DNA of 64,000 bases from Bolinopsis microptera (taxonomy: Eukaryota; Ctenophora; Tentaculata; Lobata; Bolinopsidae), in contig NC_087081.1 of the NCBI RefSeq assembly GCF_026151205.1, forward strand, positions 6,815,246 to 6,879,245. The letters are read 5' to 3'. Below the pieces are notes generated by a model that saw nothing but the letters and a program-made list of their open reading frames with translations, was not told the DNA's origin and searched no databases. The translations under genes were made by a program, and so were the position numbers. This document shows, piece after piece, positions 1-64,000 of the stretch; within the stretch, counting starts at the first letter, position 1, and each line of letters begins with the position of its first letter.

Positions 1-1571
1 GTGAACATTCATTTTATACGTTGATGGTACTTGACCGACAGTTATCATGGTAACTGTATTGTTACAAAAGTTCCTGTAACCATCCTATCACCTTGGTTTA
101 CATGTTGTGACATGGTTACTATGCCCTTACTGTGGTTACCATTGCATGATCACCAACCTGATAAAAGCACTGGTAAGTACTGCACTGGGTCTGAGGATTA
201 AAGGAGTATCCAATGGGAAGCCAACCTTAGGGAAATAACTTATATTTACACAAATATCTAGACAGCTGACTGGAGGTCCGATCACAACAGGTTGTAAAAT
301 ATTGACAGTAGCTAGAAGGCCCCTATATCTCAGTCCATGGTTGTCAAAATGCCAATTTACACTTTACACGCACTCCAGGATACACTGTCTAGCAAATTAG
401 ATTCTAACCCAGCACCCCTTATTGGCCGCTGGTTTATCATGCTGCCCGGTGATTGGCTGCTAGTTTGTGTATCTCTCTTGTAATTGGTCGGTTGTTGTCA
501 CGTGACTGGCGAGTCCGGGAGGCGGTGTGAAAACTATGTGCTAATTGGCATGAGGTGGAAAAGGTTTACTTGGAATTCCAATTAGTCACACTCACACACC
601 GTGTTTACTGTCTACTGTCACTGTGACACCGCGTGTGTGACCCACTTGTTTACTATTTACTCCAAACCAACGGATCAATTATATATACAATCTTTCAATA
701 CATCACACAATTTTCTTTTATTTGCTAGAAACAGAGTGAATACTGAGGAATGTTAGACGGAAAAGAGTTGACTGAATGACAGTTACCATGACAACTTGAC
801 AGTGCAGCGTTGGGTATTTGGGTAAATGTGGAACAAAATGTTGAGTGTTTCGTACCGTTACCATAGTTACATCAAACAATGCAATGTTATTGTTTACATA
901 GATAATTGTGTAACCACTATTGACATAACATTAACATCTGTAAACTAAACATGCAAGACGAGGGTGACGCTCAGTAAGTGAGAAGATATTCCTTTATTCA
1001 GGTAGGTAATAGATGTAGATGACAATTTAGATGACAAACAAGGTAGAAAACACGTTTTATATCAATCTAATAATCCTAGCTTTCTTCAAGAACATTTTAA
1101 TAATACAGGGCTTTAGCATTTTTACCGTAGAAAGTAAGCGTCAAGGTAATAAAACTTATCAACACTATGACCTATTTGCGTGTAGCTCAACGATCGATAT
1201 TTTATCACACAATAATTTGATACAACTGTAACATGTTGAGTTATGTGGGACCCACATGAAGTTAACCCACATTGTGGGTAACTTCAGTTTTGCTTTCGTC
1301 TAGTTTTAGCACGGATAATACTCAGTTTTAACAGTTTTATTCAATCTGTTTGAACTTTATTTTGAACCTTTAAAATATTACAGTTCTTTCAACTGAGTTT
1401 TTAAGTCTTCTCGGAGCCTTCCAGGTGACAATTTATCCTTGTCTTAGCTGGTGCTTTGAATGAACTTAGATACACTATAACTATCAGTTTAGATAGGCCG
1501 ATTTCCCTCGACAACTATTGCTGGCCTTCCACTTGACACCGAATATGCTGATGAGTGATGATGTCGACCTA
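1..1571. other. Noncoding, no gene recognised
   Basis: No exon with paired splice sites, long reading frame or RNA gene was recognised on either strand. The short frames are AT-rich and lack compositional support. Confidence 0.5.
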
Positions 1572-1860
1572 AACTCGAGAAATTAGATGTTGTTCACCGC
1601 AGACATCTTCGCTTCATTTTGAATATGAAGTACTCAGGAGTCATCTCCATTAAAAACTTGTATAAACGATGGAATGCTGAAACATTGTCAGAAAAGATGG
1701 ACCGTAGTCGGTGGAGAAAGTTAGGCCATGTTTGCGGGGTCCTATTGATGGACCAGCGTTTTCCTCCCTCATTTTTGCCATCAATTCACTGAGGCAGAAG
1801 AGGAAGACACCAAAGTAATCTATTTTCGCTGATTGTGCATGATTATGTAAACTTAATCTA
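1572..1860 (+). pseudogene. 3' end of a non-LTR retrotransposon ORF2 (fragment)
   Basis: Translation from about 1574 gives the conserved C-terminal block found after the reverse transcriptase domain of many LINEs: L-D-V-V-H-R-R-H-L-R-F-I-L near the start and W-R-K-L-G-H-V about 40 residues later, with a stop near 1790. Only this terminal piece is present, so it is a 5'-truncated dead copy, as target-primed insertions usually are. The 3' tail resembles 27334-27420, which suggests a second copy of the same family. The family call rests on motif memory; the clade was not determined. Confidence 0.75.
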
Positions 1861-3961
1861 TTTATTGATGATATTTTTGATCTAAACTATCTCCGTAATT
1901 TAGCTTTAATGACAAGAGATATTGGCAGACTCTACAGTGAAGTTTTGACATTTAGTTATTTGTTTTGGGAACATTAGACTTGGGCGTTGTTTTAAACTAT
2001 CTCTTGTACGAACTTGAATTTAATAAATAAAAAATTACATATTTCCAATACGGTGTTAAAACATACTTTAGATTTGTATGAATTCTTGTTCGTGTTTTAT
2101 GAATTCGAGTTCTACGAAAGTTTTACGATTTCTTTCTATTTAGGAATAGCGATGATTACATTAACTCTGCTGTTTATGTAACTTACTGTAACATCCCACT
2201 GCACTGATATTTTGGTCTCAAAAGACAAATATTTCTTGGCCATTAAGTCTGGGACATGAATTGAACGGTATAACAATACATATTTGGCTATTATACATTT
2301 ATCGACTTATAATTATAGCAACCCACTAAACGCTCAATAACGTCACACACACACGCACACACATACACACATATGTCGTACAGGAAACCAAACGATGTGC
2401 ATCCACACTTACAGCTCCATTATAAGTAGCGACTCAGCGTGTACATTTTTCAGCCCTCCATTTTGAATCATAAAGCAAGACCGCATAAAAGAATACCCAT
2501 GACCTACGTCACACGTGCAGTGAAGGACTTGAATCCTATTGAAGCGTGTCATGTGTACATATCCAGGACCTCATTGTGGAAGATCCCGGGTAATACCCAG
2601 TCATTATACCTGCATCCCCCCGGACAGCTCCACATATCCAGAAATACAATTAATTATTACTGCTCCGCCCCGCGTCACATCTATTATCTATGAACTGATA
2701 TTCAGTCTGATATGTACATAATAACTCGCCCAACCACACACTGGCTACAATCAGACCAAACCGGTCTTAGTTAAGGGTGTATACTGTATAACATATCACA
2801 CCGGCCTGGAGAGGCCGATATAATCCAACGGAATGTATGATTAAAATTTATGGAATTATTGGAATTAATTCCTCAGTAATTGTGTATTTTCTGAAGATTA
2901 ACAGATGGATTATGGCCTGGATTAGTTGAAAGAAAAGAATGCCACATGATAAGTTCCTTGACTATTTAAAATGAGATATCGGCACTACCTTGTAAAGCTA
3001 GCTTCTTCACAAGTAGAGAACGAGAATGAGGAAGATGTACTACCTTACATGTGCAGGATCTCAACACGTGAAGTGTTAGAAACGTAAGCCAGGTTTAGTT
3101 AGCAATACATGAGAGGCTTGCGTAGTGCTCACTTAACGATACCGATCTGTCGACAGTATACTCTATTAGCAATGGTAGTTTATTGAAATCTAATTGTAGT
3201 TTCCTGGAATTCTACATTCAATCCTACTTACGAAAATTTACCTAATACGTTATGTTCTATATCAGAATAATTATGCCGAATATTATGTGTGCACACCCAG
3301 GTTGCCTGCAGCCGACAGAGCAGAAAATAGCGCAAGTGCCATAGACTTCACGAAACCTTGCTAGTACTTTTCACTAAGAAAATAGTCTGATGTCTCCCAC
3401 TGCAGTAGGGTTGTGTTTAATGGTACGGTACTTCACGTTTAGTTATGGCTAGTAATACTACTTCTCTTTTGGTTCTAGCTTTTTACAGACTAATTACATC
3501 TGTGCGTGACCCAATACTGTGCCCACTTCAGGTTAACAATGCAGATGTGGAATCTTTTAAAATTAATTATTCTAGTTAAATCTGAATATCCTTTGTTCGG
3601 CGAAGTAAGATTATGTGAATATTACATTTATGTGAATATTACATTTAACCTGGCACTAATCCCTACTTTCTGGGGACAATCAGCCACAAAGTCAAGCAGT
3701 ATAATTGCTATATTAATAGATCTCCTACTTCTACACCCAGAATGTACCGCTTCTGGCTCGGGATAGCACTAGAAATTGGTTACACGTTGCCACTGACCAT
3801 CTGTTTACCGTCTAGATTGCAAACCTAACATCTACTGGTTGACGTAGGACAGGGCCACTTCACTAGTGTGTCTTGGTCTAATTAGCTATGAAGTGTTTCA
3901 CGTGTGTACGCTTGTGTCGGCGAGTGATGACAGAGTAAGAATATGCGAGGTTAAAACTTAC
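1861..3961. other. Noncoding, probably intron of the ATPase gene
   Basis: No exon was identified. A short CA-rich microsatellite lies at about 2346-2371. Because the Na,K-ATPase-like gene is transcribed leftward from 4991 and its next exon is not visible, this stretch is probably part of a long intron. That is inferred from context only. Confidence 0.4.
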
Positions 3962-4991
3962 GGTTTCCACGTTTGTTTCGAGACGTGTGCACACTTCTTC
4001 CCATGATATCCTGTGCCAGTCCATGTCCATCTCCTTCTTGAGATCATCTAAATCCTCGGTCTTCTTCTCCTTCTTGTTCAACTTTTTAAACTGAAGATTT
4101 AAGGAATGTTAAGAAAGATTTTTTTAAACGGAACTGAGATAAAGACATTTTATAGTGAATGAAACTGAAGAGTTGTGAAGGAAATGGTGAATGTGAAGAT
4201 GAACCGACTTCCGGTGAATTTGAATCCTCGTTGGTATCGTGAAATTCTTCTGTGATGTACTGGGGGAATAATTGAATATGAGTAATCTGAGTGGCTCATG
4301 CGACTTAATTAAATTTACAAGGTAAGTGGCGATGGGCGATAAAGTAGAAAAGGTTAATTGAGTTAAAACCGAATAATCCGGTCCTTTTTGAAAAGTTTCT
4401 GAGGGAATAATAAAATAAATGAGGTTATCTGTAATGGATGGCTGGAGAGAAGAGTGTTAGTAAACAATGTTAGAGGGCACACTATTCTAATAACGGAGTT
4501 TAACGGTTCTAGTTCTTAAGGCGAATTATTTGGACGAAATACGAAGTGGTTAATACAGTGATGCATCTAATCTAAGGCCAATTATTGGAATTTAATTTCT
4601 GTCCGCCACGACGTTATTGTTCTGAGCAAATAATTTCGGGTCCGCGTAATTTGAGACAAACTCTCGCTCCATTTGAAGTTTAACTGGATATGAGCTCTAA
4701 GTTTATGTCTTGCAAGCGCTCAGTTGATTCCACGATTCATTTTATTTTGTACGACGATAAATACAAAATTTAGGACGAAACCAATCGCTGGATTGTGATT
4801 TTAAGTGAGGTTTTCTTAGTCAATGAACTTTGAGAACGTCTCTAAGAAGTGCATTTGGTGGAATGAACGTGAAGGATGTGGCCAAAGGCAAAGTAATACT
4901 GTAAATATAATATGTGGTTATCGGAATATAGCTTAGCTGAAAGATAATTTAACATAAATTCCCGCCACAAACTTACCCCATCTTTCCCCAT
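3962..4991 (-). CDS. Na,K-ATPase alpha subunit, first two coding exons
   Basis: Exon 1 codes M-G-K-D-G (4991-4977), with a good ATG context and the donor GTAAGT. Exon 2 (4090-3962, 43 codons, phase 0 at both ends) follows the acceptor CTTCAG and ends at GTAAGT. It encodes a Lys-rich start, then D-D-L-K-K-E-M-D-M-D-W-H-R and a T-R-L-E-T-N-V-E-T block. This is the order seen at the N-terminus of animal Na,K-ATPase alpha subunits: MGK start, basic stretch, LKKE, MD.H, then the conserved N-terminal cation-ATPase segment. The product would be the catalytic plasma-membrane Na+/K+ pump. All transport and phosphorylation domains lie beyond the left edge or in exons not recognised here. An H,K-ATPase-type paralogue cannot be excluded from 48 residues. 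Confidence 0.8.
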
Positions 4992-5625
4992 GTTGGCGAA
5001 ACGTTATCAGGAACCGAGAGTTCCTTTTACACGGACCAACTGATAAACCAACACCAAATCCAAGAAAAACTTCGTTGTTCCAGTTAAGGGTATTTCTTTG
5101 TGTATAAAATGTACCCTACTCTTGGATAGACAAAGACGGGGAAGACGAAAAACTAGTACCAAGGTTGCTGTAGGGCGAGGAGGAGAGTACCAAATTAAAT
5201 GGCTTTACTCCGCAAACGATTTTAAAACATGATAAAACCTGTTTTATGCGCGGCGTAAATAATTCATTTTACACCGTGCGCGCTATGAATCCAGGCTAAT
5301 ACTCCATTTTTAACATCCAATAAATCTGACAGTTAAATGATTATGAACCTCAATACCCTAACACAATTTCTTAATGCCTAAAGCTTTACCAGTTACCATA
5401 CTAGAACATATGCCAAAGCAAAACCCCAACACGTATTATAGCTATATTGTATATATACGGCAGTGTTAAACAAGGAACTGAAACCGAGGGGTTCCGTTTC
5501 AGGCCCTTCACACTTTGTTTAGTTGTCTAGTTGAAGTTCTAATGTACCGTCACAATAGTGACTTTAAATATATATATATTAAGCTAATTGTTACAATATT
5601 AAAGTTTTAATTTTTAGTACATAAG

Positions 5626-5713
5626 TTACTGGGCGGCGCTGAGGCTAGCTTGCCATTCATCCGCAGCTTAGCTTAGCTGATAATAAAACCTATTAGCCTG
5701 GCTGGGGTCCCCA
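5626..5713. mobile_element. Degenerate copy of the 80-bp TTACTGGG MITE
   Basis: It starts TTACTGGGCGGCGCTGAGG and ends near GGCTGGGGTCCCCA, the same terminal layout as the copies at 5967, 42402 and 44300, but with a diverged centre. The call rests on shared terminal sequence only. Confidence 0.45.
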
Positions 5714-5966
5714 AATAAATGTATAGGTTATAATTTTCATTCTCGATGCGGTCACAAATTTGAAATTATTAATTATGCAATTTTTGTTCAATGTTTTAAT
5801 ATTATAGTTTTTATTAGTTTTAGATCATAAATACATACATATCAAAATAATGTCATTGTAAATTAGCATGCCTGGAATTGAATGCTTAATTTTCATACTA
5901 TACACAATAATTAGCTGTCCAATTGTTTGTCCATAATTTAATAAACGATTATATTATTTTACTGCA

Positions 5967-6041
5967 TACTGGGCCGCGCTCAGCCTGTCATTCCGCCGAA
6001 TTTTTATGTTTATGAACATGATAGTCTGAGGTCCCCACGTA
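5967..6041. mobile_element. 80-bp TTACTGGG MITE, copy 2
   Basis: It runs from TACTGGGCCGCGCTCAGCC to CTGAGGTCCCCACGTAA, nearly identical to the copies at 42402 and 44300. The ends are imperfect inverted repeats of each other (CTCAGCC against GGTCTGAG-type arms). No coding capacity. Confidence 0.7.
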
Positions 6042-6184
6042 AATATAATTTTACTTGCCCAGAAATATCACGAGACCTGAAATTTTATGGGTTTTCAGCC
6101 GGACAAATATAATTTGACATAAACCCAAACCTCAATTTTAACCCCAAACTTAGCTTTACTTGCCTCACGTTATAGGCCCGCCGC

Positions 6185-6214
6185 GCCGCGCACTCGATCG
6201 TATGAGTGCGCGGC
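6185..6214. repeat. GC-rich palindrome
   Basis: An 11-bp inverted repeat (core CGCGCACTC / GAGTGCGCG) around an 8-nt centre, GC-rich in an AT-rich setting. Function unknown. Confidence 0.6.
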
Positions 6215-7842
6215 ATGGCAGGCCATATCTGATATCGTGGCGATGAGGAACACGACGTGAGACAACCTGAACCTAACCTGTAACCTTTAACCTATAACCT
6301 GATTTCAGCCTCAGCCTCAACCCTCACCCAAAACAATTGAATTCGCGTTTACTAGCCTGCACATCCATGCACCATGGGCAATTTAGATTTAGAACTACAA
6401 GTACAAAGTACAAAAAGTCAAAAATTAAAAATAGCAAATTTTAGGCTTGTACCTGATATTTTGCCATTTTTGGCAGACTTAGAACACTCGGATTTCTTCT
6501 CATCGCCATGATAAACTGAATAAGACCAAAGCTATGATTAGGGGGTGCACCATAAAAATAAACTTGCTCGGATTTAAAAATTTTTTGTACCATTGTTTTC
6601 TAGAGACTGTGAGAATTTTCACAATACCAAATTTGTCATACCTTTTTGGAAAGATCAGTGAGTTTCGCCTAGGTGCCATATTTGATGGTGCGCGGCTTTT
6701 GGAGCAAAATTAGCTGTAAACAGTAAAAGTCGCGAAATTTTACCAAATTCGTTGATTTTTGTCGTATTAATTGTGAATTGGATATATCTTCAGTTCCTTA
6801 AATGAGATCATTCTGAAAATTGGCGACGACCTTCCAATAGGGCTTTCACAACTGTCCGAAAAATTTGGTGGATATCGGAGTTGATATAGTGATCAAAATG
6901 GGGCAAAATACGCTGCTTTTAGCTGTAACATAATGTCTGATGGTCGGATATGCTTTAAACTTTTCGGACACCTTCCTTGTAAGTCTATGAGTAAGCTTAC
7001 CAATTTTGTTGCAATCGGAGGTCGGGAAGGATACTTAATATCTATTTGTTTGAAGAAAATTGTGCTGGCCGAAATTAGCGCTAAAAAACCATCCTACAGT
7101 CGGCACGCGCGGCTCACTGTCAATGGCGCACTATATACCTACTATGATGATAATATTGTAATTCAAATTGTTATGGCTATGCCACAAGGAAAAAAATAAC
7201 ACGTGGCCAGGATGTTAATGTTTTTCTTACCGAGTACTTCATTGTAGGGCGGGGATCGAAAACTAAAGTAAAGGCTCAATGTCGAATTGAGGTCGGATTA
7301 ATATTAATATTATCAGAATTCAATAATTTGACTACAGTTATACTGGGAAGGCGCTGGTTGCCTGTTCATCTCAGATCTCAACACAAACAGAAATATGCAC
7401 AAACAACAAAACGAGAACAAAACGTCAGCCTGTAATTATATATGCAGCAGTTCTAGAAGAACATGCAAGTACGTGTAGTAGTGTGCAGGATACTAGCATA
7501 TAAATCTAAAATATCTGCTTGATATAACCGGTCAGATTTATGCTGATAATGGTTTACATATCATATTATTTGGTTAAACTGTTAGTTTTATTGGATTGTC
7601 AGTGCTGAAATCGGAAAATAAGCACGCTAGCGAGAGGTTTATTAAATTTGTACGCTGAATAAATTGTATCGTCATTGAATTCAGTTAGCCGTTATCTTAT
7701 CCGCAAACTGGCAAGCTGAATTTTAAATTATTCCCACAAGCAAGGCTTACGATCCCGACAATATAATGGCTAAGGTTACAAATTCAAAGAAATGACCTAT
7801 GAGATAAAAATTTATTAATTTGTTTAAGATTCGCTCACCTAC

Positions 7843-10800
7843 CAATTTTCCTGTCCTAAGATATAGGTCTCCGAATGCAATCTTCTCCTTAGGAAACGAG
7901 TTGATTCTCCCGGACTGCCTTATCCAAAATGAAGCCACCTCTTTGTACATGTGCATCAAACCAAACCGGCCTTCAGCAAATGTTTGAGCTAGAGTATCAG
8001 CGATGGGGGTGGCACAGTTCTCACGTTTCCTGAATACTCCCGAGTACCAACGGGAAATGAGGCCGGGGGACGAGGTCCTCTCCATTTGGTCTGGAGAGTA
8101 GAGGGGTGTGATACGAAAAAGGGATCTGGTTTTTATCTTTCGTTTATTATTTTCATTGAGGTTTGGTTGAGGTCGATTCAATGGCAATTAAAATGGTAGA
8201 ACTAGTTACATATAAAGTTAAATCTCTATTCTTTTTCTTTTCTTGTTACGAACCGTGTTTCCCTGGCTGAATCTTTGGGGCTTCCTTTTCAATCTTATTG
8301 TTAACAGATGAGTTGTTATCTGGAGTTGAAACCTCATCGTCATCAATAAACCGGGCTCTGAAGGTTCTCGGGAGAACGTCCACTATGGGCCACGTTCCGA
8401 ACAACTCTGAAGGAACTCAGTTATTGGTTAATTTTGTTGAAGCTCTGACATAGTTGTACTGTATTCAGAGTTCGTGGAAGGAGCCGTGGTTTTGACTTGC
8501 CGCATAAACGTCGTGTCCGTCAGGATGCGGTATTGTAATTTCATGTTTCAGGTTCTAGGTGAAAAAATAAAGTTCTGTTGTAAAATAAAAGTCACTCTCA
8601 CACCTCCAGACTGATTCACAATCACATCCTCGTGATTTGGAAAAGGGGGCGCTGATGGAGAAAGGGCAAGGCTACGTTCGGAGCCGGACGAACCACCCCC
8701 AAATTCAGGGTTGATGGCCGAAATATAACTAGGAGGTTGATCGCTACTTCCCCGCCTGTTCGAATGAATCATTGACATATTTAGTTATGCGTCAGTATCA
8801 AGTATGTACTGTGAAAGCCAGCAAACTAAATATACGACGGGAAAATTAACGGTACAAATATCAGAGTTTCACGGTACAGAGAATTCTATAGTATGTAGTA
8901 AACACTAAAACAGCTGCTAATTACAAAAGATAGTGGTAAAAGCTGCACTTTATCTTGGAGCTTATATTCCTCTCTAATTTAACTGAAAACGATGAAACTT
9001 GTTATCACGTGTAGTCACGTGTAGTCACGTGTAGTCACGTGTAGTCACGTGTAGTCACGTGTAGTCACGTGTAGTCACGTGTAGTCATTTGTAGTCACTT
9101 GTAGTCACACATGATTTATATTTATCAGGTAACTTTCCTTTTTTAAATCTGTAACAGTTTTGCCAAGCTTACATGATAAGGCAAATAGTATTAAAGTATA
9201 CCTTATCGGACCTTATTTGGACGGACATTAATTGAACGCTGTAGGCCTTAAGGTTCATCTTAATGTCCGTTCAAATAAAGTCCGTTCATTTAAGGTCCGT
9301 CCAAGTTAAAGTCCTTTTTTTTTCAAAAATTCGAACTGTTTGTCCAGAATATGACAACTATGAGAACTTTATTGTGCCGTAAGTTAACGACGGAAAGGTT
9401 TTCCTTGGTCTGCCGGAGGCACAAAAAACTCTACTAATATATGAAGTTTTCAAGGGGCACTTTGCGGAAAAGTCAACGAAATTATGGCACTCAACAACAT
9501 TTACATAGTTCATGAGCTAGTCCCCGCCAACATTACAAACTTGTTCCAGCCTCTACATATATTACGGTAAATCGTGTTGCCAAGGACATTGTCTATTAGA
9601 CGAGACTAAAGAGTTTCTCCAATATAAAATTTATTTATAGATTGCAACAGCCCTTAAGCGTTTGGTACATCGACTTTAATTCTATTTTAAGTCTATGAGT
9701 ATTGCTGAAAGCACAGTGTAAGGCCTACACGGACCGCCTCTAACTAGCCAATCCCTGTTTACATGCCGTGTAGACTATATAATTATCTGCACCCGGGAAT
9801 TGAAAACTGCAAAATCTTGCAGCTTCGGGAAATTAAATTACCACAATGATATCAGAGTTCAGACTACGCAATATGTTAGTCAACGAAAATAAATCCCATG
9901 GAAAAAGCGCTCTTGATGAATCGCTAATGACAATTTTAATGTCCGTCCAAATAAGGTCCGATAAGGTAAAATACAATAATATGTGGTTTTGAATATTATT
10001 TGTCCGACCTTGTTTAGGTGCTGCTTGTCTAGGAGGTGACGGTGTTTTTGCCATTTCTCGAGTCTCAACCAGAACCTTCCCTTTCTCAATTATAGGACTG
10101 AATTCCACTTTTGGACGAGATTTGGTTTTCTTTGACCACTTCAGACTGAACTCTAGTTTGTGTTTAGGTTTTGGTGGAGTTACTGACTGTTTGGTAGTTT
10201 GGATGACAACCTCAGGGCTCTCCAACAACATCACATCTGAGCCTGTGTAATTGTCGTCATAGTAACGAGAGCAGGAGTCCATGGTGAAGGTTGAGTTGGT
10301 GTATGTGGAGTTTGAATAAGTGGGGGATAAGCTGAAAATAGCGATTGAGAAGAGATTTTGAGTATTTGGGAAATGGAAGAAATTTTAAAAAACACGGTAA
10401 GTCGAGATACGCAGTAAACCGGGACAATACGGACAAACCTGTCAATGTCTAAGATATCTGGAGTTTCTGGCACTCCGACATTCTCAACTAGCTCCAACAG
10501 CGACACTGTCGAATAGTAAATAGTTACTGTAGTTACTAGTTACTATAGCGACACTGTCGAATCAAACAAGAATCAGTCTCGATGAGTCTTAAAATTAAAG
10601 CTTGAATCAGAATAATTGATCATGAGGGTGAACTATTTCTAAAATCCTAGATTCTAAGTACTAGTAGTTCTTATATTTGGAAGGAAGGATTTTCAAAATG
10701 ATGCTAATAGTGGTGGACGCTGCACCTGAAGAGTGACTAGGGAGGGCAATGTCGTAATCATCGGCCATGATCAGTTCCCCATCTTCACTGTTCACCTCGT

Positions 10801-11082
10801 GCTGGCAAATCACAGGGAAAATTACAGGAAAAGATTTGAGATTAACTAGAACAATGCAATGAGTTCCCCATCTTCACTGTTCACCTCGTGCTGGCAAATC
10901 ACAGGTAAAATTACAGGAAAAGATTTGAGATTAAGTTCCCCATCTTCACTGTTCACCTCGTGCTGGCAAATCACAGGTAAAATTACAGGAAAAGATTTGA
11001 GATTATGATTTGAGATTAACTAGAACAATGCAATGATAGATTGAAAGTTGGACTGAAAAGGGCTATAATTCACCTTATCCAT
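7843..11082 (-). CDS. Unrecognised multi-exon gene with two possible first exons
   Basis: Phase-consistent exons, in reading order: 11082-11074 (ATG GAT AAG, then GTGAAT); 10801-10726; 10505-10439; 10331-10009 (phase 1 out); 8406-8254 (phase 1 in and out); 8090-7843 (acceptor after CTACTCTCCAG). A second candidate first exon, 8778-8604, begins M-S-M-I-H-S-N and also ends in phase 1, so it could splice to 8406. The gene would then have distal and proximal starts. The distal part is acidic, then Pro/Lys-rich with an R-P-K-V-E-F-S stretch. The shared part has F-G-T-W-P-I-V-D-V and, in the 82-codon exon, an aromatic helical segment (R-F-G-L-M-H-M-Y-K-E). No family was recognised. The 3' end is unclear: after 7843 there are overlapping donors (GTAGGT, GTGAGC), and unspliced read-through would stop at 7747. 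Two separate genes remain possible. Confidence 0.6.
9006..9081. promoter_or_regulatory. Eight CACGTG E-boxes at exact 10-bp spacing
   Basis: The decamer GTCACGTGTA is repeated so that palindromic CACGTG cores start at 9006, 9016, 9026, 9036, 9046, 9056, 9066 and 9076, followed by decayed units (CATTTG, CACTTG) to about 9105. CACGTG is the classic bHLH/bHLH-ZIP site (MYC/MAX, USF, CLOCK-type factors). The spacing matches about one helical turn, so all sites would face the same side. It lies about 230 bp upstream of the minus-strand ATG at 8778. A regulatory role is inferred; it could be a neutral minisatellite. Confidence 0.55.
9199..9968. mobile_element. 770-bp nonautonomous DNA transposon, TTATCGG-type ends
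   Basis: The ends are matching inverted repeats of about 32 bp: TACCTTATCGGACCTTATTT at 9199 and its complement ending at 9968. The interior has several subterminal GTCCGTCCAA/GTCCGTTCA motifs, as expected of transposase-binding repeats. No transposase was seen. It lies in a minus-strand intron just after the donor at 10008. The element at 39136-39400 shares the terminal sequence and the GACGGACATTA block, so the two form a family. Confidence 0.8.
10772..11034 (-). repeat. Triplicated 3' splice site and exon start
   Basis: A 72-89 bp segment occurs three times. On the minus strand each copy carries a pyrimidine-containing intron end (TTTTCCTGTAATTTT then GATTTGCCAG) and the first bases of the exon that starts at 10801 (CACGAGGTGAACAGTGAAG). 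The two upstream copies would begin exons at 10890 and 10962 but lack the rest of the exon and its donor. Only the copy at 10801 leads to the phase-matched donor at 10725. Confidence 0.8.
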
Positions 11083-12465
11083 ACTCTAAGAACTTATCGA
11101 GCCAGTGGCACATCGGAAGAGAAAATATAGCGATCAAAGCTTTCAATTTCAACGTGTGAACAAACTGAAAACAATTGCGACAGTTCTAAGGAGGCACTGA
11201 ATTTCAACAATACATCACCAAACGCAATTTACTAAAAGTGTGAACTGATAATTTGAAATGCCACATTACGAGATCTCACTTTTATAGAGCTGAGAGCTTG
11301 TCAGCTCATCACGGAACTGCGTTACTTGGTTTCCATGGAAACTACAGCAGACATTGTAAAACTGTTTCCAGAATGATACACGTGAATATTGTAGTATTGT
11401 TTGTGTAAAGTTTGTATACTTCGTAGTGATATTTTGTTGTTTTAAGATGGCTTCATATCCTTTTATTCTCGTTACTAGTGTAACCCGTGCCTTCGGCCGG
11501 GACTTTACTGTCACAGTTGCCATGTAAAAGTATACAACCGCATTATATATTTGATATCACGCATAACGCTGTCTTATGAAAGTATGAAATCTCCCTACAG
11601 TTGAAACAAAGCGGCCGCAAGAGTGAGCTCTAAGCTTATAATAATTACGTGGGGCTAAACTAATTACGGTACATGTTATCCTCCTCGTTCTCTCTCCCAT
11701 CCATTTATGTCACATTTCTGGAACAAAATCATCAATTAAACCACTTACCACCGGCCGATTTAAAAAAAATTTGCGTATGGGCTTCATCAGAGTTTTGTCG
11801 GCACTATACCGAAAAAACCAGTCCCGTAACTATTACCGTTTTTTTTGTATAACCGTTCGGAAATTACACACAGACACACAGACACACAGACACACAGACA
11901 CACACACATTCTGGTGTTATTAAGTTGATTAAATTCTGCGGAAAGTTTTCTAGTTTTGTTTGTTTGTTTCGAGTTCTAGAACATTTGTTTATTTTGCGGT
12001 TAGTAAGATTGCAAAATTTCTCCTACATTTTGAGGTTTATTATTATAAAACTTTCGTTATAAGAAATATCCTAATTGTATCAACAGCCTTTTACGACGAT
12101 AGGTAGGAGGCAAGAAAAATCATGTATCAAATAAAATAAGATGAAATAAATAGATTTAAATAAAAACAAATTGGATCAGAATATCCAAAAACAAAAATGT
12201 AACAATCCCGTCCTTCAAAACTTGAATAATAATAAATAACCGTATAAATTAAAATAATACATACTATAAAGTCACCCATGGTATGCATAATGCAGTCACC
12301 AAGAAAGTCAGTCCATACTACCCAGTAGTAACACAATCACAATTACGGCCCCATCAAATAAAATTATCAAAATCTGTCTGATAATAATCACAAAATTCTT
12401 ACTGAATCCTAAAAAAGAAAAATGCTTTAAAAAGCAACCACTAAAACCATACCACTAACACAAAC
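11083..12465. other. Spacer between two minus-strand genes
   Basis: It should hold the promoter of the gene starting at 11082 and the 3' UTR of the secreted-protein gene ending at 12466. A minus-strand AATAAA (plus TTTATT near 12036) is a possible polyadenylation signal, about 430 bp past the stop. An interspersed repeat fills 11725-11909. The 85-codon minus frame at 11266-11523 looks repeat-derived and was not called a gene. Confidence 0.4.
11725..11909 (+). repeat. Interspersed repeat with ACACAG tail, copy 1
   Basis: It begins with ATCAATTAAACCACTTACCA, passes through GGAAATTACACACAG and ends in a (CACAGA)n microsatellite. A diverged copy in the same orientation lies at 16553-16720. Identity over about 170 bp and the shared simple-repeat tail mark a dispersed, probably SINE-like or LINE-end element; the class was not determined. 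Confidence 0.65.
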
Positions 12466-13550
12466 TCATATCCTCCGACAACCGCGTCCAACAGTTGCAT
12501 GCTCGTGAATAAAAAGATCCGCCGCAAGTATTCTCAGCCTCAGTAGACTGTCCCCGATGTAGTGAAGGACTGATTTGTTATTTCTTAAATCCCCCACAGT
12601 TGAGGAGGGGTAGTAGTTAGCACATGACTTCAGGTCTCTCAGTGGAGTCCCGAGAGATGCGGCGTGGACTGCCAGATCGTTTAGGAGAGGATGTCCTGGA
12701 AACAAAATAGCGTCAAGTTTTCTATCCTAATGTTGAAGTTCTGTAGAGTGGTGGGAGTTTAAAATCTCTTTGTCGTGATAACACTTTTTGTGTCGTTTTT
12801 TTGTGTTAACCAACCAAAACGTTGGTGTTTAATGATATTCCTATAAGTCTAAATTTAGCATAAGATTCCAACACATAAACCAAAAAAATCCATAAACTGC
12901 GCTTACTTTCAAGATTTAAAAGGTTAACTTACTTAAAATTCTGTGGAAAACAAAAAAGTTCCATATACTCAATACTGTACTTACTGGTTCCTAGTGAGAT
13001 TATGTTAGTTGTAAGTTCAATAAGGTCCATCATAGTCCTGGCTTTATCTTGGAGCATTTCTTCAGATACTTCTACAGTCTGTTTTGCTTTCCTGAAATAT
13101 CAGCCGGATTAGAACAAGCACAGTACGGTTGGAAAACTCAAATAAATTAACCACTGTTTCACATTTTAATGCTGGCTAAACTATTAAACTATAATTATAA
13201 TTCTAGGATAGCCTTGTCGTCCTCGAATACTGGAAGATCTGGTGAACTCAATTAATGACTTGAATTTTTACGAAAATGCGGCCATTTCAAAATTCAAAAG
13301 CGAAAACCTTGCTTCGTGGATCATGCTATGTGAACATAAAACATGAAAATTAAAGAAGAAGTAAAAGGGAAAAAGAAACTACTCACCATGAAGCGGGGAA
13401 CCTCGAAACAACGTCCAATAATTTAGTGGAAATTTTTGTTTCCAAATTTATAATAGCTTGCAAATGCAAGTGGTTCCGATTTGAGCAAAGTCGGTTACTG
13501 GCCGCAAGTTGGAATTGGAGGATGATGAAAAAAGCAAAAATCCTAATCAT
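12466..13550 (-). CDS. Small secreted protein, 166 aa, three exons
   Basis: Exons: 13550-13387 (54 codons plus 2 nt, donor GTGAGT), 13091-12985 (acceptor ATATTTCAG, donor GTAAGT) and 12695-12466 (acceptor TTTCCAG, stop TGA). Phases match at both junctions. Residues 1-18 (M-I-R-I-F-A-F-F-I-I-L-Q-F-Q-L-A-A-S) look like a signal peptide. The mature part has no other hydrophobic span and three cysteines (about residues 22, 115 and 163). It appears rich in amphipathic helix (L-L-D-V-V-S-R; A-R-T-M-M-D-L-I-E-L; L-L-R-L-R-I-L-A-A-D-L-F). It is Lys/Arg-rich and ends G-R-G-C-R-R-I. It may be a helical secreted factor, but no family was recognised. Start choice is firm: first ATG, about 80 nt below a predicted TATA-directed start, with no acceptor just upstream. 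Confidence 0.8.
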
Positions 13551-13655
13551 TTTCAGTTTGATACGAACTATTTGACGGATTGCTATCGAACTGATTTAGG
13601 TGTTTTTAAAATGATGCAAATGATCGCTACTGTCTGCATTAGCTTGCCACCCCTT

Positions 13656-13692
13656 CTTATATAGTGGCCTCAAGAGCGCCAGCTCTTATATA
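13656..13692 (-). promoter_or_regulatory. Twin TATA boxes of the secreted-protein gene
   Basis: On the minus strand CTATATAAG lies at 13664-13656 and a second TTATATAAG at 13693-13685. The proximal box predicts a transcription start near 13630, giving an 80-nt 5' UTR before the ATG at 13550. Two boxes 29 bp apart suggest alternative starts or an internal duplication. Position and sequence are seen; use is inferred. Confidence 0.65.
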
Positions 13693-13877
13693 ACGAAAGT
13701 GCATGATCTCAGCTTCTATTTTTAGACACTGCGCACATAGTTGAGGTGGAACGGCTGGGGACGAATCGATTGATTTCGGGGTACCATTAAGATGTATGAA
13801 GTAAGATGCGTGCTGCCATGAAACCATCTAATTCGATCAAGTGTCAATTCTGCGAAAAGAAAAGGAAGCATCATTAT

Positions 13878-14186
13878 AATTTGAGTAAAACTTTCATTCA
13901 AATTTCGGATTGTTTCTGGATAGACTCAGTGAAGACAGATTCTAATGGAAATAAATAGCTAAATAACGTATCACTATCGATATTTCTACGTCATAATCAC
14001 ATTCTCAATAAATTTATTTAATCGTACAAGTGAAAATAGTTATAAAGCTATTTCCACAACTACTAATACTATTAAACTACTATCAAACTATTTTCAAAAC
14101 TACAATTAAATACATATAGAATCTGTCTTCACTGAGTCTATTCATGATTAACAATCAGAAATTTGAATGAAAGAAACGTCAAATCA
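13878..14186. mobile_element. Foldback MITE, about 300 bp
   Basis: Left arm 13891-13942 and right arm 14118-14173 are inverted copies of about 52 bp, sharing GATAGACTCAGTGAAGACAG and TCATTCAAATTTC, with a 175-bp AT-rich centre. No coding capacity. Target duplications are not clear. It sits just upstream of the secreted-protein promoter. Confidence 0.75.
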
Positions 14187-14801
14187 TGCGACTCAATAAT
14201 TATGAACAATACACGACTAAATCAGATTGAGTAAAACTGTAATACTAATACTAATGGACATATTTTTTGAGATCCGCGAGTATACTTGCAATGAAATTCT
14301 TCGACTCTAAGTTCAAAATTATAGGTACACTTTCGTCAAACCGAATCCAAACGTAGAATCAAACTAAAATTATGCTGATTTCGTTATAACTTTATGATAT
14401 AAAATATTCAGCTCTTGGTAAGTACCTCTTTTCAACTTCAAGCATCGATCACATTCTGTGAAATCTTATTATGTTTTGCAAACAAGGGCTTTGTTGTGGT
14501 AATATGTTGGAGAATACTTGCTTCATAAAATTAATATTTTAACACTTGGTACCACACACCAACATATCATACCTTATTTCTTAGCATATATGACCTGCCT
14601 TAGGTCACTGTTCTTAATTATATGTCAAGGAGTTGGGAGTGAACAAATTTAATGAACAGATTTAGCGATATAATTATAAACACTTAGAATATGTTTTTGT
14701 CGACATTTTATTATTTTTGGAAAATTAATAAAACTTAAATAATAGTAATATTTTTTCGCTCTTATGAGTTAGTCGATCATATTCATATTATTTGATAGTT
14801 T

Positions 14802-15107
14802 GGGACGAAGTGTGAGTCTCCACTCAGTTTTTAAAACAAATAGTTGTCGACGTTTCAGCAGAATCGGCACACGCCTTATTGTCATGGAAGAGACGTTACA
14901 ATAACTTCTTACATAACAACAAAATCATCCATGCTGAATAATTCGTTCGTAGGAACCGAGGCTTTTCTTGATCCTCTTATAAATAATAAATTCATTTTTC
15001 TAATCAAAAATTGTATATCGCACCTATGTCATCCATGACTAAGGCGTGTTCCGAAATGTCGACAACTATTTGTTTTAAACACTAAGTGCAGACTCTCACT
15101 TCGTCCC
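14802..15107. mobile_element. Foldback MITE with GGGACGAAGTG ends
   Basis: The ends are inverted repeats of about 75-80 bp: GGGACGAAGTGTGAGTCT at 14802 and its near-complement ending at 15107, both containing AAAACAAATAGTTGTCGAC. The 64-codon frame inside is incidental. No convincing target duplication was found. Confidence 0.8.
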
Positions 15108-15207
15108 CTATAAAATTAAAACTTAAATAAATGGCCGGAAAAGTTGCTTAAAATAATAAGATAATGTACGACAATTATGTATTATACTATTCGACTTCGA
15201 CTTATAC

Positions 15208-16262
15208 TTATAGCTGGAACTCTTCATCCTCTTCGTTTTTGTAAATTTCGATATCACCAAAAATAGAAACGGACCCCAAAATAGAATCCAAGCTTCTCAT
15301 CCTTGATTAAAATTTTCCACTTACTTTTAGTTTTTACCGGGTTTGAGGTTGAAAATACTTGTGGTTTAAAAAAGTAGACTTGTATACTCTTTTAGATCCT
15401 GTTTCCATAATTTTGTGGTAAAATATCAAATTTTTGTTTTTGAAAATATTTTTTTCTGTGCAAAAATAGTAAGCTTGTTTCTTTTTTTAGAATTTTCAAA
15501 TTTGTTAGGTCAGATTAAGGATGAAATAAGCGACTACATGAATAGTCCGTCCCTTTGAGTAGGGTCATATGTCGCACCCAATATAAAAATGTATTCTGAA
15601 AGAGATTGTTCATGGAGGATGTGTGACCTTGTAAATTCCAGTAAATCATAAAGTTTTAACTTTAAAACTTTTTGTCGCCCAAGCTATTTCTGCCGGATGA
15701 AGCGATCTTCTCACCTAATTTAAAATGTCAAACTACTCAAGACTTAGCCAAGCCCCAAAATTTCTGAAAATATTGCAGATGAAATCACATACGATTTGCA
15801 GGAAAGGGTGGTCAACAAGTAGTTGTATTAGCTATTTTAGGGTTTAATTCCTGCAAAGTATGCACATTTAGTGACTTGATCATTTTTTCTTGCGACTAAA
15901 TCACAAACTTAGGTTTATGATTTGATGAAATTATTACTTTAAACCATCAAACTATGTTAGGAATTAAATTATGAAATATTTACAGCAAAAACCAAATCTT
16001 TGATCACGGCCATTTTTACTTTGATATCACTTTGGCATCAGTTAGAGTGAAATGCTTTAACCTATCAAAGTCGAGATCGCACAAAACGAGGAATTTTTTA
16101 TTTTTACTTTAATATGAGGGATATCTCACATCTCTTGTATAATCTAGGAGTAATAAAAACGGGAAACACTTACCTGGTAAAAATGGCGGCAGCTGATCTT
16201 GAACCGTGATATGGGAACAGCAGGAGGTTCTTGGATCTCATGGGTCTACCCCTTCCAGAGGT
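15208..16262 (-). CDS. Short two-exon gene, 53-aa product or C-terminal exons
   Basis: Exon 16262-16174 (donor GTAAGTG, phase 2 out) reads T-S-G-R-G-R-P-M-R-S-K-N-L-L-L-F-P-Y-H-G and ends A-A-A-I-F-T. Exon 15301-15208 (phase 2 in) reads M-R-S-L-D-S-I-L-G-S-V-S-I-F-G-D and closes with an acidic tail, E-E-D-E-E-F-Q-L, stop. If translation starts at the ATG at 16241, the product is a 53-residue micropeptide; if the frame continues from an upstream exon, these are C-terminal exons. A minus-strand TATA box at 16814-16807 favours a short gene with a noncoding first exon. No family was recognised. The 47-bp array starts exactly at this exon's acceptor. Confidence 0.55.
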
Positions 16263-16550
16263 CTCATTCAAGGTAAGGGGTTTAATATGGGTTTACCCCT
16301 TCCAGAGGTCTCATTCAAGGTAAGGGATTTAATATGGGTCTACCCCTTCCAGAGGTCTCATTCAAGGTAATGGGTTTAATATGGGTTTACCCCTTCCAGA
16401 GGTCTAATTCAAGGTAAGGGGTTTAATAAGGGTATACCCCTTCCAGAGGTCTCATTCAAGGTAAGGGGTTTAATAAGGGTTTACCCCTTCCAGAGGTCTC
16501 ATTCAAGGTAAGGGGTTTCAATAAGGGTTTACCCCTTCCAGAGGTCTCAT
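16251..16550. repeat. 47-bp tandem array at a splice acceptor, seven units
   Basis: Equivalent positions recur at 16262, 16309, 16356, 16403, 16450, 16497 and 16545. On the minus strand each unit has CCTTACCTTGAATGAG and then the exon start ACCTCTGGAAGGGGT; only the 16262 copy continues into the coding exon. On the plus strand the same unit looks like a micro-exon cassette: TTTACCCCTTCCAG, 14 nt, then GTAAGG. Confidence 0.85.
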
Positions 16551-16552
16551 AC

Positions 16553-16720
16553 AAAACCATCAATTAAACCACTTACCACCGGCCGATTTTTAACAACCTT
16601 AATTATTTGGCTTCGTCAGAGTTTTGTCGAAACTATACCGGAAGAACCTGTTTCATAACTCTTACTGTTTTCTTGATTAAACCGCTCGGAAATTACCCAC
16701 AGACAGACAGACACACGTCT
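16553..16720 (+). repeat. Interspersed repeat with ACAG tail, copy 2
   Basis: A diverged copy of the element at 11725, sharing ATCAATTAAACCACTTACCA, CGGAAATTAC and the CACAGACAGACAGACACAC tail. It abuts the outer edge of the 47-bp array. Confidence 0.65.
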
Positions 16721-16806
16721 TGAGATTATTAGTATTGATATGTGTACGCCACAATATTACCCGTCATAAATAAACTAAGGTAGTCTGGGTAGCCACTGTG
16801 AGGAGG

Positions 16807-16814
16807 TTTATATA
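16807..16814 (-). promoter_or_regulatory. Candidate TATA box
   Basis: The minus strand reads GGGTATATAAACC. It is about 545 bp upstream of the acceptor at 16262 and would direct a start near 16780, giving a noncoding first exon for the short gene. It is supported by sequence and position only. Confidence 0.35.
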
Positions 16815-17084
16815 CCCAATAATAAGCCTTAACAGTTAACAACTGTTGTGAAGTTCAGGCGACTATTAGCACGTACCACGTCATGTTGTGTAACATAGGA
16901 AACTGAGGTAAGGGACGCGACTGCAGGACTGATTTTTGGCCTGGACCTGGGCTGGGACTAAAAAGAGGTACTGTGTGCTATAGTACTCGTTGTCTATAAG
17001 TTTACAGTTTAGAGATGATTTACCATCTTGAAACTGTGAGCGTTTTTTGGTCACCGAAAACAACTCCTAAAACGTTTGGTTCAG

Positions 17085-17791
17085 GTCAAGTACCGCATCA
17101 GAAGTGTCGGAGTATTTCAGTGCAAACGACTGGACACCAGATCCTAACAGAAAGACTGTTTCTTGGGATGAAGTTAACTTTGAGAAGGTCAGAAATCTGC
17201 TTCTTTTGAAAAATTTTATTTCATATTCCTTACTTCATTTCAGCTTTCAAAATGAAAAATACTTGTTTGTTGTTTCGATAATATTTTGATAATTGAAAGA
17301 AGTTTCATCGAATACTTTACAGGTTAGAGTTTTTAATGGTTCAGGAGACCAAGTCAATCTTGTTAAAGTGGTTCCAAGTCCGCCACCTCGGTCCGTTAAG
17401 AAGGTGCCACCTCGCCCAAAACCTGAGCTCCAGAAACAGATCAGGTAGAAGTTCACAAAATAGTTTCTAAATCAGCCCTGTTGTGACCACAAAGACACCC
17501 AGTACTCTACTATCCTTATTTTACATTATCTTTGTGATATTTTAAGATACGGTCCGGTTCTCATTGTTGTTAAGATATTCTGACGAATTTTATTTTCAGA
17601 GGATTTACAAAATTACCCTTAAAGACAATTGAACGTAGAAAAAATTCGAAAAAGAAATGTCCACCAAATATTCGCAAAAAGCACACTCCAGAGAAATATT
17701 TTATCGACGAGATGAATCGTATTGATAAATTGGTAGAAAGGGAAGCTTACGGAGTGTCTAAATACAGGGTTATCCATCAAAAGACATCAAG
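17085..17791 (+). CDS. Large gene, exons a-c
   Basis: Exon 17085-17187 (34 codons, acceptor TTGGTTCAG, donor GTCAGA) holds the K-T-V-S-W motif. Exon 17323-17444 (acceptor TTTACAG, donor GTAGAA) is Pro-rich: V-V-P-S-P-P-P-R-S-V-K-K-V-P-P-R-P-K-P. Exon 17600-17791 (acceptor TATTTTCAG) is basic, with E-R-R-K-N-S-K-K-K-C-P-P. Phases 0, 2 and 2 match at all junctions. There is no in-frame ATG in the first two, so the start codon lies upstream. Confidence 0.75.
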
Positions 17792-20700
17792 GTTATCTCA
17801 TTTGTTTGGTTATCTGACAATTCCTTGTCTCCTGATTTATTTCTAATCACTGTTTAAACCAATAATTTCTCAAAAAGATTTGATTGCCAGCGCGCAACAG
17901 GGCATTCTTATTGCTATAAGTTAAAGATACTAAGATTATGAGCTGACTGTGATATTGTTCTATATTTCAGGTTTGATGTATCAAACTTACCATCTGAGAG
18001 TGAGATTAAGGGAGGAACACTAGATTTCAACCCAAAACTTGGGCCTCTGCTTTCAAAGTACGAGAATCTTAAAACAATTTCCCTTGAACTGCATGACCGG
18101 CACACACTGCAATGTGAGGGACTCCAGAGGACCAGTCCTGTCCAGGAGATAGCGGATGATATCTGCAAGGATTTACAGGATATGACATATGAAAATGAGA
18201 AGGTTGAAGCGAAGAGCAGTCCCCAGGAGGAGAACGATGTTGAAGTAAAGGTAAACACGGACAGTCCATATGAGGTTAAGGAAATATCGTTACAAGCTCT
18301 ACAAGAAGCCGGCATCAAGCTGATAAAAGTTGAGCCTGTGTACACCACAATCAGTGCTCTTCACCTAGGAGAACCCTCTCCGGAGACAACATACTCACCG
18401 GACACAACAGATTCTCTGGAGACAACAGATTCTCCGGATACAACATATTCTCCAGAGACAATAGACTCACTGGAGACAATAGATTCACCGTCAGATAGCG
18501 ATAGACCCTCAACTCCTACCACCACCCCACGTGTCACAGTCCCCATTGCCATGTCCTTTAATAGTGAGGACACTGATATGTTCGAAGGAAAGACAGTATC
18601 GTTCAGGGACACTACTGGTAAGGGCGAACTTCACTCAGTATTCTGCTATTCCGGGTCGGAGGAGTCCCTTGCTTTTGATGCTTCCACTGTTATAACGCTG
18701 CCGAGAGAAGTTGACGAGCTCTCTGATATTGAAATAGATTTACCTGACTCAGAGGTTAGGAATACTGGCTCAGAGAATATAAATCCTGTTTTGGTAATGA
18801 CTTCTGAAGATGTGATGCTGCAGCTGGAAAAGGATTTTGTGAACATTGGAGACACTATGGAGTTTCTATTAGACTCAGCTCCTAAATATAACGCTCTACC
18901 TAGAAGGATTCGTCAGGACTCTTTATCACAAACTAGAGAAGATATAGTATCACTTACTAGAACCTGTGAGATAACAGGTAGTGTCGAGATTCTTGGCAAT
19001 GTTTCAGAAGAAAAATCATCGGTTACAGCAGAAGATCTACTGGTTCAAGAGGAGAAATTAGGTGTTTTGAGTCATGAAATATCCGAGAAAAGATCGCCAG
19101 TAAATGTGTCGCCAGTCAAGGAATCTTCAGGTGAATCTTTGCTGGAATTTTCAGCTGCCGTAGATAGTGCTGCGATAAACTTTACAGAACTAGACTTACC
19201 CCTAATTGAAAAAGATACGTCAGAAAAAATATCCGATGCAATTGTAACCAAAGAAACTTGGCCGATCCATCCTGCTAGTGCAAATGTAAATCCTGCTGTT
19301 TCCAGAATAATTCACGATTCTTCTCATTCTGAATCTGATGGTTTTAACTTTGTGGAAGATAGTAGTCAACAAGATACTAAGTCAGAAATGGACGGTTTAG
19401 AAGAGGGGAAGGAAGATGGTCTATCAGAATCAGCAACTGATGTAAGTTTTCACTAAAAGCATCGTTATCAGCAATAACTTTAATTTATTTTCTCATTAAT
19501 ATGTGTCCTGGAAACATATCGACTGAAAGTTCTATTTGAAAGAAGTTGGTGCTTTTATGTTACTTTTATGAAATAGAGTTCAAGCTACGGCCGAGCGTTT
19601 AACAGAACGTTTGAGAGAATGGGCTCTTATAAATGTAAAACATCCATCATACATCATAGATTGATTTGTAAGAGATTGATTCTGTCTCATATTTTATTTG
19701 AAATACGTTTACCAGATATGTCCCTGGTTTTGAAACTTTGGCCGAATAAAATAAGTTTGGTATAAATATTTCTGTTCTGTAATTCACCTAAATGCATATT
19801 AAAATTATTCCTCGTATTGTCTGAACTCTAAACTTTAATTTCCATTTAAATATCTTAAGCAGAATTAGCTTGCCAACACTGAAATAAATCTTTATTACTA
19901 GAATATTCTTAACCGAAGATTGAAGCTGGATATGCCGGGTAAATTTTCATAGTCGGTATAAGATATTTGACTGAAAGTGAAAAACGATCCCCAGTTTGAC
20001 CTGGTACACCCTTGCGTTGAAATGATTACAGGAAGTTGACATCCAGATCCTTTCAACAAGTTGATCAACAGTAGACAGCTCCCCGGATGGTCGTGCGTTA
20101 TTTTATACACTGAGTCTGAACTGTCTGGTTAACCACAGACAATTGTGAAGGGAGTAGTGGAGTTGAGTTAATGGAGTTTACACCCCCGATGATCCTTGGG
20201 TGCTAGTTTAGTTTAAACACTATGTAGTCCAGTTTTAGTTTTATAAAGTGGTCGGTTTGCTATGTTTGATGGTTTGGTTTGCTCTGATCAGATAAGTCAA
20301 TCCCTTTAATTTTATTTCATTTTATATTTCATTTTTAAATAGATATTTTGTAAGTATACTACTTCTCACTAACTCAACGCCAGAAAACAAACTCGAAAAA
20401 ATCAGCTAAAATCAGTTGAACATGCCACTCCATGGGCATGACTAATTGCATTATTCAGATCACTTAGTGACAGTATAGCGTCTTCTTGACTACTCATATA
20501 GTACTCTGACCATTACTGGAGTGTCGGTGGAATCCAATAAACACGACACAATAAACAGTGCTTTTATTAAACATGGCAGGGTTTTAGCAGCAATATCTTG
20601 TCCAGCAAAGGTTGCCGCTTAACGTCGTGTAGTAACGTATCACCTGAAGTCAGCTTGTTCTTTGTTTCGCGCAGGGCCGTTTAGGTTTTACAGACTTAAT

Positions 20701-23700
20701 AGTTGTCGTCCACGTCACTTTTTACTGACAAGCAACCTAATAATAATAGCATGGCGAGTAGTCCGTGATAATAAACCTAATATAATATCTGAAACCTAAT
20801 ATAATAGCTTAGCCTTAAATAATAGCTTAATAGTCCGCGCGTTATTTTTGCACACGATGGTTGCTTCAGCACATTTTTTGATACGCCAGTACCATTCAGT
20901 TTGTAACGTCATAATGTTTTAGATGCTTGTAATTACATTCCACCGTAATGAGAATTACAATAGTGACTTTACTATAAACACAGTAGTAGCACATACCACC
21001 AAATGCCAAAGGCAAATAGGTACAAATACTATGTACAAGAGCTGACTGAGGCGGGTGAAAGGGGATGTTAGATGGTTGCTGAAAATTCCGTTAAAATGGC
21101 TGATAACCGACTAATAGCAACAGGCCTTTCCACCCATTTCGGTCAGCTCCTTGTTTTTAGGAAAATCTTAACAACTCTCTACCAGTGCTCTAAGTCTTAC
21201 AGTCGACTAAAAGTCGACGTTTACTCGTGTTTTAGCCGGCTAATAGCCATGAGTCGGCATTGTACCTATTTGTCCACCAAATACTTCTCCAAAATAAAGC
21301 TCGTTAAAACGTTTCAAATGACCTAATAGTTGCATCGTCCACGTCCTTTTTATTTAGGTTTAACTGACCTATAAGTGACCTTCAAGTTGTCCACGTTATT
21401 TTTACCCTACAGCGCCAGCCTATCTGTATCTTCTAATCTTTGACTTGTGTTGTAGAAAATGTTGTACTTGTAGATCCTTTTGTAGAACAATAATTAAGCC
21501 TGAGGTCCAAAGGTAAACGTCGATTTTTGGGGATGTGCGAATATCATTTAGTTTATAAGTTTAAATCTAATCAAATAACTCAAATTAGAATTTCAATGGA
21601 ACAAAAATTAGGAAATTAATAATAGAACTAAACTACAAATTTAATACACTCACGTTACACGATATCTACGTCATTATAAGTGCCCTTATACTTTACATGC
21701 CTTGAACTAACTATTACTAAAATTATGTTTAACCGACTCATATACTTATTATCCAACATTAATATCGAATATTGGCCTAATACCACTGGTTTGCATCACA
21801 ACCTAATGAGTAACGACCCTCTATATCCACTGGTACTTGTACAGGTCTCGGATGTGTGGCCTCGGAAGTGTGGCCTGTTTGTTGGGTATGAAGTTATACA
21901 CCATCCTTGTTATTTACTAATACTTTCTAATGGTGCGACATTTGCTCAATTTTAACTCGTTGTCAGCTTCATTTGGTGGAAACGTGGTTACTATTGTACT
22001 ACTTCTACTACTGTTTCTCGTCTACTAAATACCAGCTGAAGGTGGTAACAGCTATATTAGCTTGAGCCCCCCGGGGATGGAGTCGTTATAACTAATTTTA
22101 AATAAAAACAATTTATGCTTGTCCTACATTAGATGTCCGGCTCCTATGTTAATAAATACTAAGATGGTGAAGTATTCGGTGGTATGTGGTAACTACTACT
22201 ATTGTGTTTAGATATGAGCTATTTTATTAACTTGAGTAGCCCCGGGGGGTCGTGTCTGGTGTGGGTTCAGAGTTTTAAAAACCAACTCTACGTATAAAGT
22301 ATGAACATTGAACATCCTCTGATGGTCCGCGGGTTTTGTTTTATTAAATATCATAATGGAGAGGTTTTTAAGAGCTTGGCTGGAGCACCTGGTGCCTACC
22401 GAGTGCCTGGTCTCCGCTATGTTTAGCAGTTAGCACCAGTACTTACTTACTTGATTAGGTCTCCTCAATCATTTGAGTGGCCTGCACCAATGAACTCCCG
22501 TTTGTGACGTATCATCTCCCTCCACACTCCAGAGTTTGCGGTCACTAGCCATCCCACTCGCTCCTTCTAGGTCTATGTCAGTGTTTCCTGTAAGTGTTTC
22601 TAACCCGATCGAGCCATCTTATCCTAAGTATTCTCCTCAAGCAACGCTGATGGAACACCTCAAAGCGAAGTGTAATGTATGGTGTTCAGGGAGGTCTCAG
22701 AATCAATGGTAAAAATAATGAGGCTATGGTCATTGGTAAAGCAACCTCTCAACGGCCATACACGAAAGAAGCCACAGTGAACATCACTGTTGAAGACACG
22801 CCAGTGCAGCAAGTTAGTGACTTTACGTACTTAGGTACAATTATTTCCAGCGACCGTGAGCTGTCAGCGAGGATTCAAAAAGCTTCCGGAGCCTTCAATC
22901 AACTGAGTAATATATGGAAAAACCGCAACATCCAGTCTTATACAAAGATCAGGATTTATAAGGCAGCGGTTTTGACAATCACAGTGCTGGCAAGCACGAC
23001 CGGTGCATTTATTGTGGGTATACTATGTACCCCCTTTACTATTATACCCCTTTACTATTATACCCCCTTTGGTACACGTTACAAGCCTCTTTCGTGCACG
23101 CGAAGCGTGCACTCCGGCCGGAGGCGGCGGCCGAAGGCCGCCGCCTCCGGCAGGAGTTTTTCAGGCATTAAGACTCATCGGAAGTCGTTCAGCAGATTTA
23201 TTTTTAGTTCAAAACATTCTAATTTGATGTCAAAGATGACAGGAATAAAAAATAGTTATGTTGAGATTTTTAAGAAATTTGCATAAAATACTCGCCAGCA
23301 CTGTTATACGAAATTCGGTAAAAAACCCAAAATCGCCATATTCAGGTGCCTTAAAAACCATGTTAAAATCAAGTTAGAGATCTGAAATCTTTCAGGGCGT
23401 CTAGACGTTGACCAAATCGACTGCAAAAAAAGTTTCAGGTTTCAGGAACATCGGGAAGTGGGTTTTCTAGAACCCCTGTTTTACGACAGATTGTCGTGAT
23501 ATCTATCTATATATATACATATATATATATATATTCAGGGATAGACGCTTTGCCAGTCAATTGTAGCCTGTATTTAATTGTCCATAGATTCAAAAGTATA
23601 AAAGATACAGCCATTTCCGACCACAGGTCTTGAAAATAATTGTTTACACTTTAGTTTACATTGTATAAACAAATTATTTGAGGTCATGAACACCCCTTGA

Positions 23701-26700
23701 TGACGTCATCAAGTTAACCGTTTTTAAAACTTGATTTTTGACAAAGTAATAACTTTTAAAAATGATTTTACACCATTAAAAAGTAATTTTATTCAAAATC
23801 TGAGGAAATTTTCATCTTAGATAATTGTTCAAGCATTCTGAAAATCTACCGGAAAGTTTTTCTAGCTTGCTCCTTCATAAAGATATTCGTCATTGAAGTT
23901 TGTGCTTTTTTGAAGAATTATTTTATAAAAACGTCAATTTTGCGATTTAGTATTCTCTGGTGTTGGGCCATGCCTTGGGTTGTGGAGCTCAGTTCTGCTT
24001 CCTATAGATATAAATTGTGCATTAGGCTAGTTTTAAAGTTAAAAATCGGAAAGTTGCACACGTGGGGACACGCCCAAATTGATAGAAAATTGATAGAAAA
24101 TTGCTAAAATCACTGAAAATTGCTGTTTTCGTCATTTTCTGTCAACTTTAGAGTGCCGTTGTGATAACAGTTCTTCTTGAAATACTTTAAAACTTTGCAT
24201 GCTTATCAAGCTATATATACAACAATTACATGCAAAATTTTACGGCGATTCAATATTGGATGCGCACGCAACGTCCGCTCAAAGTTTGCACGTGCGAAAG
24301 GTGAGAATTTTGCTCATTTGTGATTTCCAACAAATTCTGCTTTGCCACGACAGTTTAATGTCATTATAAATGAATTTAATGCCAACTTGAATGAGTATTA
24401 AGTGGCATATTCAGTCAGTGATCGACCGATATGCTTACCTAAACACAAGGAAATGTTTTTAAAGGAAAAATTTCGAAATTGTTGAAACTTCCTCCTTATT
24501 AATGAAGATATCAGTTTATATTTCGACTTTATAAAGTACCCTGACATTATAATCAAAAAGAGATGATATTTGACCAAAACCCATAATCATGGGTAGAGTG
24601 GACCGCTGCCAGTGTCTCTCTTTCCCAAACAAAAGGAAATGATATTAATTTGATTGACCGTTCTCAAATGCAAAATGATACCGAGAATGAAATCGGTCGC
24701 TCGCTTTTCCCATTCATTTACAATTGTAATAGATTAAGAAGAACTACCCAAAGGCAGCTGTACTCAGCAATAAAGATTCAATAAACTTCAGCTAATTCAA
24801 TAAGTAATAACTACCACCCTTACCCCGAAATACTAGGTATCGACCCGAACGCAACCCAAAGAGATTTTTACAGCATCTGATTGATGTACCTAATCAATCG
24901 AAACTTATTACAATCCGTAAGCCGTGAATGAATGGGAAAAGCGAGCGACCGATTTCATTCTCGGTATCATTTTGCATTTGAGAACGGTCAATCAAATTAA
25001 TATCATTTCCTTTTGTTTGGGAAAGAGAGACACTGGCAGCGGTCCACTCTACCCATGATTATGGGTTTTGGTCAAATATTGTTATATGGTAGTGAGGTTT
25101 GGAACACAACCAGGCACCATGTAAATCTGTTGATGAAGTAGGAGTAGGAGAGATCGTTTGAAGCTACCGGCAATAGCGCAGACAGCTTCTACAAGCTTGT
25201 AAACAACAGCAATTGTTATTGAAAACCTTTGTTTGCACCTCGACTTCTTATCACGTTTTTGTAAAATATAGTGAGAAGGAGCTGCGGTTTCGTAGAATCT
25301 CTTGAAATGTTGCTTTTACTTTTACATTGAGTTTGATTTTATAAAACTTTAACCGCAACCGCTGACGTGTTTTTCGTTGCCAAAACGTCACTGTACACTG
25401 AGGTCAAACTGTGATAAAAGGATCATATATTCTATAATATATTCCTCTGATCTGATATTTAATAGGCTTGTTGCTACTAGTGAAACTCTTATGATCCGGA
25501 TTATATCATAGTTTTGTGGTTATCTTTTTAATTGCTTTTTACTGTCATCAGTCATATCCTTGCAGCCACGATTATAGTGGTCTCATGTTTGTTATGTATA
25601 AAAGATAGACAGTTGTCTGAATTTGAAGCCGTGCTAGTTTTGTATAGTGTTAGGTAATATTTTATAAGTAATAATAAAGAATTTATTCGTTCTTTATTGT
25701 GATATTTTTAATTATTTCTTGTTTTTTTATCCTTGCATAAGTAATATTTAAACAAAAATATTACTTATATATTTTTATATTTCTTATATTGTTCAGTGAT
25801 ATTTTTTAAATATTTTAACGTATATGAAGTTCTAGACAAAATTGTCTATAAAAGAATAATTAAGGCTGTTTAATTATAAACCAACCTTAATAAGAAACCT
25901 TATCAGTAATAGAGACCGCATCGCACTGCAGCGAATATCATAATAATATATCTTCTTAATGATTTCCTACTGCCTAATTCTCTGTTATTAAATACTTATC
26001 CAGCTTCATGTTTCTAATTAAAATCTTTCTTACAACCAATATAATGTTTCTTACAATTTGAATTAAATCTCAACGGACAAATAAGAATTGTAAAACTGTA
26101 TAATATGGAAGCTGAGGCTCTGTAGACGTAGTCCAGTTTGTACGCTGACAGTGTTCTCGACTTTTCCACTGCAGACAGACAGCAAATTTTCATGTCTGGA
26201 TTGCTTGCTTGCGTCCTGTTCCCGATAACTTTTCACAGCTAATATGGTCATGTTGTTATGGTAACATTACCATATAAGGAATCAGGGGAAGATTGTGGTA
26301 GAAAAGCTGGACTCAGATGATGATAAGTATGACGGTGCCAAACGTATCGCGTATTTCGCGATAAACTTTTTCCGAATATTTTAGATATTTTCAACAATCA
26401 GTGCGAGGGTACTGCGCATTGTCACAATGCGCATTTGTCACACAATGATTGTGTGACAAATAATAAATTTCCAACACGTTCAAACACTTTACTATATACT
26501 TTAAAAACACGTACCTACATTACAAACACGTACAGAATGCAGCACTGAGGAGTTAATGGACCGTGATATTACAACAACTCCAGTTATAACACCAGTTATA
26601 AATATAACACTAATCAGAAGTGTGTTCTGGAAGGTTTATCGCCTGAAGACTCACTTCACCCAAATGTCGACACCTGGAACTGTTCTCGAACTGTTCTGCC

Positions 26701-29700
26701 GCGGATCTTATTGCGACCGCCAGAATTGTCGGCCAATGAAATGCCAGCAAACAGAATTGTCGGCCAATGAAATGCCAGCAATCAGGCCATGTGGTGGGTT
26801 TAATCACAGAGAGTTTTAACGTTTGGCGCTATAATAGTCGGCTGTTTTGGTCCCACTATGCAGCCTGCAGGACCCTCTTAGTCAATCTTAAGATTTTGTA
26901 TTTTAAAGTTTTAATACATTTTTAAAAGATGAGTTAGCACAGTTGAACAAACTGATTTGGTTCCAGTAGGATATGGTTCACTCTAACCATTGGTTAAGTG
27001 GAATCCGAATGTTCAATTCATGAACTTGTTAAAGTTTGATATAATAGTCACGACAGGTAGTTCTTTCAGAAGTTTTTCTAAACATATTTTCACGATAACT
27101 ATAAGGCCATTGACCGGACCAGCATCAATCTTGTATTGTCGTTACGTAAATGGATTCCGCGGTGGAAGTTAGGTGTTTATGTCAATTTCCATAACAGTCA
27201 AAAGAAAACATTGTACCGGAGCCGTGCGGTCTGATTAGTAAAATTATTTAAAAGACCCAATCCAAGAAATAAAATAAACTTGGGAACTTCGATCACAAGT
27301 GTGGACGATTAGATTTTAAAAAAGCAATTTTTCTATCTTCGCCACCTCAGCCACCGTAAACGTCCCCGAAACAATTTACTTTAGCTGGTTGTGCATGATT
27401 TGTGTAAACGTTGTTCATTCGTAAACAAAATTGTGATCTGCATTTGTTTGTAATCTAGCAAAATTAGTCAGTTACACATTAATGCTTTGTTCTTAAGTCT
27501 CATTTTCAAGGAAAAGATTCGATATAAATTTTTACCATTTCCTGTTTTAGTTTACAACCTTTATAAATATAATTTAACAAAATTAAATCACCAACCCAGA
27601 ACTCTATCGACCACAAAAAGCCAATCCACGTAATCAAAAGCAGTTGGCACTATTTCAGCCATTAGTCAACACTATGAAGTGCAATTCTTGCCAGGATAAG
27701 CACAGTTAATTTCCTCCTCTGCTTTCTAACTAGGACAGTATAGGACTACTTGTACGGCTCTAGGGAATAGGTGGCCTAGTGGTTAGAGCATCCGCCTTCT
27801 GCGCAGAAGGTTCAGGGTTCGAATCCCAGTGTCACCTAGTCTAGGGAGTAGCTAAGGATCCATTGGATCTATGCGATCTCCTCGGTCGACTCAGCCGAAT
27901 GATAGGAAACTTAATTGAGGGTTAAATGAGGTGGGGTACCCGTGACCTGTTAAAAGTTCAAGAAACTTCCTAGGATACCCCTTCAGTGCATACTGTAAAC
28001 ATAGTGCTATTAACTATTAACTATTAACTATTGTTCAACGGGCGGGCCAGACCCTTTTATGACCAGACATAGCTTTATTTTATAGAGTGGAAATCCTTGG
28101 GTGGAGCTATCAAAGGATTCGCTCTGCGGGGCCCGGTCAGAAGTCCTTCAGCTCGGTTTAGAGTTTTAGGCCAGAGACCGGTGACTACATTAAAAGAAAA
28201 TAAGGAGAACTAGACAAATGTATCTTCTCTCCAGATTGGGATGTTTATTTTTTGACCCGGCTTGCTTTGAGCTAAGGTTTCTCGACTATAGTTTTATAGT
28301 TTAAAAAAGATAAAATTACAGAGAATCTCGTCAACTTTTCATTCTAAGTTTTAACAGAGTCCACAGATTCAATAGCAGTGGTCCTAAATTCTCACTGAGA
28401 GATGCACGTTCATTATTTTATGATTAGTGTATTGCAACTGTTGCTTGAACAGTGTTTACTTGCTTGATTACAGCCATTTTAATTTTTTGATAAATTGCTG
28501 CTGTTTAATTTATATGCTCTTTGTGTTAGGTCTGACAGCAAATAGCCCCGCTAGTGCCTCTTTTTGTGACTCAACTATAAGTTTTCTCATCTTGATTAAA
28601 CTTATCCACCCTCCCGTGTAGCAAATTTAAACACAAGGATATAAGTTTCCTTACCTTTCTCAAACCAATGTACCCTCCCTGTTTAGCATGTTCAAACAAA
28701 TGGATAAATTTCCTTGATCAAACTAATCCACCCTCCCCGTCTAGCTGATCAAACTAATCCACCCTCCCTGTCTAGCTGATCAAACTAATCCACCCTCCCC
28801 GTCTAGCTGATCAAACTAATCCACCCTCCCCGTATAGCTGATCAAACTAATCCACCCTCCCCGTATAGCTGCTCAAACTAATCCACCCTTCCCGTCTAGC
28901 TGATCAAACTAATCCACCCTCCCCGTCTAGCTGATAAAACTAATCCACCCTCCCCGTGTAGCTGATCAAACTAATCCACCCTCCCCGTCTAGCTGATCAA
29001 ACTAATCCACCCTCCCCGTCTAGCTGATCAAACTAATCCACCCTCCCCGTATAGCTGATCAAACTAATCCACCCTCCCCGTCTAGCTGATCAAACTAATC
29101 CACCCTCCCCGTCTAGCTGATCAAACTAATCCACCCTCCCCGTCTAGCTGATCAAACTAATCCACCCTCCCCGTCTAGCTGATAAAACAAATCCACCCTC
29201 CCCGTGTAGCTGATCAAACTAATCCACCCTCCCCGTGTAGCTGATCAAACTAATCCACCCTCCCCGTCTAGCTGATCAAACTAATCCACCCTCCCCGTCT
29301 AGCTGATCAAACTAATCCACCCTCCCCGTCTAGCTGATAAAACTAATCCACCCTCCCCGTCTAGCTGATCAAACTAATCCACCCTCCCCGTGTAGCTGAT
29401 CAAACTAATCCACCCTCCCCGTGTAGCTGATCAAACTAATCCACCCTCCCCGTCTAGCTGATCAAACTAATCCACCCTCCCCGTCTAGCTGCTCAAACTA
29501 ATCCACCCTCCCCGTCTAGCTGATCAAACTAATCCACCCTCCCCGTATAGCTGATCAAACTAATCCACCCTCCCCGTCTAGCTGATCAAACTAATCCACC
29601 CTCCCCGTGTAGCTGATCAAACTAATCCACCCTCCCCGTCTAGCTGATCAAACTAATCCACCCTCCCCGTGTAGCTGATCAAACTAATCCACCCTCCCCG

Positions 29701-32700
29701 TGTAGCTGATAAAACTAATCCACCCTCCCCGTGTAGCTGATCAAACTAATCCACCCTCCCCGTCTAGCTGATCAAACTAATCCACCCTCCCCGTCTAGCT
29801 GATCAAACTAATCCACCCTCCCCGTGTAGCTGATCAAACTAATCCACCCTCCCCGTCTAGCTGATCAAACTAATCCACCCTCCCCGTCTAGCTGATCAAA
29901 CTAACCCACCCTCCCCGTCTAGCTGATCAAACTAATCCACCCTCCCCGTCTAGCTGATCAAACTAATCCACCCTCCCCGTCTAGCTGATCAAACTAATCC
30001 ACCCTCCCCGTCTAGCTGATCAAACTAATCCACCCTCCCCGTCTAGCTGATCAAACTAATCCACCCTCCCCGTGTAGCTGATCAAACTAATCCACCCTCC
30101 CCGTGTAGCTGATCAAACTAATCCACCCTCCCCGTCTAGCTGATCAAACTAATCCACCCTCCCCGTCTAGCTGATCAAACTAATCCACCCTCCCCGTCTA
30201 GCTGATCAAACTAATCCACCCTCCCCGTCTAGCTGATCAAACTAATCCACCCTCCCCGTCTAGCTGATCAAACTAATCCACCCTCCCCGTCTAGCTGATC
30301 AAACTAATCCACCCTCCCCGTCTAGCTGATCAAACTAATCCACCCTCCCCGTCTAGCTGATCAAACTAATCCACCCTCCCCGTCTAGCTGATCAAACTAA
30401 TCCACCCTCCCCGTCTAGCTGATCAAACTAATCCACCCTCCCCGTCTAGCTGATCAAACTAATCCACCCTCCCCGTCTAGCTGATCAAACTAATCCACCC
30501 TCCCCGTGTAGCTGATCAAACTAATCCACCCTCCCCGTCTAGCTGATCAAACTAATCCACCCTCCCCGTCTAGCTGATCAAACTAATCCACCCTCCCCGT
30601 GTAGCTGATCAAACTAATCCACCCTCCCCGTCTAGCTGATCAAACTAATCCACCCTCCCCGTCTAGCTGATCAAACTAATCCACCCTCCCCGTCTAGCTG
30701 ATCAAACTAATCCACCCTCCCCGTCTAGCTGATCAAACTAATCCACCCTCCCCGTCTAGCTGATCAAACTAATCCACCCTCCCCGTCTAGCTGATCAAAC
30801 TAATCCACCCTCCCCGTCTAGCTGATCAAACTAATCCACCCTCCCCGTCTAGCTGATCAAACTAATCCACCCTCCCCGTCTAGCTGATCAAACTAATCCA
30901 CCCTCCCCGTCTAGCTGATCAAACTAATCCACCCTCCCCGTCTAGCTGATCAAACTAATCCACCCTCCCCGTCTAGCTGATCAAACTAATCCACCCTCCC
31001 CGTCTAGCTGATCAAACTAATCCACCCTCCCCGTCTAGCTGATCAAACTAATCCACCCTCCCCGTCTAGCTGATCAAACTAATCCACCCTCCCCGTCTAG
31101 CTGATCAAACTAATCCACCCTCCCCGTCTAGCTGATCAAACTAATCCACCCTCCCCGTCTAGCTGATCAAACTAATCCACCCTCCCCGTCTAGCTGATCA
31201 AACTAATCCACCCTCCCCGTCTAGCTGATCAAACTAATCCACCCTCCCCGTCTAGCTGATCAAACTAATCCACCCTCCCCGTCTAGCTGATCAAACTAAT
31301 CCACCCTCCCCGTCTAGCTGATCAAACTAATCCACCCTCCCCGTCTAGCTGATCAAACTAATCCACCCTCCCCGTCTAGCTGATCAAACTAATCCACCCT
31401 CCCCGTCTAGCTGATCAAACTAATCCACCCTCCCCGTCTAGCTGATCAAACTAATCCACCCTCCCCGTCTAGCTGATCAAACTAATCCACCCTCCCCGTC
31501 TAGCTGATCAAACTAATCCACCCTCCCCGTATAGCTGATCAAACTAATCCACCCTCCCCGTCTAGCTGATCAAACTAATCCACCCTCCCCGTCTAGCTGA
31601 TCAAACTAATCCACCCTCCCCGTCTAGCTGATCAAACTAATCCACCCTCCCCGTCTAGCTGATCAAACTAATCCACCCTCCCCGTCTAGCTGATCAAACT
31701 AATCCACCCTCCCCGTCTAGCTGATCAAACTAATCCACCCTCCCCGTCTAGCTGATCAAACTAATCCACCCTCCCCGTCTAGCTGATCAAACTAATCCAC
31801 CCTCCCCGTCTAGCTGATCAAACTAATCCACCCTCCCCGTCTAGCTGATCAAACTAATCCACCCTCCCCGTCTAGCTGATCAAACTAATCCACCCTCCCC
31901 GTCTAGCTGATCAAACTAATCCACCCTCCCCGTCTAGCTGATCAAACTAATCCACCCTCCCCGTCTAGCTGATCAAACTAATCCACCCTCCCCGTCTAGC
32001 TGATCAAACTAATCCACCCTCCCCGTCTAGCTGATCAAACTAATCCACCCTCCCCGTCTAGCTGATCAAACTAATCCACCCTCCCCGTCTAGCTGATCAA
32101 ACTAATCCACCCTCCCCGTCTAGCTGATCAAACTAATCCACCCTCCCCGTCTAGCTGATCAAACTAATCCACCCTCCCCGTCTAGCTGATCAAACTAATC
32201 CACCCTCCCCGTCTAGCTGATCAAACTAATCCACCCTCCCCGTCTAGCTGATCAAACTAATCCACCCTCCCCGTCTAGCTGATCAAACTAATCCACCCTC
32301 CCCGTCTAGCTGATCAAACTAATCCACCCTCCCCGTCTAGCTGATCAAACTAATCCACCCTCCCCGTCTAGCTGATCAAACTAATCCACCCTCCCCGTCT
32401 AGCTGATCAAACTAATCCACCCTCCCCGTCTAGCTGATCAAACTAATCCACCCTCCCCGTCTAGCTGATCAAACTAATCCACCCTCCCCGTCTAGCTGAT
32501 CAAACTAATCCACCCTCCCCGTCTAGCTGATCAAACTAATCCACCCTCCCCGTCTAGCTGATCAAACTAATCCACCCTCCCCGTGTAGCTGATCAAACTA
32601 ATCCACCCTCCCCGTCTAGCTGATCAAACTAATCCACCCTCCCCGTCTAGCTGATCAAACTAATCCACCCTCCCCGTCTAGCTGATCAAACTAATCCACC

Positions 32701-35700
32701 CTCCCCGTCTAGCTGATCAAACTAATCCACCCTCCCCGTCTAGCTGATCAAACTAATCCACCCTCCCCGTCTAGCTGATCAAACTAATCCACCCTCCCCG
32801 TGTAGCTGATCAAACTAATCCACCCTCCCCGTCTAGCTGATCAAACTAATCCACCCTCCCCGTCTAGCTGATCAAACTAATCCACCCTCCCCGTGCTAGC
32901 TGATCAAACTAATCCACCCTCCCCGTCTAGCTGATCAAACTAATCCACCCTCCCCGTGTAGCTGATCAAACTAATCCACCCTCCCCGTCTAGCTGATCAA
33001 ACTAATCCACCCTCCCCGTCTAGCTGATCAAACTAATCCACCCTCCCCGTCTAGCTGATCAAACTAATCCACCCTCCCCGTCTAGCTGATCAAACTAATC
33101 CACCCTCCCCGTCTAGCTGATCAAACTAATCCACCCTCCCCGTCTAGCTGATCAAACTAATCCACCCTCCCCGTGTAGCTGATCAAACTAATCCACCCTC
33201 CCCGTCTAGCTGATCAAACTAATCCACCCTCCCCGTGTAGCTGATCAAACTAATCCACCCTCCCCGTGTAGCTGATCAAACTAATCCACCCTCCCCGTTA
33301 GCTGATCAAACTAATCCACCCTCCCCGTGTAGCTGATCAAACTAATCCACCCTCCCCGTCTAGCTGATCAAACTAATCCACCCTCCCCGTCTAGCTGATC
33401 AAACTAATCCACCCTCCCCGTTAGCTGATCAAACTAATCCACCCTCCCCGTGTAGCTGATCAAACTAATCCACCCTCCCCGTCTAGCTGATCAAACTAAT
33501 CCACCCTCCCCGTCTAGCTGATCAAACTAATCCACCCTCCCCGTCTAGCTGATCAAACTAATCCACCCTCCCCGTCTAGCTGATCAAACTAATCCACCCT
33601 CCCCGTGTAGCTGATCAAACTAATCCACCCTCCCCGTGTAGCTGATCAAACTAATCCACCCTCCCCGTTAGCTGATCAAACTAATCCACCCTCCCCGTCT
33701 AGCTGATCAAACTAATCCACCCTCCCCGTCTAGCTGATCAAACTAATCCACCCTCCCCGTCTAGCTGATCAAACTAATCCACCCTCCCCGTCTAGCTGAT
33801 CAAACTAATCCACCCTCCCCGTCTAGCTGATCAAACTAATCCACCCTCCCCGTCTAGCTGATCAAACTAATCCACCCTCCCCGTCTAGCTGATCAAACTA
33901 ATCCACCCTCCCCGTCTAGCTGATCAAACTAATCCACCCTCCCCGTCTAGCTGATCAAACTAATCCACCCTCCCCGTGTAGCTGATCAAACTAATCCACC
34001 CTCCCCGTCTAGCTGATCAAACTAATCCACCCTCCCCGTCTAGCTGATCAAACTAATCCACCCTCCCCGTCTAGCTGATCAAACTAATCCACCCTCCCCG
34101 TCTAGCTGATCAAACTAATCCACCCTCCCCGTGTAGCTGATCAAACTAATCCACCCTCCCCGTATAGCTGCTCAAACTAATCCACCCTCCCCGTCTAGCT
34201 GATCAAACTAACCCACCCTCCCCGTCTAGCTGATCAAACTAATCCACCCTCCCCGTATAGCTGATTAAACTAATCCACCCTCCCCGTGTAGCTGATCAAA
34301 CTAATCCACCCTCCCCGTGTAGCTGATCAAACTAATCCACCCTCCCCGTCTAGCTGATCAAACTAATCCACCCTCCCCGTCTAGCTGATCAAACTAATCC
34401 ACCCTCCCCGTCTAGCTGATCAAACTAATCCACCCTCCCCGTGTAGCTGATCAAACTAATCCACCCTCCCCGTGTAGCTGATCAAACTAATCCACCCTCC
34501 CCGTCTAGCTGATCAAACTAATCCACCCTCCCCGTCTAGCTGATCAAACTAATCCACCCTCCCCGTCTAGCTGATCAAACTAATCCACCCTCCCCGTCTA
34601 GCTGATCAAACTAATCCACCCTCCCCGTCTAGCTGATCAAACTAATCCACCCTCCCCGTCTAGCTGCTCAAACTAATCCACCCTCCCCGTCTAACTGATC
34701 AAACTAATCCACCCTCCCCGTCTAGCTGATCAAACTAATCCACCCTCCCCGTGTAGCTGATCAAACTAATCCCACCCTCCCCGTATAGCTGCTCAAACTA
34801 ATCCACCCTCCCCGTCTAGCTGATCAAACTAACCCACCCTCCCCGTCTAGCTGATCAAACTAATCCACCCTCCCCGTCTAACTGATTAAACTAATCCACC
34901 CTCCCCGTGTAGCTGATCAAACTAATCCACCCTCCCCGTCTAGCTGATCAAACTAATCCACCCTCCCCGTCTAGCTGATCAAACTAATCCACCCTCCCCG
35001 TGTAGCTGATCAAACTAATCCACCCTCCCCGTCTAGCTGATCAAACTAATCCACCCTCCCCGTCTAGCTGATCAAACTAATCCACCCTCCCCGTCTAGCT
35101 GATCAAACTAATCCACCCTCCCCGTCTAGCTGATCAAACTAATCCACCCTCCCCGTGTAGCTGATCAAACTAATCCACCCTCCCCGTCTAGCTGATCAAA
35201 CTAATCCACCCTCCCCGTCTAGCTGCTCAAACTAATCCACCCTCCCCGTGTAGCTGATCAAACTAATCCACCCTCCCCGTGTAGCTGATCAAACTAATCC
35301 ACCCTCCCCGTCTAGCTGATCAAACTAATCCACCCTCCCCGTCTAGCTGATCAAACTAATCCACCCTCCCCGTGTAGCTGATCAAACTAATCCACCCTCC
35401 CCGTCTAGCTGATCAAACTAATCCACCCTCCCCGTGTAGCTGATCAAACTAATCCACCCTCCCCGTCTAGCTGATCAAACTAATCCACCCTCCCCGTCTA
35501 GCTGATCAAACTAATCCACCCTCCCCGTGTAGCTGATCAAACTAATCCACCCTCCCCGTCTAGCTGATAAAACTAATCCACCCTCCCCGTCTAGCTGATA
35601 AAACTAATCCACCCTCCCCGTGTAGCTGATCAAACTAATCCACCCTCCCCGTCTAGCTGATCAAACTAATCCACCCTCCCCGTCTAGCTGATCAAACTAA

Positions 35701-38700
35701 TCCACCCTCCCCGTCTAGCTGATCAAACTAATCCACCCTCCCCGTCTAGCTGATCAAACTAATCCACCCTCCCCGTCTAGCTGATAAAACTAATCCACCC
35801 TCCCCGTATAGCTGATCAAACTAATCCACCCTCCCCGTCTAGCTGATCAAACTAATCCACCCTCCCCGTCTAGCTGATCAAACTAATCCACCCTCCCCGT
35901 CTAGCTGGCAGGAGATGAGAAAGGGAAACTGCTAGTTATCCTCCTGGGGCAGCGACTAGATACAGTCAGTAAGGAGGAGGCAGGGGAGGCCGGGGACTCC
36001 TTCGCCACTGCTGACAACCGGTCAGTACTCTTACTTTATTGACACAAGTTTTGTTTCATTAAAAACAATTTTTGTTCAAACACAGGGAAGAGTTATAAAC
36101 GAAAAATACTTCTTAGTCTGCTCCAAACAGTTTGGCGCAAATGTAGACGGGTGAATATAGATCTCGATAGGATCTATCACGTGGTCTCTCACAAATTTAG
36201 AAGCAGCTCAAGAAGTGACGACTTTTCTCCCGTGCATCGGGTATACTCTCAAACAAAACTGCCACGCAATAATGCGTGACGGAACAACGCATCTGCTTGT
36301 CCCACGTGACTAGCAGTCTCGCCAAATGAACACTCCGCTAGTCAGTCACCCTGCAGTCGCAAGAATCAACCACAGGCCACTCGGCCAGTTAAGTGCAAAC
36401 ATGAGCGGACAGCTCTTATCTGATAATAGATAAGCTCGCTTAAACCGATATTTACAACAAACGCGTGTAAATAGAGATAAGCTAAATCAAACTTTACCCG
36501 CGGAAATCCTTATCATTAAATTTAACTAGCCTAATTCCAAATACTAATAATAATTTCTAGATTAAATGAAATAAGAAAACGTACCTGACTAATACAAGAT
36601 GCGCTGAATAACAAATTTAAACTTGGAGAAATCTGCTGATTCTCCCTGTCAACACAATCAGAGTCATACCAAGGCGGCTGAAACTCACAAAATAAAATTA
36701 AAGCAATTATTAAGTTATTGTTCACACAATTAGTCAATTGTTCTAGCTCCATTGTCAATTCATACGTGAAGTATATACTGAAGTAGTGAGGCGCTTTAAA
36801 AGCGCCGCTTTTTATTATTCGATGAGATACGCTGAACTGTTGCCACGGTGTCATGTCTGAAAAATTGTAAAGGTCTTGCACTTGTCAGAGTTTATATTCT
36901 TGTAATCTTGTCACTCCACAACTATGCGGACTTTTTTAATATTTGGTTTGATCATTATGATGTCAAACAGTTAAATTTATTCGGATTTTGGATTTCCTAC
37001 TTTATAGGTTTTTTGAATTATTTTATTACCATCCAAATGAATTAAAACTAAAGTTTACCATGCCATTCAAAATCTAACTTTTCTTCAACTATAATACATT
37101 CATTATTTTTGGTTCCCAATGAAAATTTTGGATTTATAGATTCTATCGCGATCCCTCTCATAATAATGAAAAATACTAATATCTCTGACTTTCAAGATAA
37201 TCCTTGAAACAGTCAAAAACGGCACTCTACCACCACAAATTTAATGTAAGATTATAATGTATGATTATAATGTATATAATGTATGATAATATAGTGAATA
37301 GTAATAAGTAAGTAAGTGATATAGTTGATGTTAACCGGACCTAAGCTATCCCTTGTCTCATGTGTCACAAGGCTGCTGGTAGCTGTATCATGAACATATT
37401 GTATGACTATGATAATAAAATATTTATGACTATGATAATTCAATAATAAAGACTAATCACTCATAGTGATGATATGTTTATTTCTTAAGTAATTTCACCA
37501 AAGTTACAAAAGCGTTAAGCGCTAGACCGTAATCTATTGTTTCAATCGTATTTTATATATCGACTGTAATTGATAATTTGTTAGAGTCGACAAATTCCTT
37601 AAAAGCTTAATGAACTCACAATTGCGATAATTTATATAATCATCCGCGTGCATAAATTACATAATTAACATCCGTTATACCATAGTACCGGAGACATAGT
37701 CAGAACCAACCGACGATTTGTCTGCCCCTAATAATTCTGATCATTGTTTCATAATTTATAATAATTATAATAATCAGCACTACGGACCTGCTGCTGATTC
37801 TTTTTCTTTTATATATAAGAGAAAAAAATCAGCAGCAGGTTATATATAGCTCCAATTGATCGTATATTACAGACGAGTGAAGATGTTAACGTTTTTGTTT
37901 GCCAATATATTGGCAAACTGCGTACATGTGTTAACTTTTGTTTCTTCATTACAGTTCATTTGTATCTATGTTAGTAGTTAGACACATCCAATATTAGTAT
38001 TATTTGTAATGTTGACGTGCAATAGGTACTGCTATATTCTATACTATACTTTTTGGTATTTGTGCTACATTATGTTTCCTCTAATTCTATTTTAGATATT
38101 TTTAATGTGTGGTAAAAACGGAGGTGTTAAGGTGCTCACCTTGACTAATTGTTACTTAATTTCTGTTAAATTCCTGTTTAAGTTCATGTTATTCGCAATA
38201 CTACATATTTTTTCCATCCGCCATTTTTGTGAAGCAAAAAAAGTAAAGGATCGGATGGTTACAAATGGTAAAATTGTGAAAAAAGAGGAATTTTCAAGAT
38301 CAGGGTAGGTGGGTTTAAATATGTCTTCATTCCTTCCTTCCATCCGTCAAAATTCGTCGTAGCAATGTCTAAACTTTACAAAATTACAAATTTTCGGTAA
38401 CTAAGCAGTCATCAACGACTAAAAATGTTAGTATATTTTGGCTTTAGTATTACAATATATAACACTATCATAGTTGAATCGATTATTTTGATTAAATGAC
38501 ATGGAACATAAAAAACTAGTCCCAGTCTAGTGTGGTTGTATTAAAATGGATCACGTCATGATTTCATGAATTAGTGACAATTAATCTCATTAGAAGCAAG
38601 GTGGCGTTTACAGGTAGCATATTCGCGAGGTGTTTCAAAATCCGGTTCATGAATTATGACAGTCGTTTATCTTATATATTATATATTATCTTATTTGTTA

Positions 38701-41700
38701 TATCAACACGTTTATACCGACATATGAGAACAATCACAGTAAAATTAGCAGTAGCAATATACGGGGTTTCAAACACATTTAAACTATAAACAGTACAGTG
38801 TTCATTCGTGTTGCAACATTTTATAATTCAATTCAATTCAATAAACTGTAAGCGCACGAAACGGTACACACCAAAACGAAACGAAAACATTGTTGATTGT
38901 TTATGAACGTTCTTGGTTTTATGGCGCGCGTTTGAACACGCAATTAAAATTAAATGCCTTTGATCCTTATATGCACGTACGATACATTCTACATGTCATT
39001 TAAAATGTTTTATTCGATGGCGAAATAACCTTGAAGTTTGAATTATGTACCCAAAACAAATTTCCGAAACAAACAAAAAACATTCCATAGGACCCGAAAC
39101 AAGGGGTTCCCTCACGTTTTATATATGTCTACCAATTATCGGTCATAATTATCGATCACGCGACGGACATTACTTTAACGCTAAAGACCTTAGCGTGAAT
39201 AATTAAGTCCGTGAAAATAATGTCTGTGGCATTGAGGTCCGTGAATAATCAAGTTCGGTAATTATTTCTACATTCTAGAGTTCAGAAAAAGAGTAAAACA
39301 CAATTTTTTGAACTTTTTTGGGCGGTCATGAGCGTGAATAATTATGTCCGTGAAAAATTTGGTCCGTGAAAAACTTTTCCGTGACAATTATGTCCGATAA
39401 AGTATGAAGGAGCACATGTTTTAATCACAACCTGGCGAATTTAGGTCCATAAAGAAATCGACCCAAGTTTGAAACGAGATTTCTTTGTATGAGACATAAG
39501 TATGATTAACTTTTTGCGAGAGAGACAGTTGTAAAATTATCGGGTTTGATTAAAGGAATTCAAAGTAATAACTTGGAACACATTTGTAGTGAGAGCCACG
39601 GAACCGTGCGGCGGCGGTGCACGGATCTAGCACGGCTCTGGCAGCTGTTGTGTTTCTGTCTTACGTCACTGTATCAGTGTTGGTAGACTTTAAGAAAGTT
39701 TTTACTCAGACTTTATTTTCCGATTTACTGTTTGTGTCATCTTTCATTTTCTGTGGTCTATGTTTTTACTAAAAACGCATTGACTCCTGAAAAATTGACA
39801 TACTCTTTTAAATATTCCCCTCAAGTATGCGGTTTTTTTCGACAAAAAAATATTTACCGCGTCATATACAGGCGTTCAAAACTTGAAAACTGATTAAGTA
39901 CAAAGTATGCCAAAGAGTATTGACTATGATTTGGCATTTCAAAATTTTGTTCCCTGGATTTATAGTGATTCTTAATGGTGTTGTAAGATTTTAAACTGTA
40001 TCGCCGCCTTTATCCTAAATGAAGTACAAATTAGGAAGAATTAAACAACTTCCAACCGACCCTCTTATTTTAGGACTATCCTCCGAATACAGGATGAAAA
40101 TCTTTCGTTTAAAAAACCGCATAAACACGTATACCGCAAGTGAACGTAGTCACAGCAGATCCTATAAAGGCTAAAGAGTGTGATGAAATATTATGTCCTT
40201 CCTGTCTGTTTTACTATACGGGTTTGAACTAACATAACATTTTTATGTATACGGCTGACTTAGCACTCATAGTCTGAGTATAACATTAACATGTGACTTA
40301 GCATAAATTATAACATGTGACTTAGCATAAATGAGCATAAATTATAACTTTATTATCTGAATCCCTGCAGAAAGGTCTGAGTAGGTAGATTTCGTCAAGA
40401 TGCTCGGGCTTCAGCAAGCTTTTAGTTATTGTTGACACCAGGGTTGTGAAATACGTATTTAACGTTTTTAGAATTATTAAGGCGTTTTTACGTTTTTTTA
40501 ACAGGTTTTTACGTATTTACTTAAAAAACTTTGTGATTTATACGGAAATTTACAATGTTTTGACGGTCACCGACTACCAGTAAACGAACCAGCGAAGTAC
40601 GAACACTGAGGCCTGGGCCACAATCACATAAGCAGATTTCAGTGTTCAGTTACACTGTACACTTACATTCCTATTAAAACTACAAAGTATCGAAACGATC
40701 CATCACATATAATATCCATCACATATAATATCCTCGTTACTCACTTTATTATTATTGTTATTGTAGTTAAGCGAACATTCCAGACTCTGCTATATCTGTA
40801 TATTATACCGTCAGATTATATGTGTAGCAGCTAAGCAAACGTGCGAGACTGAGACGCGCACTTATACATCCAGCAATAACTCATAAGTTACACCCAGCCG
40901 TACAGTCACTTCTTGTATAAGTCGCAATGACTATGTCGGCTCTCTCTCTCTGCTCCGTTATACTTTCACCTTCGATACTGTAATCCTGCCGCTCTCTGTG
41001 TTTATTTGGTGCCGTGATATGATTCAGATACGCATTCAATCTTTTCAATTTTGAAGCAGTCCCAGCTTGAAATTTGATATGCTACAACGCTCACAGAACA
41101 TCCATTGCTAAGCTGAGTTTAACTAGGATTGGGAACTTTATTAAAATGTCCACTGACATCCTCAGGAATCATATGATGAATCACGACTGCCATAACTCTA
41201 TAAGAGTTTGATCATGTCGCTTGGATATTGCGTGACTATTTCGATATTGCTTTAGCTTGCTTTAAGAGTACTCAATGCTGAATGTTACTGCTTTAGGGGT
41301 CGTTCACATATTACGCAGTCAATTTTTGGAACATTTTTACCCCCCCCCCCTCCTCCGTAATCAGTTTTATGTTGCTCTCTTAGTAAGCGGCATGGTCATA
41401 ATCTCATTTCTTGCTTACTGATAGAAAGATGAAACTGCAGCTGATTCCCACCCCTCTTAGTTATTCGTGTTACAAATACATGTACAGCAACTTAGAAAGC
41501 AAGAGTATTCAACAGTCAACACAACTGGCAATTTTGATCGGTCATACCGCTACATTTTGAATTTTCACGTGAGTCGGCTTGATTAGATTATGCGAACGTT
41601 TTTTCTCGTTTTTTGAAAAAAATAGAAAAAAGCACGTTTTTAACGTTTTTTGAGTATACCATTTACGTTTTCACAACCCTGGTTGACGCTACTCCTCGAA

Positions 41701-44700
41701 CTGTTGATTCGTCATAACTTCTTGTAGCGACGATCATGATATCAACTTATTGTGGGCTAACTTCTCCCAAGCAAAAGTTTCGATTTGTTTGAACCGACAA
41801 TTTGCTATACTTAACCCGTACCTAGTGCTTTGGTACAAGCGCTATAGTGTGTATGTATTGTTATTACGTAGTGCATTGTAAGATATCCAGTATCTACAGT
41901 ATTATAAACGCATAATCCTAATAATGAGATGGTAGGTAAGCACTAAGCGTACTACGCAGTATAACTGCAGTTGAAGATTAGACAGATAAAGCATTTTAAA
42001 CAATGACAAAACCAGTCTTAATGAGTTATGACGGAAACTCATTTCTCTACAGGCCAAATCATTTGTTCTCTTATTATTATTTGCAAAACACTTGATTTCG
42101 AATTTATCACCACCAGAGACTATATAGCTGAGTAAACATATAGAGTTATTCAGATTGAATTATAGGATTTTATTCACCAATTTGCAAACTAATTTAGTAG
42201 ATGAGTTTAGAGTTTAGACATTAGAAAGAAAAAATGCACGGAATCTGCGTTATACTAGTCAATATCTCTTCCGTATTATAGAAGCTAAAATATTTGTTAA
42301 TTATTTCAAAGGTAAATCGATTAGGATGTGCCACAAATTTAGCGTTAAGCTTGCAGGTTACTCTGTGAAGTTACAAAATATATATTTTAGGCCCAATAAA
42401 CATTACTGGGCCTCGCTCAGCCTGTCATTCCGCCGAATCTCTATGTTAATGAACATGATAGCCTGAGGTCCCCAGGTAAAATAAACAATGCCACTAATCT
42501 AAGTTCAGTCCAAATGCTCGTTACCTGGTTACCTGGTTACCTGGTTACCTGGTTACCTGGTTACCTGGTTACCTGGTTACCTGGTTACCTGGTTACCTGG
42601 TTACCTTATCTCTATGTTAATGAACATGATAGCCTGAGGTCCCCAGGTAAAATAAACAATGCCACTAATCTAAGTTCAGTCCAAATGCTGGTTACCTGGT
42701 TACCTGGTTACCTGGTTACCTGGTTACCTGGTTACCTGGTTACCTGGTTACCTGGTTACCTGGTTACCTGGTTACCTGGTTACCTGGTTACCTGGTTACC
42801 TGGTTACCTGGTTACCTGGTTACCTGGTTACCTGGTTACCTGGTTACCTGGTTACCTGGTTACCTGGTTACCTGGTTACCTGGTTACCTTATCTCTATGT
42901 TAATGAACATGATAGCCTGAGGTCCCCAGGTAAAATAAACAATGCCACTAATCTAAGTTCAGTCCAAATGCTGGTTACCTGGTTACCTGGTTACCTGGTT
43001 ACCTGGTTACCTGGTTACCTGGTTACCTGGTTACCTGGTTACCTGGTTACCTGGTTACCTGGTTACCTGGTTACCTTATCTCTATGTTAATGAACATGAT
43101 AGCCTGAGGTCCCCAGGTAAAATAAACAATGCCACTAATCTAAGTTCAGTCCAAATGCTGGTTACCTGGTTACCTGGTTACCTGGTTACCTGGTTACCTG
43201 GTTACCTGGCTACCTGGTTACCTGGTTACCTGGTTACCTGGTTACCTGGTTACCTTATCTCTATGTCAATGAACATGATAGCCTGAGGTCCCCAGGTAAA
43301 ATAAACAATGCCACTAATCTAAGTTCAGTCCAAATGCTGGTTACCTGGTTACCTGGTTACCTGGTTACCTGGTTACCTGGTTACCTGGTTACCTGGTTAC
43401 CTGGTTACCTGGTTACCTTATCTCTATGTTAATGAACATGATAGCCTGAGGTCCCCAGGTAAAATAAACAATGCCACTAATATAAGTTCAGTCCAAATGC
43501 TGGTTACCTGGTTACCTGGTTACCTGGTTACCTGGTTACCTGGTTACCTGGTTACCTGGTTACCTGGTTACCTGGTTACCTGGTTACCTGGTTACCTGGT
43601 TACCTTATCTCTATGTTAATGAACATGATAGCCTGAGGTCCCCAGGTAAAATAAACAATGCCACTAATATAAGTTCAGTCCAAATGCTGGTTACCTGGTT
43701 ACCTGGTTACCTGGTTACCTGGTTACCTGGTTACCTGGTTACCTGGTTACCTGGTTACCTGGTTACCTGGTTACCTGGTTACCTGGTTACCTGGTTACCT
43801 GGTTACCTGGTTACCTTATCTCTATGTTAATGAACATGATAGCCTGAGGTCCCCAGGTAAAATAAACAATGCCACTAATCTAAGTTCAGTCCGAATGATC
43901 GAGGTATTTTATCCAGCATTAGTAATAGTGCTGTAAATTACATATCAATTTTCTCTGAATCTCACAACATTCCAGTCTCGAATAAACCTGATTTATGGGT
44001 ATTTTTCAACCAAAAACTTTTACTAAGCACATTAAATTCCTTCCGTTTTTGTTAAGTTAAGAGATTTCCTACTGTTATACCCTAGTTCAGTGTTCACCCT
44101 CATTTACATGAGACTGAAATGTTCTTGTTTACTAGATTTCTTGTTAGGTGCTGCATGAACTGATCAAGGTTCCGTGTTTGTTTTGATACCGTTCCAGGAA
44201 ATTTCCTAATTTGAACTCTTATCCGGTCTAGCGGAGCATCGTCTCACTTATTATCATTTATATTGTTGGCCCCTCTATATACCTGTATATACTTGATCCT
44301 TACTGGGCCGCGCTCAGCCTGTCATTCCGCCGAATCTCTAATCTCTATGTTTATGAACATGATAGCCTGAGGTCCCCAGGTAAACTTGATCCCTGTTGAT
44401 CCCTACTTCAAGTCCAACAAATTTTATACATGACACAGTTGTGAGTTGTAGAATGTAGATATTACTATATTAATTTACACTTAAGCTTCAGTTCTTTTTG
44501 TTAAGCTCTACTCAACAGCTGTTCTTTGCTCCATACTCCAGTAAACTTTATAATTTTCGTAGTTATTTTACTTCACTGAAAATTGTTTTGCTGTTACTGT
44601 TAATCTGGCCAGTAATGAACAATATGAGATGTGTAGTAGAAGGTTTTTAGAAACAGAATAAATCCGAGTCCAAACGTTTCATATTCAATATTCATATATA

Positions 44701-47700
44701 GTTACCTCAGCTTCTGAACACCGTAAATACATTTGGGTAGTCTAAAATGGCCACATGGTAACCCAATTTTGCTAACCTTTAGGCACTTTCAGGTTGAATT
44801 TTTAAGTTGCATGGTATATAATTATATAATATTGCCTTATACAAGATTGCTGAGTTTGTTGTCAATTCAACATGTATAAATCTAAAATTACCCTCATCGA
44901 AAGTTTTATAATTACACTGGGGCTAGTTGAGCTAGTCATGAGCATAATTGAGGTAGAGTATTCAATATTATAACTTTATAACATAAAATGTGTATAAGCT
45001 CAAATTTCTGCAGACAATAATATTATCTAACCATAACTATAACTAAAATACATATAATCGTGACTAAAGTGAATATCACTCTGTTGAGGGATTATGATCC
45101 TGCTTGACGAGTTATTCATATGCCATGCCCTCTTTTGTCTTTGTATCAAATGTTAACAATATAAAAAGTCACTACATTATCAAATTAACATCCGATAGCA
45201 AAAATAATAAACTTTCTGGGAATATTTTTGAAAAGAAAATTTTAACTCCCACCACAAAACTTTCTTAGCAGACCTTGAGAAAATAACCAGGTCTGAGTCG
45301 TGTTTCCATCACTAAAAAACTTAAGCTGTCTTCCAAGATCAAATAAAACCACACAATCTCAAACTCTAATCCCAATACTAAATCCACGACTCTCCTTCTT
45401 ATGACGTCATCAAGTTATTCAGTTATACACATAATATGTAAGACTAAGCACCTTCGTTAACAAAAGCATTTTTGATTCAAAAGGAATAATTGCAATGAAT
45501 TCAGAATTTGTAGGTTCACAAAAACATTTTTAAGGTTACAATTACAAAGCCTCAATCCTCATATGGAGCTGCTAATTCTACCTTTTACGGCGCGCACACT
45601 AACTGAATCAGCTGACCGGCATTGATTATTAATGTAAATGTAAATGTTGTTAATGTTGTTAATGTTGTTAATGTTGTTAATGTAAATGTTAACGTAAATG
45701 TTGTTAATAATGGCCTTTCTATTCGATTGGTTGCTTTAGCTAATCTTTCGATCACTTAATTGTTCTCATAATAAATCAAACGTAATTGATCGAACTTTTC
45801 ATCCCTTTACTATGAAATGCAGTCAATATGCATAAATGGCCGAACTATGTAGGATATATCATATTCTAAAATATTTATATTTCATGTATATTTTCCGTTT
45901 TAATTTATATGTTTGTGAATTATATTAATTATTTTAATATAAACCTATCTATATCCTTTTCTGCTAACCACTGTTGCCCTAGATCACTGCAACTTCATGC
46001 GCTTTGAAATTTGTTTTTAGTTACTTGTCTGCGTTTTGAAACGAATAATTTGTTTGAACCTTGATTCCGACCACATATTGTACTCTATAATATTGGTGTA
46101 GTGACGATTTCTAATCTATAATCAATAATCATTTATATAATCTTTGCCATTGTACTAGTAGGACCAAGATTTGCTGTTTCTCATCAGATGACCGAACATT
46201 CTCCACATGTTCTCGGGACAACAAGAACAGCCATTTCCTTAGCCACCTTCAATGTGTCGAAACCAGACAATCTATTCCGTCAGAAAAGCGAACCATTACC
46301 TGCACTACCAGGGAGCCGGGATTATGATAATTTCAGTAGAGCTGATTCAGAAATTACCCGTCCACCACGGCAGCGGAGTCGAACCTCAAACTCAGAATCA
46401 GACCCCAGAAAGAAAGCTAGTTTGGGTTGGAGTTCCTTTGTTCTGGATAAGCTCATGACAGCTGGCGAATATTTGTCAGATACTGGGAGACAGGATCAGA
46501 ATATCTTCAGTCAGGGTAGGAACTTTATACTGAGCTGGAGGAACAGAAGTGATAGACGGAGGACAAGGTATTCTTATTTCCACTACTTTCACGTAGGTTT
46601 GATCATTGCTTCAAACTGTGCACATGCAGCAGCAATTCTATTTTATCTTTTGATACAAGTAGCAACTCAAGTATTTCCTCAAACAGTAGTGGAATCTCAG
46701 ATAAACCAGAACGGGAGAGACGAGGGAGTCTCTGTCCCGTTTTCAACGACCCAAGGGCCATGGAAATGGTGGCTAAAGCTGCACTAGCGAAAAAGTGAGT
46801 ATCGTACCTTATTGTAAAGTTTTAATACCTTAAAAGTTTTTGTTCGCTGCACTCAAAAATATGGAAAAAGTAAAGTTTCTTTAGCTTGTATTAAGATCAA
46901 TCGTTATGCCTAATAATATTAGTAATATTATTAATATTAATGATACTAGTGATTTAGTGGCCTGTAATCGGATGGTTGCAGGTTATTCCTACATTGTACC
47001 TTGGTTGACCCCAGTAATCCATTGGGTCTATGCATGCTTTTCAGTACAAGTTAGAACGAAGTCTTCATGTTATGAAGCCAGGGGTTGGACTGGCTTTTAC
47101 TAATATTTCCATCACGATACATATAATAAATGTAATAGATTTGTAGTGTTGTCATTGGGTCTATACTAATACAGTTCCAATGGTCCACTCAGCTAAAAAA
47201 CGGAAAACCTTGATTCAGGGTTAACTTACTCCCCACACTGTTCTTGGGAGGCCTCGAACAAAAACAGAACTTTAACCGTCCCTGGCTTTATTTATTATCA
47301 TTATTTTAATTTAGTAGTTGCTCACCGAGGTAAAATGAAAATAATAATATGATATCGGAGCCCGGGCCTCGTTTTCAAACTTCCTGAGTAACAAAATTAG
47401 GGTTACGTGATTCTGGCTATTTTCTGAAAATGCGGAGTCTTGGAACTCTTTAGGTGCTCACTCAAATTATTTTATAGATTGTTAAAACTTGAATTTGGAT
47501 AGCTACCGGATGCAATTTCCAGGATCAATAACCTGAAAAAGCTTGTAAATCAAATATGAGTGGCTACTTCTTGGAATTGCTTGATTTCACGACATAATCT
47601 TAAAATGATTGATATATGAATTGTGATTAATTCGCCCTTTGAACTATTGAACCCCTTTGAATAACATCCACTGATTGATAATCAAAGGGTTTTTGGTTCA

Positions 47701-50700
47701 AGAGCTCAAAGGAGGATATTTAGGATCAACCAGGATTATAATTAAATTGTTTCCAACTTGCTCTGCGCATAATTATAAATTTTTCTGCTATCATTGTTTT
47801 GTTTGTTTTGTCGATGATCGACGATATTCCCGTATTCCGGCAGTATTAAATAGTTTCGAGTTAGGCGGTGATATTAGAAGGTGAGTAACTATTGACTAAA
47901 CTTTAAAAAATGATCAGAGGTTAAGTTATTTATTGACCAAACTTTGAAGCATGAACAAAGATTTAGTGATTTATTTACTGAATTGTGAAAGTGGAACATC
48001 TGGACATGGAAAGACGGAGTATTTTGTTCAACTCAGTGTCAAACCATGCAGAAAATTACAGTAGCAATACGTAACTATTTTAACAATACGTAACCGTGTA
48101 GCACACTTAATGTACCTAGCTGCTCGAACTTAGTGGTAGGATAACAAAGTGAAAGACTTTAAATTTTGGGGTTTTGTAGAAAAGTAAAGATTGTAACGTA
48201 AATAAAATGGTTAACTCCAGAACTGATCTCTCTCTCAACTAAACATGTGAGTAATAAATTTAAACGTAGAATTCTGTCTCGTCTAAGGTGGGGTGGAATT
48301 TTAAGAGTTGACGGATGAATCGTGACAAAAACTATCAACAAGGTGAACTAAAACGGAAGATCATAAATGGGATGGTGTGTCACGTGATTAACTAAGATAG
48401 GCCTGATTGGATGGCTAATTAAGTGAGTGAAGATTATTGGATTAAGTGGCATGCTTTCTACTGTGCTTGATGACAACCTATGAAACTAACTGATGAGAAA
48501 ATGTAACTTATATGAATTCAGGTGCTGTCGTAGTGACTATTAAACTATTTAATTTTAGGTGTGAGTGAAAAATATTAATTTGCGCACAAACAAAATATCA
48601 ACCATATAAATATTTCTGACCAGTAACTATTTTAGGAATTATGCCCAGATTATAAAGATAATATTAAACCTACACACTGCACAACCGTGTTAACAATAGT
48701 AACCATGTTAACAATACGTAACCGTGTTAACAATACGTAACTAACCATGTTAACAATAGGTAACCATGTTAACAATACGTAACTGTGTTAACAATACGTA
48801 ACCATGTTAACAATACGTAACTAACCATGTTAACAATACGTAACCATGTTAACAATTCGTAACCATGTTAACAATACGTAACCATGTTAACAATTCGTAA
48901 CCATGTTAACAATACGTAACCATGTTAACATTACGTGATCAAGTTAACAATACGTCTGAGCAAGACATGTTATGCAATGAAAATCTCTCTACCGATTCAG
49001 TTTTTAATTATATTTCAATATTAACTGAGGTCACAATATGAGCTATAAATGAGGTACAAATGATAAACACCAGTCTCCCGACTATAATATTGCTCGGACA
49101 CACTCGAAAAAATCCAAATTAGCATCAATTATTTGCACTTTGGGTCGCTCCAAAAATTTATACCTAACGCCATGAGGCTGCTCACCCATACGTTATTTAT
49201 AAACGGACAAGATATTTCAGGAGATTATGAGCAACCCTCATGTTACGTTGTTTTATAAATCATTATATTTTGAAATGGAGCCACAGATCCTGATCGAGCT
49301 GTGGATTCTAATGCTCGAACACACAAATTAGTACTGATCATACGAACTCTGCACCCATCTTACTGTTACATTTTCCTAAACGCCCAAAAAGAAACTAACC
49401 AGCTCATATTAGAAATAATCACTGGTTCCAGGCACTGTCTTATGTTTTAACATATTTGCAAATATTTTGAAATTATTTGGTGAGTGTTTTTCAAGGGAAC
49501 GGCATGTTTCTGTCCATGTTTACGGATACTATAAGAATACACTCTTAGTCTTAACTTGCTGGGGTTATCCAGCGGCTTTAATTCAAGTTCGAATCAGGTT
49601 CTGAGCTTTTGCCACGATTTGCTACCTGTAGCCAAGGTACTTCCACGCTAATTAGCTGGGTATATGACAGGATTTAATTCTTATTTACTTTGAAGAGAGT
49701 GGAGACTTCACGTTTTACTTTGAGCAAATCTAGTTGTTTATTTGATTTCGTCGTGCTATGTTTACTTGTTTTACAATACAAGGCTTCATCAGTAGAAAAC
49801 CTTGTAATCTTTCACGGTATAATATGACTTGATTACAGTAAGTTTGAGTTGTCAGTCAAATTACTTATTATCTTAGAATATTATATTTAGACCAATAGCT
49901 AGGCTGCACAAATTCTAAATATCATATTATAGAAGCTGCAAACTAAGTAGATTAGGAACAATCAACTTGTGTTTGATCGAATTGACTCAAAACTCTTTGT
50001 TATGGTCTGGAGTTAAACAAATATATCTCAAACAGTTCCTGATGATGCACTGAAAAACATTTACAAGATTGAACAACTTATAGCTACAACTTATAGCTAC
50101 TCCTATCCATAAGATTTATACATGTAAAAAGAACAAAAATTCAGAAAATAAGATGCACGGAATGAATCCACAAGAAACGTTTAAATTTTTTTGTGAGCAA
50201 GAAGCTTCTCAAGTTTCGAATAACTTAAGAACTTAGTTTTAGCGACAAAAATACCTCCGTCCCGAAAAATATTTTTATTTTCATTCAAACTTAAAAAATT
50301 GTTCACGCAACGGCCAAATTGTTTCGTCCAACCTGCTGACTTGTTTTTAAATTTGAACAACTTCTTCACCACTCACCAGCTTGAAATCTATCAGCTCGAG
50401 GTCGGCATGTATTTGCTTTGTAGAGTATTTCGGCCAGGAAGATATTTTGTATTTTGTGCATGTTCATGTTGACATTTTATGTTTTACAACAAGATTGATT
50501 AATCTCTAAAAGAAGGTGCTTGCTAAGAAACAGCGTGATATATAACGTGATATATAACGTGATGTTTATTGTGATTAGTTCTTATAACTTTACCGACAGT
50601 CCCGCTACAATTTCCCACAAGCTGCTCTATTTTCTTATTATTAGTATTATCTTCTTATCTATTATTCTTCTCCTCCCTCTTCTTCTCCCTCTTCTCCCTC

Positions 50701-53700
50701 TTCTCCTCCCTCTTCTCCTCCCTCTTCTCCTCCCTCTTCTCCTCCCTCTTCACCTTCCTCTTCACCTTCCTCTTCTTCTCCCTCTTCTCCTCCCTCTTCT
50801 CCTCCCTCTTCTCCTCCCTCTTCTCCTCCCTCTTCTCCTCCCTCTTCTCCTCCCTCTTCTCCTCCCTCTTCTCCTCCCTCTTCTCCTCCCTCTTCTCCTC
50901 CCTCTTCTCCTCCCTCTTCTCCTCCCTCTTCTCCTCCCTCTTCTCCTCCCTCTTCTCCTCCCTCTTCTCCTCCCTCTTCTCCTCCCTCTTCTCCTCCCTC
51001 TTCTCCTCCCTCTTCTCCTCCCTCTTCTTCTCCCTCTTCTTCTCCCTCTTCTCCTCCCTCTTCTTCTCCCTCTTCTCCTCCCTCTTCTCCTCCCTCTTCT
51101 CCTCCCTCTTCTCCTCCCTCTTCTCCTCCCTCTTCTTCTCCCTCTTCTCCTCCCTCTTCTCCTCCCTCTTCTTCTCCCTCTTCTCCTCCCTCTTCTCCTC
51201 CCTCTTCTCCTCCCTCTTCTCCTCCCTCTTCTTCTCCCTCTTCTCCACCCTCTTCTCCTCCCTCTTCTCCTCCCCCTTCTCCTCCCCCTTCTCCTCCCTC
51301 TTCTCCTCCCTTCTCCTCCCTCTTCTCCTCCCTCTTCTCCTCCCTCTTCTCCTCCCTCTTCTTCTCCCTCTTCTCCTCCTTCTTCTTCTCCTCACTCTTC
51401 TTCTCCCTCTTCTCCTCCCTCTTCTCCTCCCTCTTCTCCTCCCTCTTCTCCTCCCTCTTCTCCTCCCTCTTCTCCTCCCTCTTCTCCTCCCTCTTCTCCT
51501 CCCTCTTCTCCTCCCTCTTCTCCTCCCTCTTCTCCTCCCTCTTCTCCTCCCTCTTCTCCTCCCTCTTCTCCTCCCTCTTCTCCTCCCTCTTCTCCTCCCT
51601 CTTCTTCTCCCTCTTCTTCTCCCTCTTCTTCTCCCTCTTCTCCTCCCTCTTCTCCTCCCTCTTCTTCTCCCTCTTCTCCTCCCTCTTCACCTTCCTCTTC
51701 ACCTTCCTCTTCTTCTCCCTCTTCTCCTCCCTCTTCTCCTCCCTCTTCTCCTCCCTCTTCTCCTCCCTCTTCTCCTCCCTCTTCTCCTCCCTCTTCTCCT
51801 CCCTCTTCTCCTCCCTCTTCTCCTCCCTCTTCTCCTCCCTCTTCTCCTCCCTCTTCTCCTCCCTCTTCTCCTCCCTCTTCACCTCCCTCTTCTCCTCCCT
51901 CTTCACCTTCCTCTTCTTCTCCCTCTTCTCCTCCCTCTTCTCTTCCCTCTTCTCCTCCCTCTTCTCCTCCCCCTTCTCCTCTTCCTTCTCCTCCCTCTTC
52001 TCCTCCCTTCTCCTCCCTCTTCTCCTCCCTCTTCTCCTCCCTCTTCTCCTCCCTCTTCTCCTCCCTCTTCTTCTCCCTCTTCTCCTCCATCTTCTCCTCC
52101 CTCTTCTCCTCACTCTTCTTCTCCCTCTTCTCCTCCCTCTTCTCCTCCCTCTTCTCCTCCCTCTTCTCCTCCCTCTTCTCCTCCTTCTTCTCCTCCCTCT
52201 TCTCCTCCCTCTTCTTCTCCCTCTTCTTCTCCCTCTTCTCCTCCCTCTTCTCCTCCCTCTTCTTCTCCCTATTCTCCTCCCTCTTCTCCTCCCTCTTCTT
52301 CTCCTTCTTCTCCTCCCTCTTCTCCTCCCTCTTCTTCTCCCTCTTCTCCTCCCTCTTCTCCTCCCTCTTCTTCTCCTTCTTCTCCTCCCTCTTCTCCTCC
52401 CTCTTCTCCTCCCTCTTCTCCTCCCTCTTCTCCTCCCTCTTCTTCTCCCTCTTCTCCTCCCTCTTCTTCTCCCTCTTCTCCTCCCTCTTCTCCCCCCTCT
52501 TCTTCTCCCTCTTCTCCTCCCTCTTCTCCTCCCTCTTCTTCTCCCTCTTCTCCTCCCTCTTCTCCTCCCTCTTCTCCTCCCTCTTCTTCTCCCTCTTCTC
52601 CTCCTTCTTCGCCTCCATCTTCTCCTCCCTCTTCTTCTCCCTCTTCTCCCTCTTCTCCTCCTCCATCTTCTCCTCCTTCTTCTCCTCCCTTCTTCTCCCT
52701 CTTCTCCTCCCTCTTCAATTTTTCATAACACTTAATTCTGATTCTGAGCTTTGATCGGTTGCAATACAGACAGCTGATAATATTATGTTAATCGGTGCCA
52801 AGTGTCAACACAGCAGCTGTGGATTATAACTGATCCCTACCAGGGTTCTTTTGCGATAGTGTAAACGCGACAACTAGCGCTGGATGGCGACAACTAGTAC
52901 AAACTATAATTCAGATCTGTAATAATTGTGATGATATTAGGTAAGATGCCTCCTTTAAGTTTAACACTTTTCTAGATGTCAACGAAGACAATTTTCTAAG
53001 ATTTTGATTATTACTATTAGTGAGTTTCTTATTTTAACAAGGGAAGGAGTAGTTAGTTAAAGAAAATCATCAGTTCTTGTTCAGCTTTCAATATGCGAGC
53101 AAATCTATTTTTGCAGTCTATGATATCATGTATAAAACCTTTTCTTTAACATACGCCTATATGTCAACGATACTTAGATAAGATAACAAGTTGTTTAAAC
53201 TAAGTTATAACTTAGTTTAAATACGAGTTCACTATTCAGTTATGTTGTTGTTAAAGGAATACCGCCCGTTTATCAGGAATTTGGATTTTCAATATTCTAG
53301 ACTAGTATATATATCAATTTTAATTTGACCCTAGAAACTGGAAGTTTCACCTTATAGAAACCTAGACATTACGCTTTATTGTGTGTCCATTGTTCGTGTG
53401 TCACCATTAAAATCCATTTTAGAATGACTAATTAGTTTAGGGACAGCTTCCTTTAAACACAGTGTAGTTTAAATGGTTAGAAAAGTTTATAAATTGTTTA
53501 GTTCGTCGCAAAGGATTAGTTTGGGGCTGTTCAAAATTTTGTGCCCAAATTTTGTGCTAATACGTGTGTTGTTTAGTCCTCCCCTTTTTTGTCAGTATTT
53601 TTAATCGTAAATATCGTGTATTAATGAAATCGGCGTCAACATTTGATACTCTAAAAGCCTAAAGCGCTACCAACGTTTTCTTAATACTATGTGAGTGTTT

Positions 53701-56700
53701 GACTATTTTACGATCAAAATAGCAAAAACAGCATACCTCGACCTTTACCGATTATGAAGCCTACCAAAGCACACGGTGCCCGTAAAAATCACACCACACA
53801 CGAAGTTCTAGCTAGAGCTTTCTTCAGAATTTAAGAGGAGGTCTAGAATCTCGATGTACTACCAATTAAGTTCTGCCTTGTATGTGACCATAGGTGGTAA
53901 ATGGTTACCAGCATAGTTGGTTCGTGCGTTGCTTTTCAAGGAAAAGTGCGTTTAGTTCGTGAAGATTTGTTCGTGCGTATAAGTGCGGTAAAGTGCGTTA
54001 CGTGCGTCTGCCTTTACATTACGAGGTTTACGAATTTAAAAATGCACGTGCAGCTACACCAGTCTTTTCAGATGCACTGATATTGCGCAGATTACCGTGG
54101 ATATATACAAGTTTCTCCACTTTTTCCGTGCCCACGCACTGATTTGTTAGAAACAGATTTAAAAGTGCGTTAAAAAAAATTTGTGCGTAAAATGTGTTCG
54201 GTTTTAAAACTAAAAGTTGGTTTAGTGCGCACGAACCAACTATGATTACCAGGCCACTGACGTTATTAAGAAGTTTACCACCACCACCGACCACCACTAC
54301 CTTCCCCCACCCCCCCCCCCCCCCCCCAATCGACCTTATTATTAATACCTGCCTCTTTACACAGTATCTCTGCTTAGTCTACGACAAATTGAAATCAGCA
54401 AATATTCATCAGCAGTCTTTCGTTAGTTTACAATAAAACATTAATTATTCTGGCTCCAAGCAATATATGTATTCAACTGGATACAGTTTCAAGTGTACAA
54501 ATCTTAATTTAATGGATTAAACCACAATGCCGTTTATATCATTGAAATTAAATTGATTCTTGCGGAAGGAATTCATTAACATACCGTCTACGGTCTACTG
54601 CAGAGATTACTGATTCATGGTTACATTAAAATAGCCACAAGTGTTCGTAATTTACATTGTAATCGCTAAAAACGACCGGTTGTCCCGGTTTACGGTTGGT
54701 TATCTGGCAACAGAATCCGCGTCACCGTGCGGTGACAAAAAGATGTCATCAACAGCTATTTGGCGCCCACAAGTGTTCTGGTTTGGTGAAGGATTAGTGA
54801 TGTACAGGTGATGTACACGTGATGTACACGTGGTGTATAATAGTGGTAATGTGGTGTTTATTAGATTTGCTTGTTGAGGTATACTAGGAGTGTTCACGCC
54901 TTGTCAAATACGACTGACGTGAGTCCAGTGTAAGATTAATAATCTTTATTAAGGAATTTAAAGTGATTATATCGGACATTTAGGCATTATTTACTCCTCT
55001 GCAGAAAGGTTCGATCATTAAATCCTTTTAGCTATATCAAAATAATCGGAGTTCATTTTCACTGCGACCAAGGAGCCCTGATCAGAAGTAAGATTGCAAA
55101 ATAAATAATATTATAAACAGCTTTCAACGTCAGACGAGTTTAACGTTATCTAGGGTTTAATAGTATCGACCATAAGTGTGCAACGGAGAACATTTCACTT
55201 TAATTTTAAGGTTCGTTAAACTTAATGGAATTTACCAAAAGTCAATTTTATATTTTCTTCTCATAATTCGGTCAGTTTTGATTTACAGTCATGAAGGTGA
55301 GCCGTGAGTTGGACAGAAACCCTCAGTGCCCGTAATATATTCGCAACATTGTCTCCTAACGATCAATATATGGCTAGTGTGAGGATACATCGTAACTCGT
55401 GTTACGACGTAACACAAAAAGGCGGTTCTTCCTTGGCGAGCAGCCAGTGAAAAACGGAACATCTGCCACGTGATGCTAAATACTGAAATGTTCACTACTA
55501 CTACTACTACTACTATGTCGGAACTAAGTCCGATGAAATGTTCAGTCATAATCTATAATCGTTCCTTTTAGTAAATCCAAACAAATCCACAATTTCTTGT
55601 TTGGACTTGTTAAGCTCGTAAGGTAAGTTCAGTTTTGGATAATATACTTTCTTTCGGGTGTGTATTGTGCAGGGATCGGAATTTTGTCCCGGCCGGGACC
55701 GCGGGACCGGGATGAAACTGAAATCCCGGCCGGGATCGGGATCAGCTTAATCCCGGCCTTAACGGCCACGGGTGATACTCGTAAAATATCTGTTCCATAG
55801 GACCGTCGACGAGTCCAACTCGGCGCGCGTCCTGGTAGGTTGTAAACCTACAATCCCGGCCGGAACCGGGACCGGAATTTTCAGGATATTTCTATGTTGA
55901 AATGGAACCTTCGTACAAAGGGTCCATTGACCAATCTAATAAGTACTAACTACAAGTTCATTCATGATACATATCTTCGGATGAAGATGAGCCTGAAATC
56001 TAATTTTTTTTTTTTTTTTATCTAGACACTTATTTTACTTCGGTGTATTCCAACAGCCACAATGTTACACAAGTGCAACCAGCCAATTACAGGAAGCCGA
56101 AGGATCTTTTTGGCCAGTGACGGTTAAGGTAGTGTGTACCATACTTTCTTCGTCCGAGACTTTGCTGCAATGTGCAGCTCCTCATTTAACCCTCACACCC
56201 GATTTCTCGAGTATTCGGCTGAGTAGACCGGGGGGCTGCATAGACCACTCATGATCCTTAGCTGAACGTCGACGACGCTCACCCCACGACCAGGCAGTCA
56301 GTGGGTTTCGAACTCGCAACCTAACGATTGTAAGACAGGCGTTCTAACCAACTGCGCTACCTGGCCGCTAAATCAATCCTTCGAGTTTCGATTTTCATTT
56401 TGATTAGTTCGATTCTTAACAGTCGTTTCATTTGTCTAAGTCAAAGTAAAAAAAATATGAATTTGAAGCTAAATTGGATTAAAAAGATCGAAATTCTGTT
56501 TTAAAAATCCCGGCTAATATCCCGGCCAAAACGGTTATCCCGGCCGGGACCGGGACCGAAAAAAAAAGCCAAATCCCGGCCGGGATCCCGGTCGAGCTCT
56601 GATATTGTATTAAGAGGCTCGTTAGTCAATGCAGAGGCAGCTATTGAGGGCGTCTGCCGTCCAGGCGTCCGTGGACGCCCTGGAATTATTATCTGGTGCT

Positions 56701-57350
56701 TGAAACAAATAATAATCATTTAATCTGATGTCAGTGCTATTTACAGTATTTATTCGCGTTGATAAGTAGTTCCTTAATATGCATCAAGAAATTTACATAT
56801 AGATTCAAGTTTCTAGGGGCCGCATTGCAATTATGGTCTCAGAACCTTGTTAAACTTAATAACATCGAATATTGTCACTGAGATCATATCATGATTAATG
56901 ATTATATGAGACCATTATCAACCTTTTTTTAACAGATTTGTTATTTTGATCACGTTTGTAAATAAAGAGCAGGTAAGGAAATGTGTGGTTATTAAAACAC
57001 TATTTTTTATGATCGTGTATGTGTATTTTATGTCATTTTCTCTCTTATCCCTATAATCAAATATCTGTAATTCAGCTTTTTTTGTTTAACAGTAACAAAA
57101 AATGTGTTCTTGAATTCTGTACAGATATATAAAAGTTGAATTACAAGGCAACTGCATACAAATCTTTTCAACAGCAAAGTGCTAAAATCTAAAAAACTGG
57201 TTTCATGTAAAGCAAAAGCTGCAAAGAGTATGTTTCTTAAATCAGTCAAGGTCTCTGAGCTGAAAGGTATTTTAGCGCGAACATGCTTTCAGGCTTTCTT
57301 CTGTTCACTTAATTTCATTTCCAGATGCAGAGTTCAGACGATTGTTCTGA
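17085..57350 (+). CDS. Large gene: disordered, Ser/Thr-rich protein with PP1-docking-like motifs
   Basis: Phase-matched exons: 17085-17187, 17323-17444, 17600-17791, 17971-19441, 35905-36020, 46169-46567, 46660-46794, 57175-57266 and 57325-57350 (stop TGA). They code for about 880 residues. At least one 5' exon (phase 2 out) is missing. Order along the protein: R-K-T-V-S-W-D near the start, a Pro-rich stretch P-S-P-P-P-R with P-P-R-P-K-P (possible SH3 ligand), a Lys-rich exon, a 490-codon acidic Ser/Thr region with hexapeptide repeats and G-K-T-V-S-F-R-D, a basic Ser/Arg region, and a short Lys-rich helical tail ending R-R-L-F. K-T-V-S-W and K-T-V-S-F fit the RVxF consensus for binding protein phosphatase 1. 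A cytoplasmic scaffold or phosphatase-targeting role is inferred. No named family was recognised. Joining the exons beyond 36020 into one gene rests on phase and strand alone. Confidence 0.6.
17971..19441 (+). CDS. Large gene, 490-codon exon d
   Basis: Acceptor TATATTTCAG before 17971; perfect donor GTAAGT at 19442, so the stop near 19456 lies in the intron. Composition is acidic and Ser/Thr/Glu-rich, with no predicted folded domain and no membrane span. Residues coded at about 18370-18495 form hexapeptide repeats. M-F-E-G-K-T-V-S-F-R-D at about 18578 is a second RVxF-type motif. It ends S-A-T-D in phase 0. Confidence 0.8.
18370..18495 (+). repeat. In-frame 18-bp repeat (hexapeptides)
   Basis: Tandem hexapeptides of the type P-E-T-T-Y-S / P-D-T-T-D-S / L-E-T-T-D-S, about seven copies. 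The DNA period is 18 bp, so copy-number change keeps the frame. The Ser/Thr followed by acidic or Pro residues would suit kinases. Confidence 0.8.
19442..22429 (+). other. Intron of the large gene, left part
   Basis: No exon was recognised. It holds a partly palindromic MITE-like segment at about 20990-21290. Nearby are direct repeats containing GTCCACGT at about 20705 and 21335. Two similar CCCCGGGG-containing segments occur near 22066 and 22242. Confidence 0.4.
20990..21290. mobile_element. Degenerate foldback MITE (candidate)
   Basis: CAAATAGGTACAA occurs near 21015 and its complement TTGTACCTATTTG near 21258. GAGCTGACTGA near 21039 is mirrored by TCGGTCAGCTCC near 21140. The arms are imperfect and the ends undefined. 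Confidence 0.45.
22676..22980 (+). pseudogene. LINE reverse-transcriptase C-terminal region, 5' part
   Basis: Translation shows G-L-R-I-N-G-K-N-N-E-A-M-V-I, then F-T-Y-L-G-T-I-I-S-S-D, then I-W-K-N-R-N-I-Q-S and T-K-I-R-I-Y-K-A-A-V-L. This is the conserved end of many non-LTR reverse transcriptases. The frame breaks at 22980, where inserted DNA begins. The expected continuation (L-L-Y-G-S-E-V-W) appears 2.1 kb later at 25080. Confidence 0.85.
22981..23304. mobile_element. 324-bp MITE with ACAGTGCTGGC ends
   Basis: It starts ACAGTGCTGGCAAG and ends CTCGCCAGCACTGT, imperfect terminal inverted repeats. It contains a GC-rich block near 23108-23150 (GGAGGCGGCGGCCGAAGG and its near-mirror). It begins exactly where the LINE frame breaks. 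No clear target duplication; the right flank at 23305 belongs to other inserted sequence. Confidence 0.65.
23305..24565. other. Sequence inserted within the LINE, origin unknown
   Basis: It lies between two MITEs inside the interrupted LINE. There are no coding features beyond short AT-rich frames and a TA-rich microsatellite near 23500-23535. It probably belongs to a larger element or to several nested ones. Confidence 0.4.
24566..25079. mobile_element. Foldback element with essentially perfect 153-bp arms
   Basis: The left arm (24566-24718) and right arm (24927-25079) are inverted copies with no difference seen by eye; the unpaired centre is 208 bp. Terminal sequence is ATATTTGACCAAAACCCAT. 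Near-identity of the arms suggests recent insertion or gene conversion. Within the large gene's intron it would be transcribed as a long hairpin. Confidence 0.85.
25080..25260 (+). pseudogene. LINE reverse-transcriptase region, 3' part
   Basis: It opens with the expected continuation L-L-Y-G-S-E-V-W-N-T-T-R, then decays with stop codons. Together with 22676-22980 it forms one LINE copy split by nested insertions. Confidence 0.8.
26413..26460. repeat. Two adjacent perfect short palindromes
   Basis: TGCGCATTGT / ACAATGCGCA (26413-26433, 1-nt centre) is followed directly by TTTGTCACACAA / TTGTGTGACAAA (26434-26460, 3-nt centre). Function unknown. Confidence 0.75.
26721..26782. repeat. 31-bp perfect direct duplication
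   Basis: CAGAATTGTCGGCCAATGAA followed by ATGCCAGCAA occurs twice back to back, differing only at the last base. Confidence 0.85.
27334..27420 (+). mobile_element. 3' tail of the LINE family seen at 1572
   Basis: AATTTACTTTAGCTGGTTGTGCATGAT-type sequence matches the region just after the ORF2 stop at 1800-1850. Only the 3' untranslated end is present. Confidence 0.5.
27768..28034 (+). mobile_element. tRNA-derived SINE
   Basis: The head has a perfect Pol III A box (TGGCCTAGTGG, 27772) and B box (GGTTCGAATCC, 27816) at normal spacing, but a degenerate anticodon arm, so it is not a working tRNA. The body (GCTAAGGATC ... TCTATGCG ... ACTCAGCCGAAT ... GAGGGTTAAATGAGG) is shared with the SINE at 56004-56366. 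The tail is a (TATTAAC)n repeat at 28006-28034. Confidence 0.85.
28035..28574 (+). other. Intron sequence before the satellite
   Basis: Unique-looking AT-rich sequence with no exon recognised. Confidence 0.4.
28575..35904 (+). repeat. 31-bp satellite made of 3' splice sites, about 232 units
   Basis: From 28714 to 35904 a 31-bp unit repeats almost without interruption. Each unit contains CTGATCAAACTAATCC, then a CCACCCTCCCC pyrimidine tract, then GTCTAG (variants GTGTAG, GTATAG). Rare length variants (30 or 32 bp, e.g. near 32892, 33299 and 33420) and point variants (GATAAAAC, GCTCAAAC, TAACCC) are scattered, with more at both ends than in the core (about 30650-32580), which is nearly homogeneous. 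Decayed precursors at 28605-28713 have wider spacing. CTAAT plus tract plus TAG is a complete metazoan 3' splice site. The last TAG is the acceptor of the coding exon at 35905. Confidence 0.95.
35905..36020 (+). CDS. Large gene, exon e, directly abutting the satellite
   Basis: 116 nt, phase 0 in and phase 2 out, donor GTCAGT. It reads L-A-G-D-E-K-G-K-L-L-V-I-L-L-G-Q-R-L-D-T and ends T-A-D-N-R across the junction. The phase 0 entry at 35905 fits the phase 0 donor at 19442. GC content and codon character differ sharply from the flanking intron. An alternative acceptor, CAG at 35909-35911, would give phase 1 and not match. Confidence 0.8.
36585..36752 (-). other. Minus-strand exon-like frame, 56 codons
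   Basis: An ATG at 36752 opens a frame M-E-L-E-Q-L-T-N containing F-Q-P-P-W-Y-D-S-D-C-V-D and ending at a plausible donor, GTACGT. P-P-W-Y-D-S-D-C resembles the spacer between endonuclease and reverse transcriptase in LINE ORF2, so it may be a retrotransposon scrap rather than a nested gene. Confidence 0.3.
37786..37840 (+). ncRNA. Long hairpin, pre-miRNA-like (candidate)
   Basis: ACCTGCTGCTGATT pairs with AATCAGCAGCAGGT, and pairing continues through the flanking TTTTTCT / AGAGAAA tract: about 26 bp with two mismatches and a very short loop. It lies in an intron of the large gene. Size and near-perfect stem suit a small-RNA precursor, but low complexity and the small loop argue for caution; a MITE remnant is equally likely. 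Confidence 0.3.
39136..39400. mobile_element. 265-bp MITE, TTATCGG-type ends
   Basis: It starts TTATCGGTCATAATTATC and ends AATTATGTCCGATAA, inverted. The interior has at least six GTCCGTGA motifs in direct and related orientation. It shares GACGGACATTA and AACGCT blocks with the 770-bp element at 9199-9968. Confidence 0.75.
40439..41681. mobile_element. 1.24-kb hAT-like nonautonomous element
   Basis: Terminal inverted repeats CAGGGTTGTGAAA / TTTCACAACCCTG, flanked by an 8-bp target duplication with one difference (GTTGACAC at 40431, GTTGACGC at 41682). TIRs beginning CAGGG and 8-bp duplications are typical of the hAT superfamily. No transposase frame was seen. Confidence 0.85.
42402..42479. 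mobile_element. 80-bp TTACTGGG MITE, copy 3
   Basis: TTACTGGGCCTCGCTCAGCC to CTGAGGTCCCCAGGTAA, flanked by AATAAACA on both sides (8-bp target duplication). Its right half and flank are the source of the spacers in the adjoining composite array. Confidence 0.85.
42518..43900. repeat. Higher-order array: CTGGTTAC octamers plus half-MITE spacers
   Basis: Seven tracts of the octamer CTGGTTAC (starting about 42519, 42689, 42972, 43159, 43338, 43500 and 43688; 10 to 25 units each) alternate with an 85-bp spacer. The spacer comprises the right half of the TTACTGGG MITE (from CTCTATGTTAATGAACATGA to CCCCAGGTAA) and the unique flank to CCAAATGCTG. Long open frames here are artefacts of the 8-bp period. 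Confidence 0.95.
44300..44383. mobile_element. 84-bp TTACTGGG MITE, copy 4
   Basis: TTACTGGGCCGCGCTCAGCC to CTGAGGTCCCCAGGTAA, flanked by a perfect 9-bp duplication ACTTGATCC (44291-44299 and 44384-44392). The ends form imperfect inverted repeats and the centre is self-complementary (CATGTT.. around TTATGAACATG). Extremely short for a mobile element. Confidence 0.85.
44384..46168 (+). other. Intron of the large gene
   Basis: AT-rich. The only structure seen is a 9-bp minisatellite (TTGTTAATG and GTAAATG units) at 45634-45708. Confidence 0.4.
46169..46794 (+). CDS. Large gene, exons f and g
   Basis: Exon f, 46169-46567 (phase 2 in and out, donor GTATTC), includes L-F-R-Q-K-S-E-P-L-P-A-L-P-G-S-R-D-Y-D and the basic Ser-rich R-P-P-R-Q-R-S-R-T-S-N-S-E-S. 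A stronger acceptor, TTTCTCATCAG before 46188, would be phase 0 and would need another upstream exon. Exon g, 46660-46794 (acceptor TTTGATACAAG, donor GTGAGT), reads S-N-S-S-I-S-S-N-S-S-G-I-S-D-K and ends M-V-A-K-A-A-L-A-K. Read through the intron, the frame of f ends at 46787, which is not the real stop. Confidence 0.65.
46795..48689 (+). other. Intron of the large gene
   Basis: It contains a possible decayed SINE body at about 47130-47240 (GTCTATACTAA ... CCACTCAGCTAAA ... CAGGGTTAA). An exon-like end at 47843-47880 has a good donor GTGAGT but no phase-compatible entry. Confidence 0.35.
48690..48955. repeat. 19-bp minisatellite, about 13 units
   Basis: Units of the type CCATGTTAACAATACGTAA, with variants (TGTGTTAAC, ATTCGT, ATAGGT), each carrying a GTTAAC palindrome. 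It is intronic; no further function seen. Confidence 0.85.
48956..50664 (+). other. Intron of the large gene
   Basis: AT-rich sequence with no exon, repeat or RNA gene recognised. Confidence 0.4.
50665..52722 (+). repeat. 2.06-kb pyrimidine array, 12-bp unit
   Basis: CTCTTCTCCTCC repeats about 170 times with TTC/TCC variants. The plus strand is almost pure C and T; only scattered A (ACCTTCC, CCATC, CACTC) and one G interrupt it. The very long open frames on both strands (Leu/Pro/Ser and Arg/Glu/Lys/Gly) are by-products of a stop-free 12-bp period. It lies on the sense strand of the large gene's last long intron. Confidence 0.95.
52723..53911 (+). other. Intron of the large gene
   Basis: AT-rich; no exon or repeat family recognised. 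Confidence 0.4.
53912..54244. mobile_element. 333-bp hAT-like MITE
   Basis: Ends CATAGTTGGTTCGTGCG and its complement, flanked by GTTACCAG (53904-53911) and ATTACCAG (54245-54252), an 8-bp duplication with one change. Many GTGCGTT/GTGCGTA motifs lie inside. No coding capacity; overlapping frames are incidental. Confidence 0.85.
54245..55669 (+). other. Intron of the large gene
   Basis: Contains a poly-C tract (about 54302-54328) and a short CTA repeat (55494-55515). No exon recognised. Confidence 0.4.
55670..56601. mobile_element. 930-bp hAT-like element rich in CCCGGCCGGGA
   Basis: Termini CAGGGATCGG and its degenerate complement CGAGCTCTG, flanked by GTATTGTG (55662-55669) and ATATTGTA (56602-56609), an 8-bp duplication with two transitions. 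Both ends carry clusters of ATCCCGGCCGGGACCGGGA, self-complementary subterminal repeats. It hosts a SINE at 56004-56366, which is younger. Confidence 0.8.
56004..56366 (-). mobile_element. tRNA-derived SINE with poly-A tail, inside a hAT element
   Basis: The minus strand starts GGCCAGGTAGCGCAGTTGG, with an A box, a loop CTTACAA (valine-type TAC anticodon) and the B box GTTCGAAAC. The body shares GCTAAGGATC, TCTATGC, ACTCAGCCGAAT and GAGGGTTAAATGAGG with the SINE at 27768. It continues further and ends in a 16-nt A tail (T run 56004-56019). AAATC on both sides may be the target duplication. Confidence 0.85.
56602..57174 (+). other. Last intron of the large gene, 3' part
   Basis: AT-rich sequence; nothing else recognised. 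Confidence 0.4.
57175..57350 (+). CDS. Large gene, C-terminal exons
   Basis: Exon 57175-57266 (acceptor AATCTTTTCAACAG, phase 2 in) reads K-V-L-K-S-K-K-L-V-S-C-K-A-K-A-A-K and K-V-S-E-L-K. After a 58-bp intron, exon 57325-57350 gives D-A-E-F-R-R-L-F and stop TGA. Phase fits the donor at 46795, yielding a basic helical tail. AATAAA at about 57748 is a possible polyadenylation signal. Assignment to the large gene is by strand and phase. Confidence 0.55.
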
Positions 57351-58019
57351 GTTTAATAAGAACTGTTTCAACATTTCCGCTGTTGAGTCATGGACTTCTT
57401 CGCTACCGTAACAATCGGATAAAGAGTGAAGCGGATAGTCAGCTTCTTGGGATTGTCAGAAGCTGGTTAAAATCCGTAGTTGTTGTTTTCGGCAGATCTT
57501 TTGGTATTGCAACACCCATGTCATCACCTACGAGAGAGTTTGCTTAGATTATGAACCGCTTATATCATATATGGGGCTATATGTATCATGCTTACTTAAT
57601 GGTACTATAAGAAACACAACCACAACAGTCAGATCACTATTTGATAAAGCACGCTCTTAATGGTGATAATTTAATTAACATTATCACAATACCGGTCTTG
57701 CCAGTGCAGCAAAATCCCGGCGGTAGTGCAGCAAAATCGGTAGTTATGAATAAATATACTGACAATGAGGGCAGGTCGGGAGAGACGTCGTTACAGTTGT
57801 GCTCAGGAGACTGGAGACTGGAGACTGGAGACTGGAGACTGGAGACTGGAGACGGTCCATATCGCGCTCTTTGCTAGTTCCGACCTGAGGGGTGAAGTTG
57901 TTACATAGTTGTAAGTAAGACTAGGTCCGATATCTGCATGGCTGTCAATTCATTGAAGCCGTCGATCAAGCCTGATAAAGTTAAGCAGGTTAGTAGTGTT
58001 GGTGCAAAATGATCGTAAC
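57351..58019. other. Spacer between convergent genes
   Basis: This should hold the 3' UTRs of the large gene (plus) and the receptor gene (minus). It includes a 7-bp minisatellite (GGAGACT, about six units, 57806-57853). Confidence 0.5.
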
Positions 58020-61000
58020 CTATTGTAACAAAATTAGTGAGTGATCAGGTGATTTTATGAAATTGAGTGACTTGAAGTGATTAAGTGTTGGTTTATTTAC
58101 CTTACTTTCACTCATAACATCCATCTCTATAGTTTCCACAATAACATTCTGACCATGCCTTGGCCTTCGTACAATTACGCTTACAGAATTCAAGGTTTTA
58201 CTCCAAGTGTTTTTAAAGTTTTTGACCGCTTCGTGAAGCGACGAATTTATAGTCTCATTGTAAAGCACCGGATTGATGGCAGAGTTTATGGGCAAAACAA
58301 TTATTGAAAAATAAGAGTACATCGGAGTGGCATCTAGTACTTCAAACGAGTGCAGAAGGCAGATAGCTAAGAAAGGACACCAACATACCAGGTCGGTCGT
58401 TATTAATATTGCGATCTTCCTCTGCATTTTCCTGTGTCGTTTGCGGAGACACTTCTTAGACCTATCATCAGCGACTAGGTTTGAAGAGGGTACAGCTGAT
58501 AAGTTTATCAGGACATAAGAGAAGGTTATTACGAATATGCAAATAAAGTTCAGTAATAAAACTGACCAGACAAAGAATCGCTGAGGATCCTCGTTAGTTA
58601 CGAAATATTTGAACAGACAGACTGGGTCATTTCCATAAAATCTGAGAGGATGTCGCCTTATCCCACCATGATCTCGTGAGAACATTGTGTCTACTAGCTC
58701 ATTTATCACAGACCATTTTAATACCTTCTTCTTCATCCGACCAAAGTATTCCTGAAAGATACTGAAATGGGCGGTTTTACTTTTACTTCCAACAAAAAGT
58801 CGGATGTGTCGGTCATACACCAGGCCGTTCACAAAGAAATCCTCCATGACTGGCAGAAGAGGCAGGACCGCTATCGTTACTGATGCCAAAAATATCACCG
58901 CACAGATCAGAGACATCTTAACCCAGAATCTACAACTCACATTTCTAGGAGCTGTAAAAGAGTTAACAGAGCGGTAGCGGATGATACTCAATGCTGTCAT
59001 GGAGAGAAGTGAAATCTGGGAACCTATAGTGCTGCCCACCCCTATCAGGCTGCAGACTTTGCTGGTCAACCACTCTACCTGAAATACGCAGAACGTCTCG
59101 CCGTAATGAATGTCAAGTCCAGACAAAACAACCAAGTACACTCCCGTCAGGAGGTCTCCCAATCCTATCAGCACAATAAAGATCTTGTTCGTCACCGAAT
59201 TTACATGTTTACTCTCCCATTTTCCAAACAGTGACTGTGACATAGTAACAAAGTTTAGAGCCATGGCTAGTATTCCGATCACCGCTGCGGTGATCTTTAA
59301 ATAAATCTTGTTGATTATCTGTCTCCCACACTCATCATTACACTCGTCAGACGTGTCGGGACAGTCGATACTACCGTCACATTTCTGGGACAGAGCAAGA
59401 TAGTCCTGAGAAACGCAGAGGAAATTGTTGGTACATTGTCTCTCATCCGAACCATCTCCGCAGTTGTCAATCAGGTTACATACATGTTCAAAAGGAACAC
59501 AGTTGCTGTTATCGCACACAAAGAAGTCGTTATGGTAGAGATTATCCCTGGATCTAACTGCGAAGGTGATCTCTGAATTGCTCCTGATAGAGTATATCCT
59601 ACCGGGGAACTGGTTGGCACAGGAACTGTGCTGTATTGGTTTAGTAAGAGGACAGCTAGAGTTGACACACTGACCAGTACAGCTCAGATAAACATAAGCT
59701 TCACCAAACATATAGTCACAGCTGAGCCGTCTCCCGGGAGCTGCTACTTCTGTTGAACTAGTTTTACCCAAGAACTCATAGTTCTCAAGCTTGAATGATA
59801 CCGTTCTACAGAGTGAGTTTTGGGACCTTTGGATTTCTATGAGACCATCCAGGCAACTTGGGAAGATAACAACTTTAGGAGTGGTGATGGATCCTTCAAT
59901 TGAGACCACTCTGTTAGAGGTGCTAATTGTGTTACTGGAGATCTGACACACCCTGATCTCGTTACCACACGTCTCCACTTTGTCGCACAAACTTGGTAAC
60001 TCTACAAATGAGCCTGAAGCACAGAGATACACTTCACTGCACATCTCTTCCATCTCCCTGTACCTCCTGGTAATTCCGGATCCACAAGTAGGCCACTGTT
60101 CACTCTCGTCCTCACCACCCTGACAGTCCTCCACACCATCATTAACCCACACAAGAGGAAAATTCACTACATTTATTGAACTAGTATCCAAACTGAAGGG
60201 TCTGGTGCAGGTGCAGACAGTTCTCTTAAGACAAGGAGCTCCCAATTCATCAGTATTATCAGGACAGTCCACCCTTCCGTCACACAGCTGGTGTTTGTGT
60301 AGCAAACAGGAAATACTCGTCTCCACACATAGCTTGTCCAGTCCATTATCACAGAGTTGAGGGAGAAACCTGCTCTGTTTGGTACACACAGCAGTTCTGG
60401 ATACTGTGGAAATATAGCCGTTAATTTCACAACTGAGGACCACTCTGGAAGGGTCTGAACAGTTGGTCTGATCCAGCCCGTTATCACACATTGGTGTATC
60501 TGAGAAGGTAGAACAGCGAGTTGAGTTGATAAGGGGAACCACCAAACCTCCCCTAGTACAGGCTGTAATGTTCTCTTGATCGCACAGACTCACCCCAGTA
60601 CTCTCTTCATCACAGGACAACTGATTACATCTCATGTACATGGGTGAAATATACCTGGTATCGGCATCACAATAAATCCCGTACGTGAATCCGTTACAAT
60701 AAGCCTCATCTTCACAGTAGTTATCAAAGAAATTAACAATTTGACACTCACCGTCACAGATCTTACTCGCCTCGAACTCCCCGCCCGTCCTCATGGTATA
60801 CATGTCGTTAGAGCAGTCTTCCTCGTCTATTTCAATGTTTTTGCAGTCCTCCGTTCCATCGCAGAACTTTAACCAGCTCCCTCTACTCATAGTGTCTGTG
60901 TACATGCCATACTTACTCGAATTGGGGATGTACCAGATCTGACCAGGCGCCAACATACTCTGCTTCATTGGATCACAAACGAACCCACAGAGAGTCCTGT

Positions 61001-61313
61001 GTTTTTCCTGGTAGAATGAGTCGGTGGTTTTCCGGAAGTTAAGGAAATCAGAGTATCCCCTCAGTCCACAAGCCTGGTAAGAGATGGGGTCATTGGAGCA
61101 GGTTCCATTAACTGTCACCTGCCTCAACCGTCCCAGGTACGTGGTTCTCAGGAAGTATGTCTCGCTGGAGAACGGGCATTTCATCACCAAGGAGGAAGTG
61201 TTTTTACATGCCAGCTGCAGGAAGTTGTAGAACTCTATCACCTCAGTCTCACAAGTGGTACCCCTCTCAAGGAGGAGTTGTAGGAGGAAACACAGTCGTA
61301 ACACTCGTATCAT
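58020..61313 (-). CDS. Single-exon LDLa-repeat 7TM receptor (relaxin-receptor/GRL101-like)
   Basis: An intact 1,097-codon frame without introns. Residues 1-20 look like a signal peptide. The ectodomain (about 21-664) is Cys-rich. Clear LDL-receptor class A modules occur near 336-360 (C-D-G-R-V-D-C-P-D-N-T-D-E), 600-627 (C-G-D-G-S-D-E-R-Q-C) and 633-657 (C-D-G-S-I-D-C-P-D-T-S-D-E-C), with several diverged D-G/D-E-E-D-C modules (about 146-167, 391-410). Seven membrane spans follow: about 666-691, 710-736, 755-780, 797-822, 913-936, 966-990 and 998-1020. TM2 has G-D-L-L-T-G-V-Y-L, TM3 ends S-I-I-R-Y-R, TM6 has T-D-L-V-C-W-C-P and TM7 N-S-A-I-N-P-V-L-Y, all typical of the LGR/relaxin-receptor branch of class A GPCRs. 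No leucine-rich repeats are visible. Extracellular loop 2 is about 90 residues, unusually long. A peptide or glycoprotein ligand is likely; Gs coupling would be by analogy only. Confidence 0.9.
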   Translation of the reverse strand: MIRVLRLCFLLQLLLERGTTCETEVIEFYNFLQLACKNTSSLVMKCPFSSETYFLRTTYLGRLRQVTVNGTCSNDPISYQACGLRGYSDFLNFRKTTDSFYQEKHRTLCGFVCDPMKQSMLAPGQIWYIPNSSKYGMYTDTMSRGSWLKFCDGTEDCKNIEIDEEDCSNDMYTMRTGGEFEASKICDGECQIVNFFDNYCEDEAYCNGFTYGIYCDADTRYISPMYMRCNQLSCDEESTGVSLCDQENITACTRGGLVVPLINSTRCSTFSDTPMCDNGLDQTNCSDPSRVVLSCEINGYISTVSRTAVCTKQSRFLPQLCDNGLDKLCVETSISCLLHKHQLCDGRVDCPDNTDELGAPCLKRTVCTCTRPFSLDTSSINVVNFPLVWVNDGVEDCQGGEDESEQWPTCGSGITRRYREMEEMCSEVYLCASGSFVELPSLCDKVETCGNEIRVCQISSNTISTSNRVVSIEGSITTPKVVIFPSCLDGLIEIQRSQNSLCRTVSFKLENYEFLGKTSSTEVAAPGRRLSCDYMFGEAYVYLSCTGQCVNSSCPLTKPIQHSSCANQFPGRIYSIRSNSEITFAVRSRDNLYHNDFFVCDNSNCVPFEHVCNLIDNCGDGSDERQCTNNFLCVSQDYLALSQKCDGSIDCPDTSDECNDECGRQIINKIYLKITAAVIGILAMALNFVTMSQSLFGKWESKHVNSVTNKIFIVLIGLGDLLTGVYLVVLSGLDIHYGETFCVFQVEWLTSKVCSLIGVGSTIGSQISLLSMTALSIIRYRSVNSFTAPRNVSCRFWVKMSLICAVIFLASVTIAVLPLLPVMEDFFVNGLVYDRHIRLFVGSKSKTAHFSIFQEYFGRMKKKVLKWSVINELVDTMFSRDHGGIRRHPLRFYGNDPVCLFKYFVTNEDPQRFFVWSVLLLNFICIFVITFSYVLINLSAVPSSNLVADDRSKKCLRKRHRKMQRKIAILITTDLVCWCPFLAICLLHSFEVLDATPMYSYFSIIVLPINSAINPVLYNETINSSLHEAVKNFKNTWSKTLNSVSVIVRRPRHGQNVIVETIEMDVMSESKVNKPTLNHFKSLNFIKSPDHSLILLQ

Positions 61314-62183
61314 CTCTCCTGGGATCCCCTTTAGTCAGTAAGTAAGATCGCAAAATATGAGTATCATTTCAAACAATTTGAGCTTTATGTAGTGGTATAA
61401 AATGCGTTGCGGTAGCATTTAACCCCTTTGTTCTTTGCAGATCAAAAGCTTTACGTCAAATCTGTTAACTCCATTCGAAACTTGCATAAAGGTATTATTG
61501 AATGAACCGAGCGTACTATAAATCACTCTATGCAAGTATGCATATGGAACCTTGAAATTTTTCTAAAAGTGCCCCCGATAGTTTTTGAACGCTTATCTGC
61601 TTATGCAGCAAAACCCCTGTTATGTATTTTACACAATTTCGACGAAAAAATATGGGATGGTCAATCCAACAACAAGTTCGTAAAAATATTTCAGTTTTTG
61701 AGCCACTTCCAAATATGAAAAAAAATGCGGGGAAGGAAATCATTTCTTGGAATTGCATGTCGGCAGTACCTTCAATAGGCAAGGCCAAGATTGTTTCGCA
61801 ACGTTAAGAATAAGTGAAAATATAGGTTTGAGGAACGTCGCGAAGTCGCGACTTTGACCTGTAAAACCAATTAACGCTGCAGGCTTTATCATTCTGGATA
61901 CATTTGCAAAACCTGCCCATTTTAGCAATGGTTAGGGTTTGCAGTTTAGATAGCCATGTGGCACGCTGCAAATAAATTATTCGAGAAATTCTTCTCGAAT
62001 AATTTTCAAGACTTGATGTCATCAATTTATTATCGGAGAAAAAAAGATTTAAATGGCTTTGCTCCAAATCGATTATTTGAAACTCTTACCAACCATCAAA
62101 TTTTGAAAGAGAGAACAAAGCTTTCGAGCGTGCTAAATCACTCTACGGTCGATCTTCGAGATTGTTCTAAAAGGGCCCCCGAC
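61314..62183. other. Receptor upstream region and interspersed repeats
   Basis: The receptor promoter should lie just right of 61313; only a weak TATA-like TTTTATACC was seen on the minus strand near 61400. A repeat at about 61510-61580 (AAATCACTCTA ... GCCCCCGATAG) recurs, diverged, at 62130-62370. A hairpin TTATTCGAGAA / TTCTCGAATAA lies at 61977-62003. Confidence 0.5.
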
Positions 62184-62332
62184 CAGGGACAAAAGGATTT
62201 CGCGGCATGTACGAAATCGCGAAATTTCCCATTCTCCGCGACAAATTTTATGTATAGTTTAATGTATAGCCTGTTAAATTTCGCGGTATCGCGAAATTTG
62301 GCCAAAATAATCGCGAAATCCTTTTGTCCCTG
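62184..62332. mobile_element. 149-bp hAT-like MITE with perfect 8-bp duplication
   Basis: TIRs CAGGGACAAAAGGATTTCGCG-type at both ends, flanked by CCCCCGAC at 62176-62183 and 62333-62340. Removing the element restores a repeat related to the one at 61510, which confirms the insertion. The inner part repeats CGCGAAAT motifs. Confidence 0.9.
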
Positions 62333-62503
62333 CCCCCGACAGTTGAAACCAGCTTGAATCGATGTATTTTCGGACGCTGATTCAGAATCACCCCCAATCC
62401 CATGACATAGGGCCGGGTTAAAATGCTCCCCTGCCGAGATATTGGCGAAAAACTGTCTTGATCACGTGATTTGACCGTGGAAGGAAGTTGGTCGAATTTT
62501 TCT

Positions 62504-62600
62504 TTAGGGTTAGGGTTTCAGCATATGCTTTTGTTAGGGATTGGGTTAGTGTAGGAGTTGGGATCAGACTAGAGGGTTAGGGTTTCGAATGGTCGTTCAG
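62504..62600 (+). repeat. Short telomere-like GGGTTA motifs
   Basis: TTAGGGTTAGGGTTT at about 62506 and further degenerate GGGTTAG motifs up to about 62595. Too short to be a telomere; an interstitial or chance motif. Confidence 0.4.
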
Positions 62601-62676
62601 GGCCAGCTAGAGAACGGGTTGAAAAAGTCACGTGACAGTCGAGTGTAGAGTGATTACTGATTAATCATCATCCCAA

Positions 62677-62985
62677 AGCTTTCAGAATCTAGAGATTATT
62701 TGAATCAAATCGAACACAAAGGACCAACATAGATTAAATGTTTGATAATGGCTTAAATCGGTCTTTTCGCAAATGGGTAGGGTTTGCAGTTTAGATAGCC
62801 ATGTGGCACGCTGCAACTAAATTATTGAAGAAATTCTTCTCAAATAATTTAGTACGAGAAGAATTTCTCGTACTAAAGAGACAAAGAAAGCTTTCAGAAT
62901 CTAGAGATTATCTGATTCAAATCGAACACAAAGAACCAAAATAGATTAATTGTTTGCTAATGGCTTAAATCGGTCTTTTCTTCAA
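62677..62985. repeat. Paired 97-bp direct repeats around hairpins
   Basis: The segment AAAGCTTTCAGAATCTAGAG ... GGCTTAAATCGGTCTTTTC occurs at 62677-62774 and 62889-62985. Between them is a copy of the 45-bp block also found at 61932 (TAGGGTTTGCAGTTTAGATA) and the hairpin TTAGTACGAGAA / TTCTCGTACTAA at 62849-62876. Confidence 0.8.
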
Positions 62986-64000
62986 AAAACTATTACGAAA
63001 TTTCTTCAGAAAACTATTACGAAATGTTCTTTTTTGAATTCACTACATCCATCTTATATAACCATGATATTTTGACTCATGGTCAAACTCAAAGGTCTCA
63101 TTGATATTCATGTAAAAAGAAAAAAAATTAAATAAATTTCTAGCTCGAACACAATCCCCTTTACTCATTTCTCAAGACTACTTTAACTACCGTTCACTAA
63201 ACCTTGACTGCGACTTCGTTAACAAGGTTTGGCCGGTAGAGGGTCTGTAGTAGTCCCATTACCTTAGTATTGCTGTACATGTACTGCACAATCCCATTGC
63301 ACAAATTTTAAGAAAAAGTTTTGTCTCGTCAAGCTGATTACGATTCTGTATAAAGTATTTTTTAAAAAACTGACACTTAGAGTTATAATAGGTATTTTAA
63401 GCCTTAAAGTTAAATTTGCCATTTTTGGCCCTTTTTTACATGAATATTTTATCTTACTAAGACCTTTGAGGCCATATTTCGTACCTTAAATCTCAAAATT
63501 GAGATAAATCCGGTTTCAAAAACTTGGACATGATCATCAGCTACACTCACAAGAATTTTTGGAACGATATCTCAAGACTTGTGCTTTTGTGTGATTGGTA
63601 GCATGTACATATTTGTCCACCGTGAAAATTTCTGCTTCTCTCGACCTTATTTGGTTTGTAACTTCGTCATCTATTGTTCAATTATATAATCCTTTAGAGG
63701 GCTTTTTATATGGATTGATATCAGTTTTAAGTAAAAATATCAGTCAAAAACCTTGAAAAATGACTAAAACTACTACAGTGACAGACTTTACCAAATTGAA
63801 AGAAATCTCAAAAAGAAAAAGCGAATCTTTTCGAAAGTGCGTACTGTCGAAATATTTATTATACATTTTCATAGTTTGAAGACAAATCGAGGGTCCAACC
63901 AAAAAAGGTTTAATTAGTGTTATGTATGATGTTATGTATAATTTACTATTTTGTAATCTAGCACCGCAAATATTTAACATTTTGCCGCGAATTTCCGATT
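62986..64000. other. Noncoding, no gene recognised
   Basis: AT-rich. The 78-codon minus frame at 63744-63980 has no recognisable feature or splice support. Confidence 0.4.

Follow-up and report, generated by a model that had tools for sequence, protein, structure and literature searches.

A 7.2-kb array of splice acceptor-like 31-bp repeats at the edge of a predicted coding exon in the ctenophore Bolinopsis microptera

Which 3' splice site would be used by an intron that appears to end in more than two hundred nearly identical copies of one? The question is raised by a locus of the ctenophore Bolinopsis microptera, found within a window of 64,000 nt (the whole stretch of DNA that was analysed, and to which all coordinates refer). 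A single array of 31-bp units occupies positions 28715–35907 of the plus strand, for which TRF gave a period of 31, 232.1 copies and 98% matches. Cutting the array yielded 232 units (227 of 31 nt, three of 30 nt and two of 32 nt), 167 of which are identical, in agreement with the first-pass annotation, which had counted about 232 units of 31 bp. The units carry a CTAAT (228/232), a C-rich pyrimidine tract (CCACCCTCCCC, 230/232) and a TAG, present as TAGC (230/232), and of the 229 units with both elements, 224 have the branch-like A 18 nt 5' of the G of TAG. The description first given of the unit, with a branch-point-like motif about 18 nt before the AG and a pyrimidine tract, is supported by these counts, and the spacing is a normal one. 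The span then assigned, 28714–35911, is that of a real array but runs 4 nt too far on the right. The final TAG is at 35902–35904, the next three nucleotides (CTG) match the unit and the bases beyond do not, so that the right-hand limit of the array is 35907, 3 nt inside the proposed exon. Position 35911 is the G of a CAG (35909–35911), considered below as a rival acceptor.

The exon next to the array was predicted from codon statistics and a donor. It would be a coding exon of 116 nt (35905–36020, plus strand), entered in phase 0 and leaving two bases of an incomplete codon at its 3' end, and its predicted start is overlapped by the array by 3 nt. The codon model was trained on 4795 codons (from CCT genes of the genome plus the window's GPCR frame), and the background comprised 4542 stop-free 38-codon windows of 56,660 examined, which overlap and are correlated. 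Positions 35905–36018 scored 20.6, a value reached by none of the 4542 background windows (maximum 8.6), while windows of training exons, scored on their own training set, had a mean of 17.6 (sd 5.1, n = 100). In the two alternative frames this stretch scored −10.7 and −12.9, and the signal is thus frame-specific and goes beyond base composition alone. Between 19.5 and 57 kb, outside masked arrays and on both strands, no other segment scored above 12.0 under the codon model. The donor, GTCAGT at 36021–36026 (plus strand), stands at the 98.7th percentile of background GTs, and the strength of this site and the codon score of the exon support the earlier proposal that 35905–36020 is coding in this frame. 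Since the frame has no ATG, entry to the exon must be by splicing. Its purine-rich, enhancer-like content is above average and not unusual (12 of 110 training windows were equal or higher).

Two peptides derived from this exon matched no Pfam family at E 10, and a PDB search for the identity of the gene gave one weak match (E 0.028). A next exon was looked for downstream of 35905–36020 and not found; the nearest downstream acceptor, at 36085, has a matrix score of −2.6, and the protein would end four codons on. A longer coding exon through 36088–36276, with a donor at 35969, was considered and rejected, its frame scoring −22.4 (equalled by 728 of 980 background windows) and its donor standing only at the 55th percentile.

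The predicted upstream partner is a coding exon at 17971–19441 (plus strand), with 490 codons open within a 504-codon open frame, and ending in phase 0. It is preceded by an acceptor, TTTCAG/G, with a matrix score of 4.3, and followed by the donor GTAAGT at 19442–19447 (plus strand; GAT/GTAAGT, phase 0), at the 98.7th percentile of background GTs. Its codon score is low (0.04 per codon), it matched no Pfam family at E 0.001, and a search for paralogues gave none for either this exon or 35905–36020. The phase 0 donor at 19442 does match the phase 0 entry at 35905, as had been claimed. No convincing exon was seen between 19442 and 28500, where the best plus-strand segments scored 11.4 and below under the codon model.

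Acceptor and donor matrices were made from 18 inferred introns of CCT genes, one low-confidence intron of 19 having been dropped. These introns end in CAG in 16 cases and in TAG in two, and 11 of the 18 have a YTRAY with its A 14–30 nt before the exon, as does the array unit. The unit TAG has a matrix score of −0.9, with one of the 18 true sites lower (leave-one-out), and lies at the 87th percentile of 1125 background AGs; by the genome's own rules the array unit is a weak acceptor. The CAG at 35909–35911 (plus strand), which is outside the repeat, scored −1.6 (84th percentile), and matrix scores cannot separate it from the final TAG. Reading frame gives a clearer picture. When the 230 array TAGs were joined to 19441, the last one (35902–35904, plus strand) led into an open exon, the two that lie one or two units upstream of it reached a stop within the exon, and 227 reached a stop inside the array, in the third unit for 215 of these. 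The CAG, joined in the same way, meets a stop after seven codons. Only the final TAG keeps the exon open from 19441, so phase favors it over the CAG, and it is the most likely working acceptor. The frame argument made at the outset, that only the last unit keeps the frame and that units upstream of it soon run into a stop, is correct, with stops for 229 of the 230 TAGs.

The alternative that survives best is that the acceptor is the CAG at 35909–35911, or that the exon is entered from another exon, and that the array provides only a branch point and pyrimidine tract, with its TAGs as bystanders. Given the preference of the genome for CAG (16/18) and the weak score of the unit, the CAG could be the true site, and a precedent for an array in this supporting role is found in a CCT control gene, where 61 units of 30 bp, without an AG, end about 20 nt before the acceptor. 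These points are opposed by the early stop that the CAG gives with 19441 and by the position of the last TAG, which stands first and fits the phase 0 donor, while entry from another exon has to contend with the lack of a convincing one in 19442–28500. We regard this alternative as doubtful.

The reading we prefer, with a probability of roughly 0.6, is that the array is a very large acceptor-side mirage, with its last unit as the predicted working acceptor and the others mostly passed over through exon definition. The term mirage is used in amphioxus for a minisatellite-like duplication of an intron–exon boundary, and splicing is reported there to be regular (PMC3087553). We infer here the use of the last TAG, the origin of the array by duplication, the silence of the other units and the decay of leak products. 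Growth of the array from a real 3' splice site is likely. The 3' end of the intron (branch point, pyrimidine tract and AG) would have been duplicated in tandem along with 3 nt of exon, and the unit amplified, in at least two periods, by slippage or unequal exchange. The middle of the array would have been homogenised, and its right edge held through selection on the exon. The last unit would then serve as the acceptor of exon 35905–36020, in a phase 0 splice from 19441 across an intron of 16.5 kb. Under exon definition, a unit should count only if it lies no farther from the donor at 36021 than a normal exon is long, and this donor would be paired with the nearest acceptor; the other units would be mostly silent because the exon is recognised in this manner. 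At most, the last few units may leak, producing an exon ladder of 116+31k nt with premature stops.

The distribution of the repeat and its internal variation are informative about this history. An exact 22-nt core of the unit has 217 forward and no reverse matches in the 264,652,675-base genome, and the 217 matches within the 64-kb window make up that entire total. A wide occurrence of the satellite away from splice sites, which the first-pass annotation had named as evidence against its own proposal, is thus not what the genome contains, and an origin from a dispersed satellite or transposon is rejected, as searches with the exact core, with a diverged unit and with the left end (one scored candidate place) gave no copies elsewhere. 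The diverged unit, from the left flank, had no second genomic match at up to three mismatches, and with the 461-base left end all 114 matches fell in the array or its flank. Beyond the left edge, at 28576–28714 (plus strand), are decayed 40-nt copies of the repeat with no match elsewhere. Copies at 28576, 28640, 28698 and 28729 show 60–75% identity to the first and are spaced by 64, 58 and 31 nt, and mark an older, decayed part of the array that continues to about 28576. Within the array, the number of non-majority units per successive block of 29 is 14, 8, 1, 1, 5, 10, 17 and 9, such that two central-left blocks have one each, versus 8–17 in five of the six others and 5 in one. This combination of concerted evolution inside and divergence at the edges is as described for mirages, and a uniform centre with varied edges is the pattern that unequal exchange would be expected to leave. 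No higher-order period was evident in the array, the best lag (11 matches) being equal to the 95% point of shuffles.

A regulatory reading would give the remaining units a function. In this case, some 230 functional acceptors would be in competition, acting as a timer or rheostat of splicing in which the amount of productive mRNA depends on copy number or on the rate of elongation. Hundreds of equivalent acceptors would engage the transcript ahead of the synthesis of the last one, and the productive share would fall with copy number, which we think improbable; it is similarly improbable that this share rises with elongation speed and that allele lengths set the output of the gene. The idea draws on the presence of acceptor elements in every intact unit, with all but the last leading to stops, and on the human ABCA7 gene, where a repeat that duplicates a donor is reported to alter splicing with its length (PMC5954066). 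The unit, however, scores near the bottom of the 18 inferred acceptors, and in so long an intron most units probably lie beyond the reach of exon definition from the donor at 36021. Moreover, amphioxus genes with duplicated acceptors are reported to be spliced regularly (PMC3087553, PMC3902484), with Adh and TnC described as such in the second report (PMC3902484). Taken as a whole, competition among the units, and with it the rheostat, is unlikely.

Arrays near exons were also surveyed in control genes, using the 81 of 108 listed exons (35 CCT, 73 myosin) that were usable because they lie inside the sampled DNA. For arrays of all kinds, acceptor and donor sides did not differ significantly, the counts being 7 versus 6 exons at a distance of up to 60 nt, 10 versus 8 (of 81) at up to 150 nt, and 15 versus 16 (of 80) at up to 300 nt. 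When only large arrays were considered (those with at least 5 copies and a length of at least 100 nt), three of the 81 exons had one on the acceptor side at up to 150 nt and none had one on the donor side (Fisher P = 0.12). Two large arrays end close to an acceptor, the 61-unit array of the CCT gene mentioned above and another of 141 units of 8 bp, which ends 13 nt before a probable myosin acceptor; two or more such arrays under random placement have P = 0.078, which is not significant, and the association of arrays with acceptors in control genes is suggestive only.

Two further repeats occur in the window itself. On the minus strand, an intron end together with 29 nt of coding sequence is present in triplicate, with exon starts at 10962, 10890 and 10801. 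The innermost copy continues as a 76-nt exon free of stops, whose GT donor is at the 95th percentile, and the outer two lead to stops. This second mirage-like case was counted in favor of the mirage reading. On the plus strand, at 16240–16554, a 47-bp unit is repeated 6.7 times (TRF). A CCCCTTCCAG site that reaches at least the 97.5th percentile is present in each of the seven copies and is followed 14 nt on, in six of them, by a GTAA donor-like site, five of which are at the 99.9th percentile.

The frequency of such repeats bears on whether the predicted exon is real at all, or the array is instead an ordinary intronic or intergenic minisatellite that resembles acceptors by chance. Minisatellites are abundant in the genome (the 112,962 bases sampled contained 11 large arrays that do not overlap), random placement puts some of them by exons (a mean of 0.465 acceptor-adjacent), and the searches found no homologue or domain for the exon. 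A chance resemblance would nevertheless have to account for a frame-specific codon score of 20.6 versus a background maximum of 8.6, for the strong donor, and for an array edge and a predicted exon edge that agree to 3 nt, and we consider it very unlikely. Last, the unit includes TAATCC and CCACCC, which resemble K50 homeodomain and KLF sites, respectively. A cluster of transcription-factor sites, the reading to which this motif resemblance would point, is highly improbable. The same is true of a row of spliced-leader acceptors, for although trans-splicing is reported to be common in ctenophores (PMC8527503), a leader-motif search gave three matches versus two in a control, and a trans-spliced product would not start at this exon, as its frame has no ATG.

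Several known arrangements of splice sites and repeats can be compared with the locus. In tandem acceptors of the NAGNAG type, two or three AGs lie a few nucleotides apart and share a common branch point; as in the array, neighboring acceptors affect the frame, but here whole units of branch point, tract and AG are repeated. Introners are dispersed repeats that carry both splice sites. The array unit likewise bears splice signals, but it carries an acceptor only and is confined to one locus, with 217 of 217 core matches accounted for by the array. Among the matches listed, the open-licence literature on minisatellite or tandem-repeat acceptors and on ctenophore minisatellites contains no comparable acceptor array.

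The array is like the known mirage minisatellites, though far larger. Examples from amphioxus are Adh3, the globins BflGb6 and BflGb9, TnC and PGBD5 repeats (PMC3087553, PMC3902484). From the descriptions in these two reports, the features in common are a boundary (a predicted one here) with its splice signals in tandem, edges outside homogenisation, and potential cryptic sites (PMC3087553, PMC3902484). Copies of the splice signals are present in the repeat units here too, although weak on the genome's own acceptor matrix. The differences lie in size, with 232 units and 7.2 kb compared with the 3–6 units given for BflGb6, and in composition, since the unit here consists almost wholly of intron end, plus 3 nt of exon. 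The VNTR of intron 18 of human ABCA7 is reported to have 25-bp units in about 12 to 427 copies, in which the first GT of the units is the donor of the exon (PMC5954066). A one-unit, out-of-frame isoform is also described there, and length is tied to skipping of exon 19 (PMC5954066). Both repeats have a short unit, abut an exon (a predicted one in Bolinopsis), may carry a splice site in each unit, and would shift the frame when one unit is retained. In ABCA7, as reported, the unit contains a donor and lies on the 5' side of the intron, whereas in Bolinopsis the array is on the acceptor side of the predicted exon, at the 3' end of the intron, and its unit does not start with the donor GT of an exon but ends in TAG.

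The array can be seen as a natural experiment in the choice made by the spliceosome among more than 200 nearly identical acceptors. If the last unit is used cleanly, it would be strong in vivo evidence that, in a long intron, exon definition takes precedence over proximity to the donor; if a ladder of products is formed, the reach and leak of exon definition would be measurable in steps of 31 nt. The locus also suggests that minisatellites of the boundary-duplicating kind described in lancelets have arisen in another animal lineage as well.

On the minus strand, the 3' end of an intron, together with 29 nt of coding sequence, is present in three copies at 10726-11005, giving exon starts at 10962, 10890 and 10801. 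An open exon of 76 nt is reached from the innermost copy only. As read from its sequence, this triplication is a textbook mirage-like structure, mirage being the amphioxus type of minisatellite in which an intron-exon boundary is duplicated. Splice-site-like sequences also recur on the plus strand at 16240-16554, where a 47-bp unit is repeated 6.7 times and the array contains seven acceptor-like and six donor-like sites bounding 'mini-exons' of 14 nt.

Arrays adjacent to acceptors were also found in control genes located on other contigs of the same genome. In a CCT gene, 61 copies of a 30-bp unit (G000:C13:6710848-6712675) end about 20 nt upstream of an exon acceptor, and this array is rich in CTAAC and pyrimidines and lacks AG. 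The second example, 141 copies of an 8-bp unit (G000:C3:11064150-11065259), ends 13 nt upstream of a minus-strand site that is probably a myosin acceptor.

Two further arrays lie within the window: a nested array of GTTACCTG 8-mers within a 187-bp higher-order repeat (42520-43816), and a 2-kb, pyrimidine-only-like array of TCTTCTCCTCCC (50666-52716), in which several frames are open. A tRNA family match (32.1 bits) is found at 27770-27837 (plus), inside the predicted 16.5-kb intron and 0.9 kb to the left of the main 31-bp array, and could represent a tRNA-derived repeat.

Several other segments of the window are coding-like. The short piece at 3956-4078 (minus), for which Pfam gave no match, resembles the start of a Na,K-ATPase alpha subunit. 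At 46189-46794 (plus) there are two adjacent open frames, partly coding in appearance, the first beginning at ATG 46189 and the second running up to a GTGAGT donor. One domain of the rhodopsin GPCR family and one of LDL-receptor class A are encoded in an open frame of 1104 codons (58020-61331, minus).
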